Both the position numbers and the translations under genes were made by a program. Positions 1-64,000 of a stretch of 64,000 nucleotides of DNA are shown here, piece by piece. Under the pieces are notes generated by a model, which was not told the origin of the DNA, did no database searches, and worked only from the letters and a program-made list of their open reading frames with translations. Each line of letters opens with the position of its first letter. Position 1 is the first letter of the stretch. The DNA is from an uncultured Acidobacteriia bacterium (GTDB lineage: Bacteria; Acidobacteriota; Terriglobia; Bryobacterales; Bryobacteraceae): positions 1-64,000 of the forward strand of contig CAIUOG010000131.1 in the NCBI GenBank assembly GCA_903900705.1. The letters are read 5' to 3'.

Positions 1-1148
1 GCGGGGAGAAACTGGTGGTGTTTGCGGCGGCGGGGACTACTTCGAACGCGGTTTACGGGGTTTGGATAGCGGATGTGTCGATTGTTTCGCGGTCGGTGTG
101 GTTTGCGGGAAAGCTGATATTTGAGGGGTATCCGGCGGCGCGGTCGAACCCGGTGGCGAATGCGGTGTATCAGGACCGGCTGGGGACGAATCGGGCTGGT
201 GGGGCGCGGTATTTGCCGTTTGGGGAGGAGTTGACGGCGACGGCCGGGGACAGGGTGAAGTTCGGGACTTATACGCGGGATTCGTTTATTGGTTTGGATT
301 ATGCGGATCAGCGGTATTATGCAAGTAGCCTGGGAAGGTTTAATACCCCGGATCCGTACAAGGCAAGTGCTGGAGCGAAGGACCCGGGGAGTTGGAATCG
401 ATACGCCTACGCCGGAGGCGATCCGATTAATTTCAACGACCCGAAGGGACTCGCGAAGTGCCGAGCAGTTGGTTCGTATACAACCCGTCCCAATCCGGAC
501 GATGCGTTATCTGAGAAGACCTACGCTGAAATTCAGTGCCAAAGCGCAGGCGGAGATTTTGTCATCTTTGCAGGTTGGCAGGAGGTTACCAGTACAACCG
601 ACCAATTGGTGAAGGACTGGGAATCCGGAATTGGGGCGCAGCTGGATGCGGAACAAACGTTGCTCGACGCGTATCGGGCTCGAAATCGCGTGGCTTTCAG
701 CCTGTGGGGCTGGCAACCCGAATGTCAGTCCGACTTAAAGAAAGCGGGATACAGCCAGCAACAGGTGATTGATCAGCTCGGCACCATCGGGATTGGCCTG
801 TCGGATAGCCAGACTTTTCTAGCCTCGCAAGGGCAGACTGTTTCACAGTATTTTGCTGGGAGAGCGGCGCAGGGGGGATTTCCGAACGCGTACACGGAGG
901 GCAACAGTATTTACTTCCTCATCGGAGGAACGCAGACCGAGACCTTCCAGGCAATTGCCGGAGCCAGCGCATTCACAGTTTCTCCGGAATGGCTCGCTGG
1001 CGCTTTGGTTCACGAAGTCTTCCATACCCTCGGCGCTTCTGATGCGGGACTGATTGGGAGCTTCAATACCGATCCCCGATGGAACCCCGGCGCCTCTTCC
1101 GGGAGGGTCTCGACCATCCTTGCTCAGGACTGCTTCGGTGCAAAATGA
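1..1148 (+). CDS. RHS-repeat protein, C-terminal part, with HExxH-bearing tip
   Basis: The frame is open to the left edge, so this is the 3' part of a larger gene. It holds the conserved end of an RHS core: LDYADQRYYASSLGRF near residues 95-108 (counting from the GTG at 15), WNRYAYAGGDPINF, then DPKGL, after which core similarity stops and a variable tip of about 230 residues begins. RHS proteins encapsulate and deliver such tips, which are often toxins. The tip carries HEVFH (bases 1011-1025) in a hydrophobic helix-like context, a HExxH zinc-peptidase motif, so it may be a metallopeptidase effector; this is inference from the motif. The stop overlaps the next gene's start (ATGA), as in an effector-partner pair. 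The tip belongs to no family I recognise. Confidence 0.85.
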   Translation, partial: GEKLVVFAAAGTTSNAVYGVWIADVSIVSRSVWFAGKLIFEGYPAARSNPVANAVYQDRLGTNRAGGARYLPFGEELTATAGDRVKFGTYTRDSFIGLDYADQRYYASSLGRFNTPDPYKASAGAKDPGSWNRYAYAGGDPINFNDPKGLAKCRAVGSYTTRPNPDDALSEKTYAEIQCQSAGGDFVIFAGWQEVTSTTDQLVKDWESGIGAQLDAEQTLLDAYRARNRVAFSLWGWQPECQSDLKKAGYSQQQVIDQLGTIGIGLSDSQTFLASQGQTVSQYFAGRAAQGGFPNAYTEGNSIYFLIGGTQTETFQAIAGASAFTVSPEWLAGALVHEVFHTLGASDAGLIGSFNTDPRWNPGASSGRVSTILAQDCFGAK

Positions 1149-1810
1149 TTAGTATCTTTCGATTGTTTTCCTTTGTCTTGTGGGCATCCACGGTGTTCGC
1201 GCAAACCGGACTGATGTCAACCGTCCGCTTTCGAGTGACCGACGTTTTCGGTGAGCCGCTACCGTATCGGGTGGAGAGTTTCGTTCTGAGAATCACCGGA
1301 CGCGACTACGCTGATCACTTCTCAGGGATGATTGGTACTAAAATTCCATTTGGGGCCTATAAGTCTGTCCTTCGCCGCCCGGGTCCGGCGGGGCACAATC
1401 TAGAGATATTAAGGGTCGTAAGTGTAGATTCGCCGGAGCATCTGGTCGCACTCACCACGGACAAAGAGCCGCAGCCCCTGATTGAGCCGTCATATGGACC
1501 TTGGCGACGATACCGAGGAAAAATCACGCCTGCACCGCTGTTGGGACAAGGAGAGACCGCTGTCGTGAGGCTCGCATCAGTATTCGGTCTTGCAGTGTAC
1601 GACGCCCCCGTCGGCGAAACAGGCGAATTCAGCTTTTACGACTGGCTTGAAGGCGACTTTACGCTCACGATTGTTGCCGGAAAGCGCATTCTCCATTCCC
1701 AACTTGTCTCGATCGAAGACAAGTGGAGATCGGACGATATAGTTGTAGCGCTTCCGAATGCTCCGCCGCCGGTGCAGCGGATCACGCAGCCGAAAGGAGA
1801 CATTAGATAA
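1145..1810 (+). CDS. secreted protein of unknown function, partner of the RHS tip
   Basis: This is a 221-residue protein not recognised as a known family. The start is the ATG that overlaps the RHS stop by four bases; it gives a clear signal peptide, MISIFRLFSFVLWASTVFA followed by Q. The mature part looks beta-rich: it opens with VRFRVTDVFGEPLPYR, which resembles a carboxypeptidase-regulatory or transthyretin-like fold, and a similar stretch recurs near residues 140-190. Position and overlap match an immunity gene, but export would suit an inhibitor acting in the periplasm or outside the cell. Base composition is less G+C-rich than in the housekeeping genes nearby. The immunity role is inferred from position only. 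Confidence 0.7.
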   Translation: MISIFRLFSFVLWASTVFAQTGLMSTVRFRVTDVFGEPLPYRVESFVLRITGRDYADHFSGMIGTKIPFGAYKSVLRRPGPAGHNLEILRVVSVDSPEHLVALTTDKEPQPLIEPSYGPWRRYRGKITPAPLLGQGETAVVRLASVFGLAVYDAPVGETGEFSFYDWLEGDFTLTIVAGKRILHSQLVSIEDKWRSDDIVVALPNAPPPVQRITQPKGDIR

Positions 1811-1818
1811 GGACTCAT

Positions 1819-2151
1819 ATGCGGGGCGGGTTTACGGGCCTCGATTATGCCGACCAGCGTTTCTACGCTGCCACGCTGGGACGGTTTAATCCATACAAAT
1901 CAAGTACAGGCGCGGGCGATCCTTCGAGCTGGAACCGATACGCCTACACGCGCGGCGAACCAGTAAACCGATTTGACAGGCGGGGAACGTGTCCCGATGA
2001 CACGCCAACATCGGTAACAGTTTGCGAAACCGATGACCCTCCGGGCGACGGAGGACCGGGCGGAGGAGGACCGAGTTGTGGCATTCTGGCAGTGACGGAC
2101 TGGCGGAGGTGTTTGGTCGTCTCAGAACCGTGGAGGCGATTCCCTTCCTGA
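1819..2151 (+). pseudogene. orphan RHS core end (displaced tip remnant)
   Basis: The product repeats the RHS core end seen in the first gene (GLDYADQRFYAATLGRF, then WNRYAYTRGEPVNRF) but has no upstream repeats. It begins directly at the core-tip junction. Relative to the first copy it lacks three residues (RFNTPDPYK became RFNPYK), and the usual DPxGL is degraded to DRRGT. After about 70 residues it runs into a proline/glycine-rich tail and ends. Such orphan tips downstream of an RHS gene are known reservoirs for tip exchange by recombination. The deletion and short tail suggest decay. A short frame of its own with an ATG start exists, but expression is doubtful. Confidence 0.65.
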
Positions 2152-2480
2152 TTCGAAGCATCGGGCTGGAACTCTGGCCTCCGAGTCCCAACACTTGGAT
2201 GAAAACGCCTGCGGTTGTCAAGGAGCGTATGCCTGCCGTAGCGGCGTTGATGCAGATTGGTCCTGCGGCTGCCCGGGCACTGATTAAAACTAACCTGGAC
2301 GGAATGACATTCGAAGAACGGTTGGCGGCGGTATTTGTCGTTTCCCAAATCGGTGGCGTCCCGGAATCCAGAGAGTTCTTGTCGGCGATTCTCGGACAAG
2401 CAAATCTGCAACAACACTGGGCGGCTGCGGGTCTCCGTCTTTTGGATTCCAGTACTCCACCCCCGAATAAGGTGTTTTAG
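2076..2480 (+). pseudogene. HEAT-repeat-like fragment
   Basis: This frame of up to 134 codons overlaps the orphan RHS end in another phase. It encodes helical repeats with HEAT character (VEAIPFLIRSIG, then VAALMQIGPAAARALI and LAAVFVVSQIGGVPESREFL). The only early start is a TTG at 2076; the first ATG is at 2229. The repeat reads as if its N-terminal part were missing. It may be the remaining C-terminus of an immunity-type or scaffold HEAT protein that once followed the second RHS tip. Coding potential is suggested by the repeat pattern alone. Confidence 0.4.
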
Positions 2481-2602
2481 CGGTGGAGGAAGGCAGCCTC
2501 GATAATTCGCGCCTGTTGCGATCAAATGGTCCGGAGTGCGGTGAAGCGAGAAGTCTCCCGCAACTCGCAATTTGCAAGGCGCGTCTTTACTATCATGAAG
2601 CA

Positions 2603-4060
2603 ATGGCGCGCCTGATCCTGTTCGTTTTCCTGACTTTAGCGGCTTTGGCGAGTGGCCAGACGCCGAAAAAGGTGGTCGCTCCGAAGGCGGTTCCGGACGC
2701 CCCTGCTACTATCACCGCGCCGCAGGACTTCCGGATCGAGTCGATTACCGTGGAAGGCAACCGGATTCTTGCCTCGCCGGGAATCGCGGCGGCATCGGGG
2801 CTCCGGCTGGGCGCGAAGGGCGATACGCCCACGTTTGACGCGGCGCGGGACCGGCTGCTGAACAGCGGCTACTTTGAAACGGTCGCCTACAAATACAAGG
2901 CCGCGGAGCAGGGTTCCGGCTACAACGTGACGTTTGAGGTGCAGGAGATGCAGCCGCTTTATCCGCTGCGGATGGAGGCGCTGGGGGTGAGCGCGGCGGA
3001 AGTGACGGCGTGGCTGCGGGCGAAAGATCCGCTGTTTACCGGGAAGATTCCGGGTACGCAGCAGGTGCTGGACCGGACGGCGCGGGAGATTGAGCAGTTT
3101 CTGGAATCGAAGGGGAAGCCGGGGAAGGTGGGCGGCCGGATCGTGCTGGCGGGCGAACAGAAGTACGAGGCCCAGTTCCTGCCTGCGGCCGGATTGCCGA
3201 ATGTCGCGCTGGTCAGCTTTGAAGGCAATAAGGTCAAGCGCGATACAGAGCTGCAGAATGCCATCGCGGCGGTGGCTTTCGGGCAGCCTTATACGGAGAG
3301 CAATTTCCGGCTGCTGCTGGAAACGCAGCTGGGGCCGTTTTACGAAAAAGACGGCTATATGCGGGTGAAGTTCGGGAAGCTCACCACGTCGGCGTCGGCG
3401 CAGGTGAAGGGGATTGATGTCCATGTGGTGATTGACGAGGGGCCGCAGTACAAGATGGGCGAGGTTTCGGTGCGGGGGGCGATGGCGGACAACAGCAAGC
3501 ACCTGCTGCGCGTCGCGAAAGTGCCGAAGATGGCGATTGCGAACTTCGACGAACTGCGGCAGGCGGCGATCCGCATTAAAGACGATATGCGGCACGAGGG
3601 CTATCTGGATGCCGACGTGACGGTGGACCGGGACATCAATGACGAAACGAAGACCGTGGACGCTTTCTTCATTCCGGCGCCGGGCGCGCAGTACACGTTC
3701 GGCAAGCTGGAAGTGATGGGGCTGGGGCTGGATGGGGTGGCGGCGGTGGAGAAGGCTTGGGTGGTGAAGCCGGGTGATCCGTATCCGGCGGAATATCCCG
3801 ATTACTTCCTCAAACAGGTGAAGGAGCAGGGCTGGTTCGATAACCTGGGCGAGACGCGCGCCGAGCCGGAGATCAACGCGGAAAAGCACACGGTGAACGT
3901 GACGCTTTACTTTCGCTATAACCCTGACATGAAGCGGAAGAAGCCGCTGCAGCCGGGTGAACTGCCCGGCGGCCCCGGACAACCATTACAGTTGAGACAA
4001 CCGGGACAGCCGGGTTTCGGGTATTACTTCAGTTCGGCCGGTTTCGCGCTGCCGAAGTAG
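2603..4060 (+). CDS. POTRA-repeat outer-membrane assembly-like protein without a barrel
   Basis: This 485-residue exported protein has a signal peptide (MARLILFVFLTLAALASGQ). The ATG at 2603 was preferred to an upstream GTG because it places the signal at the N-terminus. It contains successive POTRA-like units as in BamA: FRIESITVEGNR near residue 45, VALVSFEGNKVKRDTEL near 205, YKMGEVSVRGAMADN near 285 and YTFGKLEVMGLGLDGV near 365. Each starts with a beta strand and the I/V-x-V-x-G-N/M signature. BamA is about 800 residues with a C-terminal beta-barrel; here the protein ends in a proline/glutamine/glycine-rich tail, so no barrel is present. It may be a periplasmic adaptor in envelope biogenesis. 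Its 3' end overlaps the convergent M14 gene by 37 bases. Confidence 0.75.
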   Translation: MARLILFVFLTLAALASGQTPKKVVAPKAVPDAPATITAPQDFRIESITVEGNRILASPGIAAASGLRLGAKGDTPTFDAARDRLLNSGYFETVAYKYKAAEQGSGYNVTFEVQEMQPLYPLRMEALGVSAAEVTAWLRAKDPLFTGKIPGTQQVLDRTAREIEQFLESKGKPGKVGGRIVLAGEQKYEAQFLPAAGLPNVALVSFEGNKVKRDTELQNAIAAVAFGQPYTESNFRLLLETQLGPFYEKDGYMRVKFGKLTTSASAQVKGIDVHVVIDEGPQYKMGEVSVRGAMADNSKHLLRVAKVPKMAIANFDELRQAAIRIKDDMRHEGYLDADVTVDRDINDETKTVDAFFIPAPGAQYTFGKLEVMGLGLDGVAAVEKAWVVKPGDPYPAEYPDYFLKQVKEQGWFDNLGETRAEPEINAEKHTVNVTLYFRYNPDMKRKKPLQPGELPGGPGQPLQLRQPGQPGFGYYFSSAGFALPK

Positions 4061-6852
4061 AGCCCGTTGAACAGGAACTTGTAGGTTCCGTGGGGCTGTG
4101 CGCGGAAGGCCACTTCGGGTCCGAGGAGCACGATTTTGCCTTCGCCAACCGAGGCTTCCGCAATGGCGGTGCCGCCGTTGAGGTATTGCTGACCCCAGGC
4201 CCAGCCGCTCGAAAGCAGGTCATTGCCGGAGAACCAGGCGACGGCAGAGGTCTTCTTCTGCTGGGCGTCGGGATTGAGCCGGAACACGGGGCTGTTATCG
4301 AAGAAGACATCCACTTTGTCCGGCATGCCGAAGGCGAGGGGACTGGTGTTATCGACGTTGACCTTGAGCAGCGAGCCGGGAATATAGAACTTCTCGGCGG
4401 CCAGGGGGCGGACCGTGCCATCGGCGCTCATTTCGGTGAGCGCATTCTTTACCGGCACGCCGAGGACTTCGGCCATGCTGGTGGAACTGCCGATGGTGAT
4501 GATCTGACCGCCGGATTCGACGAACTTCTTCAGCTGCGGCACGGTCTTATCGGGTGAGATGCGGCCTGTGGTGCGGGCGATTTCGGCGGGGAGGTTCTCC
4601 GGCGTGGCGGCATTGAAGCCGCCCCGTCCTCCGCCGCGCCCGGTGGCGTTGGCGCCGAGGCGAGCTGCGCCATCGACAAAGACCAGGACGTCATATTTGC
4701 TTTTCAGGTCGCCCGCGTCGAGCGTTTGTGGATAGACGAGCTCGAAGGGGAACTCGAACTGTTCGAAGATGAAGCGGGTCCAGCCGGCGGGCATGAGGCC
4801 GCCGTACTGGTCGTAGAGCCCGATGCGGATGGGCTTGAGCTTGAGCGCCTCGCCGACGGGGGCTTTGGCGACGCCGTGGGCGGCCACGCCGAGTTGCTTC
4901 GCGGAAGCGGCGAGGATGCCAGGGGCCGCGGCGCAGCGGGGAACCCAGATGGAGCCGGTGCCCATGTCCTGGCTATCGGCAATGACGGCCTTTTTCATCC
5001 AGTAGACATCGCAGCCGGCTTTGAGCAGGCGGTTGGTGACGACGAAGGAATCGTTTTCCCTGTGGCTGATGAGCCAGCCGGCGGGGTCTTCGGGGCCGGT
5101 GACGGGGGCCTGGGGCGGATCGAGGAGGCCTTTGACGGGAAGGAAGGGGCCGTCGAATTTGTCGAGCACGCGGTCGAATTGCACGCCCATCTGGTAGGCG
5201 AGAGTCCAGCCGGTGACGTCATAGGGACGGTTGGGCGGGCCGCCGGGATAGGCGAAGTCGTTGGGGTGATCCTGCGGCTCAAACATATCGAGCACGTGGG
5301 GGCGGAAGGCCTGGGCGGTTTTGACGATGAGGGAGCCTTCGGGGTAGCTTTTGCCATCGACCATGAAGCCGGTCTTCGCTTTGAGCACGGTGATGCCGTT
5401 TTTCAGGAGGGCGTTGACGAACTTGGTGGCGGTGGCGAAATCGGCCTGATCGGCGGGGATGATGTAGCCGCGGGGGTCACGGAATTTGGGGTCGTGCAGG
5501 ATTTTGGCGTAGAGGTCGGCGGGGAGTCCGCCGCCGCGCCCGCCGCCACCACCCGCGCCGGGACCGGCATCGCCGAAGACGACGTCAGCGGCTGCTCCGC
5601 GGCCCCCGGCGGGGCGAGGTCCGGCGGCTTTGAGGGCTTCGATGCGTTTGGGGGTGACGGTCCAGCTATCGGTGGAGCCGCGCTGGATGGAGTTCATGCC
5701 CATGCGCCACTGGTTGAAGAGGAAAGTCTCGCGGTAGCGCGAGGCGAGATCGAGAATGGCGTAGTTGTTGGAGATTTCGTAATCGATGGACTGCCGGTAG
5801 TGCCATTTTTGCGGGGCGATGGGGAGGGGCCAGTCGCCGGAGGGCAGCTGTTTATCGGGGACGAGGGCGATATCGACGGGCGTGGGGCTGCCGATGATTT
5901 CGGTGAGAATGCCGATCATGTTGTGGAAGTAGGTGATGGTGCGCAGGCCGCCATTCCACCACGTGGAATAGGTGGAGCCGGAGCGCATGGCGGAGCCGCC
6001 CTTGCCTTCGGCCACGAGGCGGCTGTGCATGGCGGTGCCGACCATTTCGATGCCGAGGGGAACGAGGGGATCGAAATTGTAGTTAAAGGGGTCGCGGAAG
6101 GGCGGGATGAAGATGACCGCGCCGGCGGGGCCGGTCTGGTGGTGGTTGTAGACGATCTGCGGGAACCACTCGGTGAACAGCTGTTTGTTCATGTTGGTGG
6201 TTTCGGGCATGGCGGACATGTAGAAATCGCGGTTATCGTCATGCCCGATGTACTTGTTGTAGAGGCGCGGCAGGTTGTTGAGGCTGCGTTTGAGAGGATC
6301 TTTTTCGCGCATATACCAATCGGCGACGATTTCCTGGCCGTCGGGATTGGCCTGGACGCAGAGAATGATGTCGTCATTGAGAATCCGCATGGTTTCGGAG
6401 TCGGTGCGGCTGACGAGCTGGTAGACGGTTTCCATGAGCTGCTGCGAGCCGACGGTTTCGTTGGCGTGCAGACCGCCGTCGATCCAGACGATGGATTTGC
6501 CGTCGCGGGCGAGATGACGGGCCTCGGCTTCGTCCACGCCCTCGGCCAGCGCGAGTTTACCGACGATGGTTTTGTATTTCGCGAGATTTTTGAGGTTTTC
6601 GGGCGAGGTGATGATCGCCATGTAATGCGGGCGGCCCTCGGCGGTTTTGCCGATCTCGACCAGCTTCATGCGGTCGGATTCCGAGGCAAGCTTTTTCCAG
6701 TAGGTCTCCAGCTGGGTGTAATTGGCCATCTGGTAGTCGTCACCGAGGTTGAAGCCCAGGGATTCTTTGGGCGTGGTGACTTTGGGGGTCTTCTGCGCGG
6801 CAATAAAACCGGCGGTGAAGAAGAGGAGTGCGGCAATGCGAAAACGCGTCAT
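4024..6852 (-). CDS. secreted M14-family zinc carboxypeptidase
   Basis: This 942-residue exported protein starts at MTRFRIAALLFFTAGFIAAQ; the reading frame extends further upstream but only this start gives a signal peptide. The M14 domain fills the first half. H129-A-N-E132 supplies the HxxE zinc ligands, YNHHQTGP carries a further histidine, and GILTEIIG is consistent with the catalytic glutamate. A glycine-rich linker follows around residues 455-490. The second half ends with a region (IRIGLYDQYGGLMPAGWTRF, YDVLVFVDGAARLG, GGQIITIGSS) resembling class-I glutamine-amidotransferase-like folds found in many large M14 proteins. It probably degrades extracellular peptides. It is transcribed divergently from the dehydrogenase gene across 133 bases. 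Confidence 0.9.
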   Translation of the reverse strand: MTRFRIAALLFFTAGFIAAQKTPKVTTPKESLGFNLGDDYQMANYTQLETYWKKLASESDRMKLVEIGKTAEGRPHYMAIITSPENLKNLAKYKTIVGKLALAEGVDEAEARHLARDGKSIVWIDGGLHANETVGSQQLMETVYQLVSRTDSETMRILNDDIILCVQANPDGQEIVADWYMREKDPLKRSLNNLPRLYNKYIGHDDNRDFYMSAMPETTNMNKQLFTEWFPQIVYNHHQTGPAGAVIFIPPFRDPFNYNFDPLVPLGIEMVGTAMHSRLVAEGKGGSAMRSGSTYSTWWNGGLRTITYFHNMIGILTEIIGSPTPVDIALVPDKQLPSGDWPLPIAPQKWHYRQSIDYEISNNYAILDLASRYRETFLFNQWRMGMNSIQRGSTDSWTVTPKRIEALKAAGPRPAGGRGAAADVVFGDAGPGAGGGGGRGGGLPADLYAKILHDPKFRDPRGYIIPADQADFATATKFVNALLKNGITVLKAKTGFMVDGKSYPEGSLIVKTAQAFRPHVLDMFEPQDHPNDFAYPGGPPNRPYDVTGWTLAYQMGVQFDRVLDKFDGPFLPVKGLLDPPQAPVTGPEDPAGWLISHRENDSFVVTNRLLKAGCDVYWMKKAVIADSQDMGTGSIWVPRCAAAPGILAASAKQLGVAAHGVAKAPVGEALKLKPIRIGLYDQYGGLMPAGWTRFIFEQFEFPFELVYPQTLDAGDLKSKYDVLVFVDGAARLGANATGRGGGRGGFNAATPENLPAEIARTTGRISPDKTVPQLKKFVESGGQIITIGSSTSMAEVLGVPVKNALTEMSADGTVRPLAAEKFYIPGSLLKVNVDNTSPLAFGMPDKVDVFFDNSPVFRLNPDAQQKKTSAVAWFSGNDLLSSGWAWGQQYLNGGTAIAEASVGEGKIVLLGPEVAFRAQPHGTYKFLFNGLYFGSAKPAELK

Positions 6853-6985
6853 GGTCTTGGTCAGCTTTCGAATTCCGGCGCAGGCAAAACGGGGCCCGAC
6901 CGCCCAGGGGAGATATTCGATGAGTGTACCGCGAGGCGGGGCGTCTGATTCATGAAAGGATGGCAGTACAGTGAAAAGAAGTCTC

Positions 6986-8485
6986 ATGAATATTCATCAC
7001 TGGATCGCCGGCAAAGCCGCCCCGTCCGCCTCCGGCCGCACTGGCATCGTGTGGAATCCGGCCACGGGGGAGCGCCAGGCGAGTGTGGATTTTGCGGATC
7101 CGGGGGAGGTGGATGCCGCCGTGGCCGCCGCCAAAGCGGCCTGGCCGGAGTGGCGTGCGACGCCGCTTTCCCGACGCGCGGAGATTCTGTTCCGCTTCCG
7201 CGAGTTGCTGGTCGCAAACCGGCTCCGGATCGCGCAGCGGATTTCGCTGGAACACGGCAAGACGGTGGCCGATGCGCTGGGTGAGGTGGCGCGCGGCATT
7301 GAGAATGTGGAGTTTGCCTGCGGCATTCCGAACCTGCTGAAGGGTGGCTTTTCCGAGCAGGCGAGCCGTGGCGTGGATGTGTATCAGATCCGCCAGCCGC
7401 TGGGAGTGGTGGCCGGTATCACGCCGTTCAATTTCCCGGCGATGGTGCCGCTATGGATGTTTCCGAATGCGCTGGCGTGCGGGAATACGTTCGTGCTGAA
7501 GCCTTCGGAGAAAGACCCTTCGGCGGGCATGCTGCTCGCGGAACTGCTGCGGGAAGCGGGCCTGCCGGATGGCGTGTTCAACGTGATTCAGGGGGACAAA
7601 GTGGCGGTGGGGAGGCTGCTGGAGCATCCGGACGTGAAGGCGATCAGCTTTGTTGGTTCCACGCCCATTGCGCGCTCGATTTACGAGGCGGGCACGAAGA
7701 ACGGGAAGCGCGTGCAGGCGTTGGGTGGCGCGAAGAATCACATGCTGGTGCTGCCGGACGCGGACCTTGGCATGGCCGCGGACGCGGCTGTTTCCGCGGC
7801 ATTCGGCTCCGCGGGCGAGCGCTGTATGGCGATCTCCGTGGTGGTGGCGGTGGAGCCGGTGGCGGACGCGCTGATTGCCGCGATTGCGGAAAGGATGGAA
7901 AAGATCAAAATCGGGCCGGGCCTGGAGGACGGGATCGAGACGGGGAATGACATGGGGCCGCTGATTACGCGGGAGCATCGCGACCATGTGGCATCGTATC
8001 TGGATTCCGCCGCTCAGGAGGGTGCGACGATTGCGCTGGACGGACGGCGGCATCCGGCGACATCCCGAAGCGGATTCTTCCTGGGGACCTGTCTGATCGA
8101 CAACGTGCGGCAGGATATGGGGTGCTATCGCGATGAGATCTTCGGGCCGGTGCTGGCGGTGATGCGCGTTGCGACGTATCAGGAGGCGGTGGCGGTGATT
8201 CATGCGAACCCGTTTGCCAACGGTACGGCGATCTTCACGCGCGATGGCGGGGTGGCGCGGCAGTTCCAGTTTGAGATTGAGGTGGGGATGGTGGGGATCA
8301 ATGTGCCGATTCCGGTGCCGGTTTCCTACTACAGCTTTGGCGGCTGGAAGGCGTCTTTGTTTGGCGATCTGCACATGTACGGGCCGGAAGGCGTGCAGTT
8401 TTATACGCGCGGGAAAGTGGTCACCAGCCGGTGGCCGGACCCGGCGACGAGTTCGGTGAATCTGGGCTTCCCGCAGGTTCGGTGA
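6986..8485 (+). CDS. mmsA: CoA-acylating methylmalonate-semialdehyde dehydrogenase
   Basis: This 499-residue enzyme oxidises methylmalonate or malonate semialdehyde to propionyl- or acetyl-CoA with NAD and CoA in valine and inositol catabolism. ALDH-superfamily landmarks are present: GITPFNFP with the oxyanion asparagine N149, KPSEKDPS for NAD binding, FVGSTPIA, and the catalytic Cys280 in GSAGERCMAIS, the version typical of MmsA/IolA. The general-base glutamate of hydrolytic ALDHs is replaced by the GGAKNH segment expected of CoA-acylating members. The ATG at 6986 is preferred to a GTG five codons upstream. Length fits the family (about 500). No valine-pathway neighbours are present in the window. 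Confidence 0.93.
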   Translation: MNIHHWIAGKAAPSASGRTGIVWNPATGERQASVDFADPGEVDAAVAAAKAAWPEWRATPLSRRAEILFRFRELLVANRLRIAQRISLEHGKTVADALGEVARGIENVEFACGIPNLLKGGFSEQASRGVDVYQIRQPLGVVAGITPFNFPAMVPLWMFPNALACGNTFVLKPSEKDPSAGMLLAELLREAGLPDGVFNVIQGDKVAVGRLLEHPDVKAISFVGSTPIARSIYEAGTKNGKRVQALGGAKNHMLVLPDADLGMAADAAVSAAFGSAGERCMAISVVVAVEPVADALIAAIAERMEKIKIGPGLEDGIETGNDMGPLITREHRDHVASYLDSAAQEGATIALDGRRHPATSRSGFFLGTCLIDNVRQDMGCYRDEIFGPVLAVMRVATYQEAVAVIHANPFANGTAIFTRDGGVARQFQFEIEVGMVGINVPIPVPVSYYSFGGWKASLFGDLHMYGPEGVQFYTRGKVVTSRWPDPATSSVNLGFPQVR

Positions 8486-8507
8486 TCCGCGTTGCGGTAA
8501 TCAGGCG

Positions 8508-9797
8508 TCAGCGCAGCGAGGCGGAAAGTTCGCCGGTGTGGCGGAGTACGATGAGGCGCGCTTTTTCGGAATTGAACTGTGCGTCATAGAATTCGATCCA
8601 CTTTTCGTTTTCGGCGAAGCGCGCTTCTTCCACCTGCTTCAGCGCCGCGCGGCCCTCGTTCATCTGGGCCAGCAGAATGGAGAGCTGTTCGTGCGCGAGG
8701 TCGAGTTCGGCCTTCGCCACCTGCCGCGCCATCTCCGCCTTCTCGATTTCCTGATAGCTCTGGTGCACTTCGAGCGCGATGCGGCCCCGGGCGAGCTGGA
8801 TTTCCGCACGGATGTGCCGGCGGTCGGCCTCGGCCTGATTGATGAGAGCCTTCACGCCGGGTCCGGCCAGCAGGGGCACCTGAATGGAGGCGCCCAGTTC
8901 GATGTTGTTGTATTGGAAGCGGTTGAAGTATTGGTCGTAATGGCTGTACTTCGAGAGGAGCGCATACTGGGCCACGAGGTCCACCCGGGGTAAACGCTGC
9001 GCCTTGTCGCTCTTGATTTCGAGGGATTTCGCCTGGTAGGTGGATTCCAGCCGTTTGAGTTCCCGGCTGGCGTTGTAAGCCGCGCGGAGGGCGGCTTCTT
9101 CGGTATCGGGAATGGGGGCGGAGGCGCGTTCTTCCGCCACGGGTTTCACGCTGTCACCGGGATTGAAGCCGAGCGAGGCGGCGAGGTTGTGCTCCGCATA
9201 GTCGCGTTCGGCCCGCAGCGCCATGAGCCGCTGTTTTGTGCGCAGCAGATGGACCGTTGCCTCCTGTCTGGTGACGGGCAGTTCACGGCCGGCGTCCACG
9301 CGGGTGGTGACGGCTTCGAGCACTTTGGTGAGGCTTTCGACCTGGTTTTTCACGCCCTCGGCAAGCTTGCCGGCGCGCTCCGCATCGATGTACAGCGCGG
9401 CCACGCGGTAGGCGACATCCTCGCGGCGTTCCCCGGAGGCGAAGCCGGCGCCGCGGGCATTTTCGCGGGCCTGCGCGACGGAGTACATCTGCGACTTGTT
9501 GAACAGATCCTGCGTGGTCTTCACCTGAAAGATGGAGGGCGCGGAGCCATCGATGCTCTGGGGAAAGCCGCTGCTCCAGGCGAGTCCGCTGCCGCCGTAG
9601 ACGCGCGGCGAGAAGGGTTCGCGCGCGAGGCGGATGCCTTCGGTCGCCTTGAGTTCATCCATCCGGCTCATGATGACTTCGGGATTCTCCGCAAGCGCGC
9701 GTTCGAGGGCCTGTTTCAGGGTGAGCGAATGGTCTTCGGCAGCAGCGAGCTGTCCGAACGCGGCGAGCGCGACCGCGAGCCAGAAATATTTCCGCAT
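8508..9797 (-). CDS. TolC-family outer-membrane efflux protein
   Basis: This 429-residue exported protein has the signal MRKYFWLAVALAAFGQLAAAE. It shows the duplicated TolC layout: an opening LTLKQALERALAENPEVIMSR, long amphipathic alpha-helices (residues 150-210 and 330-410), and beta-strand stretches that would make the barrel (about 85-110 and 290-320, for example NNIELGASIQVPLL). TolC proteins trimerise into an outer-membrane channel tunnel. It is the last gene of a leftward operon and starts four bases after the FtsX-type permease gene, so the two probably act together. No membrane-fusion (MacA-like) gene lies in the window. Confidence 0.9.
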   Translation of the reverse strand: MRKYFWLAVALAAFGQLAAAEDHSLTLKQALERALAENPEVIMSRMDELKATEGIRLAREPFSPRVYGGSGLAWSSGFPQSIDGSAPSIFQVKTTQDLFNKSQMYSVAQARENARGAGFASGERREDVAYRVAALYIDAERAGKLAEGVKNQVESLTKVLEAVTTRVDAGRELPVTRQEATVHLLRTKQRLMALRAERDYAEHNLAASLGFNPGDSVKPVAEERASAPIPDTEEAALRAAYNASRELKRLESTYQAKSLEIKSDKAQRLPRVDLVAQYALLSKYSHYDQYFNRFQYNNIELGASIQVPLLAGPGVKALINQAEADRRHIRAEIQLARGRIALEVHQSYQEIEKAEMARQVAKAELDLAHEQLSILLAQMNEGRAALKQVEEARFAENEKWIEFYDAQFNSEKARLIVLRHTGELSASLR

Positions 9798-9801
9798 AGT
9801 T

Positions 9802-11010
9802 TTATTCGTAGCGCAGTGCTTCAGTTGGATTCAGCTTTGAGGCGCGGCTGGCGGGCAACATGCCGAAGATGAGGCCCACGAGGCTGGAAACCGCGAAGGC
9901 GATGACGATCGACCAGGTGGAGATGGGCACGCGGATGTTTTCGACGAACAACTGCACGCTGAGAGGCACGGCGACGCCCGCCGCAATTCCCACGCAGCCG
10001 CCCGTCAGGCTGATCAGCGTGGCCTCGATGAGGAACTGGGTCAGGATATCCCGCCGCGACGCGCCCACGGCCATGCGGACGCCAATCTCGCGGGTTCTCT
10101 CGGTGACCGTGACCAGCATGATGTTCATGATGCCGATGCCGGAGATGACCAGCGCGATGGTCGAGACCAGCACCAGGACCAGACTGAGAATTCTCGCGAT
10201 GTCGCGCGCGGCGTTGAGGATGCCGGTGAGGTTTTCGACCTTGTACTTCGCGCCGGCGCGGTGACGGCTTTCGAGGATCGCGGAAACCTGGGCGGTGACG
10301 GCTTCCACGTTCCGCGCCTCGCGAACCTGAATATACATGGGGTCGATGCGTTCCACGTGGATGAAGTACTGCTGGACAGTGATGGGAATCAGAATGCTTT
10401 CGGCGTTGAGTTCGGTCTGGCCGAAGCTTTCCACTTTTTCTTTGAAGGTGCCGATGATGGTGAACTGCAGGCCGTGGACCTTGATGAGTTGGCCGATGGC
10501 CGCGTTCTGGCTGCCGTAGAGGCGCTTTGCCAGTTTTTCGGTGAGGAGCGCGACCTTCTGGCGAAGGCTGACGTCGCCGGCGTCCATGAAGCGACCGGAC
10601 AGCACGACCAGATTGCGGACGGGCTTGTAGTATTCATCGGAGCCGATAATCAGCAGCCGCTCGGCCTTGCCGTTGATGAACATGGAATCGATGCTGGTCT
10701 CGATGCCCGTGGCGGCGACGATGCGGTCGGCCAGGCGTTCCCGCACGGCCTGCACGTCTGACGGCTTGATGAAGTCCGCATTGACTTCGGTGGTGGAGGT
10801 TTGGGAGCCGACTTCAAAGGAGGCGAAGATCATGTTCGAACCGACGCCTTCAATCTGTTCGAGGATGTAGCTTTGGCTGGTGAGGGAGATGGTGACGACG
10901 AGGATGACCGAAGCGGTGCCGATCATCATGCCGAGGCCGGTGAGCAGAGACCGGACCGGATTTTGCCGCAATGCCTGAAAACTGAAGCCGAGCGCTTCGC
11001 CGAATTGCAT
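9802..11010 (-). CDS. MacB/FtsX-type ABC transporter permease
   Basis: This 402-residue membrane protein has the MacB-PCD and FtsX arrangement. A first TM segment (PVRSLLTGLGMMIGTASVILVV) is followed by a periplasmic domain of about 210 residues, then three C-terminal TM segments (about 270-295, 320-350 and 360-385), including RTREIGVRMAVGASRRDIL, the conserved cytoplasmic coupling loop, and GMLPASRASKLNPTEALRYE at the end. There is no ATPase domain and no adjacent ATPase gene, unlike full MacB, so it must borrow an ATPase encoded elsewhere. It lies between TPR and TolC-type genes with gaps of about four bases, indicating co-transcription and suggesting export across both membranes. Confidence 0.9.
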   Translation of the reverse strand: MQFGEALGFSFQALRQNPVRSLLTGLGMMIGTASVILVVTISLTSQSYILEQIEGVGSNMIFASFEVGSQTSTTEVNADFIKPSDVQAVRERLADRIVAATGIETSIDSMFINGKAERLLIIGSDEYYKPVRNLVVLSGRFMDAGDVSLRQKVALLTEKLAKRLYGSQNAAIGQLIKVHGLQFTIIGTFKEKVESFGQTELNAESILIPITVQQYFIHVERIDPMYIQVREARNVEAVTAQVSAILESRHRAGAKYKVENLTGILNAARDIARILSLVLVLVSTIALVISGIGIMNIMLVTVTERTREIGVRMAVGASRRDILTQFLIEATLISLTGGCVGIAAGVAVPLSVQLFVENIRVPISTWSIVIAFAVSSLVGLIFGMLPASRASKLNPTEALRYE

Positions 11011-11014
11011 CCGC

Positions 11015-11869
11015 TTACATCCCGTCGGCTTTTTTGAGGAGCTTCAGGGCTTCGTGCTTGGAGGGATCTTCGGGGGTGAGATTGCCGGATGCGATGTATT
11101 TCTTCAAGAGGTCACGAGCCTGATCGATGTTTCTATTGGATTGTATCCACATCTCGGCGCGCGCATACAAGAGACGCGGGGCGTTGGGCGCGATGTGCAC
11201 CGCCTGGGAGTAGAGCCGGTCGGCCTCGTCGGTCCGGCCCTGACGGGACAGGAAGCGCGCGAGTTCCAGAATCCGGGAGATCTGGTTGGGGGCCATCTGC
11301 ATGGCGCGGCGCAACTGGCCTTCGGCCTTGTCGTACTCCTTTTTCTGTTCGAGCAGCCGGGCGCGGGAGTAGTGGGCCTGCGCGGGATCGATCTGGCCGA
11401 TCATGGGGATGAGGTCTCGGGCTTTGTCAAAGCCGCCGCCCATGATGCCGGGGGCCTGGAGATAGAAGTCAAAAAGGTCATCGAGCGCTTCGCCGTTATG
11501 CGGATTGAGCTGCACCGCTTTCTCGAAGGCGACGCGGGCTTTGGTGGCAGGGCCGATGGCATTCACGGCGAAGGAGGTTTCCGCCCGCCGGCCATAGGCG
11601 CGGCCCAGCCAGGTGTAAAGCATGGAGTTTTCGGGTTCGAGGGCTACGGCTTTTTCAAGCGCCTCGGTGGCACGTTTGTATTCCGCGTTCTGCAGATAGG
11701 CGCGGCCCAGGAGTTCTAGCGTACGCGCGTTCTGTGGCAGGGTCTTGAGAACAGCGATGGCGGCCGGATAGTCAGTGTGGCTGTAAAGATCGAGAGCCTG
11801 ATCGTAGCTCGCGGGTTGCAGGGCCGAGAGGGAACCGGCCAGAAGAAGTGTAAGGATTACCCCGCGCAT
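11015..11869 (-). CDS. exported TPR-repeat protein
   Basis: This 284-residue protein has a signal peptide (MRGVILTLLLAGSLSALQ) followed by about six tetratricopeptide repeats. Clear units are AIAVLKTLPQNARTLELLGR, ATEALEKAVALEPENSMLYT, the ARVAFEKAVQLNPHNGEAL segment and AEGQLRRAMQMAPNQISRIL, with a last unit around DRLYSQAVHIAPNAPRLLYA. TPR arrays mediate protein contacts. Its position immediately before the FtsX-type permease and TolC-type genes suggests an accessory role in that envelope system. No enzymatic motif is visible. Confidence 0.85.
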   Translation of the reverse strand: MRGVILTLLLAGSLSALQPASYDQALDLYSHTDYPAAIAVLKTLPQNARTLELLGRAYLQNAEYKRATEALEKAVALEPENSMLYTWLGRAYGRRAETSFAVNAIGPATKARVAFEKAVQLNPHNGEALDDLFDFYLQAPGIMGGGFDKARDLIPMIGQIDPAQAHYSRARLLEQKKEYDKAEGQLRRAMQMAPNQISRILELARFLSRQGRTDEADRLYSQAVHIAPNAPRLLYARAEMWIQSNRNIDQARDLLKKYIASGNLTPEDPSKHEALKLLKKADGM

Positions 11870-11952
11870 ATCTCTTCGGATGAGCGAAAGGGCCGGGAGG
11901 TTTCACGCGATCCCGGCGGCCCATTACGTCGACCGATTTCTGTGCGGGACGA

Positions 11953-12303
11953 TTAGCGCGGGCGGCGGGAGAACATGCTGAAGACTTCGGAGACGGCGAT
12001 CCAGATGTTGAGAATGCCGATGCCGCTGATGGCGCCCCGGAAATAGCTGTTATTCCAGACAGTACGCCATTCGGCCGCCAGACGCGCGGGCGCGAAGAGG
12101 GACAGCGAGTTTTCGGTCCAGGCGTCTGTCCACGGATAGATGAGCAGGAATAAGCCCAGCTCAAAGCAGAAGATGACGAAGATCACGGTGGAGAGGCGTG
12201 AAAACCAGGTGGGGCCCTGGGGGGCGGGCCGGGAAGGGGGGATGGCCTGTTCCGGGACGGGTTCGCCGGGGATTGGCAGGTCGGGCAGGGGCAGGTCGCT
12301 CAT
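11953..12303 (-). CDS. small two-TM membrane protein of unknown function
   Basis: This 116-residue protein was not matched to a named family. It has a proline-rich cytoplasmic N-terminus (residues 1-32, many P and E), a TM segment at about 34-58 (LSTVIFVIFCFELGLFLLIY), an extracytoplasmic loop with tryptophans and arginines, and a second TM at about 86-108 (GAISGIGILNIWIAVSEVF). It ends in a short basic tail, SRRPR. Its ATG overlaps the rnhB stop by four bases, so it is translated with RNase HII as part of the rplS-rnhB operon. Function cannot be inferred. Confidence 0.75.
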   Translation of the reverse strand: MSDLPLPDLPIPGEPVPEQAIPPSRPAPQGPTWFSRLSTVIFVIFCFELGLFLLIYPWTDAWTENSLSLFAPARLAAEWRTVWNNSYFRGAISGIGILNIWIAVSEVFSMFSRRPR

Positions 12304-13025
12304 ACGGCGGCGAACATCTCCATTTGTTGATGCCGTTCGAGCGGCGAATAGATGGCCAGCTTGCGAATGGGCTCAAAGCTGAGGCGGTGCAGCGGCGTGG
12401 GGCCGTGCTCGCGCAAGGCGGTGATGTGGTCCGGCGCATGGTAGCCCTTGTGACTGGCGAGGCCGTATTCCGGATAGAAGCGGTCCCACTCGCGCATCAT
12501 CTGGTCGCGATAGACCTTGGCGAGAATGGAGGCGGCGGCGATGGCGTGGCAGCGTTCGTCGCCCTGGAGCAAAGGCTGCTGGGGGAGGGGAAGATCGAGT
12601 GCGACCGCGTCGACCAGGACGAAATCGGGCGACGGGTTGAGTTGCTCCACTGCTCGCTTCATAGCCAGACGGGACGCCTCGTAGATGTTGATGGAATCGA
12701 TGGTGGAATTGTCGACGGATGCGACAGCCCAGGCGACGGCGCGATCCCGGATCTGCTCAGCCAGAACTTCGCGGCGCTCGGCATCCAGTTGTTTGCTGTC
12801 ATTCAGGCCACGAATGGGGGAATCCGGAGAGAGAATCACGGCGCCGGCAACAACGGCGCCGAACAGGGAACCGCGACCCACTTCGTCCGCGCCGGCGATG
12901 AGACGATAGCCGCGCGAGCGGAGTTCATCCTCATGCGTGCCGAGGCACTTCCAGTTCCTGTCTTTTTTTGAGGGGCTTCGTTTGACCGAAGCCCCCCTGG
13001 AAATACCGGTCTCACCGCGAGCCAT
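12300..13025 (-). CDS. rnhB: ribonuclease HII
   Basis: RNase HII nicks DNA at misincorporated ribonucleotides and removes RNA from RNA-DNA hybrids. The catalytic D-E pair is in AGADEVGRGSLFG (D47, E48), with further acidic residues in FVLVDAV and in AAASILAKVYRDQMM (the Asp of YRD). The GRG element that reads the 2'-hydroxyl and the C-terminal Y-x-x-HKGY block (YGLASHKGYHAPDH) are intact. The basic N-terminal extension of about 35 residues makes it 241 residues against a usual 200-220, so an internal start is possible. It lies 24 bases after rplS, a common bacterial order. Confidence 0.95.
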   Translation of the reverse strand: MARGETGISRGASVKRSPSKKDRNWKCLGTHEDELRSRGYRLIAGADEVGRGSLFGAVVAGAVILSPDSPIRGLNDSKQLDAERREVLAEQIRDRAVAWAVASVDNSTIDSINIYEASRLAMKRAVEQLNPSPDFVLVDAVALDLPLPQQPLLQGDERCHAIAAASILAKVYRDQMMREWDRFYPEYGLASHKGYHAPDHITALREHGPTPLHRLSFEPIRKLAIYSPLERHQQMEMFAAV

Positions 13026-13049
13026 CAGGTACGGCCTGCCGGTGAAGAG

Positions 13050-13418
13050 CTATCTTGCAGCCCGGGTATGGTCGACGCGTTCCTTGAGGCGGGCAGCCTT
13101 GCCCTTCAGAGCGCGCAGGTAGTAGAGTTTCGCGCGGCGGACGCGACCGGTGCGCACGAAATCGATGTGATCGATCACGCGGGCATTCAGCGGGAAAATG
13201 CGCTCGACGCCGTGGCTGAAGCTGATCTTGCGGACCGTGATGGTTTCGCCCATCCCGGTGTTCTTGCGGGCCAGAACCACACCCTCAAAAGCCTGCAGAC
13301 GTTCTTTGTCGCCTTCTTTAATCTTGACGTGAACACGGATCGTGTCGCCAGGGCGGAAGGCGGGGATGTCCGTGCGGAGATTCTTTTTGATGTACTTGTC
13401 TAACAGCGCGTTCTGCAT
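13050..13418 (-). CDS. rplS: 50S ribosomal protein L19
   Basis: This 122-residue protein has the standard L19 sequence: [20 protein letters not shown], the [23 protein letters not shown] core, [17 protein letters not shown] and [21 protein letters not shown]19 lies at the 30S-50S interface. In many bacteria rplS follows rpsP-rimM-trmD. Here the upstream genes are an ABC transporter cluster, so rplS has been separated from that operon and heads its own leftward unit with rnhB and probably the genes down to the TolC type. Its promoter should lie within the 124 bases upstream. Confidence 0.97.
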
Positions 13419-13542
13419 TTCGGAAACCTTAATGTCGGATGGGTTAATTCTCTATCTTACTACAAGAGATACCCGGCTGGCATCTCACATGCGTCAGGAG
13501 ATTGCACAGGAAACGGGCATGCCTGTGCCGACTGTTTTTATT

Positions 13543-14481
13543 CTATCGTCCCGGTCCCCGTGCTGGTCCGCGACCCCGGCCGGATTGAGCGGCATTCAGC
13601 AACTGCACCATACGGTCCACCAGGTTCCGCGGGATATCCGCTTTGATGGAGACGGCTCTGCCGGTTTGTTCCACACTGAAGCCATCCCACAGCTTCAGCA
13701 TTTCCGGCTGGTTCTCCGGCACGCTCAGGCGGCCGAAGCCGATCAGGCCTTTCGCGGTATCGCGCAGATTCACGGCGTCCGCCTCAGCGGCGGCTGTGCC
13801 GCGAATCTCGCCTTTGACTCCGGCGCTGAAATCGGCGGAGAAGGACGTCTCTTCCACGCCGTGGAAGATGCGGGAAAAGTCGATGCCGCCGCCACTGGCA
13901 TTACCGCCGGCGCGCGGCAGGTTGTCGGCCAGAAAACCGGCGAAGCCTGTGGAAACGCCCCAGAAGGGGGATTTCGGATCCAGCTGGCGGACCTTGCCGA
14001 GCAGGGGCTGGGCCGCCGTGTGGGAGCCGGATTTCCACTCATCGAGCGCGGCTTCGAGCGATTTCAGGTCGCCCGCCGCGGCCAGAGTGGCGTCCAGGAC
14101 GCAGAAGCCGGCGGTATCGAGACTCCAGATGTTGTACTCGCCGTGCCGCACGAGCTTCGCCTTCGCCTGTTGCACGGGCTCGGGATTGATGTGAAATGCT
14201 CCGCGCGCCAGCAGCACGCCGCCGGACGGGGTGCCGGCGAAGAGCAACTCGCGCACATCGCGGCGGGGGTCGAAGCCGGTCTCTTTCGCGAACCGTTCCA
14301 CCTGGGGCAGTTTCTGCTGTTCGAGCAGTTTTGTGTAGAAATCGGTGGACTTGATGAGGTCCATGCGCGCGCCCACCAGAGAAGTGGCGCCGGGGGGCAC
14401 CATCCGGATGAGTACGTTATCCACGCGAGGTTGCGCCAGGGCCGCGGCGGAACAGGCGAACAGAAACAGGGGCAGGCGCAT
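13543..14481 (-). CDS. exported protein of unknown function coupled to an ABC transporter
   Basis: This 312-residue protein starts at MRLPLFLFACSAAALAQ, a signal peptide. A frame extension upstream was rejected because it overlaps the permease gene. Its ATG shares one base with the permease stop (TGATG), indicating translational coupling. The sequence, for example MVPPGATSLVGARMDLIKST and REIRGTAAAEADAVNLRDT, resembles acidobacterial hypothetical proteins that assess a scalar quantity with a fold of repeated beta-alpha units. No catalytic motif is evident. It ends in an RGRGPARGPGR tail. It probably serves the ABC transporter encoded upstream, but the role is unknown. Confidence 0.7.
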   Translation of the reverse strand: MRLPLFLFACSAAALAQPRVDNVLIRMVPPGATSLVGARMDLIKSTDFYTKLLEQQKLPQVERFAKETGFDPRRDVRELLFAGTPSGGVLLARGAFHINPEPVQQAKAKLVRHGEYNIWSLDTAGFCVLDATLAAAGDLKSLEAALDEWKSGSHTAAQPLLGKVRQLDPKSPFWGVSTGFAGFLADNLPRAGGNASGGGIDFSRIFHGVEETSFSADFSAGVKGEIRGTAAAEADAVNLRDTAKGLIGFGRLSVPENQPEMLKLWDGFSVEQTGRAVSIKADIPRNLVDRMVQLLNAAQSGRGRGPARGPGR

Positions 14482-15317
14482 CAGTAGGTCCTCTTTTGGA
14501 AGCGCCAGATCCCGATCGCGAGAATCACGGCGCCGAAGATGGCGGTGCTCCAGATGGGCATCCAGCTTTCGACCGGCTTGTTCATGATCAGGTTCTGCAC
14601 AATGCCGCGCACTTCCCAGATCTTTGGCAGGGCGTAGTAGAGCAGGCGCAGAATGTCGCGCGACCATTCCGAACTGAGCAGCCTTTCGAGCGTGGCTTTC
14701 TGGGCCAGAATCGGCGTGATGATCATGATGGCGAAGGTCACCATGATGGCGACCGCGGAACTGTCGAGAAGCACGCCAATGAGTACGATCACGGCCAGCA
14801 GCACGCTGAAGATGAAGATGGTGCAGAGGCTGGAAAGCAGAAAGCCGAGGCCCCAGACGCCGGTCTTCACGCCGAAGATGATCCAGGAGCCGCCCACCAG
14901 GTAGAGGATGTTTGCGCTCACTACCAGCACGTTGCCGGCATAGCGGCCGAGCAGCAGATGAGCGCGGGAAACCGGCTTCGAAAGCAGCAGTTCAATGCGC
15001 CCCGGTTCAAAGACTGAAGAAACCAGTCCGGCTGACGCGAAAACCGCGAGGGCCATGCCGGCGTAGTACAGGATGCCCGCAATCACGCTCTGCGTCTGCT
15101 GCACGAGATTCTGGACATTGGAACTGGGCAGCGTGTTGCCGAAGATGGAGACGGTGGCGAGCGCGCCGGCGACCACGTCCACCCGCATGATGAACAGGAG
15201 GAACAGCAGCAGCGCCGTGCAGCAGCCGAAGAAGCCCCAGAATATCCTGCGGGCGAAGGCCTCGCGGAAGGTGTCTTTGATGATGGCGAGCGTCGCGTTC
15301 CAGAGTAACGGGCTCAT
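14481..15317 (-). CDS. ABC-2 type transporter permease
   Basis: This 278-residue polytopic protein has about six TM segments (near residues 20-45, 65-100, 120-145, 155-180, 185-210 and 250-270). The EPGRIELLLSKPVSRAHLLLGRY block is the hallmark of NosY/ABC-2 permeases of the Nat and Cu-processing class, which place the E-x-G-x-x-E/LL-S-x-P-x-R-x loop after the second TM segment. It overlaps the ATPase gene by four bases, making a classic ATPase-permease pair. The substrate is unknown. The last residues (FQKRTY) lie at the junction with the exported third partner gene. Confidence 0.92.
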   Translation of the reverse strand: MSPLLWNATLAIIKDTFREAFARRIFWGFFGCCTALLLFLLFIMRVDVVAGALATVSIFGNTLPSSNVQNLVQQTQSVIAGILYYAGMALAVFASAGLVSSVFEPGRIELLLSKPVSRAHLLLGRYAGNVLVVSANILYLVGGSWIIFGVKTGVWGLGFLLSSLCTIFIFSVLLAVIVLIGVLLDSSAVAIMVTFAIMIITPILAQKATLERLLSSEWSRDILRLLYYALPKIWEVRGIVQNLIMNKPVESWMPIWSTAIFGAVILAIGIWRFQKRTY

Positions 15318-16258
15318 TTGGCGGGACCTTCCACAGCAGTCGCAACAGTCTTCATAAATACGTCTTCGAGCGTGCTCTTCGTGCGGGCCAGAGCTTCCAG
15401 TTCGCAGTGGTTGGCGCGCAGCAGATCCACCGCCTGGTTGGCGTCTTCGCGATTGGCGAACAGCAGGTGGGCCGTCCCGTCCACGACGGTGAAGCCGCGG
15501 GCTTTTGCCTTCAGTTCCGTCGCCAGTTGTTCCGGCACCGCCAGCGCCTCCACTTTGTAGCCGCTGCCGCTGGTGAGTTCTTCCACAGTGCCGGCGAGCG
15601 CCATCTTTCCCTTCTGAATAATCACCACTTCGCGGCAGAATAACTCGACTTCCGCCAGCAGATGAGAGTTCAGAAAGATGGTGACGCCCTGCTGTTCGAG
15701 CGCCTGCAGCACGTCGCGGATGTGTTTTCTGCCAACGGGATCCACACCGTCACTCGGTTCATCCAGAACCAGCAGCCGGGGCGAATGAATGAGAGCCTGC
15801 GCGAGGCCGACGCGCTGCAGCATGCCTTTCGAATACTTGCCGAGGCGCAGATGGTGCGCGCCCTCATCGAGGCCCACCAGATTCAGCAGTTCCGGGATTC
15901 GTTTGCGGCGGCTGGCGGAATCCATGCCGGAGAGCGCGCCGTAGAAATCGAGCATGCCCCAGCCAGTCATATAGGTGGGAAAGCGATGATTCTCCGGCAG
16001 GTAGCCGATGGGACGCCGCGCTTCCGCCTCCTGGCTGTCCCGTCCGAACACCCTGGCACGACCGGAGGTGGGGTGCGCGCAGGAGAGCAGCATCTTCACG
16101 AAGGTTGTTTTCCCCGCGCCGTTCGGCCCGAGCAGCCCGAACGTGGTCCCGCGCGGCACGCGGATGGAGATATCGTCCACGGCGCGCAATTCCCGTCCGG
16201 ACCAGCGGTTGCGGAAGACCTTGGTCAGCCCCTCGGTTTCAATGGCGTATTCGGGCAT
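15314..16258 (-). CDS. ABC transporter ATP-binding protein
   Basis: This 314-residue ATPase pairs with the overlapping ABC-2 permease. It has Walker A GLLGPNGAGKTTFVKML, a Q-loop region RPIGYLPENHRFP, the signature YSKGMLQRVGLAQALIHSP (the C-motif is SKGM rather than LSGGQ, common in the CcmA/Nat subgroup), Walker B LLVLDEPSDGVDP and the H-loop LNSHLLAEVE. A C-terminal domain of about 95 residues follows, typical of this subgroup. The start at MPEYAIETEGLTKVF is preferred to a longer frame. The substrate is unknown. Confidence 0.93.
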   Translation of the reverse strand: MPEYAIETEGLTKVFRNRWSGRELRAVDDISIRVPRGTTFGLLGPNGAGKTTFVKMLLSCAHPTSGRARVFGRDSQEAEARRPIGYLPENHRFPTYMTGWGMLDFYGALSGMDSASRRKRIPELLNLVGLDEGAHHLRLGKYSKGMLQRVGLAQALIHSPRLLVLDEPSDGVDPVGRKHIRDVLQALEQQGVTIFLNSHLLAEVELFCREVVIIQKGKMALAGTVEELTSGSGYKVEALAVPEQLATELKAKARGFTVVDGTAHLLFANREDANQAVDLLRANHCELEALARTKSTLEDVFMKTVATAVEGPAK

Positions 16259-16309
16259 CGTCCTTTGAGGATAACGAAGGCCGCCGTCCATTCGTTCAGA
16301 TTGATCCGG

Positions 16310-18091
16310 TCAGAGGCCCTTGCCGGTGAGCAACCGCGCCAGCACGGGCAGCGGCACCGCGCCCTCTTTGAGCGCCTGATTGTGGAAGTCATGCAGGTTG
16401 AAGGCCGCGCCCCTGGTGGTCTTCACGAGTTCGCGCACGCGCAGCCAGTCCCGCCAGCCGACGAAGTACATGGGCAACTGGGCGGAGGAAAGTTTGGCGC
16501 GCTGCAGCTTTTCGACTGCCTCCTCGTGTTCCTGAAAGGTTGATTTTTCCATGAGATCCATGGCCTGTTCCTCGGTCATGCGATTGGTCTGTAGGCGGAT
16601 ATCGAGGATGGCGTTGGCGTCCACGCGCAGTTCCTGTTTCAGCAGAGACAGGCGCAATTCCGGGGAGTTGTCGAGAAACCCTTCGTCGAGCATGACCTGC
16701 GTGATGTACTGCGCCCAGCCTTCCACACAGGGGCCATTGCCGAAGAGCGACCGCAGCGCGCGGCGCGTCTTCGAAGGCATGTCGTTGGCGAATTCGGCCT
16801 GCACGTAGTGGCCGGGCATGGCTTCATGCACCACCAGAAGACGCAGGTTGTAAGCGTTGTATTCACGGAGCTTCGATTCCACCCGTTCCCTGGCCCAGTC
16901 CGCCGGAATGGGTGTGAGCCAGAAGAACGCGCCCAACTGCGGTTCGAGCGCCGGGGCGGGATTGAAGCCGCCCACCGGGTAGCCGCCGCGCTGGAACTCC
17001 GGCGTGGGAATGATCCGCAGATTGTCGCCCCTGGGCATGGTGAGCAGGTTCTTCCCGATGGCAAAGGCGCGCGCTTCGGCCAGGTCTTTGTTGGCATCGG
17101 CGAAGTAGCCGGCGGGGGTGGAGTGGTCCTGCGCGATATGGTCGAGCACTTCGCTGATGACCTTGTTTTCACGGTCGACACCCTGCAGGTCAGCGTGCGC
17201 ACCGTGCGCGCCGAACCACTTCTCATGCAGCGGGAGGCTGATTTCGAGCATTTTCGCCCGGACTTCTTTGAGCCGGGTTTCCGCGTCGGCGAGCACCTGG
17301 TCGGGTGTGCGGTCTGTCGCCAGCGCGAGCCGGAATTTGGTGGCGTACTGGTCTCCGAGACGCCAGTCTGTGGCGCCGGGACCCCGCATGGGGCGATTCA
17401 TCATCTCCGTCGCCATGAAGCGGTTGAACGCCCGCAGCGCGTCGAGCGCCGGCCCGGCCGCGGCATCATAGGCGGCCTTCATTTCGGCGGGCGCATTCTT
17501 CCGCAGCAGGCCGTCCACCAGCCCAATGTTGCCGTCGTTTTCCTCCTGCGCCACTTTGGCCCACAGGGGTGGCACGCCGACCAACTGCCGCCGCGCGGTA
17601 TCCACAAATGCGGGAATCTTTTCAAGCCTGGCGATCAGGTGACGGTAGCGAACTTCCTTTGGAGCGTATTCGAGGGCGAGGGGGCTGAACAGCGCGGTTC
17701 CCAGCAGTTCCACATAGCTTTGGGGACTCTTTCGCCAGGATTGCGCCACGTCCGTGTCGAACAGAGCGAGTCCGATCTGGTAATCGATCATGTCGTAATC
17801 GGCGCGGTCTTCGGGGCTCAGCGCTTCGCGGTCAAATGCTTCCATGCGTTTGTGCAGTTCAACGAAGTAGTTTCGCTGTTTCTGGATGGTGCGGAAGCTC
17901 AGATCGTCCAGCGCGGTATCGAAATCCTCACCCGCGAACTTGTGGAGCCCCTGGGATGACGCACCGACCGGGGAGAACGACAGTATGGTGTAGACCGCTT
18001 CTTCCGAAAGCTTCGCGAAGTCCGCCGGAGGCGTCTTTCGCGAGCAGGCAACGCAGAGCAGGCAAACCGGCAGGAGCGCGAGGATTCTCAT
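16310..18091 (-). CDS. DUF885 family lipoprotein, putative metallopeptidase
   Basis: This 593-residue protein starts with a lipoprotein-type signal (MRILALLPVCLLCVACSRK, probable lipid-bearing Cys16). It is a DUF885 member: the hallmark HEAMPGHYVQAEF, an HExxxGH variant of a zinc-peptidase helix, lies near residue 425. Further conserved blocks are LIARLEKIPAFVDTARRQL, the EGWAQYI segment and DIRLQTNRMTEEQAMDLM near the C-terminus. DUF885 proteins are thought to be periplasmic or surface carboxypeptidase/oligopeptidase-like enzymes; the reaction here is inferred. It is divergent from lpxD with only about 31 bases between the starts. Confidence 0.88.
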   Translation of the reverse strand: MRILALLPVCLLCVACSRKTPPADFAKLSEEAVYTILSFSPVGASSQGLHKFAGEDFDTALDDLSFRTIQKQRNYFVELHKRMEAFDREALSPEDRADYDMIDYQIGLALFDTDVAQSWRKSPQSYVELLGTALFSPLALEYAPKEVRYRHLIARLEKIPAFVDTARRQLVGVPPLWAKVAQEENDGNIGLVDGLLRKNAPAEMKAAYDAAAGPALDALRAFNRFMATEMMNRPMRGPGATDWRLGDQYATKFRLALATDRTPDQVLADAETRLKEVRAKMLEISLPLHEKWFGAHGAHADLQGVDRENKVISEVLDHIAQDHSTPAGYFADANKDLAEARAFAIGKNLLTMPRGDNLRIIPTPEFQRGGYPVGGFNPAPALEPQLGAFFWLTPIPADWARERVESKLREYNAYNLRLLVVHEAMPGHYVQAEFANDMPSKTRRALRSLFGNGPCVEGWAQYITQVMLDEGFLDNSPELRLSLLKQELRVDANAILDIRLQTNRMTEEQAMDLMEKSTFQEHEEAVEKLQRAKLSSAQLPMYFVGWRDWLRVRELVKTTRGAAFNLHDFHNQALKEGAVPLPVLARLLTGKGL

Positions 18092-18122
18092 TCGTACTGA
18101 ATTATAGGGCTAAGCTAGGGAT

Positions 18123-19121
18123 TTGAGGCCACCACAAACAGCTGCCGCGTTAGCCGCACTTCTTAAACTGCCGTGCCGGGGCGATGGCTCCCGGGTGATT
18201 GAGGGCGCGGCCGCGCTTGAAGCCGCCGAAGCGGGCGAACTTTCGTTTGTCTCATCGCCAAAGTACTTCGCCGCGGCGCGCGCTTCCGCCGCGGGTTGCC
18301 TGATCGGGCCGCCGGAGTACGAGGAAAGCGGGAGCCAGACGATTCTCGAATCGCCGCAACCACGTGCCCATTTTGCGGCCGCTCTCCAGATCCTTTATCC
18401 TGCGCCGCGCCTCGCGCCCGGCATTGACCCGAATGCGATGGTTGACGGGATGGCGTCGATCGATCCGAGCGCGGAGATCGGCCCCGGAGCTGTGATTGCG
18501 CGGGGAGCGGTTATCCATGCGCATGTGCGCGTGGGCGCTGGTTGCTGCATCGGGGAAGACACGGTGGTGGGGGAGAGGACGATTCTGCATCCCCGCGTGA
18601 CGCTCTATCACCGGGTTTCGGTGGGCGCGCGCTGCATTCTCCATTCCGGCGTTGTGGTTGGCGCCGATGGCTTCGGCTTTGAGCTGGCCGGCGGGCGTTA
18701 TCACAAGGTTCCCCAGGTGGGCACGGTCACCATCGGAAACGATGTGGAACTGGGCGCGAACACCTGCGTCGACCGGGCGACGCTGGGGGCAACCGTGATC
18801 GGGGATGGCGCCAAGCTGGACAACATGGTCCATATCGCGCACAACTGCCGGATCGGTAAACACGTTGTGATCGCGGCGCAGACGGGTCTGGCGGGTGGCG
18901 TGAGCATTGGCGATTATGCGGTGGTGGGCGGCCAGGTGGGCGTGGGCGATAAAGCGCGGATCGAAGCCAGGGCAATTATCGGTTCCGGCGCCGGGATTCT
19001 GACTTCGAAGATTGTGCGGGCGGGTGAGCCGGTGTGGGGGACGCCCGCTCGTCCGCTGCGGCAGTATCTGGCGCAGCTCGCCGTGGTTTCCCGTCTGGCC
19101 AAACGACGCGGGAGCCAGTAA
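18123..19121 (+). CDS. lpxD: UDP-3-O-acylglucosamine N-acyltransferase
   Basis: LpxD adds the N-linked hydroxyacyl chain in lipid A synthesis. The 332-residue protein has the family's N-terminal uridine-binding domain (GDGSRVIEGAAALEAAEAGE, LSFVSSPKYFAAA) and a left-handed beta-helix of hexapeptide repeats (residues 105-310, such as IGPGAVIARGAVI and IGNDVELGANTCVDRATLG). The active-site histidine is in NMVHIAHNCRIG. The start is a TTG at 18123 preceded by TAGGGA; it gives the normal N-terminus and no ATG alternative fits. The neighbouring genes are not the usual fabZ/lpxA set. Confidence 0.95.
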   Translation: MRPPQTAAALAALLKLPCRGDGSRVIEGAAALEAAEAGELSFVSSPKYFAAARASAAGCLIGPPEYEESGSQTILESPQPRAHFAAALQILYPAPRLAPGIDPNAMVDGMASIDPSAEIGPGAVIARGAVIHAHVRVGAGCCIGEDTVVGERTILHPRVTLYHRVSVGARCILHSGVVVGADGFGFELAGGRYHKVPQVGTVTIGNDVELGANTCVDRATLGATVIGDGAKLDNMVHIAHNCRIGKHVVIAAQTGLAGGVSIGDYAVVGGQVGVGDKARIEARAIIGSGAGILTSKIVRAGEPVWGTPARPLRQYLAQLAVVSRLAKRRGSQ

Positions 19122-19122
19122 C

Positions 19123-19782
19123 GTGCTGGTGGTGGTGGGCGGGCACTCGCGCAGCGTCGGGAAGACTTCGGTGGTCTGCGGCATCATTCGGGGATTGCCG
19201 GAACTCGGCTGGACGGCCGTGAAGATCACGCAGTTCGGCCACCGGGTCTGCTCGGCTGACGGGGCGCCCTGCGCGTGCGAAGATCCGAGGCATCCGGTCG
19301 CCATTTCCGAAGAACGGGGCGAGATGCCGGCGACGGATTCCGGGAGGTTCCTTGCGGCGGGTGCGCGCCGGTCTTTCTGGGTTCGGACTCCGGCGGGTCG
19401 CCTTGCGGAGGCTTTGCCGCGTCTGCGCCGGATCCTGGCTGATGCCGGGAACGTGATCGTGGAGTCGAACAGCCTGCTCGGTTTTCTCAAGCCGGATCTC
19501 TATCTGCTGGTGGCGGATGGCGCGGTGACGGATTTCAAGGCTTCCAGCCTGCGCTTTCTGGATCGCGCCGGCTATCTTGTGGCGACGTCGGGAGCGCCGC
19601 TGGTCTGGCCGTCCGTGCCGCCTCGTTTGCTGCGGGGAAAGCGGGTTTTGCGGGCGGACCCTCCCGCCTATGAAAACGAAGATCTGCGGCTAATCCTTTC
19701 CCGGCTTTCGTCCGATAGACAGGTGCATGACTGCACAGACACTCGACCGATCCACCTCGACGACACGGATTCCCGGAGTTGA
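19123..19782 (+). CDS. P-loop NTPase, distantly MobB-like
   Basis: This 219-residue protein starts at a GTG one base after the lpxD stop. The N-terminus is a P-loop, VVVGGHSRSVGKTSVVCGI (GxxxxGKT/S), followed by AVKITQFGH, the layout of MobB-like and dethiobiotin-synthetase-like NTPases in which a second strand is followed by a K-x-x-x-H element. IVESNSLLGFLKPDLYLLV resembles the Walker B and switch region. It has four cysteines (RVCSADGAPCACED holds three), an unusual cluster just after the putative switch that might bind metal. No molybdenum genes are present in the window, so the MobB name is only a fold-level guess. The 3' end overlaps cheW by 56 bases. Confidence 0.65.
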   Translation: MLVVVGGHSRSVGKTSVVCGIIRGLPELGWTAVKITQFGHRVCSADGAPCACEDPRHPVAISEERGEMPATDSGRFLAAGARRSFWVRTPAGRLAEALPRLRRILADAGNVIVESNSLLGFLKPDLYLLVADGAVTDFKASSLRFLDRAGYLVATSGAPLVWPSVPPRLLRGKRVLRADPPAYENEDLRLILSRLSSDRQVHDCTDTRPIHLDDTDSRS

Positions 19783-20296
19783 CCTCAAAACGGTTGACCT
19801 CAAAACGGTTGACCCCAAAACGGTTGACCCCAGAGCGGGCAAGTACCTCACCTTCAAACTCGGCAAGGAAGAATTTGGCATCCAGGTTCTCCGCGTCAAA
19901 GAGATCATGGGCGTGCAGGACATTACGGCGGTGCCGGGCACGCCGCCCCACCTCAAGGGGGTGCTCAACCTGCGCGGGAAGATCATCCCGGTGGTGGACT
20001 TGCGGCTGAAATTCGCGTTTCCGGACGCTCCGTTTACCCAGACCACGTGCATTGTGGTGGTGCAGGTATTGCAGGAGAGCGAGACCTCGATGATTGGTCT
20101 GATTGTCGACGGCGTCTGTGAGGTGCTGAACCTGGCGGCCTCCGATATCGAGAACCCGCCGGACTTTGGCGAAGGTGTCGATACCCCGTTCGTCCTCGGA
20201 ATCGCGATGGTGAAGGGCGGGGTGAAGATCCTGCTGAAGATTGAAGACGTGCTGACGCTTCAGGAACTGCGCGGATTGTCGAGTCTGGTCCAGTAG
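19727..20296 (+). CDS. CheW-family chemotaxis adaptor
   Basis: This 189-residue protein has a CheW domain from about residue 38. YLTFKLGKEEFGIQVLRVKEIM, the V-P-G-T-P-P-H-L-K-G-V-L-N-L-R-G block and IPVVDLRLKF are diagnostic. CheW links receptors to the histidine kinase CheA. No cheA or receptor gene lies nearby. The N-terminal 37 residues are a non-domain extension containing pentapeptide repeats VDLKT-VDLKT-VDPKT-VDP made by a 15-bp tandem repeat. The gene overlaps the NTPase upstream by 56 bases and the convergent glycosyltransferase by 37 bases. Confidence 0.93.
   Translation: MTAQTLDRSTSTTRIPGVDLKTVDLKTVDPKTVDPRAGKYLTFKLGKEEFGIQVLRVKEIMGVQDITAVPGTPPHLKGVLNLRGKIIPVVDLRLKFAFPDAPFTQTTCIVVVQVLQESETSMIGLIVDGVCEVLNLAASDIENPPDFGEGVDTPFVLGIAMVKGGVKILLKIEDVLTLQELRGLSSLVQ
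19778..19831 (+). repeat. 15-bp in-frame tandem repeat in cheW
   Basis: The unit GTTGACCTCAAAACG occurs at 19778-19792 and 19793-19807, then with one change (CTC to CCC) at 19808-19822, and is followed by a partial copy to 19831. It encodes VDLKT, VDLKT, VDPKT, VDP before the CheW domain. It probably arose by replication slippage. The first five bases of the repeat also lie in the overlapping end of the NTPase gene. Confidence 0.95.
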
Positions 20297-21033
20297 CCGG
20301 CGGGCGGGGCCCAGACCCTCGGATCGGTGGTCCGGAACAGCGTCACGACTGGTGTACCCACCGCGGCGGCGAGGTGGGAGATACCGGAATCGTTGCCGAC
20401 GAATACCCGGGCGCCGCGCAACCAGCAGGCGAGGTCATAGAGGTCTGGTATCCGAATTGCGCCCGGCAGATCCTCCTCGGGTCCGCAGATCCAGTGAACC
20501 GGCATCTGCCTGCCGAGCCGATCGGCGGCATCGCGAAAGACCTCCATAGGCGCACGCTTTGCCGCGTTGCTTGCAAAGGGGTGGATTGCGGCGAAAGTCC
20601 TGTCAACCGCGGGGCAGGGAATCGAGGGGAACCGGGAGGTTGGTGTCCCTCCCAGGGTCCGCGCCTGCCGATTGTAAAAATCCGCCGCCGGACAGGACCC
20701 GTCCGGCAGAGCGGGCAGGAATTCCACGGGAAGAGCCAGCTTTGCCATCAATTGGCGAAAGTCCGGCCGGTTCGACCCATACCAGGAAATGATCGAGTCG
20801 AAGCGCCTCAGCCTTTCGATGACATCATCGGACGGCAGAAACCCCAGCCTGTCCAGCCCGGACGAGATGATGGACCGCGCGGAATCCGCGAAACGGGCGA
20901 GCGGAACGTTTTGTCCGGCGCACCAGACTTCCGTGTAATCCCCCCGCGTGTAATCCCCCCGCAGCGATTCGAGCGCCGGCAGACTCAGGACGAAATCCCC
21001 GATTGCGCCCGGACGAATCAAAAGCCGTTGCAT
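20260..21033 (-). CDS. glycosyltransferase family 9 (heptosyltransferase-like)
   Basis: This 257-residue protein has the GT9 layout: MQRLLIRPGAIGDFVLSLPA at the N-terminus (the GDxV/L motif), an HPFASNAAKRAPMEVFRD block and the acceptor-side VGNDSGISHLAAAVGTPVVTLF (the D-S-G-x-x-H motif). Family 9 enzymes add heptose or related sugars to LPS core. It is shorter than the usual 320-350 residues, mostly in the linker between the two Rossmann halves. The start at 21033 is preferred to a longer frame that would cross the divergent cysM start. It holds a 15-bp tandem repeat (RGDYT RGDYT). The 3' end overlaps cheW by 37 bases. Confidence 0.85.
   Translation of the reverse strand: MQRLLIRPGAIGDFVLSLPALESLRGDYTRGDYTEVWCAGQNVPLARFADSARSIISSGLDRLGFLPSDDVIERLRRFDSIISWYGSNRPDFRQLMAKLALPVEFLPALPDGSCPAADFYNRQARTLGGTPTSRFPSIPCPAVDRTFAAIHPFASNAAKRAPMEVFRDAADRLGRQMPVHWICGPEEDLPGAIRIPDLYDLACWLRGARVFVGNDSGISHLAAAVGTPVVTLFRTTDPRVWAPPAGYWTRLDNPRSS
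20932..20961 (-). repeat. 15-bp in-frame tandem duplication in the GT9 gene
   Basis: Two perfect copies of CGTGTAATCCCCCCG occupy 20932-20946 and 20947-20961 on the plus strand. Read on the coding (minus) strand they give the repeated pentapeptide GDYTR/GDYTE. The duplicated residues lie between the first Rossmann motif and the next strand and would only extend a loop. Confidence 0.95.
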
Positions 21034-21081
21034 CCAAAACTCCTCACCATGAATCCCTGAAAACGAATCCCTAATTGTAAG

Positions 21082-22035
21082 ATGGAGATAGTCCAGATTC
21101 CCCCGATGATCCCATCCAAGGCCCACGACGTCATCAGTCATATCGGCAATACGCCGCTGCTGCGCCTTGCGCGACTGACCGCGGATCTGCCGGGAATCGA
21201 GATCTACGGCAAGGCCGAATACTTCAACCCCGGCGGGTCCGTCAAAGACCGGCCAGCGCTGAATATGATTCTGGAAGGCGAGAAGGCCGGACAGCTGAAG
21301 CCGGGCAAGATCCTGCTCGATTCGACCAGCGGGAATACGGGGATTGCCTACGCCATGCTGGGCGCGGCCCGGGGGTATAAAGTCCGCCTCTGCCTTCCCC
21401 AGAATGCGTCACCGGAGCGGAAGAAAATTCTGCGGGCATACGGTGCGGAACTGATTCTGACGCCCGGCGCCGAGGGTTCGGACGGTTCGATTCGAAAGGT
21501 TCGCGAGGTCTATGCCGCCGATCCGGACCTCTATTTCTACCCCGATCAGTACAGTAACCCGGCCAACTGGCAGGCGCACTTCCAGACCACCGGCCCGGAA
21601 ATCATGGCACAGACCGAGGGCCGGATCACGCATTTCGTCACCCTGATGGGCACCAGTGGCACCTTCATCGGTACGTCGAGGCGTTTGCGGCAGGACATGC
21701 CGCAGGTGGAATGTATTTCGGCGCAGCCCTCCACCGGATTTCACGGCCTCGAAGGCACCAAGCACATGCCGACTGCGATTGTCCCGGCGATCTACGATGA
21801 AACCGTCGCCAGCCGCAACGTCTGGGTCGAGACGGAAGACGCATATAGAATGGTGCGGAAGCTCGCTCACAGCGAAGGGCTGCTGGTCGGCATCTCCGCC
21901 GGCGGCAATGTGAGCGCGGCGTTGAAGCTCGGTCGCGAACTGCATGCCCAGGGCAAAGAGGCGGTGATTGTGACCGTGCTGTGCGATGGCGCCGACAAAT
22001 ATCTGTCCGAGCATTTCTGGGAAGAAGCTGAATGA
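21082..22035 (+). CDS. cysteine synthase (CysM type)
   Basis: This 317-residue PLP enzyme of the cysteine synthase family has a PLP lysine in NPGGSVKDRPA (K55), a phosphate-binding STSGNTGIAYA and MGTSGTFIGTSRRL for the beta-replacement loop, and ends like CysM rather than CysK. It joins a sulfur donor to O-acetylserine or O-phosphoserine. The next three genes encode a JAMM protease, a MoaD/ThiS-type sulfur carrier and an E1-rhodanese protein. This is the arrangement of the carrier-dependent cysteine pathway known from Mycobacterium (CysM, Mec+, CysO, MoeZ), so the enzyme probably uses the carrier thiocarboxylate rather than free sulfide. An ATG at 21106 is a possible alternative start. Its stop overlaps the next start (ATGA). 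Confidence 0.9.
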   Translation: MEIVQIPPMIPSKAHDVISHIGNTPLLRLARLTADLPGIEIYGKAEYFNPGGSVKDRPALNMILEGEKAGQLKPGKILLDSTSGNTGIAYAMLGAARGYKVRLCLPQNASPERKKILRAYGAELILTPGAEGSDGSIRKVREVYAADPDLYFYPDQYSNPANWQAHFQTTGPEIMAQTEGRITHFVTLMGTSGTFIGTSRRLRQDMPQVECISAQPSTGFHGLEGTKHMPTAIVPAIYDETVASRNVWVETEDAYRMVRKLAHSEGLLVGISAGGNVSAALKLGRELHAQGKEAVIVTVLCDGADKYLSEHFWEEAE

Positions 22036-22457
22036 TTCAAATTGAACGAAAACCCTGGCGCGAGATGGTGAATCACGCCCAGGCCGCATACCCGAACGAA
22101 TGCTGCGGCGCCATGATCGGCTCCATCGACGGTGATAACAAGACTGTCATTTATGCAATGGCGCTCGACAACGTCTCCGAAGGTTCGCAGCGCGCGCGGT
22201 ACGAACTGCGCCCCGAAGACCTGCTCCGCGCCGACCGCGAAGCCCGCGAGAAGAAGCTCGATCTGATCGGGATCTACCACTCCCACCCGGATTGTGGCGC
22301 TTATTTCTCCGACACCGATTTGCAGAACTCCTGCCCCTGGTACTCGTTCGTCGTCCTGTCGATTCAGGAGGGCAAGTTCAACCATGCCAACAGCTGGCTG
22401 CCGAACGCTGAACAGACCCACGCAGAGAAAGAGGAATTACTATGGCCCGAATCCTGA
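22032..22457 (+). CDS. M67/JAMM metalloprotease (Mec-like)
   Basis: This 141-residue protein has a complete JAMM zinc site: E23 in PNECCG, then H83-S-H85 in YHSHPDCGAYFSDTD with S93 and D96. In the mycobacterial pathway Mec+ releases cysteine from the CysO-cysteine adduct. Such proteases can also trim residues after the diglycine of a carrier precursor. Both roles are relevant because the adjacent carrier ends four residues past its GG. The start overlaps the cysM stop and the end overlaps the carrier gene by 16 bases, so this is a tightly coupled operon. Confidence 0.92.
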   Translation: MIQIERKPWREMVNHAQAAYPNECCGAMIGSIDGDNKTVIYAMALDNVSEGSQRARYELRPEDLLRADREAREKKLDLIGIYHSHPDCGAYFSDTDLQNSCPWYSFVVLSIQEGKFNHANSWLPNAEQTHAEKEELLWPES

Positions 22458-22726
22458 TCCCCACGCCCCTCCGCCAGTTTGCGGAGAAGAATGACAACGT
22501 TGAACTGCCCGGCGCAACCGTCGGAGAGGTTCTCTCCGCGCTCATCACGCGCTTTCCCGACCTGAAGAAGAACCTTTACAACGACGAAGGCAAGCTTCGC
22601 AGCTTCGTGAACGTTTATCTGAACGACGAAGATATCCGCTATATGAGCAAAGACGCGACGCCGGTTGCCGACAGCGATACGCTGTCCATCGTGCCGTCGA
22701 TCGCTGGCGGGGCCTATGGCGACTGA
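22442..22726 (+). CDS. MoaD/ThiS-family sulfur carrier (CysO-like) with extension after GG
   Basis: This 94-residue beta-grasp protein has a ubiquitin-like core with ILIPTPLRQFAEKNDNVEL and TVGEVLSALITRFPDLKKNL, then VNVYLNDEDIRYM and SDTLSIVPSIAGG. The family ends in a C-terminal Gly-Gly that is adenylated by an E1 enzyme and converted to a thiocarboxylate. Here the diglycine (codons at 22706-22711) is followed by AYGD before the stop, so the tail must be removed before activation, presumably by the JAMM protease encoded immediately upstream. The extra codons overlap the start of the E1 gene (ATG at 22716). Confidence 0.92.
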   Translation: MARILIPTPLRQFAEKNDNVELPGATVGEVLSALITRFPDLKKNLYNDEGKLRSFVNVYLNDEDIRYMSKDATPVADSDTLSIVPSIAGGAYGD

Positions 22727-23864
22727 GCTTTCAAAAGAAGAAATCCTTCGGTACAGCCGCCACCTGATCCTGCCGGAAGTCGGCATGGAAGGCCAGCTGA
22801 AGCTGAAGAACGCGAGCGTGCTGCTGATCGGCGCGGGCGGACTGGGTGCGCCTCTGGGGCTCTATCTTGCCGCCGCCGGCATTGGCCGCATCGGCATGGT
22901 GGACTTCGACGTGGTCGACTTCACCAACCTGCAGCGCCAGGTGATCCATGGCACGAAGGACGTGGGACGGCCGAAGCTTGATTCGGCGTTCGACAGCATG
23001 AAGGACATCAATCCTTACGTGCGGCTGGATCGGTATGAAGTGCCGATCACGAGCGAGAACGCCTTTGAGATCCTGAAGCCTTACGACATTGTGGTGGACG
23101 GGACTGACAATTTTCCCACCCGCTACCTGATCAACGATGCCTGCGTGCTGCTGAACAAGCCGAACGTCTATGGTTCAATCTTCCGGTTCGAGGGCCAGGC
23201 GACGATTTTTGCCACGGAAGGCGGCCCCTGCTATCGCTGCCTCTATCCCGAACCGCCACCGCCCGGTCTGGTGCCGAGCTGTGCGGAAGGCGGCGTGCTC
23301 GGCATCCTGCCCGGCATTATCGGCCTGATCCAGGCGACGGAGACCGTGAAGCTGATTCTCGGCATCGGGACGCCGCTCATTGGCCGCCTGATGCTGTATG
23401 ACGCTCTGGGGATGAAGTTCCGCGAACTCAAGCTCCGCCGGAACCCGGAATGTCCCATTTGTGGCGATGACCGGACGATTCATGAACTGATCGATTACCA
23501 TCAGTTTTGTGGTGTCCCTCAGACGCCCGTTCAGGAGATTGCCTTGTCCAGCGATATCGAACCGTCAGAAGTGAAAGCCAAGCTCGACCGTCACGACAAC
23601 TTCGTGCTGGTGGACGTGCGCGAGCCGCACGAGTACCAGATCGCGAAGATTCCGGGCGCGACGCTGATTCCATTGGGCGAACTGCCGAAACGGCTGAGCG
23701 AACTGAATCCGGCCGACGAGATCGTGATGCACTGCAAGATGGGTGGCCGCAGCGCGAAGGCCTGTGACCTGCTTCGTCAGAATGGCTATACCAAAGTCCG
23801 CAACATGACGGGTGGCATTACGAAGTGGAGCGACACGGTTGATTCGAGCGTTCCGAAGTATTAA
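22716..23864 (+). CDS. E1-like adenylyltransferase fused to rhodanese (MoeZ/MoeB type)
   Basis: This 382-residue protein has a ThiF/MoeB domain followed by a rhodanese domain. The ATP-binding glycine loop is LIGAGGLGAPLGLYLA, the N-R-Q activation segment is FTNLQRQVIHGTKDVG, a cysteine lies in VPSCAEGGVLGIL, and CPICGDDR is part of the zinc site. The rhodanese domain (about 290-382) has the active-site cysteine in VMHCKMGGRSAKA. It should adenylate the carrier's diglycine and deliver sulfane sulfur to make the thiocarboxylate. Its ATG lies inside the carrier gene, overlapping by 11 bases. Confidence 0.93.
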   Translation: MATELSKEEILRYSRHLILPEVGMEGQLKLKNASVLLIGAGGLGAPLGLYLAAAGIGRIGMVDFDVVDFTNLQRQVIHGTKDVGRPKLDSAFDSMKDINPYVRLDRYEVPITSENAFEILKPYDIVVDGTDNFPTRYLINDACVLLNKPNVYGSIFRFEGQATIFATEGGPCYRCLYPEPPPPGLVPSCAEGGVLGILPGIIGLIQATETVKLILGIGTPLIGRLMLYDALGMKFRELKLRRNPECPICGDDRTIHELIDYHQFCGVPQTPVQEIALSSDIEPSEVKAKLDRHDNFVLVDVREPHEYQIAKIPGATLIPLGELPKRLSELNPADEIVMHCKMGGRSAKACDLLRQNGYTKVRNMTGGITKWSDTVDSSVPKY

Positions 23865-23906
23865 ACCGCGGGACTGAAGCGGGACTGGCCAGAGCGGCCT
23901 GGTATT

Positions 23907-25085
23907 GTGGGTATCTTGAACTTACCCATCTTCCTTGCCGCGCTGGCCATTATTTTTGATGGTCTTGACAACCAGTTACTGGGTTTCGCCATCCCGGCGA
24001 TCGTGAAGGACTGGCATGTTACCCGCGCGGCCTTCGCGCCGATTGTCGCGTCCGGCCTGGTCGGCATGGGCCTCGGTTCCACGCTGGCCGGACCCATCGG
24101 GGACCGGCTTGGCAGACGCACGGCGCTGATCGGATCGGTCTTCTTCTTTGGAGTTGCCACGGCGCTGACTGCCTTCGCCGGCAGTCTGCCGGTTCTTGGC
24201 ATTCTTCGCTTCATCGCGGGCGCGGGAATCGGCGGCGCGATGCCAAATGCGACGGCGATTGCGGCGGAATTCTCAGCAGTAACGCGGCGCGCGGTGGCTG
24301 TCTCCGCCACTATCATCTGCGTCCCGATCGGCGGCATGATCGGGGGCGCGGCCGCGGCCAGGATTCTGCCCACCCTGGGCTGGCATACGCTGTTTGCGGC
24401 GGGCGGGGTGGCTCCGCTCTTTCTTTGTGTTGTGCTGTGGTTCCTGCTGCCGGAATCGCCCGGATTCGGGAAGCAGGCGCTCCAGACGCCGCTGACCGAT
24501 GTGTTTGCGGGGGGACGGCTGCGCGACACACTGAGCCTTTGTCTCACGTTCTTCTGCTGCCTGATGACGGTTTACATGGCCTTCAGCTGGCTGCCGGCGC
24601 TGCTGGCCGCAGAGGGTCTGAGCCTCGCGGTGGCGAGTTCCGGACTCGCGTTCTATAACGTCGGCGGCATTGCCGGGGCGCTGTTGTGCGGCTGGGGCAT
24701 CTCTCGGTTCGGCTCGCGGATTCCCATGCTTGCGGTGGCCGCCGGCGGCGCTTTGAGCGCTCTGCTGCTGCTGGCGATTCCGATCTCCGCCACCGGCGAT
24801 CATACCGGTCTGCTGGCGGGCTTTGCGCTGCATGGATTTTTTGTGAACGCGGTGAACGTTTCGGTTTTTGCGCTGGCTGCGCACGTGTATCCGGCTGCGG
24901 TCCGGTCATCTGGAATTGCCTTCGCGCTCACGGTGGGCCGTCTGGGCCCGCTGCTCAGCGCCTTCACGGGCGCGGCGCTGATTCAGGCGGGACGCCCCGC
25001 GTTTCTCGAATTCCTCGCGCTCGCCATGGCGGGCTGTTTTGTTGGCCTGGCCCTGGTGCGCGATCACATCAAAAGGCCGGACTGA
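23907..25085 (+). CDS. MFS transporter, aromatic-acid/organic-acid symporter type
   Basis: This 392-residue protein has about 12 TM segments. The first contains FDGLDNQLLGFAIPAI, the DGxD motif of the AAHS group (PcaK-like), and the loop between TM2 and TM3 has GPIGDRLGRRTALI, the MFS signature. A second RFGSRIP-type loop appears in the C-terminal half. It is likely a proton symporter for an organic acid. It starts with a GTG 42 bases after the E1-rhodanese gene and may be part of that operon, although the link to cysteine synthesis is not obvious. Confidence 0.85.
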   Translation: MGILNLPIFLAALAIIFDGLDNQLLGFAIPAIVKDWHVTRAAFAPIVASGLVGMGLGSTLAGPIGDRLGRRTALIGSVFFFGVATALTAFAGSLPVLGILRFIAGAGIGGAMPNATAIAAEFSAVTRRAVAVSATIICVPIGGMIGGAAAARILPTLGWHTLFAAGGVAPLFLCVVLWFLLPESPGFGKQALQTPLTDVFAGGRLRDTLSLCLTFFCCLMTVYMAFSWLPALLAAEGLSLAVASSGLAFYNVGGIAGALLCGWGISRFGSRIPMLAVAAGGALSALLLLAIPISATGDHTGLLAGFALHGFFVNAVNVSVFALAAHVYPAAVRSSGIAFALTVGRLGPLLSAFTGAALIQAGRPAFLEFLALAMAGCFVGLALVRDHIKRPD

Positions 25086-25129
25086 GGTTCACAGGGAGCC
25101 CCGGATGGCATAGAATCTGAACGGTTCCT

Positions 25130-25969
25130 ATGACAAAACGAGAATTCCTGACGCTTGGCGCTTTAGCGGGTCTGAGTATGGCAACTCCCGGTCGGGCGGC
25201 GACCCGGAAAGCGAAGACCACCAGGCTGTTCCGGAGTCCGCAGGGATTTCCGAATGGACTCGCCGCCACGCCGGAAGGCCTCTGGATTGCGGAACAGAAG
25301 CTGTCCGGCGCGCAGGCGGCGCAGTATCATCTGCCGGAGCCCAAAGATCTGAGCGAGGCGGCGTGGCTGGTGGACTGGAACGGGAAACTGCTGAAGACGG
25401 TCACCACTCCGTCGCGGAATACGAGCGGCATGGCGGTGGGCGGCGGGTATGTCTGGATGGTCGCCAATGCGCCGCCGGAAGGCGTCTTTCAGGTGGACAT
25501 GAACTCGAAGCTGGTGAGCCACCGGCAGATTCCGCTGGGGCCCGCAAACGATGGCGGCGGCTGCCATGGGGCGATGTGGCAGGATGGCAAGCTGTGGATC
25601 GCATCGCTGCGGCTGCGGGGGAACCTGCGACTGGATCCGAAGACGTGGGCACCAGAGTTTTTCATCCCCTTCTATCAGGCGCCGGACCGGGTTCGTTATC
25701 ACGATATTACCTGGGATAACGGCACCATCTGGCAGATTGTCGGGAATGACAGCCGGAACTACAGCGAGGGTAAGCCGGGACTGGTGCGCTATGACGCCGC
25801 GACGGGGAAAGTACTGGAGGTTGTTGACTTCCTGCCGGGTTCGTCCGATCCGCACGGCCTGACGATGCACGAGGGGAAGCTGTTCAGCTGCGACGCGGGG
25901 ATTCACCCGGGCTGGCCGAATAACGACAGTCCGACGTCGGGCTGGATCTTCCAGATCGATTTCGTATGA
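25130..25969 (+). CDS. exported beta-propeller protein of unknown function
   Basis: This 279-residue protein begins MTKREFLTLGALAGLSMA, a Tat-like signal with KR instead of RR. The mature part is a propeller of repeating strands with W-I/V-A blades, such as PNGLAATPEGLWIAEQKLSG, GMAVGGGYVWMVANAPP, HGAMWQDGKLWIASL, ITWDNGTIWQIVGND and PHGLTMHEGKLFSCDAG. This resembles SMP-30/vWF-like lactonase propellers, but the metal-binding residues of true lactonases cannot be assigned confidently. It lies 67 bases upstream of the S46 homologue on the same strand. Confidence 0.7.
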   Translation: MTKREFLTLGALAGLSMATPGRAATRKAKTTRLFRSPQGFPNGLAATPEGLWIAEQKLSGAQAAQYHLPEPKDLSEAAWLVDWNGKLLKTVTTPSRNTSGMAVGGGYVWMVANAPPEGVFQVDMNSKLVSHRQIPLGPANDGGGCHGAMWQDGKLWIASLRLRGNLRLDPKTWAPEFFIPFYQAPDRVRYHDITWDNGTIWQIVGNDSRNYSEGKPGLVRYDAATGKVLEVVDFLPGSSDPHGLTMHEGKLFSCDAGIHPGWPNNDSPTSGWIFQIDFV

Positions 25970-26036
25970 TTTGGCGGCGGATGCGCGGCCCGTGCGCTTG
26001 ACCTTTGGCGGTGGAATCACCGAGAATCACGGTGTC

Positions 26037-28001
26037 TTGAAACTTCTCCGGTATCCGTTTCTCCTCCTCTTTTTGGGCTCGATTCTGACGGCTGACGATG
26101 GCCTTTGGCCTTATAACCAATTCCCTTTCGCGGTATTGAAAGACAAGTATGGCTTTGAGCCGCCGACGGATTTCCTGGACCGGTTACGGCTGGCTTCGGT
26201 GCGGATTGGTGGGGGGGCACAGGTGGTCTCTGGTTCCTTTGTTTCGGAAAACGGGCTGGTGGTGACGAACCGGCAGGCCGCCGCCGCGTGTTTCGGCGGA
26301 GACCCGGCTCTGCAGGCGGGCGGTTTTCAGGCGGGCGGTTTTCAGGCGGGCAAAGGCGACGCCGAGCGACCCTGTCCCGGCCTTGATGCCAGCGTGCTGC
26401 TCCGGCTGGAGGATGTGACCGCGAAGCTGAAGCCCGGCGCGACACTGGCCGAACGGACTGCGGAGATCGCGCAGGTGGAGAAGGAATGTGCGGCAAAGTC
26501 GGGCAACGTCTGCCAGGTGGTGCGTCTGTTTGAGGGTGGTCGGTATGACCTGTATCAGTACAAGCGGTATACCGATTTGCGGCTGGTTTTTGCTCCGGAG
26601 TATTCCGCGGCCTTCTTCGGCAAGGAGCGGGACAGTATCACGTATCTGCGGTACGGGCTGAATGTGGCGTTTCTTCGGGTTTACGAGGCGGGAAGCCCGG
26701 CGAAAACCCCGGGCTTTCTGAAGTGGAGCACGGCCGGAATCCAGGATCAGGAATTGGTGTTCTCGGCCGGCAATCCGGGTCCGACCGCGCGCATTGCCAC
26801 GGCATCGCAACTGGCGTTTCTGCGGGATACCGCGCTGCCTCTCGAGCTTTCCCGGCTGCGGGCGCGCATCGGGGTGCTGCAAACACTGACGCCCGCCAAT
26901 GACGCGGAGGCGAAGGCCGTGCAGGACGTGCTGACGCCCATGCTGGCGGTTTTCAAGAGCGAAGCCGGCAAGCTGATCGGGCTGCGGGATGCCCGGCTGA
27001 TGACGCGGAAGAGCAGTTTCGAAGGCAAGATCCGGCGAGCGGTGGAGGCGGATTCGAAACTCGGTCTGCCCGCCACGAAGGTCTGGGATGACATGTCCTC
27101 GGCGTACAAAAAGTGGGCGGCTTCGGAGAAGACGTGGCAGATTCTGGAGGCCTCCGCCGCGCCAGGCTCCAGACTGTTTGCCCGCGCGCGGCAGTCGGTG
27201 CGGGGCGAAGCACTGGCTTCTTTGGACGGGTGTAACGAGCGCGTGGAAACGCTCATGCTGACGCAGTATCTGGAAGACCTGAAGTGGCTGGGCGAAGGCG
27301 AAGTGCCGGTGAAAGCGATTCTGGGGAAGCTGACTCCGAAACAGGCAGCCGAAGCGATGGTGCAGGGCAGCGGGATGCTGAAGAACCGGGCGGCTGCTCC
27401 CGCGAAGGATGATCCGGTGGTGCGGTTGGCGACGCAACTGGAGCCCGCGGCGCAGAAGGTCCGGAAGAAGCGGGAGGAACTGATCGGGTCACTGGAGGTC
27501 ACGGCGGCGGAGAAGATCGCGCAGTACCGGTTTCAGTTGTTTGGCGCGACGGATTATCCGGATGGAACGTCGACTCCGCGGGTGACTTTCGGAACCGTGA
27601 GCGGTTACACGGACCGTGCGTCGGTGGCGCAGCCCTTTGCCTCCACGTTCAGCGGTATGTATTACCGGCAGAACAACGAGGGCCCCTGGGAGGTGGCGGA
27701 GCGTTGGGTATCGTCGCGGCCACACCTCCGGGAAGTGACGCCGCTCGATTTCGTCAGCACCTGCGATCTGGGCGGTGGCGATTATGGCGCGGCGGTGGTG
27801 AATCGCGCCGGGGAACTGGTGGGAGTCACCTTTGACGGGAACCTGGAAAGCCTGCCGAATGTGTATTTATACGTCGGCGAGCAGGCGCGGGCGGTCCATG
27901 TGGACGCGCGGGGGATTGCCGAGGCGCTGGACCGGGTGTACGGGGCGGCGGAACTGATTCGCGAACTGGGCCTGAAGATGCGGGAAGCCGGGGTCGATTA
28001 G
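26037..28001 (+). CDS. S46-family peptidase homologue lacking the catalytic triad
   Basis: This 654-residue exported protein aligns over its length with S46 dipeptidyl-peptidases (DPP7/DPP11): DDGLWPYNQFP at the mature N-terminus, ENGLVVTN, RDSITYLRYG, LRVYEAG, and ELVGVTFDGNLES near the end. The triad positions are changed. The histidine site (TNHHC in active enzymes) reads TNRQA (26268-26282). The TGDF aspartate site appears as GLNV (Asn at 26661-26663). The GNSGS serine site reads GDYGA (Tyr at 27783-27785). It should therefore be a binding or scaffold protein rather than a protease. The TTG at 26037 was chosen because it places the signal peptide (KLLRYPFLLLFLGSILTA) at the N-terminus. 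Confidence 0.8.
   Translation: MKLLRYPFLLLFLGSILTADDGLWPYNQFPFAVLKDKYGFEPPTDFLDRLRLASVRIGGGAQVVSGSFVSENGLVVTNRQAAAACFGGDPALQAGGFQAGGFQAGKGDAERPCPGLDASVLLRLEDVTAKLKPGATLAERTAEIAQVEKECAAKSGNVCQVVRLFEGGRYDLYQYKRYTDLRLVFAPEYSAAFFGKERDSITYLRYGLNVAFLRVYEAGSPAKTPGFLKWSTAGIQDQELVFSAGNPGPTARIATASQLAFLRDTALPLELSRLRARIGVLQTLTPANDAEAKAVQDVLTPMLAVFKSEAGKLIGLRDARLMTRKSSFEGKIRRAVEADSKLGLPATKVWDDMSSAYKKWAASEKTWQILEASAAPGSRLFARARQSVRGEALASLDGCNERVETLMLTQYLEDLKWLGEGEVPVKAILGKLTPKQAAEAMVQGSGMLKNRAAAPAKDDPVVRLATQLEPAAQKVRKKREELIGSLEVTAAEKIAQYRFQLFGATDYPDGTSTPRVTFGTVSGYTDRASVAQPFASTFSGMYYRQNNEGPWEVAERWVSSRPHLREVTPLDFVSTCDLGGGDYGAAVVNRAGELVGVTFDGNLESLPNVYLYVGEQARAVHVDARGIAEALDRVYGAAELIRELGLKMREAGVD
26313..26351 (+). 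repeat. 15-bp in-frame tandem repeat in the S46 homologue
   Basis: CAGGCGGGCGGTTTT occurs at 26313-26327 and 26328-26342, followed by a nine-base partial copy to 26351. It encodes QAGGF, QAGGF, QAG in a loop shortly after the former histidine site. Confidence 0.95.
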
Positions 28002-28040
28002 GCTATTCGATGGCATCCTCGGGTATGATGATGTCAGCCA

Positions 28041-31000
28041 ATGGGTTCCGCAAAGTTTCGCGCCCCCTTTTTGTTCCTGTTCGTTCTCCTGTTCTGTACT
28101 GGTCCACTCGCCGCACTGGACCCGCACCGGACGATTTCGCAGTATATTCTTGATCACTGGCAGGAAAAAGAGGGTCTCGATCAGAGCACCATTCAGGCCA
28201 TTACACAGACCCGCGACGGATACCTGTGGATGGGTACCAGAGACGGGTTGGTCCGCTTCGATGGTGTTCATTTCGCGGTCTTTAACAGCCAGACCACGCC
28301 GGCAATCAGCCACAACAATATCTCGGATCTGGTGGCGGGCCCGGACGGAACGCTGTACATCGGGACCTCGGACGCCGGCGTTGTTTCTCTGAAGCAGGGC
28401 GTTTTCCGGCAACTCCGGGGCTGTGGGGAGGCCACGATTTCTGTCCGGTCGCTGGCGCTCGATACCGATGGCAGCCTCTGGATCGGCTCGTTCGGCCATG
28501 GGGTCACGCGCTGCCGGAATGGCGTCGCGAAGACCTTTACGACGGCGGACGGGCTGCCCAGCAATACGGTTCGTTCGTTGCATGTTGCTTCCGGTGGCGT
28601 GTGGGTGGGAACGGATCTGGGGCTGCGGCGCATTGCCGGGGGCCAGTTGGTGGTTCCGGCGGAGAGCCGGGCGCTCGAAGGCTCTCTGGTCAACGCCATC
28701 GAGCAGGATGAGGACGGAACGCTTTGGGTGGCCGCCAGCCCCAGCGGTATTTTCCGTTTGTCTGGCCCGAATGCCCGGAAATATACGATTCGTGACGGCC
28801 TGGGCGATGGCAACATCCGGAATATCAAGCGCGATCGTTCCGGCAATCTCTGGATTGCAACCAGTGGCGGGCTCAGCCGGTTGCATGGAGAACATTTCGA
28901 GACCCTGAGCAAAAAAGACGGGCTGTCTCACGACTTTGTCCGCGTCATTTATGAGGACGTGGAAGGCAGTTTGTGGCTGGGCCTGTTCGGCGGCGGACTG
29001 AACCGTCTGAAGGACACAAAGTTCAGTAACTACACCACCTCCGAAGGGCTCTCCGGCGATTTTGTTTTCACGGTGCTGCAGGCCCGCGATGGCAGCGAGT
29101 GGATCGGCACTCTGGCCGCGGGACTGAACCGCCTGCAGAATGGAAAAATCACCATCTACACTACGCGGGATGGCTTGCCGGGGAATACTGTCTGGTCGCT
29201 CGCGGAGGACAGCGAGGGTACAATCTGGATCGGCACCGGAGGCAATGGGCTCGGTCGCTACCGGGAGGGGCGTTTTCAGCCGGTTCCCGATAGCGGGCAT
29301 TTTTCGGGAAAGTCGATCAAACAGATTGTGGAAGGTCCCGACCGAAGTCTGTGGGTAGCCGCGGACAATGGCCTGTACCGTTTGCGCGATGGGCACTGGC
29401 GTCTCTACCAATCCGGAGAGCGGGAGGCGACTCTAATGGGCTTCTCGAGCGTCAATGTGGACGAATCGGGCAAGGTTCTGGTTGCCGGCGTCACCGGGTT
29501 GTGGCGTCTCGATGGAGAAGTTCTTACGTCGGTTGCCCTGGGGCCGGTGGTTGCGCAAAACAAAGTGCAGACGATCTTTCGGGATCGTGACGGAACGGTC
29601 TGGCTGGCGACGAACGGCAGTGGCCTGATCCGGATCCGGGGCGCGGAGGTGACGCGGGTTTCCGGCCGGCAGGGTTTGCCGGACGATATCGTTTATCAGA
29701 TTCTCGAAGACGATGCGGACAACCTCTGGATGAGCTCTAACAAGGGCGTCTTTCGCGCACCAAGGAGCCAGCTCAATCTTGCGGCCGACGGCAAAATATC
29801 CACAGTGGATTTCAAGCTCTATGGTGTTGCCGACGGCATGAAGAGCAGTGAGTGCAATGGCGGCGGTGGCGGTCAGCCGGCGGGTTCCAAATCGCGGGAC
29901 GGGCGGTTATGGTTTCCCACAGTCAAGGGCGTAACGGTGATCGACGCCCGCAATATTGGGGTCAACAGACTGCCTCCTCCCGTCGAGATCGAGATGGCGG
30001 TGGCCGGGGGCATCAACTATCTGAGTCAGGGATCGGCTGTTTTGCCGAGGGGCGGCGGCGATCTGGAGGTGAGCTATGCCGGGCTGAGCCTGTTTGCCTC
30101 CAATCAGGTACGTTTCCGCTACCAGTTGGTGGGCTTTGACAGGAACTGGGTGGATGCAGGGAACCGCCGTACGGCCTACTACACGGGGCTGCCACCTGGC
30201 AGATATCAGTTCCGGGTGATCGCGGCCAATAACGACGGCGTGTGGAATCTGACCGGCGCGGTGTGCGATATCCGGATGCCCGCACTGCTGTACCAGATGC
30301 TCTGGTTCCGCATCGGGTTGGGACTGGCCGCAGCCCTGCTGGCGCTGTGGTTCCTGCGGATGCGGGAGGCGAGGCTTCGCGTCCAGCGGGAATCCGAGGC
30401 GATGGGTCAGATTAACACGGAACTGGAAGCGCGGGTGGCGCGCAGAACGGCGGCGCTCGCCAGTGCCAACGAAGAGTTGAAGCGGGCCGCGGCGGCGCGT
30501 CAGCGTACGGAAGAAGCACTGCGCCAGGCGCAGAAGATGGAGGCCGTCGGGCAGTTGGCGGGCGGGATTGCCCATGATTTCAATAATCTGCTGCAGGTGA
30601 TCAACGGTTACTCCGGGATGGTGCTGAAAAAGATGCCGGAAGGCTCGCCCCAGCATCGGCAGGTGCAGGCGGTGCTGCGCGCCGGGCAGCGGGCCGCGGA
30701 GTTAACGCAGCAGTTGCTTGCCTTCAGCCATAAACAGGTCATTCATCCTTCCGTGTTGGATTTGACGGCGGCCGTGCAGGAAAGCCTCAGTCTGCTGCAC
30801 CGTCTGCTGCCGGAGAACATTGAACTGATTACCGGGTTTGACTCCAGGCCGGTGTGGGTAAAGGCGGACCGGGGGCAAATCGATCAGGTTCTGCTGAACC
30901 TGGCGGCCAACGCGCGGGATGCCATGCCCGAAGGCGGGACGCTCCGCATCCGGACGGCACTGGAGGAAATCCAACCCGATTACCTTCAAACGCACCCCGG

Positions 31001-31634
31001 CTCCTCGCCGGGAACATACTGCGTACTGGCTGTGGAGGATTCGGGCGTTGGAATGGACGAGGCGGTGCGCCAGCGCGCTTCCGAGCCGTTCTTTACCACC
31101 AAACCTCAGGGCAAGGGGACCGGTCTGGGGCTCTCCACCGTTTACGGGATCGCCGCTCAGAACAATGGCTGGATCGAGATTGACAGCGAGGTGGGCCGGG
31201 GCAGTAGTCTGGCGCTCTACCTCCCGATGTGCGATCCGCGGGACGCCACACCTGACGATTCCGGCCCGGCGGAAACCGCGGGCGGCACGGAAACCATTCT
31301 TGTGGTGGAGGATCAGCCGAGCGTACTGGCCTATGCGGTGGATATCCTGCGGGATGCCGGATACCAGGTTCTCGGCGCTTCTGATACGGCGGAATGCCTC
31401 GCGGTGGCGCAGGAACATCCAGGCCCGATCCATCTGCTGTTAAGCGATGTGATCATGCCTGTGATGAATGGCAGGGAAGTCGCCCGCCGGATTCTGCAGT
31501 TTCGACCGGAGGTCCGCGTACTTTTTATGTCCGGATACGCGGAAGACGTCGTGATCGATGACGGCCTGCACTTTATTCCAAAGCCCTTCGAGGCCCCGGA
31601 CTTACTCCGCAAGGTGCGCGAGGTGCTGGCCTGA
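28041..31634 (+). CDS. hybrid two-component histidine kinase with propeller sensor
   Basis: This 1197-residue one-protein signalling system has a signal peptide ([18 protein letters not shown]), then a large periplasmic two-component propeller of Reg_prop repeats (residues about 35-640, repeated GLxxxxVxxIxxDxxGxLWxGT), a Y_Y_Y domain (about 650-745) and one TM (about 752-775, [20 protein letters not shown]). A coiled-coil linker follows, then HisKA with the phospho-acceptor in [14 protein letters not shown], an HATPase ([27 protein letters not shown]) and a C-terminal receiver with the Asp in [13 protein letters not shown] (about residue 1136). This BT-type architecture senses extracellular glycans or other ligands. 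It has no DNA-binding domain, so an output partner is missing here. Confidence 0.93.
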
Positions 31635-31641
31635 CCAGCCG

Positions 31642-33744
31642 CTACTGAATCACCAGCGGTGTGCGCGGGAAAGCAAATTTGCGTCCCACCTCATCCACCA
31701 CATTAATCTGCGCCTGATACTGCCCGGCGGCGAGACCTTTCAGGGGAATCTGAAACTGCACCGGGACCGCCTCCGGACGCGTGGCCGCCAACTGCGTGGC
31801 ACTCAGCGGGCCGACTTCAAAGGCCTTCGCGCCCTTCCTGTTAAACAGGCTCATACTGACACGGACACGACGGGCTTTGGAGTCCGCCGGGTCCGGCCGG
31901 GAATCGTAGACGTCGAAGTTGACATAGAGATTCTGGCCGCGGCGGAAGACTTTGGTGATATTGGGGATCACTTTTTCGTCCCCGACGATCATCGGGTTCG
32001 CAATGAGGTCCTTCTTGTTGATCTTCTCGGCGGAACCCACGGCGGCGGTCACCTTTTCGCGCTGGCTGCTGAGGATCACGGAACTGAGCTTCAGGCCGGA
32101 GGTGTCCGCGCTGAGGTCCGGGATGGTGAACTTGCTTTCGAAAGTCCCCATCTTGCCGGTCACGTTTTCACGCACCACAAACTTCAGGCGGTAGCGGCCT
32201 GGTTCGAGCGTGAACCCGGCATCGTACTGAAAGCTCTTGCGGGCCAGGGCCGCGACTTTGTCTTTGTCCAGTTGGACGCGGATGAAATCGCGTACGCTGC
32301 CCACCGCGGAACGGCGCTCGTCGAGAATCTGACCCATGAAGTCGAGCTGCGTGACGCTGGCTCCGCCTTTGGCGGCCACTTCGATGACGGAACCCGGAAT
32401 GCGGATGGAAACGGGCGTGAAGTAGGACGTTGGCCCGACGCGGAAGTAATCCACCTGCAGCGCGAGAGGCAGGTCGATGGCGGGGTCCCCCGATGACAGG
32501 GCTTCTTTGAGCTGTTGATCTTTGTCCTGCGCATTGAGCTTGCCCCAGATCTTATCGGCGTAATAGCCCTGCCGGTGTTCCAGCTGCGCGCCCGCGAATT
32601 TGTCTTTGAGCTTAACGGAAATGCGCCGGTATCTGCCATCTTTCGCGCCGTTGCTGCTGTAATAACCCACCAGGTAGTAGCTGCCCATGGCTTCCTGCGC
32701 CTGGGTGATGCCGCCGGTGATGTCGTTACTGTCGAGGAAGGCCTTGCCACCGGTCTCCTCGGCCAGCGTGAAGAGGGTTTCCTGCGAATTATTGATACGG
32801 GCGCGCTGTGAGTTATAGGCGGAACCGTTGAAGATGCCGGCGCCGCGCGATCCGGCTTTGGCCGCGCCGCCCCCTGGAGGGTCCGCCATCAGCCCCCGGG
32901 TATCAATCGGGTAGATGGCGAGGTTCGCTTTCACCGCGGCATTGACGGAAGCATCCAGCTGCGCCTGGTTGTCGATGCCCGTCTTGCTCACGCCGGCGGA
33001 GAAGTAAATCAGCGCCTTCTTTTCCGGGAAGGAAGACAGCATTTTCGCGGCTTTTTCAATGGCGGCCAGCTTCTGGTCGGTGTTGAAGATGTTGAACTCG
33101 GTCTCATCGGCAACGAAGGCTGCGCCGGTGTCCTCGTTGTTTTCGTCGCCGGTGTCTGCAAGGTCTGCCAGATCACTGGCGTCCCCGATGGGGAGGGATT
33201 TGATGACGGTGTTGAGGATGTCGCGGTCGCCCGTGAAGTCACTGAGAACCAGCGGCGCGCCGGTCCCGGTGAAGATCAGGATGGCGACCACGTCGTCTTT
33301 GGTGACGTGGTTCTTCAGGTAGTCGAGCGAAGCGTCCTGGGCGCGGAGTTGTTCGGGGACGCCCATCGAGGAGAAATCGAAATAGAAAACGAGGAGGCGT
33401 TTGTCGTGATACTGGATGCGCCCGGGCGTGGCCGAGGTAATGGTGGTCTTCGGGTCCTCCGGCAGCTTGAGCTGGTCGTCAAGCGTCAGCGTGGGCGGCG
33501 GTTCGGCGATCATGCTGAGCTTCTGGAATTCGAAGACCGCGATCTTCTGGGGCTTGCCATCTTCGAGAACAATCAGATCTTCGGGCTTCAGTCCGTCGAT
33601 GGGGCGGCCGGCTTTGTCTTTGATGTTGACGTCGACGATCACCAGGTTGCTGGACGACGTGAAGGTCGGCGTCTGGTCCTGTTGCTGGGACTGAACGGGA
33701 ATCGCCAGCAGCGTGAGTGCGCTGATCACCATAAGAGAGCGCAT
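31642..33744 (-). CDS. VWFA-related Acidobacterial-domain protein
   Basis: This 700-residue exported protein (MRSLMVISALTLLAIPVQS signal) has the VWFA-related Acidobacterial domain, a family restricted largely to this phylum. The VWA starts near residue 108 (LLVFYFDFSSMG, with the metal-ion-site residues D-x-S-S), followed by DDVVAILIFTG, and near residue 250 the EKKALIYFSAGVS strand. A later unit resembles a GWxT-like surface domain. The start codon overlaps the TonB-receptor stop (TGATG), so the two are expressed together, as is common for these families. The family's function is unknown; surface adhesion or complex assembly is inferred. Confidence 0.9.
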   Translation of the reverse strand: MRSLMVISALTLLAIPVQSQQQDQTPTFTSSSNLVIVDVNIKDKAGRPIDGLKPEDLIVLEDGKPQKIAVFEFQKLSMIAEPPPTLTLDDQLKLPEDPKTTITSATPGRIQYHDKRLLVFYFDFSSMGVPEQLRAQDASLDYLKNHVTKDDVVAILIFTGTGAPLVLSDFTGDRDILNTVIKSLPIGDASDLADLADTGDENNEDTGAAFVADETEFNIFNTDQKLAAIEKAAKMLSSFPEKKALIYFSAGVSKTGIDNQAQLDASVNAAVKANLAIYPIDTRGLMADPPGGGAAKAGSRGAGIFNGSAYNSQRARINNSQETLFTLAEETGGKAFLDSNDITGGITQAQEAMGSYYLVGYYSSNGAKDGRYRRISVKLKDKFAGAQLEHRQGYYADKIWGKLNAQDKDQQLKEALSSGDPAIDLPLALQVDYFRVGPTSYFTPVSIRIPGSVIEVAAKGGASVTQLDFMGQILDERRSAVGSVRDFIRVQLDKDKVAALARKSFQYDAGFTLEPGRYRLKFVVRENVTGKMGTFESKFTIPDLSADTSGLKLSSVILSSQREKVTAAVGSAEKINKKDLIANPMIVGDEKVIPNITKVFRRGQNLYVNFDVYDSRPDPADSKARRVRVSMSLFNRKGAKAFEVGPLSATQLAATRPEAVPVQFQIPLKGLAAGQYQAQINVVDEVGRKFAFPRTPLVIQ

Positions 33745-36700
33745 CAGAAGTTGTACCTCAGCAGCAGGTTGATATTGCGGGTTCCGGACGCCCCGGTGGG
33801 CAGGCCGTAGCTGGCGGAGTTGACGGTGGTGCCGACGTTCGTGATGGTGACGTGGTTCAGCACATTGCTCGCATTGATTCTCAATTGCAGTTGGCGGCGG
33901 GATTCGCCGAAGCGGAAGGCGCGGTTGAGTGAACTGTTCACCGCGAACTGAAAGAGGCCGGGGATGGTATTGCGTCCCGCGTTGCCGAACTGTCCGGTGG
34001 GAGGCAGCGTGAAGGCCGCGAGATTGAAATAAGCACCGTTGCTGCCGTCTACCGGAAGTCCGGTGGCCTGGGCGCGGCTGGTGCCGAAGGCGGCCAGTCC
34101 GCCTGTGTTCGCGAGGTTGCCGGAGACGTAGGCGGTGAGCGGCGTGCCCGGTGTGGCGGAGAGCGTTCCGTTGAGCGTCCAGCCGCGCAGCAGCGTGGCT
34201 TTCCAGCCCGCGTTGCGAAGGATGCCGCGCGTGCCGACGGGCGAGGAGAACTGGAACGTCGTCTGCAGGTTGTGCCGTTTGTCGAAGGAAGACAGGCCGC
34301 GTTCCAGCCGCAGATTGTCCAGAAACTGAACCAGCGTCCCGCCCGTGCCCTGGAACGTGGAGGCATCGTCAATCGATTTCGCGTAGGTGTAAAGCAGGTT
34401 GGAAGAGATGCCCCGCGAGAAGCGTCTGGTGAGCCGGATCTGGCCCGCGTTGTAATTCGAGTTCGCGCCGGTGGTGAGGTAGCTGAAGCCGGTGGCATTG
34501 GCAATCTGCAGCGATTGGGTGGCAACGGTGGAGCCCGCAACCGCCCGGTTCGGTTGCTCGTTGATGGCCAGATTTGTGCCCTTGGTGCCGATGTATTCGA
34601 CCTCCACGACCAGGCCTTTGGGCAGTGAGTCCTGGACGGTGAAGTTCCAGCTCTGGGCGTAGGAAAGCTTGTAGTTCGGATCGACGGCGTACGTGTTGGT
34701 GATGGTCTGCGAGGGGGTGGTCGCAAAGCCGTTTTCAATGGTGAGCGGGGCGCTGAGGCTGGTGCTGAGGGACGCGGTTCTGGCGAACGGCGGCTGGGCC
34801 GCCATGCTGTTCGCGATGGTGGCATAGGGTGAGCCACTGTAGAAGATGCTGTAGCCGCCGCGGAGAATCAGGCTCTTCTTCGGGAACGGCCGCCAGGCGA
34901 TGCCGAGCCGTGGTGAATAGGAGTTCGGGCTGGAGCGTACCAGACTGGTGGGCAGCGCTCCCGACCACGGGCCGGTCTGGCCGGGCAGAACCACTGAGAC
35001 GGCGGTGAAGCCGGGCCGGATATCCAGATTCGCCAGATGGTTGTAGCGTTCGGTGTAAGGCGCGAAGTACTCGTAACGGAGACCGACGTTGATGGTGAGG
35101 CCGGCACGCAGACGCATGTCGTCCTGCCCGTACCAGGAAGTGGCCCAGCTGCGGAAGTAGTTGTTGGAGCCGCCGAAGCGCAGCGAACTCGATTGCGGAA
35201 AGCCGAGCAGGAAGTCGGCAAAATCGAAGCCGGTGCCGGTGACGGGCTGGCCGGAGGCATTGAGCTGGCTGGTGAGCAGGCCGCTGAACGACATGGAGCC
35301 GCGGGCGTTGGCGTAGTTCAGGCTGTTCTGCTGCAGTCGCCGGTACAGGTATCCAAAGGTCAGGTTGTGTTTCTTCCTGACGATATAGGTGAGGGAGTCG
35401 GTGAAGTTTGTGGTCTGGTTGCGGCTGAGGGAGGCCGCGCCATCATTGAGGCCGGAAAAGTTGGTGAAGGAAAGCGAGGGCGGACCGTAATTGACGGGGT
35501 CCTGCGCGGTACCACTGATGCCGAGTGCGCCGGCGACATTCGAGGTAAAGGCGAAGAAGGGTGTGTTCTGGCCGGTGTTGCGGCTGAAGGTCAGATTGGC
35601 GCTGTTGGTGAAGCGCGGGGCGAAGCTGTGGCTCCAGCCGGCGGAGGCGCTGAGGCCATAGCCGGAACTGTTGTCTGTAAACCCGAACAGGCCGCGCGAT
35701 TTCGAAGACCGATCCTGATACTGGACGTTGAAGTTCACGCGGTCTTTCTTCGTCAGCGGGGCGGAAACGCGGACGCCGATGCTTTGGGAATCATTGGGGA
35801 CGGTCGAGATGAGCCGGTAGTTCTGCACCAGACCGCCGTAGATGGGCTGCGGGAAGTAACGCAGCAGCCCGGTGGAGGCCGGGTTCATCCGCGAAGCCGG
35901 AATCTGGGAGTTCGGGAACGGCGCGCCGTTGAGGGGATCGAAAATCTGGGCCGCGCCGGTCTTTTTGGCGGCGGAGAAGTCTCCGGCGCGTTCCGCGAGC
36001 GTGGGCACGGAACCCAGCAGATTGGAGCCATTACGGTTCAGAGAGCCGGAGTAGCTGACGTTGAAGTTGATGGTTTTCCAGTTGACCAGTTTGGGGATGA
36101 TGACCGGGCCACCCACGGTGGCAGTGAAGTTGTTGGCGGCTGAATATGGTTTTTGCGCTGGCTGGCCGTTCAGAGAGAAGGGCGCGGCGTTGAATGCGGA
36201 ATTCCGCGCCGTATAGGAGACGTTTCCGGTGTAGTCGGCAGCTTTTTTGCGTTTGTTGCCAAAGCTGGCGAACTGGCCATCGAAGGGGCCGCGTTTGGCG
36301 TTCTTGTTATTCGCGCCGCGTCCACCGCGTCCGCCACCACCACCACCACCTCCTCCGCCTCCTCGCCCGCCACCACCTCCACGGCCCCCGCCGCCCGGTC
36401 CGGCGGAAACGCCCGCGCCGCCGAAATCGCCGCCACCGCCCGCGGGACCCACGCCGAAGCCGCTGGTGATGGCGCTGGCGCCGAAGCCGCCAAGGCCCAG
36501 GCTGTCGTTCGTGCTCATGCCGGGCGGGAGTACCACGGAGCCGGGGTCGCCCATGGCGCCGGCGAGCAGGCTGGGCTGTCCGCCGCCAGGGCCACCAGGG
36601 CGTCCTCCGGCGGGACGTTGCCGGCGCGCTTCATCATCGGAAGCCGCGCCGAGGCCTCCGCTGGTGCTGCCGTTGACCAGAAAAGCTTCGTCGTCAGCCG

Positions 36701-37253
36701 CGGCAACCGGTTCGGGTGGCGCGGCTTCGAGGGTGGAACCATCGGCGGTCTGTACAGCAGCGCTCTGGAAGGCAGGTTGTGCCTGACCGCCGCGACCGGG
36801 TCCGCCCCGGCCCGGTCCCGCACCCTGCGGACGGGGCCGGGGTTGGTTTGTCGCCGTTTGCGGCGCGGGTTTCGGGGTTTCCGGTTTGGCGGGGGCTGGC
36901 CTGGTGGGTTCCGGCTTGGAAGCTTCCGGCTTTGCGTCGCGCTCGCTGATCTTCGGCATTTCGAGCGCCCAATCCTTCACCACCGGCAGAACGCCCATCG
37001 TGATGTGCTGGCGCGCTGCCGTGAACTCGAACATCTCCACCTGAATGTCCCAGTCGCCCTCCGCGAGTTCCAGGGAGTAACGACCGTTTTCATCGGTGTA
37101 GCCAGTAACTTTGGTCTCGCCGTGGCGGGCAGTAATGGTTGCGCCCGGGACGGGTTGGTCGGCCGCGCGCACGGAACCGAGATACTGGGCCCCGTGCAGG
37201 CTAAGCGCTGTCAGCAGGAATGCGATCAGGATGGAGCAGGGAAGTCGACGCAC
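33744..37253 (-). CDS. Oar-like TonB-dependent receptor with carboxypeptidase-regulatory domain
   Basis: This protein of about 1169 residues starts at the GTG at 37253, which places the signal peptide (RLPCSILIAFLLTALSLHG) at the N-terminus; the frame continues upstream but would overlap the preceding gene. A CarboxypepD_reg-like fold (QPVPGATITARHGETKVTGY) occupies residues 30-105. A proline/glycine-rich linker follows (glycine runs around residues 278-318), then a plug and large beta-barrel of the Oar/TonB-dependent type (KTINFNVSYSGSLNRN, GYSIFYSGSPYA, MRLRAGLTINVGLRYEYFAPY), ending LLLRYNF with the C-terminal aromatic residue needed for barrel assembly. It is coupled to the VWFA gene downstream. 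Confidence 0.9.
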   Translation of the reverse strand: MRRLPCSILIAFLLTALSLHGAQYLGSVRAADQPVPGATITARHGETKVTGYTDENGRYSLELAEGDWDIQVEMFEFTAARQHITMGVLPVVKDWALEMPKISERDAKPEASKPEPTRPAPAKPETPKPAPQTATNQPRPRPQGAGPGRGGPGRGGQAQPAFQSAAVQTADGSTLEAAPPEPVAAADDEAFLVNGSTSGGLGAASDDEARRQRPAGGRPGGPGGGQPSLLAGAMGDPGSVVLPPGMSTNDSLGLGGFGASAITSGFGVGPAGGGGDFGGAGVSAGPGGGGRGGGGGRGGGGGGGGGGGRGGRGANNKNAKRGPFDGQFASFGNKRKKAADYTGNVSYTARNSAFNAAPFSLNGQPAQKPYSAANNFTATVGGPVIIPKLVNWKTINFNVSYSGSLNRNGSNLLGSVPTLAERAGDFSAAKKTGAAQIFDPLNGAPFPNSQIPASRMNPASTGLLRYFPQPIYGGLVQNYRLISTVPNDSQSIGVRVSAPLTKKDRVNFNVQYQDRSSKSRGLFGFTDNSSGYGLSASAGWSHSFAPRFTNSANLTFSRNTGQNTPFFAFTSNVAGALGISGTAQDPVNYGPPSLSFTNFSGLNDGAASLSRNQTTNFTDSLTYIVRKKHNLTFGYLYRRLQQNSLNYANARGSMSFSGLLTSQLNASGQPVTGTGFDFADFLLGFPQSSSLRFGGSNNYFRSWATSWYGQDDMRLRAGLTINVGLRYEYFAPYTERYNHLANLDIRPGFTAVSVVLPGQTGPWSGALPTSLVRSSPNSYSPRLGIAWRPFPKKSLILRGGYSIFYSGSPYATIANSMAAQPPFARTASLSTSLSAPLTIENGFATTPSQTITNTYAVDPNYKLSYAQSWNFTVQDSLPKGLVVEVEYIGTKGTNLAINEQPNRAVAGSTVATQSLQIANATGFSYLTTGANSNYNAGQIRLTRRFSRGISSNLLYTYAKSIDDASTFQGTGGTLVQFLDNLRLERGLSSFDKRHNLQTTFQFSSPVGTRGILRNAGWKATLLRGWTLNGTLSATPGTPLTAYVSGNLANTGGLAAFGTSRAQATGLPVDGSNGAYFNLAAFTLPPTGQFGNAGRNTIPGLFQFAVNSSLNRAFRFGESRRQLQLRINASNVLNHVTITNVGTTVNSASYGLPTGASGTRNINLLLRYNF

Positions 37254-37344
37254 GGGTTTGACAGGAATATCCGACAGAATCTCAATTGTATTGAACGGAT
37301 GGTTGCGATTGGTTCCAGGGAAAGTGCCGGCTTCTCCGACCGGA

Positions 37345-37977
37345 TCAGTTCTGTCCGGGCGTGCCCTGTTCCCGCGTTTCGCCGGTGATCCTGACGTTCC
37401 GGAAATCGCCCGATTCATTGAAGGAGCCCAGGCCCACCCTGCCCCACTTCAGGCTCAGGTCCACCGCATCGAGACTCGGATTTCGTTTACCGTTGACTTC
37501 CACGTAGCATTTGCCTGTGACGCCGTCGAAGACAAGCTTTACCGGTGTCCAGTCCTGCGTGTCAAATGACGGAGGCCCGTCGAGCGTCGAGATGCGGACG
37601 CGTTCTCCGCCAAAGATGTGGAACATACCGTTGTGCACGTTCTGTTTGGCTCCGGCGTCGGAGGAGATGTGCGCGTAATTGTAGTGATTCGCGTCCTGCC
37701 AGGCGTAAACGATAATCAGGCTGCGCCCGTTGCGTTTCATCTCCGCCTCCACGGTGACCTTCGTATACGGTTTTGAATTCAGAAGGGCGAATTTGGTGGG
37801 GCGGCGCGGCTGGCCGGCGGGCGGTTCCGCAGCCACCTTCAGCCGGAGAACTCCGTTCTCGACAGCCCAGTCGGAGGCCTGCTGAACGGTCCAGTCATGG
37901 CCGAAGGCGGTGATGGTCTCCCCGGCTGCGTAAGCGATAAAGGCGGTGCAACAGAGTGCGAGCGCAACAGTTTTCAT
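37345..37977 (-). CDS. exported concanavalin-A-fold (DUF1080-like) protein
   Basis: This 210-residue protein has a signal peptide ([20 protein letters not shown]). The mature part is a beta-sandwich: [74 protein letters not shown] and [20 protein letters not shown], the pattern of DUF1080/laminin-G-like 3-keto-disaccharide hydrolase and lectin folds. The Glu/Asp catalytic pair cannot be placed confidently, so binding of a carbohydrate or glycan is more likely than hydrolysis. It is transcribed divergently from the PEPCK gene and ends 91 bases before the Oar receptor start. Confidence 0.75.
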
Positions 37978-38028
37978 CAGACTGAAGAATATCGCATCAG
38001 CATGACTGCTATTTTGATAGGCAGAGAA

Positions 38029-39858
38029 ATGAGCCAGGAAACCGAATCCCGTAATCTCTCGGCCCCGTTAAGCCGAAACAAGCATTTGTGCCGGTGGGTG
38101 GAGAAGATGGTGGCGCTGACCAAGCCCGCCGCCGTTCACTGGGTGGATGGTTCGCAGGAAGAGTACGACGCTCTCTGCGCCCAGATGGTGGAGGGCGGCA
38201 CTTTCATCAAACTGAACGAGGAACTCTGGCCGGGCTGTTTTTACGCAAGGTCCGATGCGAACGATGTCGCGCGCGTGGAAGACCGCACGTACATCTGCTC
38301 GCTCTCGAAGGACGCCGCGGGACCCACCAATAACTGGGTGAACCCGTATGAGATGCGCCGCAAGCTGAAGGGGCTGTTCGATGGCTCCATGCGCGGCCGC
38401 ACCATGTATGTTCTGGCCTACAGCATGGGGCCGATTGATTCGCCGATGTCGCAGATCGGCGTGCAGTTGACGGATTCACCTTATGTGGTGGTCAACATGC
38501 GCATTATGGCGCGCATCGGGCTGCAGGTTTTCAAAGAGATCGATAAAGACGTGAAGCGCGTAGTGCCGTGTATGCACACGGTGGGCGCTCCGCTGGAGCC
38601 GGGCCAGGCCGATGTGCCGTGGCCCTGCAACAAAGAGAAGTACATTGTGCACTTCCCGGAATCGCGCGAAATCTGGTCGTACGGTTCGGGCTACGGCGGC
38701 AATGCGCTGCTGGGTAAGAAATGCTTTGCGCTGCGCATCGCGTCGAATATTGCGCGCGACGAGGGCTGGCTGGCCGAGCACATGCTGATTCTGGGCGTGG
38801 AGAATCCGGAAGGCGAGAAGACCTACGTCGCGGCGGCGTTCCCCAGCGCCTGCGGCAAGACGAATTTCGCCATGCTGGTGCCGCCGGCAGGGTTCGAGGG
38901 CTGGAAGGTCTGGACTATCGGCGACGACATCGCGTGGATCAAAGCGGATGAAACCGGTCGTTTGCGCGCCATCAATCCGGAAGCGGGCTTCTTCGGCGTC
39001 GCACCGGGGACAAGCGAAAAAACGAACCCAAATGCCATGGCGACGCTGCGGAAGAACTCCATCTTCACCAACGTGGCGCTCACGCCCGAGGGCGGCATCT
39101 GGTGGGAAGGCATGACGGACGAACCGCCCGCCGAGTGCCTCGACTGGCAAGGCAACCGGTGGACTCCGGAAATCGGCCGGACCGGAGTGAAAGCCGCGCA
39201 TCCCAATTCGCGCTTTACGGCCCCGGCCTCGCAGTGTCCCACCATCGACCCCGCCTGGGAATCCCCCAGCGGCGTGCCGATCAGCGCGATCATCTTCGGT
39301 GGCCGCCGCGCGACCACCATGCCACTGGTTTACCAGGCCTTCAACTGGAGCGCCGGAGTCTACACGGGTGCGACCATGGGCTCGGAAACGACGGCCGCCG
39401 CCGCCGGGGCAGTGGGCAAAGTCCGGCGTGATCCCATGGCCATGCTGCCGTTCTGCGGCTATCACATGGGCGACTACTTCCGGCACTGGCTGAAGGTGCA
39501 GCGCCGGCTGACCGAAACGCCACGCATCTTCCATGTGAACTGGTTCCGCAAGGATGCGGACGGGAAGTTCATCTGGCCGGGATTCCGCGAGAATATGCGC
39601 GTGCTGAAGTGGATTGTGGACCGCTCGCATGGCCGCGCCGTGGGCCGCGAAACGCCCATCGGCTGGATGCCCCGTTATGAGGACATCGAATGGAACGGTC
39701 TGGAGTTTGGCCAGGACCAGTTCGAGGCGCTGCAGGCGTTCGATCATCAGGCCTGGAGAGCGGAAGTGATCGGGCACGAGGAGCTGTTTATCGACCTGCA
39801 CGACCATCTGCCGCCGGAGATCGTCTACGAGCGCGAACTGCTGATCTGCCGTCTGTAG
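38029..39858 (+). CDS. pckG: phosphoenolpyruvate carboxykinase (GTP)
   Basis: This 609-residue enzyme interconverts oxaloacetate and PEP with GTP in gluconeogenesis. [15 protein letters not shown] is the GTP-PEPCK kinase-1 loop with the reactive cysteine. [11 protein letters not shown] holds the metal-binding aspartates, with [11 protein letters not shown] and [19 protein letters not shown] further on. The ATG at 38029 (after AGGCAGAG) gives the usual N-terminus and length; an ATG at 38002 is an alternative. It is divergent from the lectin-fold gene (51-base gap) and convergent with the RraA-family gene. Confidence 0.96.
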
Positions 39859-39873
39859 CGGACCGGCGCGGCG

Positions 39874-40572
39874 TTACATGACGCCGAATTTTTCGAACGC
39901 TTCCACCGTGCTCATGCCATTCAAAATGGCCGTGCGCACGGTGTTTTCTTTGGTGACCTTCTCGAGCGCCCTGGTGATGGCTTCTTCCTCCGCGGCGCGG
40001 GGAACAACCAGTACGCCGTCGATATCGCCGAAGATGATGTCGCCGGGTGCGATGCTGACGCCGCCCATCTCGATCCGGACGCGGAAGTCGACCACCTTGC
40101 CGCGATAGCCCTGATCCTGCGCGTAGCGTCCGGTGGAGAAGGTGGGGAAGCCCAGTTCCAGAATGCCTTTGGTGTCACGGGAAAAGCCGTTCACGACCGC
40201 GCCCGCCGCGCCCAGAATACCGGCCCGGGTGCTCATCAGCTCGCCCCAGAGCGCATAACGCGGCGACCCGCCGGTAGCCACATACACTTCATTGCGTTTC
40301 AGATCGTCGAGCGCGTGCAACATGAGACCGAAGGGTTGCCGGCTCATGTCCGTCTGACCGTCCGGATCCCGAAAGGCGAAGTAGTCGGCCTCCAGAACCG
40401 GCATGGCCCTGCCCACCACCACCATGTCGGGCGCGAGAGGCTGGATCTCCGGCGGCAGGAATTGCCGCCGGAATCCCATGGTGTCGAGCACGTCACCGAT
40501 TGCGGCGGTGAACAGATGCTCACGAATCAGGCCGAAGAGTTCATCGTCATCGGCCCAGGTGAAGTCAGGCAT
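39874..40572 (-). CDS. RraA-family protein
   Basis: This 232-residue protein belongs to the RraA/HMG-aldolase family: LFTAAIGDVLDTMG at the N-terminus, GELMSTRAGILGAAGAVVNG in the middle and GDIIFGDIDGVLVVPR near residue 190. Members include 4-hydroxy-4-methyl-2-oxoglutarate aldolases and RNase E regulators. The usual G-D-N-L-A loop is replaced by GELMSTRAG, so the specific reaction is open. The start region is duplicated in a 16-bp repeat. The adjacent genes are not obviously of the same pathway. Confidence 0.85.
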   Translation of the reverse strand: MPDFTWADDDELFGLIREHLFTAAIGDVLDTMGFRRQFLPPEIQPLAPDMVVVGRAMPVLEADYFAFRDPDGQTDMSRQPFGLMLHALDDLKRNEVYVATGGSPRYALWGELMSTRAGILGAAGAVVNGFSRDTKGILELGFPTFSTGRYAQDQGYRGKVVDFRVRIEMGGVSIAPGDIIFGDIDGVLVVPRAAEEEAITRALEKVTKENTVRTAILNGMSTVEAFEKFGVM

Positions 40573-40595
40573 AGGTGAAGTCAGGCATAGGTGAA
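40557..40595 (-). repeat. 16-bp tandem duplication spanning the RraA-family start codon
   Basis: AGGTGAAGTCAGGCAT occurs at 40557-40572 and 40573-40588 with a partial third copy to 40595 (plus-strand reading). Each copy ends in CAT, an ATG on the coding strand. The outer ATG (40588) opens a seven-codon reading frame, MPDFTYA then stop, which ends just inside the real gene. The stop of this mini-frame overlaps the real start region, so it could affect initiation. Confidence 0.93.
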
Positions 40596-40612
40596 CCGGC
40601 TCATGTGTGAAC

Positions 40613-42268
40613 CTACTGAGCGGAAACCTTGTCGGGAAGCGTGAACAGGTAAGACACCATGTCGTCCATTTCCTTCTGGCTGAACTTGTAAACCTGCATG
40701 GGAGTGCCGGGGGACATCTTCTGCGGGTTCACAAAATGCTCTTTGGTCCAGGCTTCCGTGCGCCGCGCGGCGAGGCCGTTCAGAGCCGGGCCCATCTTGC
40801 CTCCGACTCCGTTGACCATGTGGCAGGCGGAGCAGAAGTTCTTCTGGTAGAGCGCGGCGCCGTCGGCTGCGAAGGCGGGCGTGTTGGTGATCAGATCGCC
40901 GTTGTCAGGCGTGAGGGCGGCCATGGCGGAGGCCAGGTCGTTCATCTGTGCGCCGGTCAGGTTCACCGGAGTCATGGCGCTGCCGGGGCTGGTGGCCTGC
41001 GGTTCCTTGAAGTGGAGCAGCATCCAGGCCTGGTCATGCCGGCGTCCGGTGTTGACCAGATTCGGCCCCGCTTTGGCTTCGCCGCCGGGAGTCACGTTGT
41101 GGCATGCGCCGCAGTTCTCCTGCCGGTAGTAGTGAACGCCGGAGAGTTCGGCCGGCTTGAGACCCATCCATTGCACGGGACCGGAGAAGTCGATCTGCGC
41201 GGCGGCGCTCTGGGGCGGGGTGCTCTTGAGAGCGGCGTAGGTCATGCCGCCCCAGCCGATGCCCGCGAGTGCAACAATGCCCATGGCGAGGCCGCGCTGG
41301 CGGACTTTCACCATCTTGCCGCGGTCCACAAAGGGAGCGCTGATGAGAGCGAGGATTGCGAGCGTCGGAAGAATGACGGTTCCGACCACTTCGAGCGGGC
41401 CATCAAACACCTTCAGCATCTGGAACAGGAACAGGAAGTACCATTCCGGGCGCGGGATGTAGCTGGTGTCAGTGGGGTCCGCCATGCGTTCGAGCGGAAC
41501 GCGAACAGCGATGGCGAGGGTGAAAAGGATGGCAAAAGCGATGAAGATGGCGACCGTATCCTTGAAAACCTGTTCCGGATAGAACTTCTTCTTCGGCTTC
41601 AGTTCGTCGCCCGGCGCCGGCGCCACGCCATGGCGGCGGACGAGGAACACGTGCAGGCCAATCAGCATCATTGTCAGCGGCGGCAGCAGCAGCACGTGCA
41701 GGCCGTAAAAACGCGCGAACGTGACCACGCCAATGTCGCCGGTACTCGCGAGCAGTCGGCTGACGTAGGTACCCGCCAGCGGCACCGTCGCACCAATCTG
41801 CGTGGCGACCACCGTGCCCCAGTACGCGCGATTGTCCCAGGCGAGCAGGTAACCGGTCAGGCCGTAGGCGAGGGTGAGCAGGAGGAGAATCACGCCCACA
41901 ATCCAGGTGGCTTCACGGGGCTTTTTGTAAGCGCCCCAGACGAACACCTGCACCATATGCAGAACCACGATCACGATGATCATGCTGGCGCCCCAGTGGT
42001 GGAGGCCGCGCATAATGCGCCCGGCGGTGACTTCGGTGAGGATGTAGCGCAGGCTGTCATACGCATCGCCTGGCGTGGGCGCGTAGTTGAAGGCCAGCAT
42101 GATGCCGGTGAAGAACTGTACCAGAATCATGAACATGGCAACGCTTCCCAGCACCTGGTGCCAGCCGCTGGAATCGGGAATTTCTTCCATCAGGAAGTGG
42201 TTGATGCCGCTCGGAATCCCGGTGCGGTCATCGACGGCGTCGATGAACTGCTGCAGTTTTTCTTTCAT
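40613..42268 (-). CDS. cytochrome b of a bc-type complex fused to a diheme cytochrome c
   Basis: This 551-residue membrane protein is the quinol-oxidising subunit. The N-terminal half is cytochrome b: helices with HHWGASMIIVIVVLHM and FYGLHVLLLPPLTMMLIGLH bearing the four heme-b histidines, and a PEWYFLFLF Qo motif typical of bc/b6f enzymes. After a TM helix (about 335-355) a C-terminal extension contains two CXXCH heme sites (CGACH and CSACH) with methionines expected as axial ligands. Fusion replaces a separate cytochrome c1. It lies five bases after the Rieske gene, so the two form an operon for a compact alternative bc complex. Confidence 0.93.
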   Translation of the reverse strand: MKEKLQQFIDAVDDRTGIPSGINHFLMEEIPDSSGWHQVLGSVAMFMILVQFFTGIMLAFNYAPTPGDAYDSLRYILTEVTAGRIMRGLHHWGASMIIVIVVLHMVQVFVWGAYKKPREATWIVGVILLLLTLAYGLTGYLLAWDNRAYWGTVVATQIGATVPLAGTYVSRLLASTGDIGVVTFARFYGLHVLLLPPLTMMLIGLHVFLVRRHGVAPAPGDELKPKKKFYPEQVFKDTVAIFIAFAILFTLAIAVRVPLERMADPTDTSYIPRPEWYFLFLFQMLKVFDGPLEVVGTVILPTLAILALISAPFVDRGKMVKVRQRGLAMGIVALAGIGWGGMTYAALKSTPPQSAAAQIDFSGPVQWMGLKPAELSGVHYYRQENCGACHNVTPGGEAKAGPNLVNTGRRHDQAWMLLHFKEPQATSPGSAMTPVNLTGAQMNDLASAMAALTPDNGDLITNTPAFAADGAALYQKNFCSACHMVNGVGGKMGPALNGLAARRTEAWTKEHFVNPQKMSPGTPMQVYKFSQKEMDDMVSYLFTLPDKVSAQ

Positions 42269-42273
42269 CGGAA

Positions 42274-42816
42274 TTAACCTTTGGCTTCGTCGGACGGCTT
42301 GAGCGCGCCAACCTGCAGGCGGTTGTTCTCAATCTTCGTCACATAGCGGTCGAGGGGCCGCGGCGCGGGTCCGGTAAGTACGGCGCCCTGAATCGAAAAG
42401 AAGGAATTGTGGCAGGGGCAGACGAACTGCTTGCTCGCGTCTTCCCAGTGGTAGGCGCAACCCAGATGGGTGCACTGTGGCCCGTAGGCGACCACCTTAT
42501 TCTCCGCGGTCTTGACCACCCAGGCGGTTCTTTTCTCTGTGACCGCGCGCCAGCCATCGATGCGGCTTTGCTGGAAGCTCATTTCGACGGGGGTGCCGAT
42601 GGTGAGCTGGCTGATATCGCCGGCGTCGACGAAGTCCGACTTCTTTCGGGAACGGGTGGGAATCAACAGGTAGGCCAGGGTGGGCAGAGCGAGCGCGGCG
42701 CCCATGATGGCGTTGAGTCCGACGATGACGGCGCTGTAGAAGGACCGGCGCGGCATGGCGTCCGCTGGTTTATCCGCCGGCTTGCATGGGTGGGTTGGTG
42801 GAGTTTGTTCAGGCAT
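42274..42816 (-). CDS. Rieske [2Fe-2S] protein of the bc complex
   Basis: This 180-residue protein has a cytoplasmic start, one TM helix at about residues 24-50 (SFYSAVIVGLNAIMGAALAL) and a C-terminal Rieske domain. The cluster motifs CTHLGC and CPCHNSFF carry the two cysteines and two histidines, with the usual disulfide cysteines. The start is at MPEQTPPTHPC (42816); a longer reading frame extends upstream but would include the promoter. It is followed directly by the cytochrome b-c fusion, giving a two-gene bc operon. Confidence 0.93.
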   Translation of the reverse strand: MPEQTPPTHPCKPADKPADAMPRRSFYSAVIVGLNAIMGAALALPTLAYLLIPTRSRKKSDFVDAGDISQLTIGTPVEMSFQQSRIDGWRAVTEKRTAWVVKTAENKVVAYGPQCTHLGCAYHWEDASKQFVCPCHNSFFSIQGAVLTGPAPRPLDRYVTKIENNRLQVGALKPSDEAKG

Positions 42817-42831
42817 GGTCCGAACATTGAT

Positions 42832-42860
42832 TCTATATTGAAGGGCTGCGCCAGTTTCAA
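42832..42860 (-). promoter_or_regulatory. probable sigma-70 promoter of the Rieske/cytochrome b operon
   Basis: On the minus strand TTGAAA (42860-42855) and TATAGA (42837-42832) are separated by exactly 17 bases. The -10 end lies 16 bases before the ATG, so transcription would start near 42825 and the leader would be only about 9 nucleotides. There is no Shine-Dalgarno sequence in it. Assignment rests on sequence match and spacing alone. Confidence 0.5.
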
Positions 42861-42917
42861 ACAAGTTGTGTTGTTCTCGTAAGATTTTTTCGGACAGGGA
42901 CGCAGTGGTAATGGATA

Positions 42918-43958
42918 TCAATTAGCAGTGAGGCCGACGCCCTTTCGGTAGCGCCCGATGAACATGTCGCGGGACTTGAGCGTTCGGGCCAGCCAGGCGT
43001 TGGAGAAGTCGCCAAAGGGCAGGTGGCCCGTCCCGTGGTTCCGGCCCAGCGTTACCAGCATCATCCGATTGCCCGTGGCCGGCCTGTAAATGGCTGGCCG
43101 CCCTTTCCCCCGGAGGAGACAGCGGAGGTTCCGGATTACGACGGCGGCATGTTTGCCAGCCCAGATGCCGAGTTTGGGTTCGGGGAGCGCGGTGATGTCA
43201 CCCGCGACGAAGATGTGGGATGTCCCGGCCAGGCGGAGATGTTCATCCACTTTCAGGTGCCCGTCCGGCGTGCGGACGTCGCCCGCGAACCCTTCCAGAT
43301 AGCTTGTGTCGATGCGGTAGCCGGTACACCAGATCGTCATGTCGGCATCCGCGGTGTCCGCGGGAGTCGCACGGCGGTTCAGGTGGACTTCCACGTTACG
43401 CCGCCGCAGGAAATCGAGCGCATACCGTTGCGGGCCGGGTGTGAGGGAGGGCAGCAGGACGCCTTCACTGTGGATCAGCGTGAGGCGCTTGTCCGGGTAA
43501 TCCTGCACGATCTCGCCCGCCAGTTCCACTCCCACGGGACCGCCGCCGACAATCAGGATTCGTTTCGCTTCGCGAAGTTCTGCGGCCCGGATGCGGTAAT
43601 GCTCCCGGCGCGTTGCGGCGTCGCCCTTGTGCGGTTTGAGCAGGTCGTCGTTGTAGGCGGAGCCGGTGGCCAGAACGAGGTAGTCGAAGGAGACGTCTCC
43701 CTCGCTGGTCGTCACCCGATCCGGCTGCACGGAGAGGGCGCGGCTCCGGAGGTGGCGGACCCCGGGCAGGAAGTCCCCGAGCGGAATGATTGCCTGGGCG
43801 GAGCGGGAGGGTTCCACCAGCATCCGGGGCGCGGCCATGGGCACCTCGAAGTAGTCCTTCGGATCAATCACGGTGACGTCGGCCTGGTGCTGCAGTGCAT
43901 ACGCGATCCGGTGGCCGGCAAGGCCGCCGCCTGCAATGACAATTCGGGATCGACTCAT
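42918..43958 (-). CDS. FAD/NAD(P)-dependent oxidoreductase (NDH-2/AIF-like)
   Basis: This 346-residue protein has two dinucleotide-binding folds: IVIAGGGLAGHRIAYAL at the N-terminus for FAD and RILIVGGGPVGVELAGEI (about 130-148) for NAD(P)H, plus YLVLATGS and IFVAGDITALPEP, the second FAD contact. It resembles AIF/FSP1 and type II NADH dehydrogenases. No obvious membrane helix is seen, and it is shorter than NDH-2 (400 or more). It lies just upstream of the bc operon and may feed it with electrons. It overlaps the M20 peptidase gene by four bases. Confidence 0.88.
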   Translation of the reverse strand: MSRSRIVIAGGGLAGHRIAYALQHQADVTVIDPKDYFEVPMAAPRMLVEPSRSAQAIIPLGDFLPGVRHLRSRALSVQPDRVTTSEGDVSFDYLVLATGSAYNDDLLKPHKGDAATRREHYRIRAAELREAKRILIVGGGPVGVELAGEIVQDYPDKRLTLIHSEGVLLPSLTPGPQRYALDFLRRRNVEVHLNRRATPADTADADMTIWCTGYRIDTSYLEGFAGDVRTPDGHLKVDEHLRLAGTSHIFVAGDITALPEPKLGIWAGKHAAVVIRNLRCLLRGKGRPAIYRPATGNRMMLVTLGRNHGTGHLPFGDFSNAWLARTLKSRDMFIGRYRKGVGLTAN

Positions 43959-45082
43959 GGAATACGCGCAACCAGTCGGGCCAGGGTCTCGATGCGGTCG
44001 ATGATCCGGTCTGTGAGGATGGATTCGTGGGCCGCGTGCGCGCCCTCGCCCACCGCGCCCAAGCCATCGAGAGTGGGAATCCCCAGTGCCGCCGTGAAGT
44101 TTCCGTCGGAACCGCCGCCCGTCGCGGACTCTTCGAGATCAACTCCCACTTCCGCAGCCGCCACGCGCGCCAGGCGGAACAGAGACGCGATGCCTTTGGT
44201 CCTTTCCATGGGTGGCCGGTTCAGACCCCCGGTCACCTCCAGGGTACAGCGGTTGTCAAAGGGCTTCAGACGCCGGAATTTCTTCTCGATCATCGCGGCA
44301 TCCCGCAGGCGGGGAATTCGCATATCGACGTGGGTCTCGGCCGATTCCGCGATCACGTTTGAGCGCGTCCCCCCCTGCACGGTGCCGGGATTGATGGTGA
44401 TCCCGCGCCGCAGGTCAGTGAAACCGGCAATCACCTGGATCTGTTTCGCCAGTTCGACCACCGCGCTGGCGCCCTTTTCGAAGTCGACTCCGGCGTGGGA
44501 AGCAACGCCGCGGACGCGAACCCTGTAGTCTCCAATGCCTTTGCGCGCCGTCTTGAGCTTGCCCGTGAGTCCCGTTCCGGGCTCGAGAACCAGAATGGCT
44601 TTGCTTTTTCGGGCGGTTTCCTCGGTCAGGGCGCGTGAGGTGTGGCTGCCGGTCTCTTCATCGGAATTGACCTGGAGGATGACGTGATGGGGAACGGGAA
44701 TATCGCGCTCCCGCAAGAGCCGCATTGCAAAGATGAAGAACGCCAGGCCGGCTTTCATGTCCAGCACGCCGGGTCCCCAGAGCCGGCCCGCTTCTTCGCG
44801 GTAGGGCATGGTGGCCAAAGTTCCCAGCGGCCAGACCGTGTCGCCATGGCCCAGCGCCGTCACCTGGCCCTGCTTTTTGCGGCCCGGGAGTTTGAAGGTG
44901 CAGAGCAGATGCGTTCCTGATCTCCGGCAGGTTGCTTCGCCGCCGAGAGAGTCGGCCAGGAGCTCCATGAAGCGCCGGAGGTCGGCGGGGGAATCGCTGG
45001 GGGATTCGCATTCTACAAGTGTCTGAATCAAGCGGGACACAACGGGAACGGTCAGCATTTCAGTGGACATAAACAGCCTCAA
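43955..45082 (-). CDS. M20-family metallopeptidase (glutamate carboxypeptidase-like)
   Basis: This 375-residue cytoplasmic protein has the dizinc M20 layout: GHGDTVWP (zinc His and Asp), GPGVLDMKAG, the general base in NSDEETGS (two glutamates), VASHAGVDFEKGAS in the dimerisation domain and GAHAAHE near the end. It matches carboxypeptidase G2-like enzymes that remove C-terminal glutamate. The ATG at 45070 (MSTEML) is an equally possible start. It overlaps the FAD oxidoreductase gene by four bases, an unexplained pairing. Confidence 0.9.
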   Translation of the reverse strand: MRLFMSTEMLTVPVVSRLIQTLVECESPSDSPADLRRFMELLADSLGGEATCRRSGTHLLCTFKLPGRKKQGQVTALGHGDTVWPLGTLATMPYREEAGRLWGPGVLDMKAGLAFFIFAMRLLRERDIPVPHHVILQVNSDEETGSHTSRALTEETARKSKAILVLEPGTGLTGKLKTARKGIGDYRVRVRGVASHAGVDFEKGASAVVELAKQIQVIAGFTDLRRGITINPGTVQGGTRSNVIAESAETHVDMRIPRLRDAAMIEKKFRRLKPFDNRCTLEVTGGLNRPPMERTKGIASLFRLARVAAAEVGVDLEESATGGGSDGNFTAALGIPTLDGLGAVGEGAHAAHESILTDRIIDRIETLARLVARIP

Positions 45083-45131
45083 TTGTAGAACTTGCTGAAC
45101 TATTTTTAATTGCCGGGAAGCGTCACTTATC

Positions 45132-45161
45132 TTGACACCGACCGATCCGGACTCTCATGAT
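45132..45161 (+). promoter_or_regulatory. possible promoter of the small cytochrome c gene
   Basis: A perfect -35 TTGACA (45132-45137) precedes CATGAT (45156-45161) by 18 bases. The -10 lies within a short palindrome, CTCATGATGAG (45154-45164), which could be an operator. The -10 match is weak, so the call is tentative. Confidence 0.35.
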
Positions 45162-45224
45162 GAGGGTGGCGGGACTGATTTCCGCGCAGGGTTGCCTGAC
45201 AGCCCAAAAGGAACCGATAGAACC

Positions 45225-45539
45225 ATGAAATCTAATTTTCGTAATCTCATCACAGCTGGACTGCTCGGCGCAGCCATGCTGATCCCGACTGGCGCCTGGG
45301 CTGCCGATGCGGCCGCCGGCAAGACACTGTACTCGAAATGCCAGAGCTGTCACAAAGCGGACGGCAGCGGCAATGCGGCCATCGGCAAAGCGATGGGCGT
45401 GGAAATGAAGCCGCTCAAGGGCGCGAGTGAAGATGCCATCAAAGGCGCCGTCACTAAGGGTGTTGGCAAGATGAAGCCGGTTGCCGGCATCGCCGGTGGT
45501 GATCTGGACAACCTGGTCGCCTACATCAAGACCCTGTAA
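45225..45539 (+). CDS. small monoheme cytochrome c
   Basis: This 104-residue exported protein starts at MKSNFRNLITAGLLG with a signal ending AWA and has one heme site, CQSCH. The fold is that of class I cytochromes c with KMKPVAGIAGGDLDNLVAYI at the C-terminus, where a methionine axial ligand is expected (GKMKPVAG). It would shuttle electrons in the periplasm. It is convergent with the 15-heme cytochrome gene, with a strong bidirectional terminator between them. The ATG follows AAAAGGA with suitable spacing. Confidence 0.9.
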   Translation: MKSNFRNLITAGLLGAAMLIPTGAWAADAAAGKTLYSKCQSCHKADGSGNAAIGKAMGVEMKPLKGASEDAIKGAVTKGVGKMKPVAGIAGGDLDNLVAYIKTL

Positions 45540-45551
45540 TCTGTTCGGCGG

Positions 45552-45599
45552 AAATTGAAAAGGCCCCCGGCGCGTTCGCGACGGGGGCCTTTTCAATTT
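45552..45599. terminator. bidirectional intrinsic terminator
   Basis: A perfect 18-bp inverted repeat (45552-45569 and 45582-45599) surrounds a 12-base loop. Its core is GGCCCCCG/CGGGGGCC flanked by A-rich and T-rich arms (AAAA ... TTTTCAATTT), so it can terminate transcription from both sides. It lies between the convergent small cytochrome gene and the 15-heme cytochrome gene. Confidence 0.9.
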
Positions 45600-45615
45600 G
45601 GGTAAGTGAACCCGG

Positions 45616-47025
45616 TCAGCGGAAGAAGCTGACCAGGTCAGGTTTGGCGACCGGAGCTGCCTTCGCCAGAATCTGCTGCTGTGGCAGCTGGATCGCGGCG
45701 ATCTTGTTGATGTGGCACTCCGAACAGGTGTTCTGGAAGGTATGGCAGGTCAGGCAGGACCGGACGTCCAGCTGAGCCGGGATGGCATGAGCGCCCGCTT
45801 TGAACGGTGCCAGCGGCTGGTGGCTGCGGGGCAGTTCATTGTGGCAATCGCTGCAGTAGGAGGCGGTATGGCAGACCGCGCACTCCGTGCGGTCCAGCGA
45901 CGCATACTTTCCGTGGAGATCTTCCTTCCAGCGGGCGGTATGGTTCACCGGGCGCATCACCTGGTGGCAGCTATCGCACTGCACTTTGGCGTTGACCGAG
46001 GGCGTGACGTTCATGTGGCACACCGAGCACTTGGCGTCCGCAGCGGCGGATTCCGCCGCGTGATCACGCCGGAAGCCTTCGGTATGGAAGTCCGGCTTCA
46101 CGTTCTTGGTGTGGCTGTTTGGCACCGCGGTGGCTGCGACCGTGTCGGCATGGCAGGTCTTGCAATTGCCCATCTGGAACTCGGCTTTGACCGCCCGGGC
46201 GGAATCATGACACTGCACGCAATCGAGCATCTTTGGCAGCGAAAGATCCGCGATGCTGGCGCTGTTCGGAATCGCGTAGTGGCAAGTGGTGCAGTTCAGG
46301 CTGAACTGATCCTTGTTCTTAAAGTGGGGCAGGTGAGAGAAGCTGATGTTCACGTATTTGCCAGTCACCGTGGTGCGGTTGTTGGTGAACTGACGGGTAC
46401 CTGTGAAACCGGGGTTCTCGATCTCCTCCGGCGTGTGGCAGCCGCGGCAGCCTTCTGAGGACAGATCGGCGGTCAGCTGCGGCTTCATGCCGGCCTTGGC
46501 GTGACAGGTGGCGCACTCCTGGTGACCCGGGAAGGTGGCGAAGACACCCTGCTTGTCGAATTTATGGCAGAAGGTGCAATCCGCGCGGAAGCCGGTTTTG
46601 GCGTCGATGCGGGCCTTCTGGTCAACGTGACCTTTGTGGGAGAACTCGAACAGAACGGCGCGCGTCCCCTGGTAACGGGGGAAGGGAACCAGATCTTCCG
46701 AACTGGTGGGCGGGAAGGTCTTGTGGCACTGTGCGCAGACAATCTGCTTCAGATCTTTATTGAAATCGTCGCTGTGACAGGTGAGGCACTGGTCGTGCCC
46801 TGGCCGTTTCAGCGTAACGGAACCTTCCTTCACGGCCACGTGGCAGAGGCTGCATTCCAGTCCGCTGAGCTTGTCCTTGTGGAAGGCGTGGATATAAAAC
46901 TCTTTGCCGGCGGCAGGACCGGGGGCCGGGGCGGCGGGCTTTTGGGCAAACGCGGAAACTGTCGCAAGCGCAAAGGCGACAACCGGGAGGAATGTGAAGC
47001 GTGACAGGGGGATTCTCATTTTCAT
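45616..47025 (-). CDS. 15-heme c-type cytochrome
   Basis: This 469-residue exported protein has a signal peptide (FTFLPVVAFALATVSAFAQ) and fifteen CXXCH sites, from CSLCH and CLTCH through CRGCH, CKTCH and CDSCH to CSDCH, CLTCH and CSECH. That is one heme per about 31 residues, as in multiheme electron-transfer wires, and histidines outside the motifs are abundant, as bis-His ligation requires. It is the last gene of a leftward operon with an outer-membrane barrel (11-base gap), so it is the probable heme chain of a porin-cytochrome conduit. No lipobox is seen, so it is periplasmic or inserted in the barrel. Confidence 0.93.
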   Translation of the reverse strand: MKMRIPLSRFTFLPVVAFALATVSAFAQKPAAPAPGPAAGKEFYIHAFHKDKLSGLECSLCHVAVKEGSVTLKRPGHDQCLTCHSDDFNKDLKQIVCAQCHKTFPPTSSEDLVPFPRYQGTRAVLFEFSHKGHVDQKARIDAKTGFRADCTFCHKFDKQGVFATFPGHQECATCHAKAGMKPQLTADLSSEGCRGCHTPEEIENPGFTGTRQFTNNRTTVTGKYVNISFSHLPHFKNKDQFSLNCTTCHYAIPNSASIADLSLPKMLDCVQCHDSARAVKAEFQMGNCKTCHADTVAATAVPNSHTKNVKPDFHTEGFRRDHAAESAAADAKCSVCHMNVTPSVNAKVQCDSCHQVMRPVNHTARWKEDLHGKYASLDRTECAVCHTASYCSDCHNELPRSHQPLAPFKAGAHAIPAQLDVRSCLTCHTFQNTCSECHINKIAAIQLPQQQILAKAAPVAKPDLVSFFR

Positions 47026-47036
47026 TGGTCTCAGTG

Positions 47037-48650
47037 TCAGTACTTCCAGTTCACTCCCAACCGGAATACCTGAGAATTCTTCAGGTCCGGCCGGAGAAGA
47101 TAAAAGTCGTTGTCGAGGCTGTAGTCGAAGTAGGCACGGGTTCTGCGGTCGAGCCGAACCCAGGCACTGCCGAGAAGGCCGCTCTGGTGGAGGTTCGTGA
47201 GGTAGAAGAAAGCGTCCTGCATGCTGATGCGGCGATAGTAAACACCACCACTCAGGCTGAAGCGACCTTCGCCAAATGCGCGGCGGACTTCGCCAGTCAT
47301 ATCCTTCACGCTGGTTTCCCCGGTGGAGGAAAGATCGTCAAGGGCGGTGACATTCAACGGGCTCAGGCGGTCCGAGTTGCGCTGATGATATTCAAAGAAG
47401 GTTTCGATCTTCTTAAACGGGAAGTACTGTCCGTTGAAACGGTAGTCTTCAAAAGAAGTATCGAAGGGGCCCTCGTTGGCCTTCGAATTCAGACGGCGCA
47501 CCGTGACGGAACCACCGGCGCGCACATTGCTCAGAAGCTGGCGATGTGCCTCCACGTTGAATTGCGTGTACTGGGCAATCGGTCCCAGATACAAACGGTA
47601 GAGCGCGTTCTTTTTTGCGAGGTCCTTCACGTCTCCGGTGTAGTCGTACGTGTAATCGTTATTGGTGAGTTTCTGGAAGAAACTGGCACGGAGGGTGTTG
47701 CGACCGTTTTTCGAGGAATAGATGCCGGAGATGTTGAGGTCCACCAGAGAGCCGCCGAACGAACGCAGCGAGGTTCTCACCATCCAGCGGTCATTCAGGC
47801 GGCGGCGAACGATGAGCTGATTCGACGACTTCAGATATTCGAGCGTTTCGAATTCAACGGAGGTCTTGTTATCCAGCTTCAGATTCAGGTTGGCGCCGGC
47901 GATGCCCCGTTGCGAGGGATCGGCAAAGAAGGTAAATCGGCGACCACCGTAAACTGTCAGATCGTAACGCGGACGGGATACGGAGTATGACGCTCCGTCA
48001 AAGGATGCCAGTTCGGCGCCGTAGACATTCAGACGGCCAAACTGGACGGAGGAGTTGGAGAAGAATCCATCCGTCGGCTTGCCCGTGACTTCCACGCTTG
48101 CCTCAAGGAATTCCCAGAGCCGATTCCCCGCGAAAGTGTTGGTAATATTCTCCGCCGGCGACCCCGTCAAAACTTTGGTCAGATCCTGCCGATAACGCAC
48201 GGAGAGGTGCGTGTTCACCCGGTCCGAACCATACCCGCGCGTACCAAGACTGATGAACGATTCCATCATGTTGGAGCCAGGCTGGAAAGCAGCCGGCGAC
48301 GGAATACCAGCCGGGTTGAACGTTCCCGTATCCGGCGCGTTGATCACGCCCGAATACGTGGGATTACCGGTAAAGTTCGTCTGGTAGCGGGTGTAATTGG
48401 TGCGGGTTTCAAAGAAGAAATGGTTGAGGAAGTCCCCTACGTCGGAGGGCTTCGGAGTGTTTTGGATCTGGAGAAGGCTTGTGTCGGGAGGCGCGGCGGC
48501 AATCGCTCCCGTCATCAGTTGATCCCATGCTGCTCCGATATCCTGAGAACGCCCGGCAGGCGTTTTCGCCTGCTGGGCGTTCATAACGGAAGCAGCCAAA
48601 GTTACAGCCAACAGTGCGTTACAGAGGCGGGAACTGGCTAGTCGAGGCAT
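47037..48650 (-). CDS. outer-membrane beta-barrel protein of a porin-cytochrome cluster
   Basis: This 537-residue exported protein (signal LCNALLAVTLAASVMNA) consists almost wholly of alternating strands with aromatic girdles from about residue 80 to the end, such as LSVRYRQDLTKVL, YDLTVYGGRRFTFFA, YLGPIAQYTQFNVEAHRQLL and AYFDYSLDNDFYLL. It ends in GVNWKY, an aromatic C-terminus suited to BAM recognition. It does not carry the CXXC of MtrB. It sits between multiheme cytochrome genes, so it is the likely sheath through which heme chains cross the outer membrane. This is inferred from context. Confidence 0.8.
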   Translation of the reverse strand: MPRLASSRLCNALLAVTLAASVMNAQQAKTPAGRSQDIGAAWDQLMTGAIAAAPPDTSLLQIQNTPKPSDVGDFLNHFFFETRTNYTRYQTNFTGNPTYSGVINAPDTGTFNPAGIPSPAAFQPGSNMMESFISLGTRGYGSDRVNTHLSVRYRQDLTKVLTGSPAENITNTFAGNRLWEFLEASVEVTGKPTDGFFSNSSVQFGRLNVYGAELASFDGASYSVSRPRYDLTVYGGRRFTFFADPSQRGIAGANLNLKLDNKTSVEFETLEYLKSSNQLIVRRRLNDRWMVRTSLRSFGGSLVDLNISGIYSSKNGRNTLRASFFQKLTNNDYTYDYTGDVKDLAKKNALYRLYLGPIAQYTQFNVEAHRQLLSNVRAGGSVTVRRLNSKANEGPFDTSFEDYRFNGQYFPFKKIETFFEYHQRNSDRLSPLNVTALDDLSSTGETSVKDMTGEVRRAFGEGRFSLSGGVYYRRISMQDAFFYLTNLHQSGLLGSAWVRLDRRTRAYFDYSLDNDFYLLRPDLKNSQVFRLGVNWKY

Positions 48651-48720
48651 TTTGTATCAGACTTTATTTGTACAACATAGCTAACGTTTTTCCAACTGTT
48701 TTTCACTCGCACTGTAAGGC

Positions 48721-49542
48721 TTATTTGGCTAATTTGGCCAGCCGGGTTTTTGCCAGCTGGATGCGCCACGCGTAGGTATCACTGTGCCACTGGGTTGCGT
48801 CGAGATAGGCCTGCAGTTCCGACGCCTGATGGGCCTTGTCGCCCAGTTCGGCATAGATCTCGCTCAGAGCCCAGTGGGCGTGCGCGTTGTTCGCTTTGTC
48901 TCCGGTCTGGGCAATATAGTCCGGAGTCACGGGCGAGAGAGCGAGTTCCGCCTCGTAGGCCTCGATTGCCTTTTCAAGAAAGGCTTCTTTCGAGGCCTCG
49001 TCCGCGGAGTTCTTCGCTTTCAGCTCGTATGCCTCCCCGATGAACTCATTCACGCCGAGGCGCAACGCGTCAATCTGCAGCACTTCCTGCCAGAGTCCGA
49101 TGGCGACATCCGGTTGCGTATCCATCAGCAGATGCGCCAGGCGCAGCCGAGGAGTGAACATGCAAGGAGCCGGGTCCGGAGCGATCGGAACCGATTTCGG
49201 GATCTGGCAGGTGCCATTGGCCAGGTTGTTCAGCGAGATGGCCTTCTGGTAATCGGCAATCGCGTTAGCCGTGTCCTCCAGGTCATCCTGGTAGTGGATC
49301 CCGCGCTGCACGTACTCCCAGGTGTTGGAGGGCGTCGTGATTTTGAGCAGGTTCCAGTCTACCCGTCCTTCAAAGTAAAAGGGGTTTCTTTTCCCGATGT
49401 AGTTCGGGTTGTCGGCCTGATAGGTCACGCCTGCGACATACGGCCCATTTCCAGTGGTGATACCGCCCTGCTGGGCGCTGGCAACCGATGCCAGCGCCGC
49501 AACGCTCAGGGAAAGAACAACTACTTGACGAAGGTTTCTCAT
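48721..49542 (-). CDS. exported TPR-like protein of the cytochrome operon
   Basis: This 273-residue protein has a signal peptide (QVVVLSLSVAALASVASAQ) and helical repeats of TPR type: NAIADYQKAISLNNL, RLRLAHLLMDTQPDVAIGLWQEVLQ (in part), AIEAYEAELALSP and NAHAHWALSEIYAELGDKAH. No heme motif is present. It overlaps the pentaheme cytochrome gene by four bases. It could be an assembly or scaffold factor for the conduit. It was not matched to a named family. Confidence 0.75.
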   Translation of the reverse strand: MRNLRQVVVLSLSVAALASVASAQQGGITTGNGPYVAGVTYQADNPNYIGKRNPFYFEGRVDWNLLKITTPSNTWEYVQRGIHYQDDLEDTANAIADYQKAISLNNLANGTCQIPKSVPIAPDPAPCMFTPRLRLAHLLMDTQPDVAIGLWQEVLQIDALRLGVNEFIGEAYELKAKNSADEASKEAFLEKAIEAYEAELALSPVTPDYIAQTGDKANNAHAHWALSEIYAELGDKAHQASELQAYLDATQWHSDTYAWRIQLAKTRLAKLAK

Positions 49543-51674
49543 TTGCCACCTGCCAGGGTAACGGTCGTTTCAGAAGCCGCAAGGTTCTTGTTGGTCCTGA
49601 GCAGCGTGTCGATGGTGTTTTCGGTCAGCAATTGCTTGTCACCACCGGGGCCGTTCGGACCGGTTGTCTTTACCAGGTACCGCATGAAGACCGGGGGGAA
49701 GTGCTCATCGTGAATTACGGCCTTCACGTGGAGCGGGGCCTTCAGCGTCACGCCCATCTCGTCCAGCTCAGCCTGGGTGGGCAGAGTGAACTTGTAGCGG
49801 AACTGTCGCGGGACCAACGGCTGCAGCGAGCGGTAGTTGTCCACCGTGTTGGCTGTGGCTGCGTTGAAAGTCTCTTCGTAGTGCGGCGTCAGCGCGACAA
49901 CCGGTTTGCCGTCAGCGCCATTCCGTCCAACCTGGGAGCCGGGCAGATAGATAACCGTCAGTTCGTTCCGGAACAGGACCAGGCCGTTTTCCACGCCGGA
50001 GTAGACGCGGTCATCCGGGCCGTTGTCCGGGCCGAGTTCGAACACCAGGTTCCGGGATCCGTTGTTGCCAGCGCCGGCGACGTAGCTGCCCACCGGAACC
50101 GCATGACCACCGTCAACCACAGCGTGAATATGTTCGCTGTCCTCATCGTCGATGTTGCCATCGGGTGCATTCTCGCCGGTGTCCGGGTGCGGTTTATCTA
50201 CCAGGTAGCCGGACTGATAGAGGACGAAGCCGTTGTCGTCGGACACCTGCAACTGAACGTAGGCTGTGCGTTCCTGCGAGAAGCCCGCGGGATAGCGATG
50301 GCCGGCGAGGCCGACCGCGTCGACGCGGACTACCATTTCCTGGCCGAGCGCTGCGCTGGGCGCGGTACGAGAGACATCAATGCGAGCCGCATTTTCGAGC
50401 AGTTTCTGGCGCCGGGTTGCAAGGGCCTTCGGAATGCCGTATTCATCGACGCCACTCTCGTAGGGATCGGGATAGTCAGAGCCGAGGCGGGCCTTCAGTT
50501 CAGCGGCAGTCAGCAGCGGAACGTCGGTGCCGGTGAAGTGGTGATCCACAACGGCGCGCTTCGGAAGCGGGTAACTGCCGTCCGTCGAGATGCCGGGAAC
50601 TGCGGCGTAGTTCTGTGCGAACACACCGGGAGTTGCACTGGTAATGTTGACCGTGCCCACCTGATAGCTGGAAGTTCCCGCAAACGGGAACAGCGACATG
50701 TGGCAGTCCTGACAACGAACCACCTTGCCAAACGGATTGTTGGTGCTGTTGTAGGCGCCGGTCTGCCACTCCGTGCTGAGGTTTTCGAGGCGGAAGAACG
50801 GGAGCGCCGGCGAGTTTGCGTTGTATTCGTAGTTCTGCAGATCGCCAGGGCCGCCGCCGGGTAGGCGAACGTCGTGGCAGGCATTGCAGAATGCGGAACT
50901 CCGGATGAAGGCGATCTTGCCCTGATCGTTGCTCGAAACGTGGAACTGGTCCTTGGCGTTAATCGGGAACGGGAACGGGCCAACCTTTTCAATGGAACTG
51001 TTGATGAGCACACTCGTGTTGGCAAAACCATCACGTCGGAAACTGCGGTTGAGGTCAGGTCCTGCCACATTATGGCAGAAATCGCAGCTGATGCCGGCGG
51101 AGGAGAGAGACGGAAGCGCGCCCGGCGGCGGTTGGTCGCCAATCTTCGCGGGGATAATCTGGTTGCCTGCGGAATCGACCATGTGATAGTCGCGCAGCGG
51201 CCGGAAGAGATCGGGCCGGAAGTTCGCGCCGGTGGCGATTTCGGGTACTTCCCGCTTCGTCGGGTCTTCCCCCAGACGGAGGACGTTCGCCGCGTGGCAG
51301 GTGAAACAGAAGCCCGCGCGAAGCTTGAGGCCGGTGGTGATGACCGGCGAAGTGAACATGTTCGTGTTCAGTTTGGTGCCGTCGGCATCCAGCTTGGTAC
51401 TGTCGCCGTACACCGGACGGAGCAGGCCGCCCGTGATCAGATTGGCGGAAGTTTCAAGACCATTGAAAAGTGGACTAACATTTCTATAGCCTGACTTAAC
51501 GGAACTTCGAAGCTCATCGAACTGGCGCTGGTGACAGGGCAAACAGTTTTGTGGCCGCTGAATGTCCTGACTCTTCAGCGGCACCTCCGGAGCATGCCGT
51601 ACGGGTGTTTGCGCAAACAACCCGCTGGCGGTTATTGCTAGCGTTATCAGCACTTTGTGTTGAGTGTGCATCAT
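49539..51674 (-). CDS. large pentaheme c-type cytochrome
   Basis: This 711-residue exported protein (signal LITLAITASGLFA) has five CXXCH sites in its first half: CLPCH near residue 44, CFTCH, CDFCH, CNACH and CQDCH near 340. The second half has no heme and is beta-rich, including a stretch rich in glycine, aspartate and asparagine (HPDTGENAPDGNIDDEDSE) that could bind calcium. It resembles the cytochrome c554/hydroxylamine-oxidoreductase-like multihemes found next to porin-cytochrome clusters. It is the first gene of the leftward operon, so it may be the surface or terminal element. Confidence 0.85.
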   Translation of the reverse strand: MMHTQHKVLITLAITASGLFAQTPVRHAPEVPLKSQDIQRPQNCLPCHQRQFDELRSSVKSGYRNVSPLFNGLETSANLITGGLLRPVYGDSTKLDADGTKLNTNMFTSPVITTGLKLRAGFCFTCHAANVLRLGEDPTKREVPEIATGANFRPDLFRPLRDYHMVDSAGNQIIPAKIGDQPPPGALPSLSSAGISCDFCHNVAGPDLNRSFRRDGFANTSVLINSSIEKVGPFPFPINAKDQFHVSSNDQGKIAFIRSSAFCNACHDVRLPGGGPGDLQNYEYNANSPALPFFRLENLSTEWQTGAYNSTNNPFGKVVRCQDCHMSLFPFAGTSSYQVGTVNITSATPGVFAQNYAAVPGISTDGSYPLPKRAVVDHHFTGTDVPLLTAAELKARLGSDYPDPYESGVDEYGIPKALATRRQKLLENAARIDVSRTAPSAALGQEMVVRVDAVGLAGHRYPAGFSQERTAYVQLQVSDDNGFVLYQSGYLVDKPHPDTGENAPDGNIDDEDSEHIHAVVDGGHAVPVGSYVAGAGNNGSRNLVFELGPDNGPDDRVYSGVENGLVLFRNELTVIYLPGSQVGRNGADGKPVVALTPHYEETFNAATANTVDNYRSLQPLVPRQFRYKFTLPTQAELDEMGVTLKAPLHVKAVIHDEHFPPVFMRYLVKTTGPNGPGGDKQLLTENTIDTLLRTNKNLAASETTVTLAGGK

Positions 51675-51846
51675 AGTTGGGTAGATCCTGACTTCTTGAT
51701 ATTATGAGTCGTCATATACAAGTGATGCAAATAAAAAAAACGTTTCGTCCGATGTTGTTTTCAGAGTCCCTTCGCCTGGTGTAACCTATAACCCTGACCT
51801 GAAATTCTGGTCGGCAACAATTGCGCGCGGGCTGGGGAGGCTTCGA
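51675..51846. promoter_or_regulatory. A+T-rich divergent promoter region between two electron-transfer operons
   Basis: These 172 bases separate the leftward pentaheme operon from the rightward NADH-module operon. Leftward, CATAAT (minus strand, 51706-51701) with TTGCAT 18 bases upstream (51730-51725) is a plausible promoter. It overlaps an inverted repeat TATGA-N4-TCATA (51703-51716), a possible operator shared by both directions. Rightward, TATAAC (51787-51792) could be a -10, but no -35 was found at the right distance. A strong Shine-Dalgarno GGGGAGG (51834-51840) precedes the TTG start at 51847. Confidence 0.45.
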
Positions 51847-53517
51847 TTGCTGTTTGACGACATGAGGGAGATTCAGCACCGGTATGGCTATCTGCCTGCC
51901 GATCAGGTGCAGGAACTCGCCAAAACCCTTGATATTCCTTTGTATAAAATCAATGGCGTCGCCGAGTTTTACCCGGAGTTCCGGGTTACGCCGCCCGCTC
52001 AGGCCGTAGTGGAAGTGTGTACCGACATGGCGTGTCACCTCCATGGCGCCGATACCCTTTTTGCCGATTTGGAACAGCGTTTCGCGAAGCTGGGAAAGAA
52101 AGCGGTGGAGGTTCACCGGCGGTCCTGCCTGGGACAGTGCGATTCCGCACCGGCATTGACCCTCAACGAAGTGGTCTTTCGTAATGTATCGCTCGAATTA
52201 GCCGAGAATCACATCCAGGCAAAGCTGGCGGGTATTGAACTTCCCGCCCCGGTATTCGAAAATCAGCCGCGTGAATTGACGGCGGATCCCTACAAAGGTA
52301 AAGAGAAGTACGGCGCGCTTCGCGCTTTGGTGGAGTCGCAGAATTTTGACGGCGTTATCGCGACGTTGAAAGAAGCCGGCCTTGGCGGCATGGGCGGCGC
52401 CGGATTCCCCACCAGCATCAAGTGGGACGTGGTGAAAAAGGCCCGCGGCGACGAGAAATACATCGTTTGCAACGCGGACGAGAGCGAGCCCGGCACCATC
52501 AAGGACCGCTTCATCATGACGCACCTGCCGCATCTGGTGATTGAGGGCATCATTGTCGGAGCCCTGGTGGTTGGTGCGAAAAAGGGTTTCCTCTACATTC
52601 GTCATGAATATAAGGAGCAGGAGCATATCCTGCAGGCGGAGATCGACGAGTGCCGCCGCATCGGTCTGCTAGGGGAAGGCATTCTCGGCAGCGATCTGAA
52701 TTTCCACCTTGAAATCTTCGTCAGCCCTGGCGGATATATTTGTGGCGAAGGCAGCGCACAGCTGGAAGCGATTGAAGGCAAACGCGCGGAACCGCGGAAC
52801 AAACCGCCGAATTCCGCCACAGTCGGCCTCTGGGGCAAGCCGACCGCGCTAAACAATGTTGAAACATTCGCCAACGTGCCGCAGATCCTCGCCAACGGCG
52901 TCGAGTGGTTCAAGTCGCAGGGACGCGACGGCACGGCGGGACTGAAGTTCATCGGCGTCTCCGGTGATGTGATCCGTCCTGGCGCGTTTGAAGTCCCGAT
53001 GGGGATTCCCGTGCACGAGGCGATTCTCGGGTTGGCGGGCGGACCGGTGAACGGCCGGAAGGTCAAAGCCTTCTCGCCCTCCGGCGCGGCTTCCGGGTTT
53101 ATTCCATTCGAAAAGTATAAAGACACGCATCTCGATTTCAAATCCATGCGCGCGGCGGGCACCATGCTCGGTTCCGGCGCGATTGTGGTGGTGGATGAGA
53201 CCCGCTGCATTCTGGACATGACGCTGAACGCCATCATCTTTTTCCGCAATGAGTCCTGCGGCAAATGTGTTCCGTGCCGTGTGGGGAGCCAGAAACTGGT
53301 GGATCTGCTGGTGGGCTGGACACGCGGCAAGGGTTCGCAGGCCGACATGCAACTGGTGGCGGATCTGGCAGAGACCATGGAGCAGACGTCCATCTGCGGT
53401 CTGGGCCAGTTTGTGCCGTATCCGATCACGACTGCTTTTAAACATTTCCGCGAAGAAATTGAAGCCCACGTACTGCACAAGAACTGTCCCGCGGGCGTAT
53501 GCCCCATGAAGGCGTAA
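51847..53517 (+). CDS. NuoE-NuoF fusion, NAD(P)H-oxidising flavo-iron-sulfur subunit
   Basis: This 556-residue protein fuses the two diaphorase subunits of complex I-like enzymes. The NuoE part (1-130) has the thioredoxin-fold [2Fe-2S] ligands C58, C63, C94 and C98. The NuoF part has the FMN/NADH loop GLGGMGGAGFPTS (178-190), ESEPGTIKDR, GGYICGEGSA and the [4Fe-4S] ligands C471, C474, C477 and C517. The start is TTG with a strong Shine-Dalgarno sequence; no ATG precedes the NuoE fold. There is no full complex I cluster here. The next genes encode an iron-sulfur/cyclic-nucleotide protein, a b-type membrane protein and a decaheme cytochrome, so this should be the NAD(P)H entry or exit point of that complex. 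Confidence 0.92.
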   Translation: MLFDDMREIQHRYGYLPADQVQELAKTLDIPLYKINGVAEFYPEFRVTPPAQAVVEVCTDMACHLHGADTLFADLEQRFAKLGKKAVEVHRRSCLGQCDSAPALTLNEVVFRNVSLELAENHIQAKLAGIELPAPVFENQPRELTADPYKGKEKYGALRALVESQNFDGVIATLKEAGLGGMGGAGFPTSIKWDVVKKARGDEKYIVCNADESEPGTIKDRFIMTHLPHLVIEGIIVGALVVGAKKGFLYIRHEYKEQEHILQAEIDECRRIGLLGEGILGSDLNFHLEIFVSPGGYICGEGSAQLEAIEGKRAEPRNKPPNSATVGLWGKPTALNNVETFANVPQILANGVEWFKSQGRDGTAGLKFIGVSGDVIRPGAFEVPMGIPVHEAILGLAGGPVNGRKVKAFSPSGAASGFIPFEKYKDTHLDFKSMRAAGTMLGSGAIVVVDETRCILDMTLNAIIFFRNESCGKCVPCRVGSQKLVDLLVGWTRGKGSQADMQLVADLAETMEQTSICGLGQFVPYPITTAFKHFREEIEAHVLHKNCPAGVCPMKA

Positions 53518-53526
53518 GGGTATTTC

Positions 53527-55683
53527 ATGAAGACGATCGAACTCACAATCGACGATAAGCCGGTAGTGGTGGAAGAGGGCACTTCCGTTTTCGATGCCGC
53601 CCGCATGAGCGGAATCTCGATTCCGGTGCTCTGCCATGCCCAGAACGAACGCCCCATCGGCGTCTGCCGTGTTTGCACGGTGGATTGCGGGGACAAAGTT
53701 CTGCAGGCTTCCTGTGTACGTCCCGCCGAGAACGGGATGAAGGTCTTTACCGCCAGCGACAAGGTGAAGAAGCACCGCAAGATGGTTCTGGAACTGCTGA
53801 TGTCAGACCATCCCAGTCCGTGTGCCCGCCAGCGGGTGAGCGGCGACTGCGAACTGGAAACCCAGGCGGCGGCGGAAGGGATTGTCACCCCGCGTTTCAG
53901 CAAGCGGGTTTCGCCGCGCGGTCAGGATGATTCCTCGCTGGTCATCTCGGTGGATCACGAAGCCTGCATTCTCTGTGATCGCTGCATCCGCGGTTGCGAT
54001 GAAATTCGGCAGAACCATGTGCTGGGTCGCCGCGGCAAGGGTTACAACGCGGGTATTTCGTTCGATCTGAACCGCCCCATGGGCAACTCGTCCTGCGTTT
54101 CCTGCGGCGAGTGCATGGTGTCCTGCCCCACGGGCGCGCTCACTAACAAAAGCATTATTCGTACCGTTCTGCCGGGCGGCGAACCGGTGGGCGTGGAAGA
54201 ACTGAAGCAATTGCCGTTCTTCCAGAAGGTTTCGGGCACCTTTCTTGAGCTCAACAAGAACGCCGTCATCAAGCGGCACTTCAAGAAGGGCGAGGTGATC
54301 TGCCGCGAGGGCGATTACGGTTCCACCGCTTTCTACATCCTGGAAGGTCAGGTCGATATCTTCCTGGCGTCCATGTCTTCGAAGCAGGCTGTGGCGCAGG
54401 AAGCGCCGAGTCTGATTGAGATGTTCTCGAACATCTTCTCGCCGAAGAAGAAGCCGACGTCTGGCAGTCGGACCGGTTCGATTCCGATTGACGCCACCGT
54501 GGACCTTCCGCTGGACAATCCCGTTGCTCAACTGGGCGCGGGCGACATCTTCGGCGAAATGACCTGCATGAGTCTGTATCCCCGTTCCGCCACGGTGCGG
54601 GCGAAGACGGACTGCGTGATGCTGGAGATGCTGCGCAACGTGCTGGACGTGATTCAGCGAAATAAAACGCTGCGCGCGGAAATTGAAAAGAACTACCGCA
54701 AGCGCGCGCTCGAAGATCACCTTCGCACAGTGCCGCTGTTCGCGTCTCTGAGCCCTGATTTCATTGAGGATCTGGCCCATCAGGTGGAACTGGTGCGTTA
54801 CTCGCGGGGCGAGGTTCTGACGCGCCAGGGCGAGCAGGCCCGGAACTTCTTCCTGGTCCGCATCGGCTTCGTGAAGATGGTGGAGGATCACGCGGGCGGG
54901 GAACTGGTTCTCGCCTATCAGGGTAAAGGTGGTTATTTCGGGGAAATCGGCCTGATTAATCGCGGCACGTACGCCTTTACCGTGACGGCGCTGGATAACG
55001 TGGAAGTGGTCCGCATTGGTGTGGATGCCTTCAACAAAATGCTGGAGCGCTTCCCGGAAATCGCGGCGAGCCTTCGCGCCGTCGCCACCGAACGCGAGGC
55101 GCACAACCGGCGGCACTCGGCGGCGGTCTCGGCCATGTCGCTTGAAAAGTTCCTGAACCAGGGGCTGATGGAAGCCAACAGCCTGCTGGTGATCGATCTG
55201 GAAAAATGTACGCGCTGCGATCAGTGCGTGCGCGCCTGTTCCGACGCGCATGACGGCGTTACGCGTCTGGTGCGGGAAGGCCTCCGGTTCGATAAATACC
55301 TGGTTCCGACGTCCTGCCGGCACTGTCGCGACCCGCTTTGTATGATCGGCTGTCCGGTGGGGTCCATCCGCCGACGGAATTCGCTGGAAACGGTGATTGA
55401 AGACTGGTGCGTGGGCTGTGGCTTATGCGCCCGGAATTGCCCGTTCGGCAACATCACCATGCACGAACTGCCGGGTACCACCACGCAGAAAGCCGCGGTT
55501 ACGAAGAAGAAAGCGACGGCCTGCGATCTTTGTCAGGATTTGCCGGAGCCCAGTTGTGTGTACGCCTGTCCGCATGATGCGGCCAAGCGCGTGGATCCGA
55601 ATGACTTCTTTAAGGAAATCATCGGGGCGGGAACGTTGAAGGCGCCGGCGTTGGATTCCGGAGCTCATGGGGGGAAGCGCTAG
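53527..55683 (+). CDS. multi-iron-sulfur protein with two cyclic-nucleotide-binding domains
   Basis: This 718-residue protein starts as NuoG/HoxU: [2Fe-2S] ligands C36, C47, C50 and C63, then a His-Cys cluster with H95, C99 and C108 but Gln102 where the third cysteine should be, then two [4Fe-4S] sites (C147, C150, C153, C157; C190, C193, C196, C200). Two cyclic-nucleotide-binding domains follow (about 225-385 and 400-515). The first keeps FGE (342-344) and Arg353, the phosphate-binding pair. The second keeps FGE (471-473) but has Tyr482 instead of Arg. The C-terminus (555-690) is HybA/DmsB-like with four [4Fe-4S] motifs starting C561, C597, C628 and C666. It would link the flavin subunit to the membrane subunit, with cNMP as a possible gate. 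Confidence 0.9.
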   Translation: MKTIELTIDDKPVVVEEGTSVFDAARMSGISIPVLCHAQNERPIGVCRVCTVDCGDKVLQASCVRPAENGMKVFTASDKVKKHRKMVLELLMSDHPSPCARQRVSGDCELETQAAAEGIVTPRFSKRVSPRGQDDSSLVISVDHEACILCDRCIRGCDEIRQNHVLGRRGKGYNAGISFDLNRPMGNSSCVSCGECMVSCPTGALTNKSIIRTVLPGGEPVGVEELKQLPFFQKVSGTFLELNKNAVIKRHFKKGEVICREGDYGSTAFYILEGQVDIFLASMSSKQAVAQEAPSLIEMFSNIFSPKKKPTSGSRTGSIPIDATVDLPLDNPVAQLGAGDIFGEMTCMSLYPRSATVRAKTDCVMLEMLRNVLDVIQRNKTLRAEIEKNYRKRALEDHLRTVPLFASLSPDFIEDLAHQVELVRYSRGEVLTRQGEQARNFFLVRIGFVKMVEDHAGGELVLAYQGKGGYFGEIGLINRGTYAFTVTALDNVEVVRIGVDAFNKMLERFPEIAASLRAVATEREAHNRRHSAAVSAMSLEKFLNQGLMEANSLLVIDLEKCTRCDQCVRACSDAHDGVTRLVREGLRFDKYLVPTSCRHCRDPLCMIGCPVGSIRRRNSLETVIEDWCVGCGLCARNCPFGNITMHELPGTTTQKAAVTKKKATACDLCQDLPEPSCVYACPHDAAKRVDPNDFFKEIIGAGTLKAPALDSGAHGGKR

Positions 55684-55692
55684 GCGCATCGC

Positions 55693-56601
55693 ATGCGAAT
55701 TGATAAAACCCACCAGTCCTGGGCAGTGGTGAGCGCCATCATTCTGGGCGTGGCGATTCTGCTCTATTTCCCGTACGCGGTTCTCTACCCGGGCGGCCCG
55801 AGCGGCAACACCTGGCCAGGCCTGATCTACGGCATTATTGGCTACGCAATGATGCTTTTCGCCGGTCTGATGGGCGCGCGCAAACGCGTGCCGCTGTGGC
55901 GCGTTGGCCGGGCACAGGTCTGGATGCGCGGTCACCTTTGGCTGGGCGCGCTGAGCCTGCCGATTTTGCTGCTGCACTCCGCCTTCACGGCGCGCGGCCC
56001 GCTCACCATCCTGCTGATGACGCTGCTGGTGATTACGGTCCTCAGCGGCATTACCGGCGCATTGCTGCAGCACTTTCTTCCCAAACGCCTGACCGCCTCC
56101 GTGCAACTCGAAACCATTTACGAGCAGATTCCGGAGGTTCGGGAACAGCTTCTGAGTGAGGCCGGCGGCATTGTGGAAGCGCTCTGCGCCGTGCCCGAAG
56201 CCGAAAGCGCCGTGGTTGCCGCCGGCGCCGCGTTCGGCGCAGGCGGGCCCGCCGCCGATGAAGATGCGGGGCCGGAATTAACAGACGATCAGCGAGCGAA
56301 CCTGCAGCAGGTTTATAAACACGAGATTTTCCCGTTCCTGCTGAATCCGGAAAAGAGCGGCTCCCCGCTGGCGGATGTGGTCCGATCAAAAGCGTTCTTC
56401 GAGGCTCTGCGCCGGCAGTCTCCCGTATCGATTCATGAGGCGCTGGGCGACCTCGAAAGCATTTGCGAGGAAGAGCGCCAGCTGATTGAACAGCGTCGGA
56501 AATATTTACTGCTGCACGGCTGGCTGCTGGTGCATGTTCCCCTTTCCATCACCCTGCTGGTTTTAGGCGGGATACACGCCCTGGTGGCGATTCACTACTA
56601 A
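55693..56601 (+). CDS. membrane protein, probable diheme cytochrome b
   Basis: This 302-residue protein was not matched to a family. It has TM helices at about 10-32, 43-61, 81-98, 104-126 and 270-298, and a cytoplasmic insertion of about 130 residues with coiled-coil character. Histidines are spaced exactly 14 apart within two helices (H81 and H95; H281 and H295), the classic four-ligand pattern of diheme b-type cytochromes, with H275 and H301 nearby. It starts nine bases after the iron-sulfur protein gene and ends 14 bases before the decaheme gene, so it probably carries electrons across the inner membrane between them. Heme binding is inferred from histidine spacing. Confidence 0.75.
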   Translation: MRIDKTHQSWAVVSAIILGVAILLYFPYAVLYPGGPSGNTWPGLIYGIIGYAMMLFAGLMGARKRVPLWRVGRAQVWMRGHLWLGALSLPILLLHSAFTARGPLTILLMTLLVITVLSGITGALLQHFLPKRLTASVQLETIYEQIPEVREQLLSEAGGIVEALCAVPEAESAVVAAGAAFGAGGPAADEDAGPELTDDQRANLQQVYKHEIFPFLLNPEKSGSPLADVVRSKAFFEALRRQSPVSIHEALGDLESICEEERQLIEQRRKYLLLHGWLLVHVPLSITLLVLGGIHALVAIHY

Positions 56602-56615
56602 GCGGATATTGACCC

Positions 56616-57878
56616 ATGGCACGAATTCGAAATACCAAAAAACTTGGTCAGCGGGTGAACAGGACCTATCTCAAAAGGGTCTACCCGATTCCGCAATGGC
56701 GCAGAATTCTCACGTTCGTATTCATTGCCGCCAGCCTTGCCTGGCTCGGTTTCCATGCGGTGGCTCACGATCAGACGCCCTACACGGCGGGTCCGCTGAC
56801 CGCGCAACATGCCTTTCTCGGCAAGAAATGCGCCGTTTGCCATGGCGAGAACGTCTCGATCGGCAAACGCGTCGCTGATCCGCAGTGCGCCGCCTGTCAC
56901 GATGGCCCGATTCACCAGGCATCCCAGACCTTTAATCCCGCCTGCATCAGCTGTCACGTGGAGCATCGCGGCACCATGCGTCTGGCCGGAACCGCCGACA
57001 GCGGCTGCGTCCAATGCCATGGCAATCTGCAGACCCAGACCGGCAAACTGACGATCGCGGCCAGTGTGAAGAGTTTTGACTCTCATCCGGAATTTGGTTC
57101 CGTGGTCTCGGGTAAGGATGCGAGCGGCCTGAAGTTTAATCACCAGAAGCACATCGGCGAAGTGGGGCAAAAGTGCGCTGACTGCCATACGCCGGCTGAG
57201 GGCGCAAAGGGCGCTCCGCACAGCCACGTATCTCCGCGCGCTTTTATGACGCTGCCCACTTACGAAGGCACCTGCATGCCTTGTCACGCGCTCACCATTG
57301 ATGACAAGATTGCCGATCCGCTGCCGCACAAAAAGCAGCCGGACGAACTGCATCCCATGGTGGAGGAGCAGTTCCGCAAGTACATCGCCGCGCATCCGGG
57401 CGATCTGGGCAAAGACGGCACGCCCGCGGCCTCCGGCGCCTGGGTTGCTTTCAAGGTCGCAGCCGCGGAGAAGAAGTTGCAGGATGAGACCTGCGCGCGC
57501 TGCCACGCTGTGGTTGCCGGAGCGGATTTCGCCTCTGCCGTGATTGTGCCGCCTCAGGTTCCCTCGCGCTGGTATACGAAGGCTTCCTTCGATCACTCCG
57601 CGCACAAGGAACTCACGTGCATCTCGTGTCATGTGAAGGCGCCGAAGAGCACGGTGTCGTCCGATATTCTGGTTCCCGGCATCGCGGTCTGCCGCGATTG
57701 CCACTCCTCCGGCAGTTCATCGGCGGGTTCGAACTGCTCCACCTGTCACATTTATCATGACTGGACGAAGGAGAAACCGGTGGATGGGAAGTACATGATC
57801 GAGCAGATGACCCGGTCCACTGCGCCGCACAGCATGACGACGCCGCCCGCCGTGCTGACTCCGGCTCAGCTCCAGTAG
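56616..57878 (+). CDS. membrane-anchored decaheme c-type cytochrome
   Basis: This 420-residue protein has a basic N-terminus and an uncleaved TM anchor (about 30-48, ILTFVFIAASLAWLGFHAVA), then ten CXXCH sites from CAVCH through CVQCH and CMPCH to CRDCH and CSTCH. Non-motif histidines are frequent, for example FNHQKHIGE and HSAHKE, as bis-His ligands require. Anchored at the outer face of the inner membrane, it would exchange electrons between the cytochrome b-like protein and soluble periplasmic carriers or the conduit of the divergent operon. The last 13 bases overlap the convergent enolase-superfamily gene. Confidence 0.92.
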   Translation: MARIRNTKKLGQRVNRTYLKRVYPIPQWRRILTFVFIAASLAWLGFHAVAHDQTPYTAGPLTAQHAFLGKKCAVCHGENVSIGKRVADPQCAACHDGPIHQASQTFNPACISCHVEHRGTMRLAGTADSGCVQCHGNLQTQTGKLTIAASVKSFDSHPEFGSVVSGKDASGLKFNHQKHIGEVGQKCADCHTPAEGAKGAPHSHVSPRAFMTLPTYEGTCMPCHALTIDDKIADPLPHKKQPDELHPMVEEQFRKYIAAHPGDLGKDGTPAASGAWVAFKVAAAEKKLQDETCARCHAVVAGADFASAVIVPPQVPSRWYTKASFDHSAHKELTCISCHVKAPKSTVSSDILVPGIAVCRDCHSSGSSSAGSNCSTCHIYHDWTKEKPVDGKYMIEQMTRSTAPHSMTTPPAVLTPAQLQ

Positions 57879-59098
57879 TGTTCACCGGGCGCTAAATGCG
57901 CCTTCACGGTGTCCGGATTGAGCTCCACGCCCAGTCCGGGCCGCGTCGTGTTGACCGGGACGAAGCCGTCTTTGATAAACGGCTTATCCGTGAGCAGGAG
58001 TTGATCCATCCAGCCGCCCACGCCGGTCACGGTTTCGCACGTCATATAGTCGCGGATCGCGCCGGCCCACTGGCAGGTGGCCCAAGTGTGCAACTGGCTT
58101 CCGGTGTTGTGATTGGCCATGGGCAGGCCGTATACATCGGCCATGTCCGCAATGCGCTTCGTTTCCAGAAAGCCCCCGCTGTTGCGCAGGTCCGGGTTGA
58201 GTATGTCCGCCCCCTGGTTGACGATGAAGTCTTTGAAGCCCTGTCTCCGTTCCAGGTTTTCCCCGGTGCAGATGGGCACCTTTGAACTGGCGGCGAGGCG
58301 CTTCCAGCCCTCGGAATAATCCACCGGCATCGGGTCTTCCAGCCAAAGCGGGCGGATGGCCTCCACCGCGCCGGCAAGCTGGATGGACGTTCGCAGATCG
58401 TACTCCCAGTGGCAGTGAACCATGATGTCGTGATCCCACCCGAGAGCCTCGCGGCAGTTCTCAAAGCCCCTGCCGATCCGGATGATTTCCTGGGTGGAGA
58501 GCACCCGCGCCGCGCCCGTGCGCGGGAAGCCAAACTTGTGCGCGGTAAAGCCGCTCTTCGCTTCCTTCACCCGGGCTGCCCATTCGCGGCAGGACGCTTT
58601 ATCCAGCATGTCCTTCGGCGCTTCATGGTCATAGACGCGGACCTGATCGCGGAAATGCCCGCCGAGCAGCGTGGTGACGGGTTGGCCGAGCAGCTTTCCC
58701 GCGAGATCCCACAACGCCATTTCGATGCCACTGGCCGCCCGCATCAGGTTGTGGGCGGAGCCATCGGTCCGGGTGCCGCTGAGGCTTTTGCCGCCCTCTC
58801 CCAGGTTGGTATAGAGCAGATCGATTTCAAGGGGATCTTTGCCCACCAGATACGGCTTCAGTTCCAGAATCTGTGCGACCGTGCCGATGACGGGAGTTCC
58901 GTATGCTTCGGCGATTCCGCCAGTGCCGTCGTCCGCCGTGATCTTCACCAGCACATAGGTCCGCGGGCCGGTCAGCGTCATGCATTGCACGTCGCGAATC
59001 TTATAACGGCGCTTTTCCGGCGCGGCGAGCAGGTGATACGAAGTGAGGAAGGGTGCGGCGGCCAGACCCGCGACGAAGAGGCGGCGTGAAAGCGGCAT
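57866..59098 (-). CDS. Tat-exported enolase-superfamily (MR/MLE) enzyme
   Basis: This 410-residue protein begins MPLSRRLFVAGLAAAPFL, a twin-arginine signal, unusual for the superfamily. The enolase-type N-cap is followed by a barrel with metal-ligand regions VHCHWEYD, LWLEDPMP (Glu) and CTGENLERR (Glu). The first ligand position, commonly an Asp as in D-x-N or D-x-H, reads H-C-H here. The acid/base position near the end is NHNTGSQLHTW. Members dehydrate or racemise sugar acids; the substrate is unknown. A dehydratase gene on the same strand nearby (IlvD-like) fits sugar-acid catabolism. Confidence 0.88.
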   Translation of the reverse strand: MPLSRRLFVAGLAAAPFLTSYHLLAAPEKRRYKIRDVQCMTLTGPRTYVLVKITADDGTGGIAEAYGTPVIGTVAQILELKPYLVGKDPLEIDLLYTNLGEGGKSLSGTRTDGSAHNLMRAASGIEMALWDLAGKLLGQPVTTLLGGHFRDQVRVYDHEAPKDMLDKASCREWAARVKEAKSGFTAHKFGFPRTGAARVLSTQEIIRIGRGFENCREALGWDHDIMVHCHWEYDLRTSIQLAGAVEAIRPLWLEDPMPVDYSEGWKRLAASSKVPICTGENLERRQGFKDFIVNQGADILNPDLRNSGGFLETKRIADMADVYGLPMANHNTGSQLHTWATCQWAGAIRDYMTCETVTGVGGWMDQLLLTDKPFIKDGFVPVNTTRPGLGVELNPDTVKAHLAPGEHYWS

Positions 59099-59123
59099 GC
59101 CGACTATTCCATCACAGGAGAGC

Positions 59124-60452
59124 CTACTCGATGACCTTCCTGTTTCGGACCCACTCGATCATGGCGTCCCGCTGCAGCGGGCCTTTGACGGGAAATTTCA
59201 TGCCCGTCGTTCCCAATTGGCTGGGCGCCGCCTGATTGGCCACGGTGAAGTCTGTGGTGGCGACTTTGTAGAGCTTGTCGGGTTCCACCTTAAATTCATT
59301 CGTGATCTTTGCCGGCAGTTCGCTGCCCTTGAACGTGCCCACCATGATGTAGTTGTCAAAAGGAAGCACGTTCCAGACGTGACGCGCGAGCAACTGTCCC
59401 TGCGGGAGGAAGCCGCGAACATTGCCGGTGTTGATGTATCCGATGTCCGCGCCGGTTGCCTCGGCCATCGCCCGCTCGATCAGCAGGCGCAGGTCGGGGC
59501 CCTGCAGACGGCGCTTCGCTTCACCAATCGGCATATCGACGATTTTCGAAACCTTCGCCTCCCAGGAATTCACTTCGGCCTGAATTTCCGGGTCCGGCGT
59601 GATCTTGCGGGAGTCGACCGGGAAGTGCTTCCAGGTGGCGGAGACAACCTCATGCCGGACGGTATCAAAATCGAAATCGAGGCGGTTCAGTTCCACGCCA
59701 TAACTCTTGCCTTCCACAGCCCAGCGGTGCTCAAAAACGTGCGGTTCCGGAAAGCCTTTATGGTCATGGCCGGCAACCACGATATTCACCTCGGGGACCT
59801 GATGCAGAATTGCATCCGCTTCGGCAATCTGAATGTGGCCCAACACCACAATCATGTCGGCCTTGCCCTTCACTTCGGCAACCACCTTTTTCACCGCGTC
59901 CACCACAGGAATGACATGCCAGGGTCCCACGGCTTCCTCGGTGGCGAGGTTACCCACCAGGTCGCCCATGATCGCGCCGATGACTGCGATCCGCACGCCC
60001 GCCACGGTCCTGATCACATAGGCCTGGGGGGCCAGCAGTTCGCCGCGGTCATTGACAATGTTGGCCGAAACCATGGGGAACTTCGCGGTTTTGTCGAAGC
60101 CTTGTACGGCTTTCCAGCCGTAATCAAATTCATGGTTTCCGATGGTGGAAACGTCGATCCCCATGTGATTCGCGATCTGGTAAACAGGGTCACCTTTGAA
60201 AAGGGTGGAGACCGGCGTGCCCTGCACGAAGTCGCCCGCATTCAGATAGAGACAGGTGGTGCAGCCCCGGCGCTGCTCGTTCAGAACGGTCTTCAGATAC
60301 GCGAAGCCGCCCAGGCCATCGTCATCCGGCATCAGGTGTGCATGCAGATCATTCGAGTGCAGGAAACTGAACGATTTGACTGTCTGACCGGAAGCGGACA
60401 GAACGGCGAAAAACGCGGTGAATACAAGCGCCCTGATGCGGATGGAAAACAT
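59124..60452 (-). CDS. 5'-nucleotidase/UshA-like metallophosphoesterase
   Basis: This 442-residue exported protein (ALVFTAFFAVLSASGQ signal) has a dimetal phosphoesterase domain with LHSNDLHAHL, LNAGDFVQGTP, TIGNHEFDYG and VVAGHDHKGFPEP, and a C-terminal 5'-nucleotidase substrate domain (GYINTGNVRGFLPQGQL, NVLPFDNYIMVG). UshA-like enzymes release nucleosides and phosphate from nucleotides in the periplasm. It is slightly shorter than UshA (about 550). It lies three bases after the IlvD-like gene on the same strand. Confidence 0.9.
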   Translation of the reverse strand: MFSIRIRALVFTAFFAVLSASGQTVKSFSFLHSNDLHAHLMPDDDGLGGFAYLKTVLNEQRRGCTTCLYLNAGDFVQGTPVSTLFKGDPVYQIANHMGIDVSTIGNHEFDYGWKAVQGFDKTAKFPMVSANIVNDRGELLAPQAYVIRTVAGVRIAVIGAIMGDLVGNLATEEAVGPWHVIPVVDAVKKVVAEVKGKADMIVVLGHIQIAEADAILHQVPEVNIVVAGHDHKGFPEPHVFEHRWAVEGKSYGVELNRLDFDFDTVRHEVVSATWKHFPVDSRKITPDPEIQAEVNSWEAKVSKIVDMPIGEAKRRLQGPDLRLLIERAMAEATGADIGYINTGNVRGFLPQGQLLARHVWNVLPFDNYIMVGTFKGSELPAKITNEFKVEPDKLYKVATTDFTVANQAAPSQLGTTGMKFPVKGPLQRDAMIEWVRNRKVIE

Positions 60453-60455
60453 GAG

Positions 60456-62183
60456 TTAGTGGATCTCCGGCTCTGCTGTTTCCATCTTGTCATGCAGGAA
60501 ATCGAAATCGCAGCCGAGGTGCGCCTGCGTGACGCGTTCCGCGTAGAGCATCTGATAGCCGCGTTTGAATTTCGGCTCCGGTTTGACCCATGCGGCTTTG
60601 CGGCGCGCGAACTCTTCCTCGCTGATGAGCAGGTTGAGCTGACGGTTTTCCACGTCGAGTGAGATCAGGTCGCCGTCCCGCACCAGTGCGAGAGGTCCGC
60701 CCACGAAGCTTTCCGGCGAAACGTGCAGCACGCAGGTTCCGTAAGCGGTGCCGCTCATGCGGGCGTCCGAGATTCGCACCATGTCACGCACGCCGGAGGG
60801 CAGAAGTTTCTTCGGGATCGGCAGCATGCCCCATTCGGGCATGCCGGGTCCGCCCAGTGGTCCGGCGTTTTGCAGCACCAGGATGGAGTCGGCGGTCACG
60901 TTCAGATCGTCGCGGTTGATCCGCGCGTCCATGTCGTTATAGTCCTTGAAAACCACGGCGGGACCGGTGTGCCGCAGCAGTGCCGGGGTCGCGGCGGAAG
61001 TCTTGATCACCGCGCCATCGGGACACAGGTTGCCGTAAAGCACCGCGGTTCCGCCGCTCTCCACCAGGGCTTTTTCCCGAGGCCGGATGACTTCCGGATT
61101 GATGACCTTCGCGCCTTCCAGGTTTTGGCCGATGCTCCTGCCGTTCACGGTGAGAACATCCAGATGCAACAGGTCTTTCATCTCGCCCATCAGAGCGCGC
61201 AGACCGCCCGCGTAGAAAAAATCCTCCATCAGGAAGCGACCGGAGGGACGGATATCGGCCAACACCGGCACGCGGCGGGCGATCTCATCAAACCGATTCA
61301 GTTCCAGCTTCAGCCCGAGCCGTCCCGCCATCGCCACCAGATGAATAAAGGCATTGGTGGAGCCGCCGATCGCCATATCCACGGCGATGGCATTTTCGAA
61401 GGATTCCATCGTCAGGAAGTCGGACGGCTTCCAGTCCTGCCAGACCATCTCGACGGCGCGCTCGCCGCAGCCCATCGCCATGCGGACGTGATTGGAATCC
61501 GGTGCGGGGATGGAAGACGCGCCCGGCAGCGTGAAGCCCAGCGCTTCGGCCAGCGCTGTCATAGTGGCGGCGGTGCCCATGGTCATGCAGAAGCCCGGGG
61601 ATCGCGCGATGCCATTTTCGATGTTGAGCCAGTCATCCGCCGTGATGGTGCCGGCGCAGCGTTCCGTCCAGAACTTCCACAGGTCGGTGCCGCTGCCGAG
61701 GGGCTGGCCGTTCCAGTTGCCGCGCAGCATGGGGCCCGCCGGCAGAAAGATGGCCGGAAGATCCATGCTCATGGCGCCCATCAGCAGCCCCGGCGTGGTT
61801 TTGTCGCAGCCGCCCATCAGGACAGTGCCATCCACCGGCAGACTGCGCAGACTCTCTTCCACATCCATGGAGAGCAGATTGCGGAAGAGCATCGGGCTGG
61901 GTTTGGCGTAGGTCTCGGTGATGGAGAAGGCGGGAATCTCCACCGGGAAGCCGCCCGCTTTCCAGACGCCTTTTTTGACGGCCTCGGCGCGTTCGCGCAG
62001 GTGCGCGTGGCAGGGGTTGATTTCACTCCACGTGTTGAGAATGGCAATGACGGGGCGGCCCGTGAAGTCCTCCCGGTTGTACCCCAACTGTTTCATGCGG
62101 GAGCGGTGGCTGAAGCCCCGCATGTTGTCGGGGCCGAACCAGCGGTAGCTGCGGAGGTCTTCGGGCTTCTTGTTCTGAGGCAT
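60456..62183 (-). CDS. IlvD/Edd-family dehydratase (sugar-acid or dihydroxy-acid)
   Basis: This 575-residue iron-sulfur dehydratase starts at [16 protein letters not shown] (62183); a longer frame crosses the divergent pgk start and was rejected. The cluster ligands C58 ([10 protein letters not shown]), C126 ([10 protein letters not shown]) and C199 (SPGFCMTMG) are all present, with GTGTDL-type and [11 protein letters not shown] segments near the C-terminus. Length and the [19 protein letters not shown] opening suit the sugar-acid subgroup (arabinonate/xylonate type) rather than IlvD of branched-chain synthesis. No ilv genes are near, while an MR/MLE enzyme is. Confidence 0.88.
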
Positions 62184-62247
62184 GCGACCCTCCATCATAT
62201 CGGGCCGCTTTGGTAAGCTCGAATTTACCTCCACACCCACTAAAATC

Positions 62248-63417
62248 ATGGCTAAACTATCCATCAAAGACCTGGACCTCAACGGCAAACGTGTCTTCAT
62301 CCGCGTGGACTTCAATGTGCCTCTCGCCAACGCGGGCCAGGAGATCACCAGCGATAAGCGGATCCGCGCCTCGCTGCCGACCATTCAGTATGCTCTGGAA
62401 CACGGCGCGGGCGTGATCCTCGCCTCGCACCTCGGCCGCCCCAAGGGCAAGCCGAACGCTGAAATGAGCATGAAGCCGGTGGCTGCAAAGCTGGCGGAAC
62501 TGCTGGGTAAGCCGGTCACTCTGGCGCCGGATTGCATTGGCCCCGAAGTGGAAGCCCTGCTGCCCGCGCCCGGCGAAGTGCTGCTGCTCGAAAATCTTCG
62601 CTTCCACGCCGAAGAAGAGGCGAACGATCCGGCATTCAGCGAAAAGCTCGCGAAACTCTGTGACGTTTATGTGAACGACGCGTTCGGTTCCGCGCACCGT
62701 GCCCACGCCTCCACGGTCGGCATGATCCGGTACTGTTCACAGGCCGCCGCCGGGCTGCTGATGGACCAGGAGCTGAAGTACCTCGGCATGGCCACCACGA
62801 ACCCGGAACGGCCCTGCGTCGCGATTCTGGGCGGCGCGAAGGTGTCGGACAAGATCGAGGTGATCGAGAACATGGCGAAGGTTGTCGACAAGGTTCTGAT
62901 CGGCGGCGCCATGGCCTATACGTTCCTGAAGTGCCAGGGCCATGCAACCGGCAAGTCACTCGTGGAGGACGACAAGCTCGAACTCGCGGCGCGTCTGATG
63001 GCCGAGTATCCGTCGAAGCTGGTGTTCCCGGTGGATCACGTGGTCGCTTCGGAATTCAAGGCCGGCGCCGAAAATGAAACTGTGACCGAGATTCCCGAAG
63101 GCAAGATGGCGCTCGACATCGGCGCCAAGACCATTGCGGAATACGAAGCCATCATCGGCACCGCGAAAACCATCATCTGGAACGGCCCGATGGGCGTGTT
63201 CGAAATGCCCCCGTTTGACAAGGGCACCGTGGCGCTGGCGATTGCGGTTGCGAACTCCGGAGCCATCTCCGTAGTGGGCGGCGGCGATTCCGAAAAGGCC
63301 ATCAAGAGCGCCGGGGTCACCAGCAAGATTTCGCACGTGTCCACGGGCGGCGGCGCTTCACTCGAATTCCTCTCGGGAATCGAACTGCCCGGCGTTGCGG
63401 CCCTCACCGAAAAGTAA
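62248..63417 (+). CDS. pgk: phosphoglycerate kinase
   Basis: This 389-residue enzyme transfers phosphate between 1,3-bisphosphoglycerate and ADP. The family blocks are present: [74 protein letters not shown] and [11 protein letters not shown]. The start is at [14 protein letters not shown] (62248), 64 bases from the divergent dehydratase start; the usual gap gene is not adjacent. A perfect hairpin follows 33 bases after the stop, at the start of the next gene. Confidence 0.97.
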
Positions 63418-63450
63418 CACCGCGCTAAATCATCCCCCTGTAAATCATCG

Positions 63451-63487
63451 TGCGCAATACTCTGTCCCTGCGATAGAGTATTGCGCA
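63451..63487 (+). promoter_or_regulatory. perfect hairpin reaching the start codon of the following gene
   Basis: TGCGCAATACTCT (63451-63463) and its exact reverse complement (63475-63487) are separated by 11 bases. The right arm ends on the A of the ATG at 63487, so folding would occlude the start. No T-tract follows, so it is not a normal terminator for pgk. It could be a translational control element. Upstream, TAAATCATC recurs 15 bases apart (63427 and 63442 regions). Confidence 0.6.
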
Positions 63488-64000
63488 TGAGCAGAAAATT
63501 CGCCGGCCTGGTTCTTCTGGCCGCATGCCTTTCCGCCACCGCGCAGGTCCCCATCCTGACGCGCGAGCAATTGATTCGCTACACCGAAAACTGGAAGGGA
63601 GAACGCTTCCCGGACGGTCGCCCCAAAGTCTCAGACAAGGCAATCAAAAAGATGGACGGGCTGTCCGCGGAGGAAGTCTGGTCCGTGCTGCCCGGCGAAG
63701 GTTACCGGAATCAGTACGAAGGCGATTTCCGGATTCTCCATCCGGAGAAAAAGCTCATCGGCCGCGCCGTGACCGTGCAGTTCATGCCCGCGCGCCCGGA
63801 CGTGAAAGGTCCCAACGAAGAAGACGCGAAGGCGAAGGGGCTGCGCGACAACGGGAATCAGCGCGTGATCGATATGCTGCGGGAGGGTGATGTCCTGGTG
63901 GCCGATATCTTCGGCAAGATCGAAGGCGGCACCCTGGTGGGCGACAACCTGGCGACTTATATCTACGCCGTCACCCACAAAGGCCTGGTGGTGGATGGCG
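63487..64000 (+). CDS. secreted RraA-family protein (5' part)
   Basis: The gene runs off the right edge with 171 codons visible. It starts with a signal peptide (MSRKFAGLVLLAACLSATAQ) and continues as a protein with RraA-family features: RAVTVQFMPARPDV, VLVADIFGKIEGG, TLVGDNLATYIYAV and KGLVVDG (the G-D-N-L-A substrate loop is intact). The region between the signal and the fold (about 80 residues) is longer than in the usual enzyme. Export of an RraA-type protein is unusual. The start codon is partly within a perfect hairpin. Confidence 0.8.
   Translation, partial: MSRKFAGLVLLAACLSATAQVPILTREQLIRYTENWKGERFPDGRPKVSDKAIKKMDGLSAEEVWSVLPGEGYRNQYEGDFRILHPEKKLIGRAVTVQFMPARPDVKGPNEEDAKAKGLRDNGNQRVIDMLREGDVLVADIFGKIEGGTLVGDNLATYIYAVTHKGLVVDG

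Follow-up and report, generated by a model that had tools for sequence, protein, structure and literature searches.

A candidate transmembrane NADH:multiheme-cytochrome oxidoreductase with cyclic-nucleotide-binding domains in Acidobacteriota and other phyla

Four adjoining genes from an uncultured Acidobacteriia bacterium (contig CAIUOG010000131.1 of a 6.1 Mb genome) probably encode a transmembrane NADH:multiheme-cytochrome oxidoreductase that bypasses quinones. We regard the chances as about even that it represents an undescribed family of complexes in Acidobacteriota, Planctomycetota, Rokubacteria and others, in which electrons from NAD(P)H would reach periplasmic and, in some carriers, extracellular multihemes by way of a diheme-b protein and independently of quinones, with exchangeable NAD(P)H inputs and a cyclic-nucleotide (cNMP) valve midway along the iron-sulfur chain. 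The parts, their cofactor ligands and their linkage are read here from sequence, and the topology is predicted. Positions refer to the window, i.e., the whole stretch of 64,000 nucleotides that was analysed, in which the four genes (P1 to P4) occupy 51847-57878 and, together with their neighbours U5 to U8, are laid out as follows.

51847..53517, + strand: P1, NuoE-NuoF fusion, 556 aa (Pfam, profile matches, PDB match, cofactor motifs)
53527..55683, + strand: P2, iron-sulfur protein of 718 aa with two cNMP domains, predicted cytoplasmic (Pfam; no hydrophobic 19-mer)
53527..54156, + strand: P2 residues 1-210, NuoG/HoxU-like domain with one [2Fe-2S] and two [4Fe-4S]
54244..54651, + strand: cNMP domain A of P2, residues ~240-375 (Pfam, conserved residues)
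54724..55086, + strand: cNMP domain B of P2, residues ~400-520 (Pfam, conserved residues)
55174..55596, + strand: P2 C-terminal ferredoxin domain, DmsB/HydN-like, 16 Cys for four [4Fe-4S]
55693..56601, + strand: P3, five-helix diheme-b membrane protein, 302 aa (conserved His, AlphaFold2 model)
56616..57878, + strand: P4, decaheme c-type cytochrome, 420 aa, one N-terminal membrane anchor
49539..51674, - strand: U5, divergent neighbour, 711 aa, 5 CXXCH
45616..49542, - strand: U6 (TPR), U7 (537 aa) and U8 (469 aa, 15 CXXCH), all three on the U5 strand

The tight spacing described in the initial annotation holds for the open reading frames, their common + strand and the gaps of 9, 9 and 14 bases, and its naming of a NuoEF fusion, an iron-sulfur protein with cNMP domains and a decaheme c-type cytochrome is borne out by Pfam matches and motif counts. 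Upstream, U5 is divergent and 172 bases away, and downstream the last bases of P4 are shared with a - strand gene (57866-59098), so that the four-gene unit is closed at both sides. Hydrophobic stretches number five in P3 and one in P4, and there are none in P2 (maximum of 0.97 over 19-mers).

P1 has a TTG start codon with GGGGAGG six bases upstream, and its Pfam domains (2Fe-2S_thioredx, Complex1_51K and NADH_4Fe-4S) correspond to an N1a-type [2Fe-2S] cluster, an FMN/NADH fold and an N3-type [4Fe-4S] cluster. NuoF-type profiles match it below their equivalog cut-offs, and its top PDB match is a NiFe hydrogenase subunit B. Among 73 aligned P1 rows the N3 cysteines are conserved in 73 and the N1a cysteines in 72-73; the FMN-loop residues are slightly more variable, and in the GEE stretch the window carries a Gly where 63 rows have Glu. 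The FMN, N3 and N1a ligands that NuoF and NuoE contribute to the N-module of complex I are present in P1. A C-terminal ferredoxin domain on HydB is the hallmark of electron bifurcation; P1 ends after NADH_4Fe-4S, with no such (Fer4) domain by Pfam or PDB comparison, and in this it departs from the electron-bifurcating HydABC type.

The Pfam domains of P2 are Fer2_4, Fer4 and cNMP_binding, with an NADH-G-type match below its cut-off, and the nearest kin of its first 210 residues is the NuoG-like part of NADH-linked hydrogenases. In this part C36, C47, C50 and C63 are the ligands of a [2Fe-2S] cluster and C147-157 and C190-200 those of two cubanes, and both the [2Fe-2S] cysteines and the eight cubane cysteines are conserved in 75-76 of the 76 rows in which the domain is fused to P2. 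The NuoG-type His/Cys3 (N5-like) site is degenerate: Q102 occupies the position of the second cysteine, which is absent in all 76 fused rows, and in several Planctomycetota copies the site is wholly gone. Set beside NuoG of complex I (N1b, N5, N4), P2 thus has N1b and two cubanes together with a degenerate N5-like site. At the other end of the protein, 16 cysteines are each conserved in 89-95 of 94-95 letters, which points to four cubanes, and the ligands add up to seven clusters in P2 (one [2Fe-2S] and six [4Fe-4S]). The earlier proposal of at least seven further clusters stands for these, the N5-like site falling away.

Glu and Arg of the cNMP cassette are its phosphate-binding residues. Domain A, which contains an insertion of about 50 residues, has both in the window (Glu344 and Arg353), as in cyclic-nucleotide-binding proteins; domain B has Glu473 and, in place of the phosphate-binding Arg, Tyr482. 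Across 95 P2 rows the Glu is found in all copies of either domain and the Arg in 87 copies of domain A and 83 of domain B. The eight rows missing the Arg of domain A (L042-L049) are also missing that of domain B and belong to loci without NuoEF, and in the window, L032, L033 and L077 the Arg is missing in domain B alone. Sequence support for gating in the window is limited to the first cNMP pocket; this pocket is intact and cNMP gating of electron flow is plausible. Three class III cyclases score above cut-off in the same genome.

No Pfam family was found for P3 of the window. In an alignment of 56 of 88 P3 frames, picked for spread and with contig-cut and split frames excluded, H81, H95, H281 and H295 are invariant (56/56). 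The diheme-b histidine spacing noticed in the initial annotation is thereby confirmed: as in the diheme-b superfamily (b561, ferric reductase, DUF4405), each of two helices carries a His pair with a spacing of about 14 residues, H81/H95 on helix 74-95 and H281/H295 on helix 245-301 of the AlphaFold2 model (mean pLDDT 91.1), whose helices also include 6-31, 41-65 and 103-136. According to the positive-inside rule, positively charged loops mark the cytoplasmic side. The stretch 60-80 has six K/R and zero D/E, which would place the N-terminus and the helical loop 137-274 in the cytoplasm even though this loop is acidic (12 K/R, 25 D/E), and H81/H281 would consequently lie on the cytoplasmic and H95/H295 on the periplasmic side. 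Weak family matches at E<=0.1 among the 56 sequences are to DUF4405 (25), Ni_hydr_CYTB (9; best 2.2e-6) and Ferric_reduct (7); at the same threshold the window copy matches none of the three, and a fold comparison of P3 gave weak structural matches.

P4 is of the cytochrome c7/c3 type by Pfam and has 10 CXXCH, 10 further conserved His and a membrane anchor at 31-49, its one hydrophobic N-terminal stretch, in agreement with the membrane-anchored decaheme of the initial annotation. The ten heme motifs and the ten further His are retained in nearly all complete P4 frames, so that P4 has the look of a wire rather than of an enzyme. By profile it resembles HmcA and by structure, weakly, ACIII ActA; compared with the ActA and HmcA cytochromes it has ten hemes and one anchor, in a unit with no NrfD-like or molybdopterin-type subunit. 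Of the 67 loci with enough flank, 42 carry a divergent gene with three or more CXXCH directly upstream and 25 do not (13 further loci were too short and left out), and the two such cytochromes that were scanned (L057, L113) are Cytochrome_C554-like. The usual place of this divergent multiheme is taken in the window by U5, the TPR protein U6, U7 and U8, and U5 is a possible acceptor of P4 electrons. U6-U8 could form an outer-membrane conduit, with U8 (15 CXXCH) and with U7, which matches no family, as a possible outer-membrane barrel; a conduit of the MtrCAB type would pair a porin with an embedded multiheme cytochrome. Of the 121 genomes of the family, U7 was found in its own alone, and it was also found in L033, so that any route through the outer membrane would be at most a local addition.

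A 14-row P2 alignment was scanned against one genome per species (84,980 species), and linkage was assessed in the best 80 of at least 593 matching stretches (at least 550 relatives), which make up the named loci. Since the scan was based on P2 and the best 80 were retained, these lean to window-like copies, and they include L052, L053, L057 and L104, which, judging by their equal lengths, duplicate the contigs of L032, L033, L035 and L038. Profile search and alignment place all four genes together in 58 of the best 80 loci, from Acidobacteriota, Rokubacteria and Planctomycetota, in the order P1P2P3P4 in 46 and P3P4P1P2 in 12, and the detected genes share one strand in all 80. The gene set is thus not due to chance, and the synteny search proposed in the initial annotation shows that its genes are not simply scattered among relatives. 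The remaining 22 loci comprise 12 with P2 and no P1, three with P1P2P3 and seven with P1P2 only; one of these seven is cut by a contig end (L094) and six are from Planctomycetota, in five of whose genomes P3 lies elsewhere, in four with an adjoining 9- or 10-CXXCH protein. The fifth of these genomes, G342, has two P3 matches, the first 0.9 kb from a contig start and the other with no multiheme neighbour, and G339 has no P3 match in the genome. Among the matches listed, the closest named P2 relatives are Bryobacterales and other Acidobacteriota MAGs; named strains among the carriers include Granulicella aggregans M8UP14, Tautonia sociabilis GM2012, Roseiconus nitratireducens JC645 and Rhodopirellula sallentina SM41.

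Within 297 genomes of the phylum, the window's own included, P2 matches at E<=1e-60 in 16. Two (G287, G311) were dropped from the P2-core set because their match is limited to the NuoG-like part, and P3 is present in 14/14 of the P2-core genomes, adjoining P2 each time. P3 occurs at E<=1e-20 in 26 of the 297, and the hypergeometric value for P2/P3 co-occurrence is 3e-17, a figure that ignores relatedness and uses a P3 profile drawn partly from the same loci. The P1-P4 profiles derive from first-pass matches in the loci that they served to assess, and P3 of most of the 14 P2-core genomes is part of the P3 alignment, so that the linkage and co-occurrence counts are not independent tests. NuoG-fused P2 was found in 3/297 phylum genomes (G000, G227, G063) and strong P3 matches in 4 of the 19 genomes of the window's genus, so that the four-gene form, though widespread, has a patchy distribution.

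The NuoG-like domain is present on P2 in every P1 locus with an alignable P2, and no P1 was found near any of 19 unfused copies (7 named loci and 12 from the phylum set, the contig-cut L115 being excluded), with less than 0.5 kb of upstream sequence for the search in L039 and L048. Fused P2 without a counted P1 occurs in L052/L032, L102 (at a contig start), L100, where a 193-bit P1 piece sits at the contig start, and L091, where a P4 piece lies ahead of P2. In L047 a protein of 765 aa with Pyr_redox, FHA and 2Fe-2S domains comes after the unfused core and is possibly another pyridine-nucleotide input, and L046 and L049 have ORFs of 760 and 745 aa at the corresponding place. With NuoEF found only beside fused P2 and another possible input in L047, the P2P3P4 core seems able to work with more than one kind of NAD(P)H dehydrogenase. 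The single complex of the initial annotation is supported as an interpretation but was drawn too narrowly for what appears to be a patchy, multi-phylum family with exchangeable inputs.

We propose the following working, in which we infer a physical complex, the order of its clusters, the direction of flow, the acceptor and the cNMP control. NADH would be oxidised at the FMN of P1, and electrons would pass via N3 to the [2Fe-2S] cluster and the two cubanes of the NuoG-like domain of P2 and from there to its four-cubane ferredoxin domain, which would dock on the helical loop of P3. With its two b hemes, P3 would take the electrons across the membrane without a quinone, from H81/H281 on the cytoplasmic to H95/H295 on the periplasmic side, and pass them to the ten bis-His hemes of the anchored P4. 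Next in line would be soluble or outer-membrane cytochromes, such as the often divergently encoded periplasmic multihemes (in the window U5 and U8), and the cNMP domain or domains between the two iron-sulfur halves would act as a switch. Since nothing but electrons would cross the membrane, on their way to its positive side, membrane potential would be dissipated and not built up by the complex. Electron export without protons lowers this potential, and the complex would thus be expected to work as a redox valve for surplus reductant or as a feed to external acceptors. The source organism can probably respire oxygen, as its genome encodes four COX1-type oxidases.

Diheme-b anchors often have quinone sites, and it is conceivable, if unlikely, that P3 has one for menaquinone, that P3P4 form a CbcL/Cbc4-like quinol:multiheme-cytochrome gate and that P1P2 give or take NADH electrons, with a three-way junction at shared hemes and possibly quinol/NADH confurcation. 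P3P4 do behave as a separable pair in the split Planctomycetota loci, and Cbc4, which also combines iron-sulfur, b-type and multiheme c subunits, is a menaquinol:ferricytochrome c oxidoreductase according to the available part of PMC11434368. However, P3 is paired with the iron-sulfur protein P2 throughout the P2-core genomes (14/14), P2 of the window has no membrane segment, and both input modules found are pyridine-nucleotide-linked by domain. Reverse flow, from periplasmic electrons (e.g., Fe(II) or reduced multihemes) via P4 and P3 to NADH, is quite improbable: the cofactors are all reversible and multiheme conduits can run inward, but by established energetics electrons moving to the negative side do so at the expense of membrane potential and with an uphill couple, and among the carriers are named strains of Granulicella and Planctomycetota, which we take to be heterotrophs. 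We give very little credence to a co-regulated soluble NADH dehydrogenase and iron-sulfur protein beside a separate bc-type quinol gate, for although P1P2 and P3P4 are separable blocks (order swapped in 12 and split in 6 of the best 80 loci), P3 adjoins P2 in 14/14 P2-core genomes even without P1, and the four-gene unit offers P2 no other candidate acceptor.

A quinone-free NADH:multiheme-cytochrome path would resemble several known systems in part. NADPH oxidases and ferric reductases (NOX, FRE) use a cytosolic pyridine nucleotide, two transmembrane b hemes and an outside acceptor; this working plan is similar and 7/56 P3 have the weak Ferric_reduct match, but P3 has no fused FAD/NADPH domain, an iron-sulfur chain and a decaheme standing instead. 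HydABC, HoxEFU and the N-module of complex I are related to P1 and the P2 N-terminus, and differ in that the N5-like site of P2 is degenerate, no hydrogenase or pump part is present and P1 has no C-terminal ferredoxin domain. DsrMKJOP and Hmc complexes typically contain an HdrD/DsrK-like CCG subunit and an NrfD-like subunit, and P1-P4 have no Pfam match to either domain at E<=0.1; the architecture of a cytoplasmic iron-sulfur protein, a diheme-b protein and a periplasmic multiheme c is shared, by sequence and predicted topology. In the available part of PMC8076601, DsrMKJOP of sulfate reducers and purple sulfur bacteria has the iron-sulfur protein DsrK on the negative side, the diheme-b DsrM in the membrane and the multiheme c DsrJ on the positive side, a cytoplasm-to-periplasm plan in common with P2P3P4. 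There, however, DsrK reduces DsrC with no NADH link described, whereas P2 would receive NADH input; P1-P4 include no counterpart of DsrP (NrfD) or DsrO; cNMP domains, of which P2 has two, are not described; and DsrJ has three hemes (PMC11434368, available part) against ten in P4. The available text of PMC11434368 likewise gives Cbc4 (CbcSTU) of Geobacter the iron-sulfur, b-type and multiheme c make-up of the P2P3P4 core, and sets it apart by its description as a menaquinol oxidoreductase without a NuoEF, NuoG-like or cNMP part; Cbc complexes are putative menaquinol oxidoreductases in the available part of PMC7894505. CymA, ImcH and CbcL, the quinol-oxidising inner-membrane feeders of periplasmic multihemes (PMC7096707, available part), serve the same end from quinol, whereas here the feed would come directly from NADH.

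The initial annotation did not know the combination as a described complex, and among the open-licence PMC papers listed no title or abstract opening describes it as a gene set. NADH input together with cNMP domains does not appear in the available parts of PMC11434368, PMC7894505, PMC8076601, PMC9386147 and PMC7096707, nor is the four-gene set described in that of PMC9386147. The carriers belong to soil and freshwater phyla and include named strains, which makes the hypothesis directly testable. If it is true, cNMP domains between the halves of an iron-sulfur chain would control electron flow allosterically in an unusual way, and multiheme chains would have a new point of entry, fed directly by NADH and electrically opposite to complex I, giving these bacteria a signal-gated way to dump reducing power.

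In the relatives recovered by the P2-based genome scan, the second protein of the unit (P2, the FeS protein with two cyclic-nucleotide-binding domains) has lost the phosphate-binding Arg from both of these domains in eight loci (L042-L049), all of which are without NuoEF. In L047, the P2P3P4 core is followed by a flavoprotein (14265-16562) that combines Pyr_redox, FHA and 2Fe-2S domains and may serve as an alternative NAD(P)H input. Another P2 relative (L036, 3120-5384) has its second cyclic-nucleotide-binding domain (B) split by an extra segment and carries a long C-terminal extension that appears FHA-like by eye; the adjoining P3, i.e., the diheme-b membrane protein, is broken across two frames.

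The decaheme cytochrome (P4) has CX3CH in place of CXXCH in one of its ten heme motifs in L044, L092 and L130. Just downstream of P4 in L060 (14930-20987), a nine-heme protein of ca. 1,250 aa with LVIVD repeats adjoins a CarboxypepD_reg-domain protein of 741 aa. Gene pairs of similar sizes occur in other Acidobacteriota loci (the domain scan covered the L060 pair only). Another locus, L114, titled as a Candidatus Kuenenia stuttgartiensis MAG, shows the gene order of Planctomycetota loci such as L113, and this title may be a misassignment.

Genes for further candidate cytochromes lie near the unit in the window itself:

40613-42268, minus strand: putative cytochrome b with two CXXCH motifs at its C-terminus, judged by eye
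45616-51674, minus strand: four-gene run (U5-U8) encoding a protein with five CXXCH motifs, a TPR protein, a putative barrel and a protein of 469 aa in which CXXCH occurs 15 times

The former, again by eye, reads as part of a bc-type complex close to the P1-P4 unit. The U5-U8 run, divergent from and upstream of the NuoEF fusion gene (P1), may represent a rare type of cytochrome conduit in the outer membrane.
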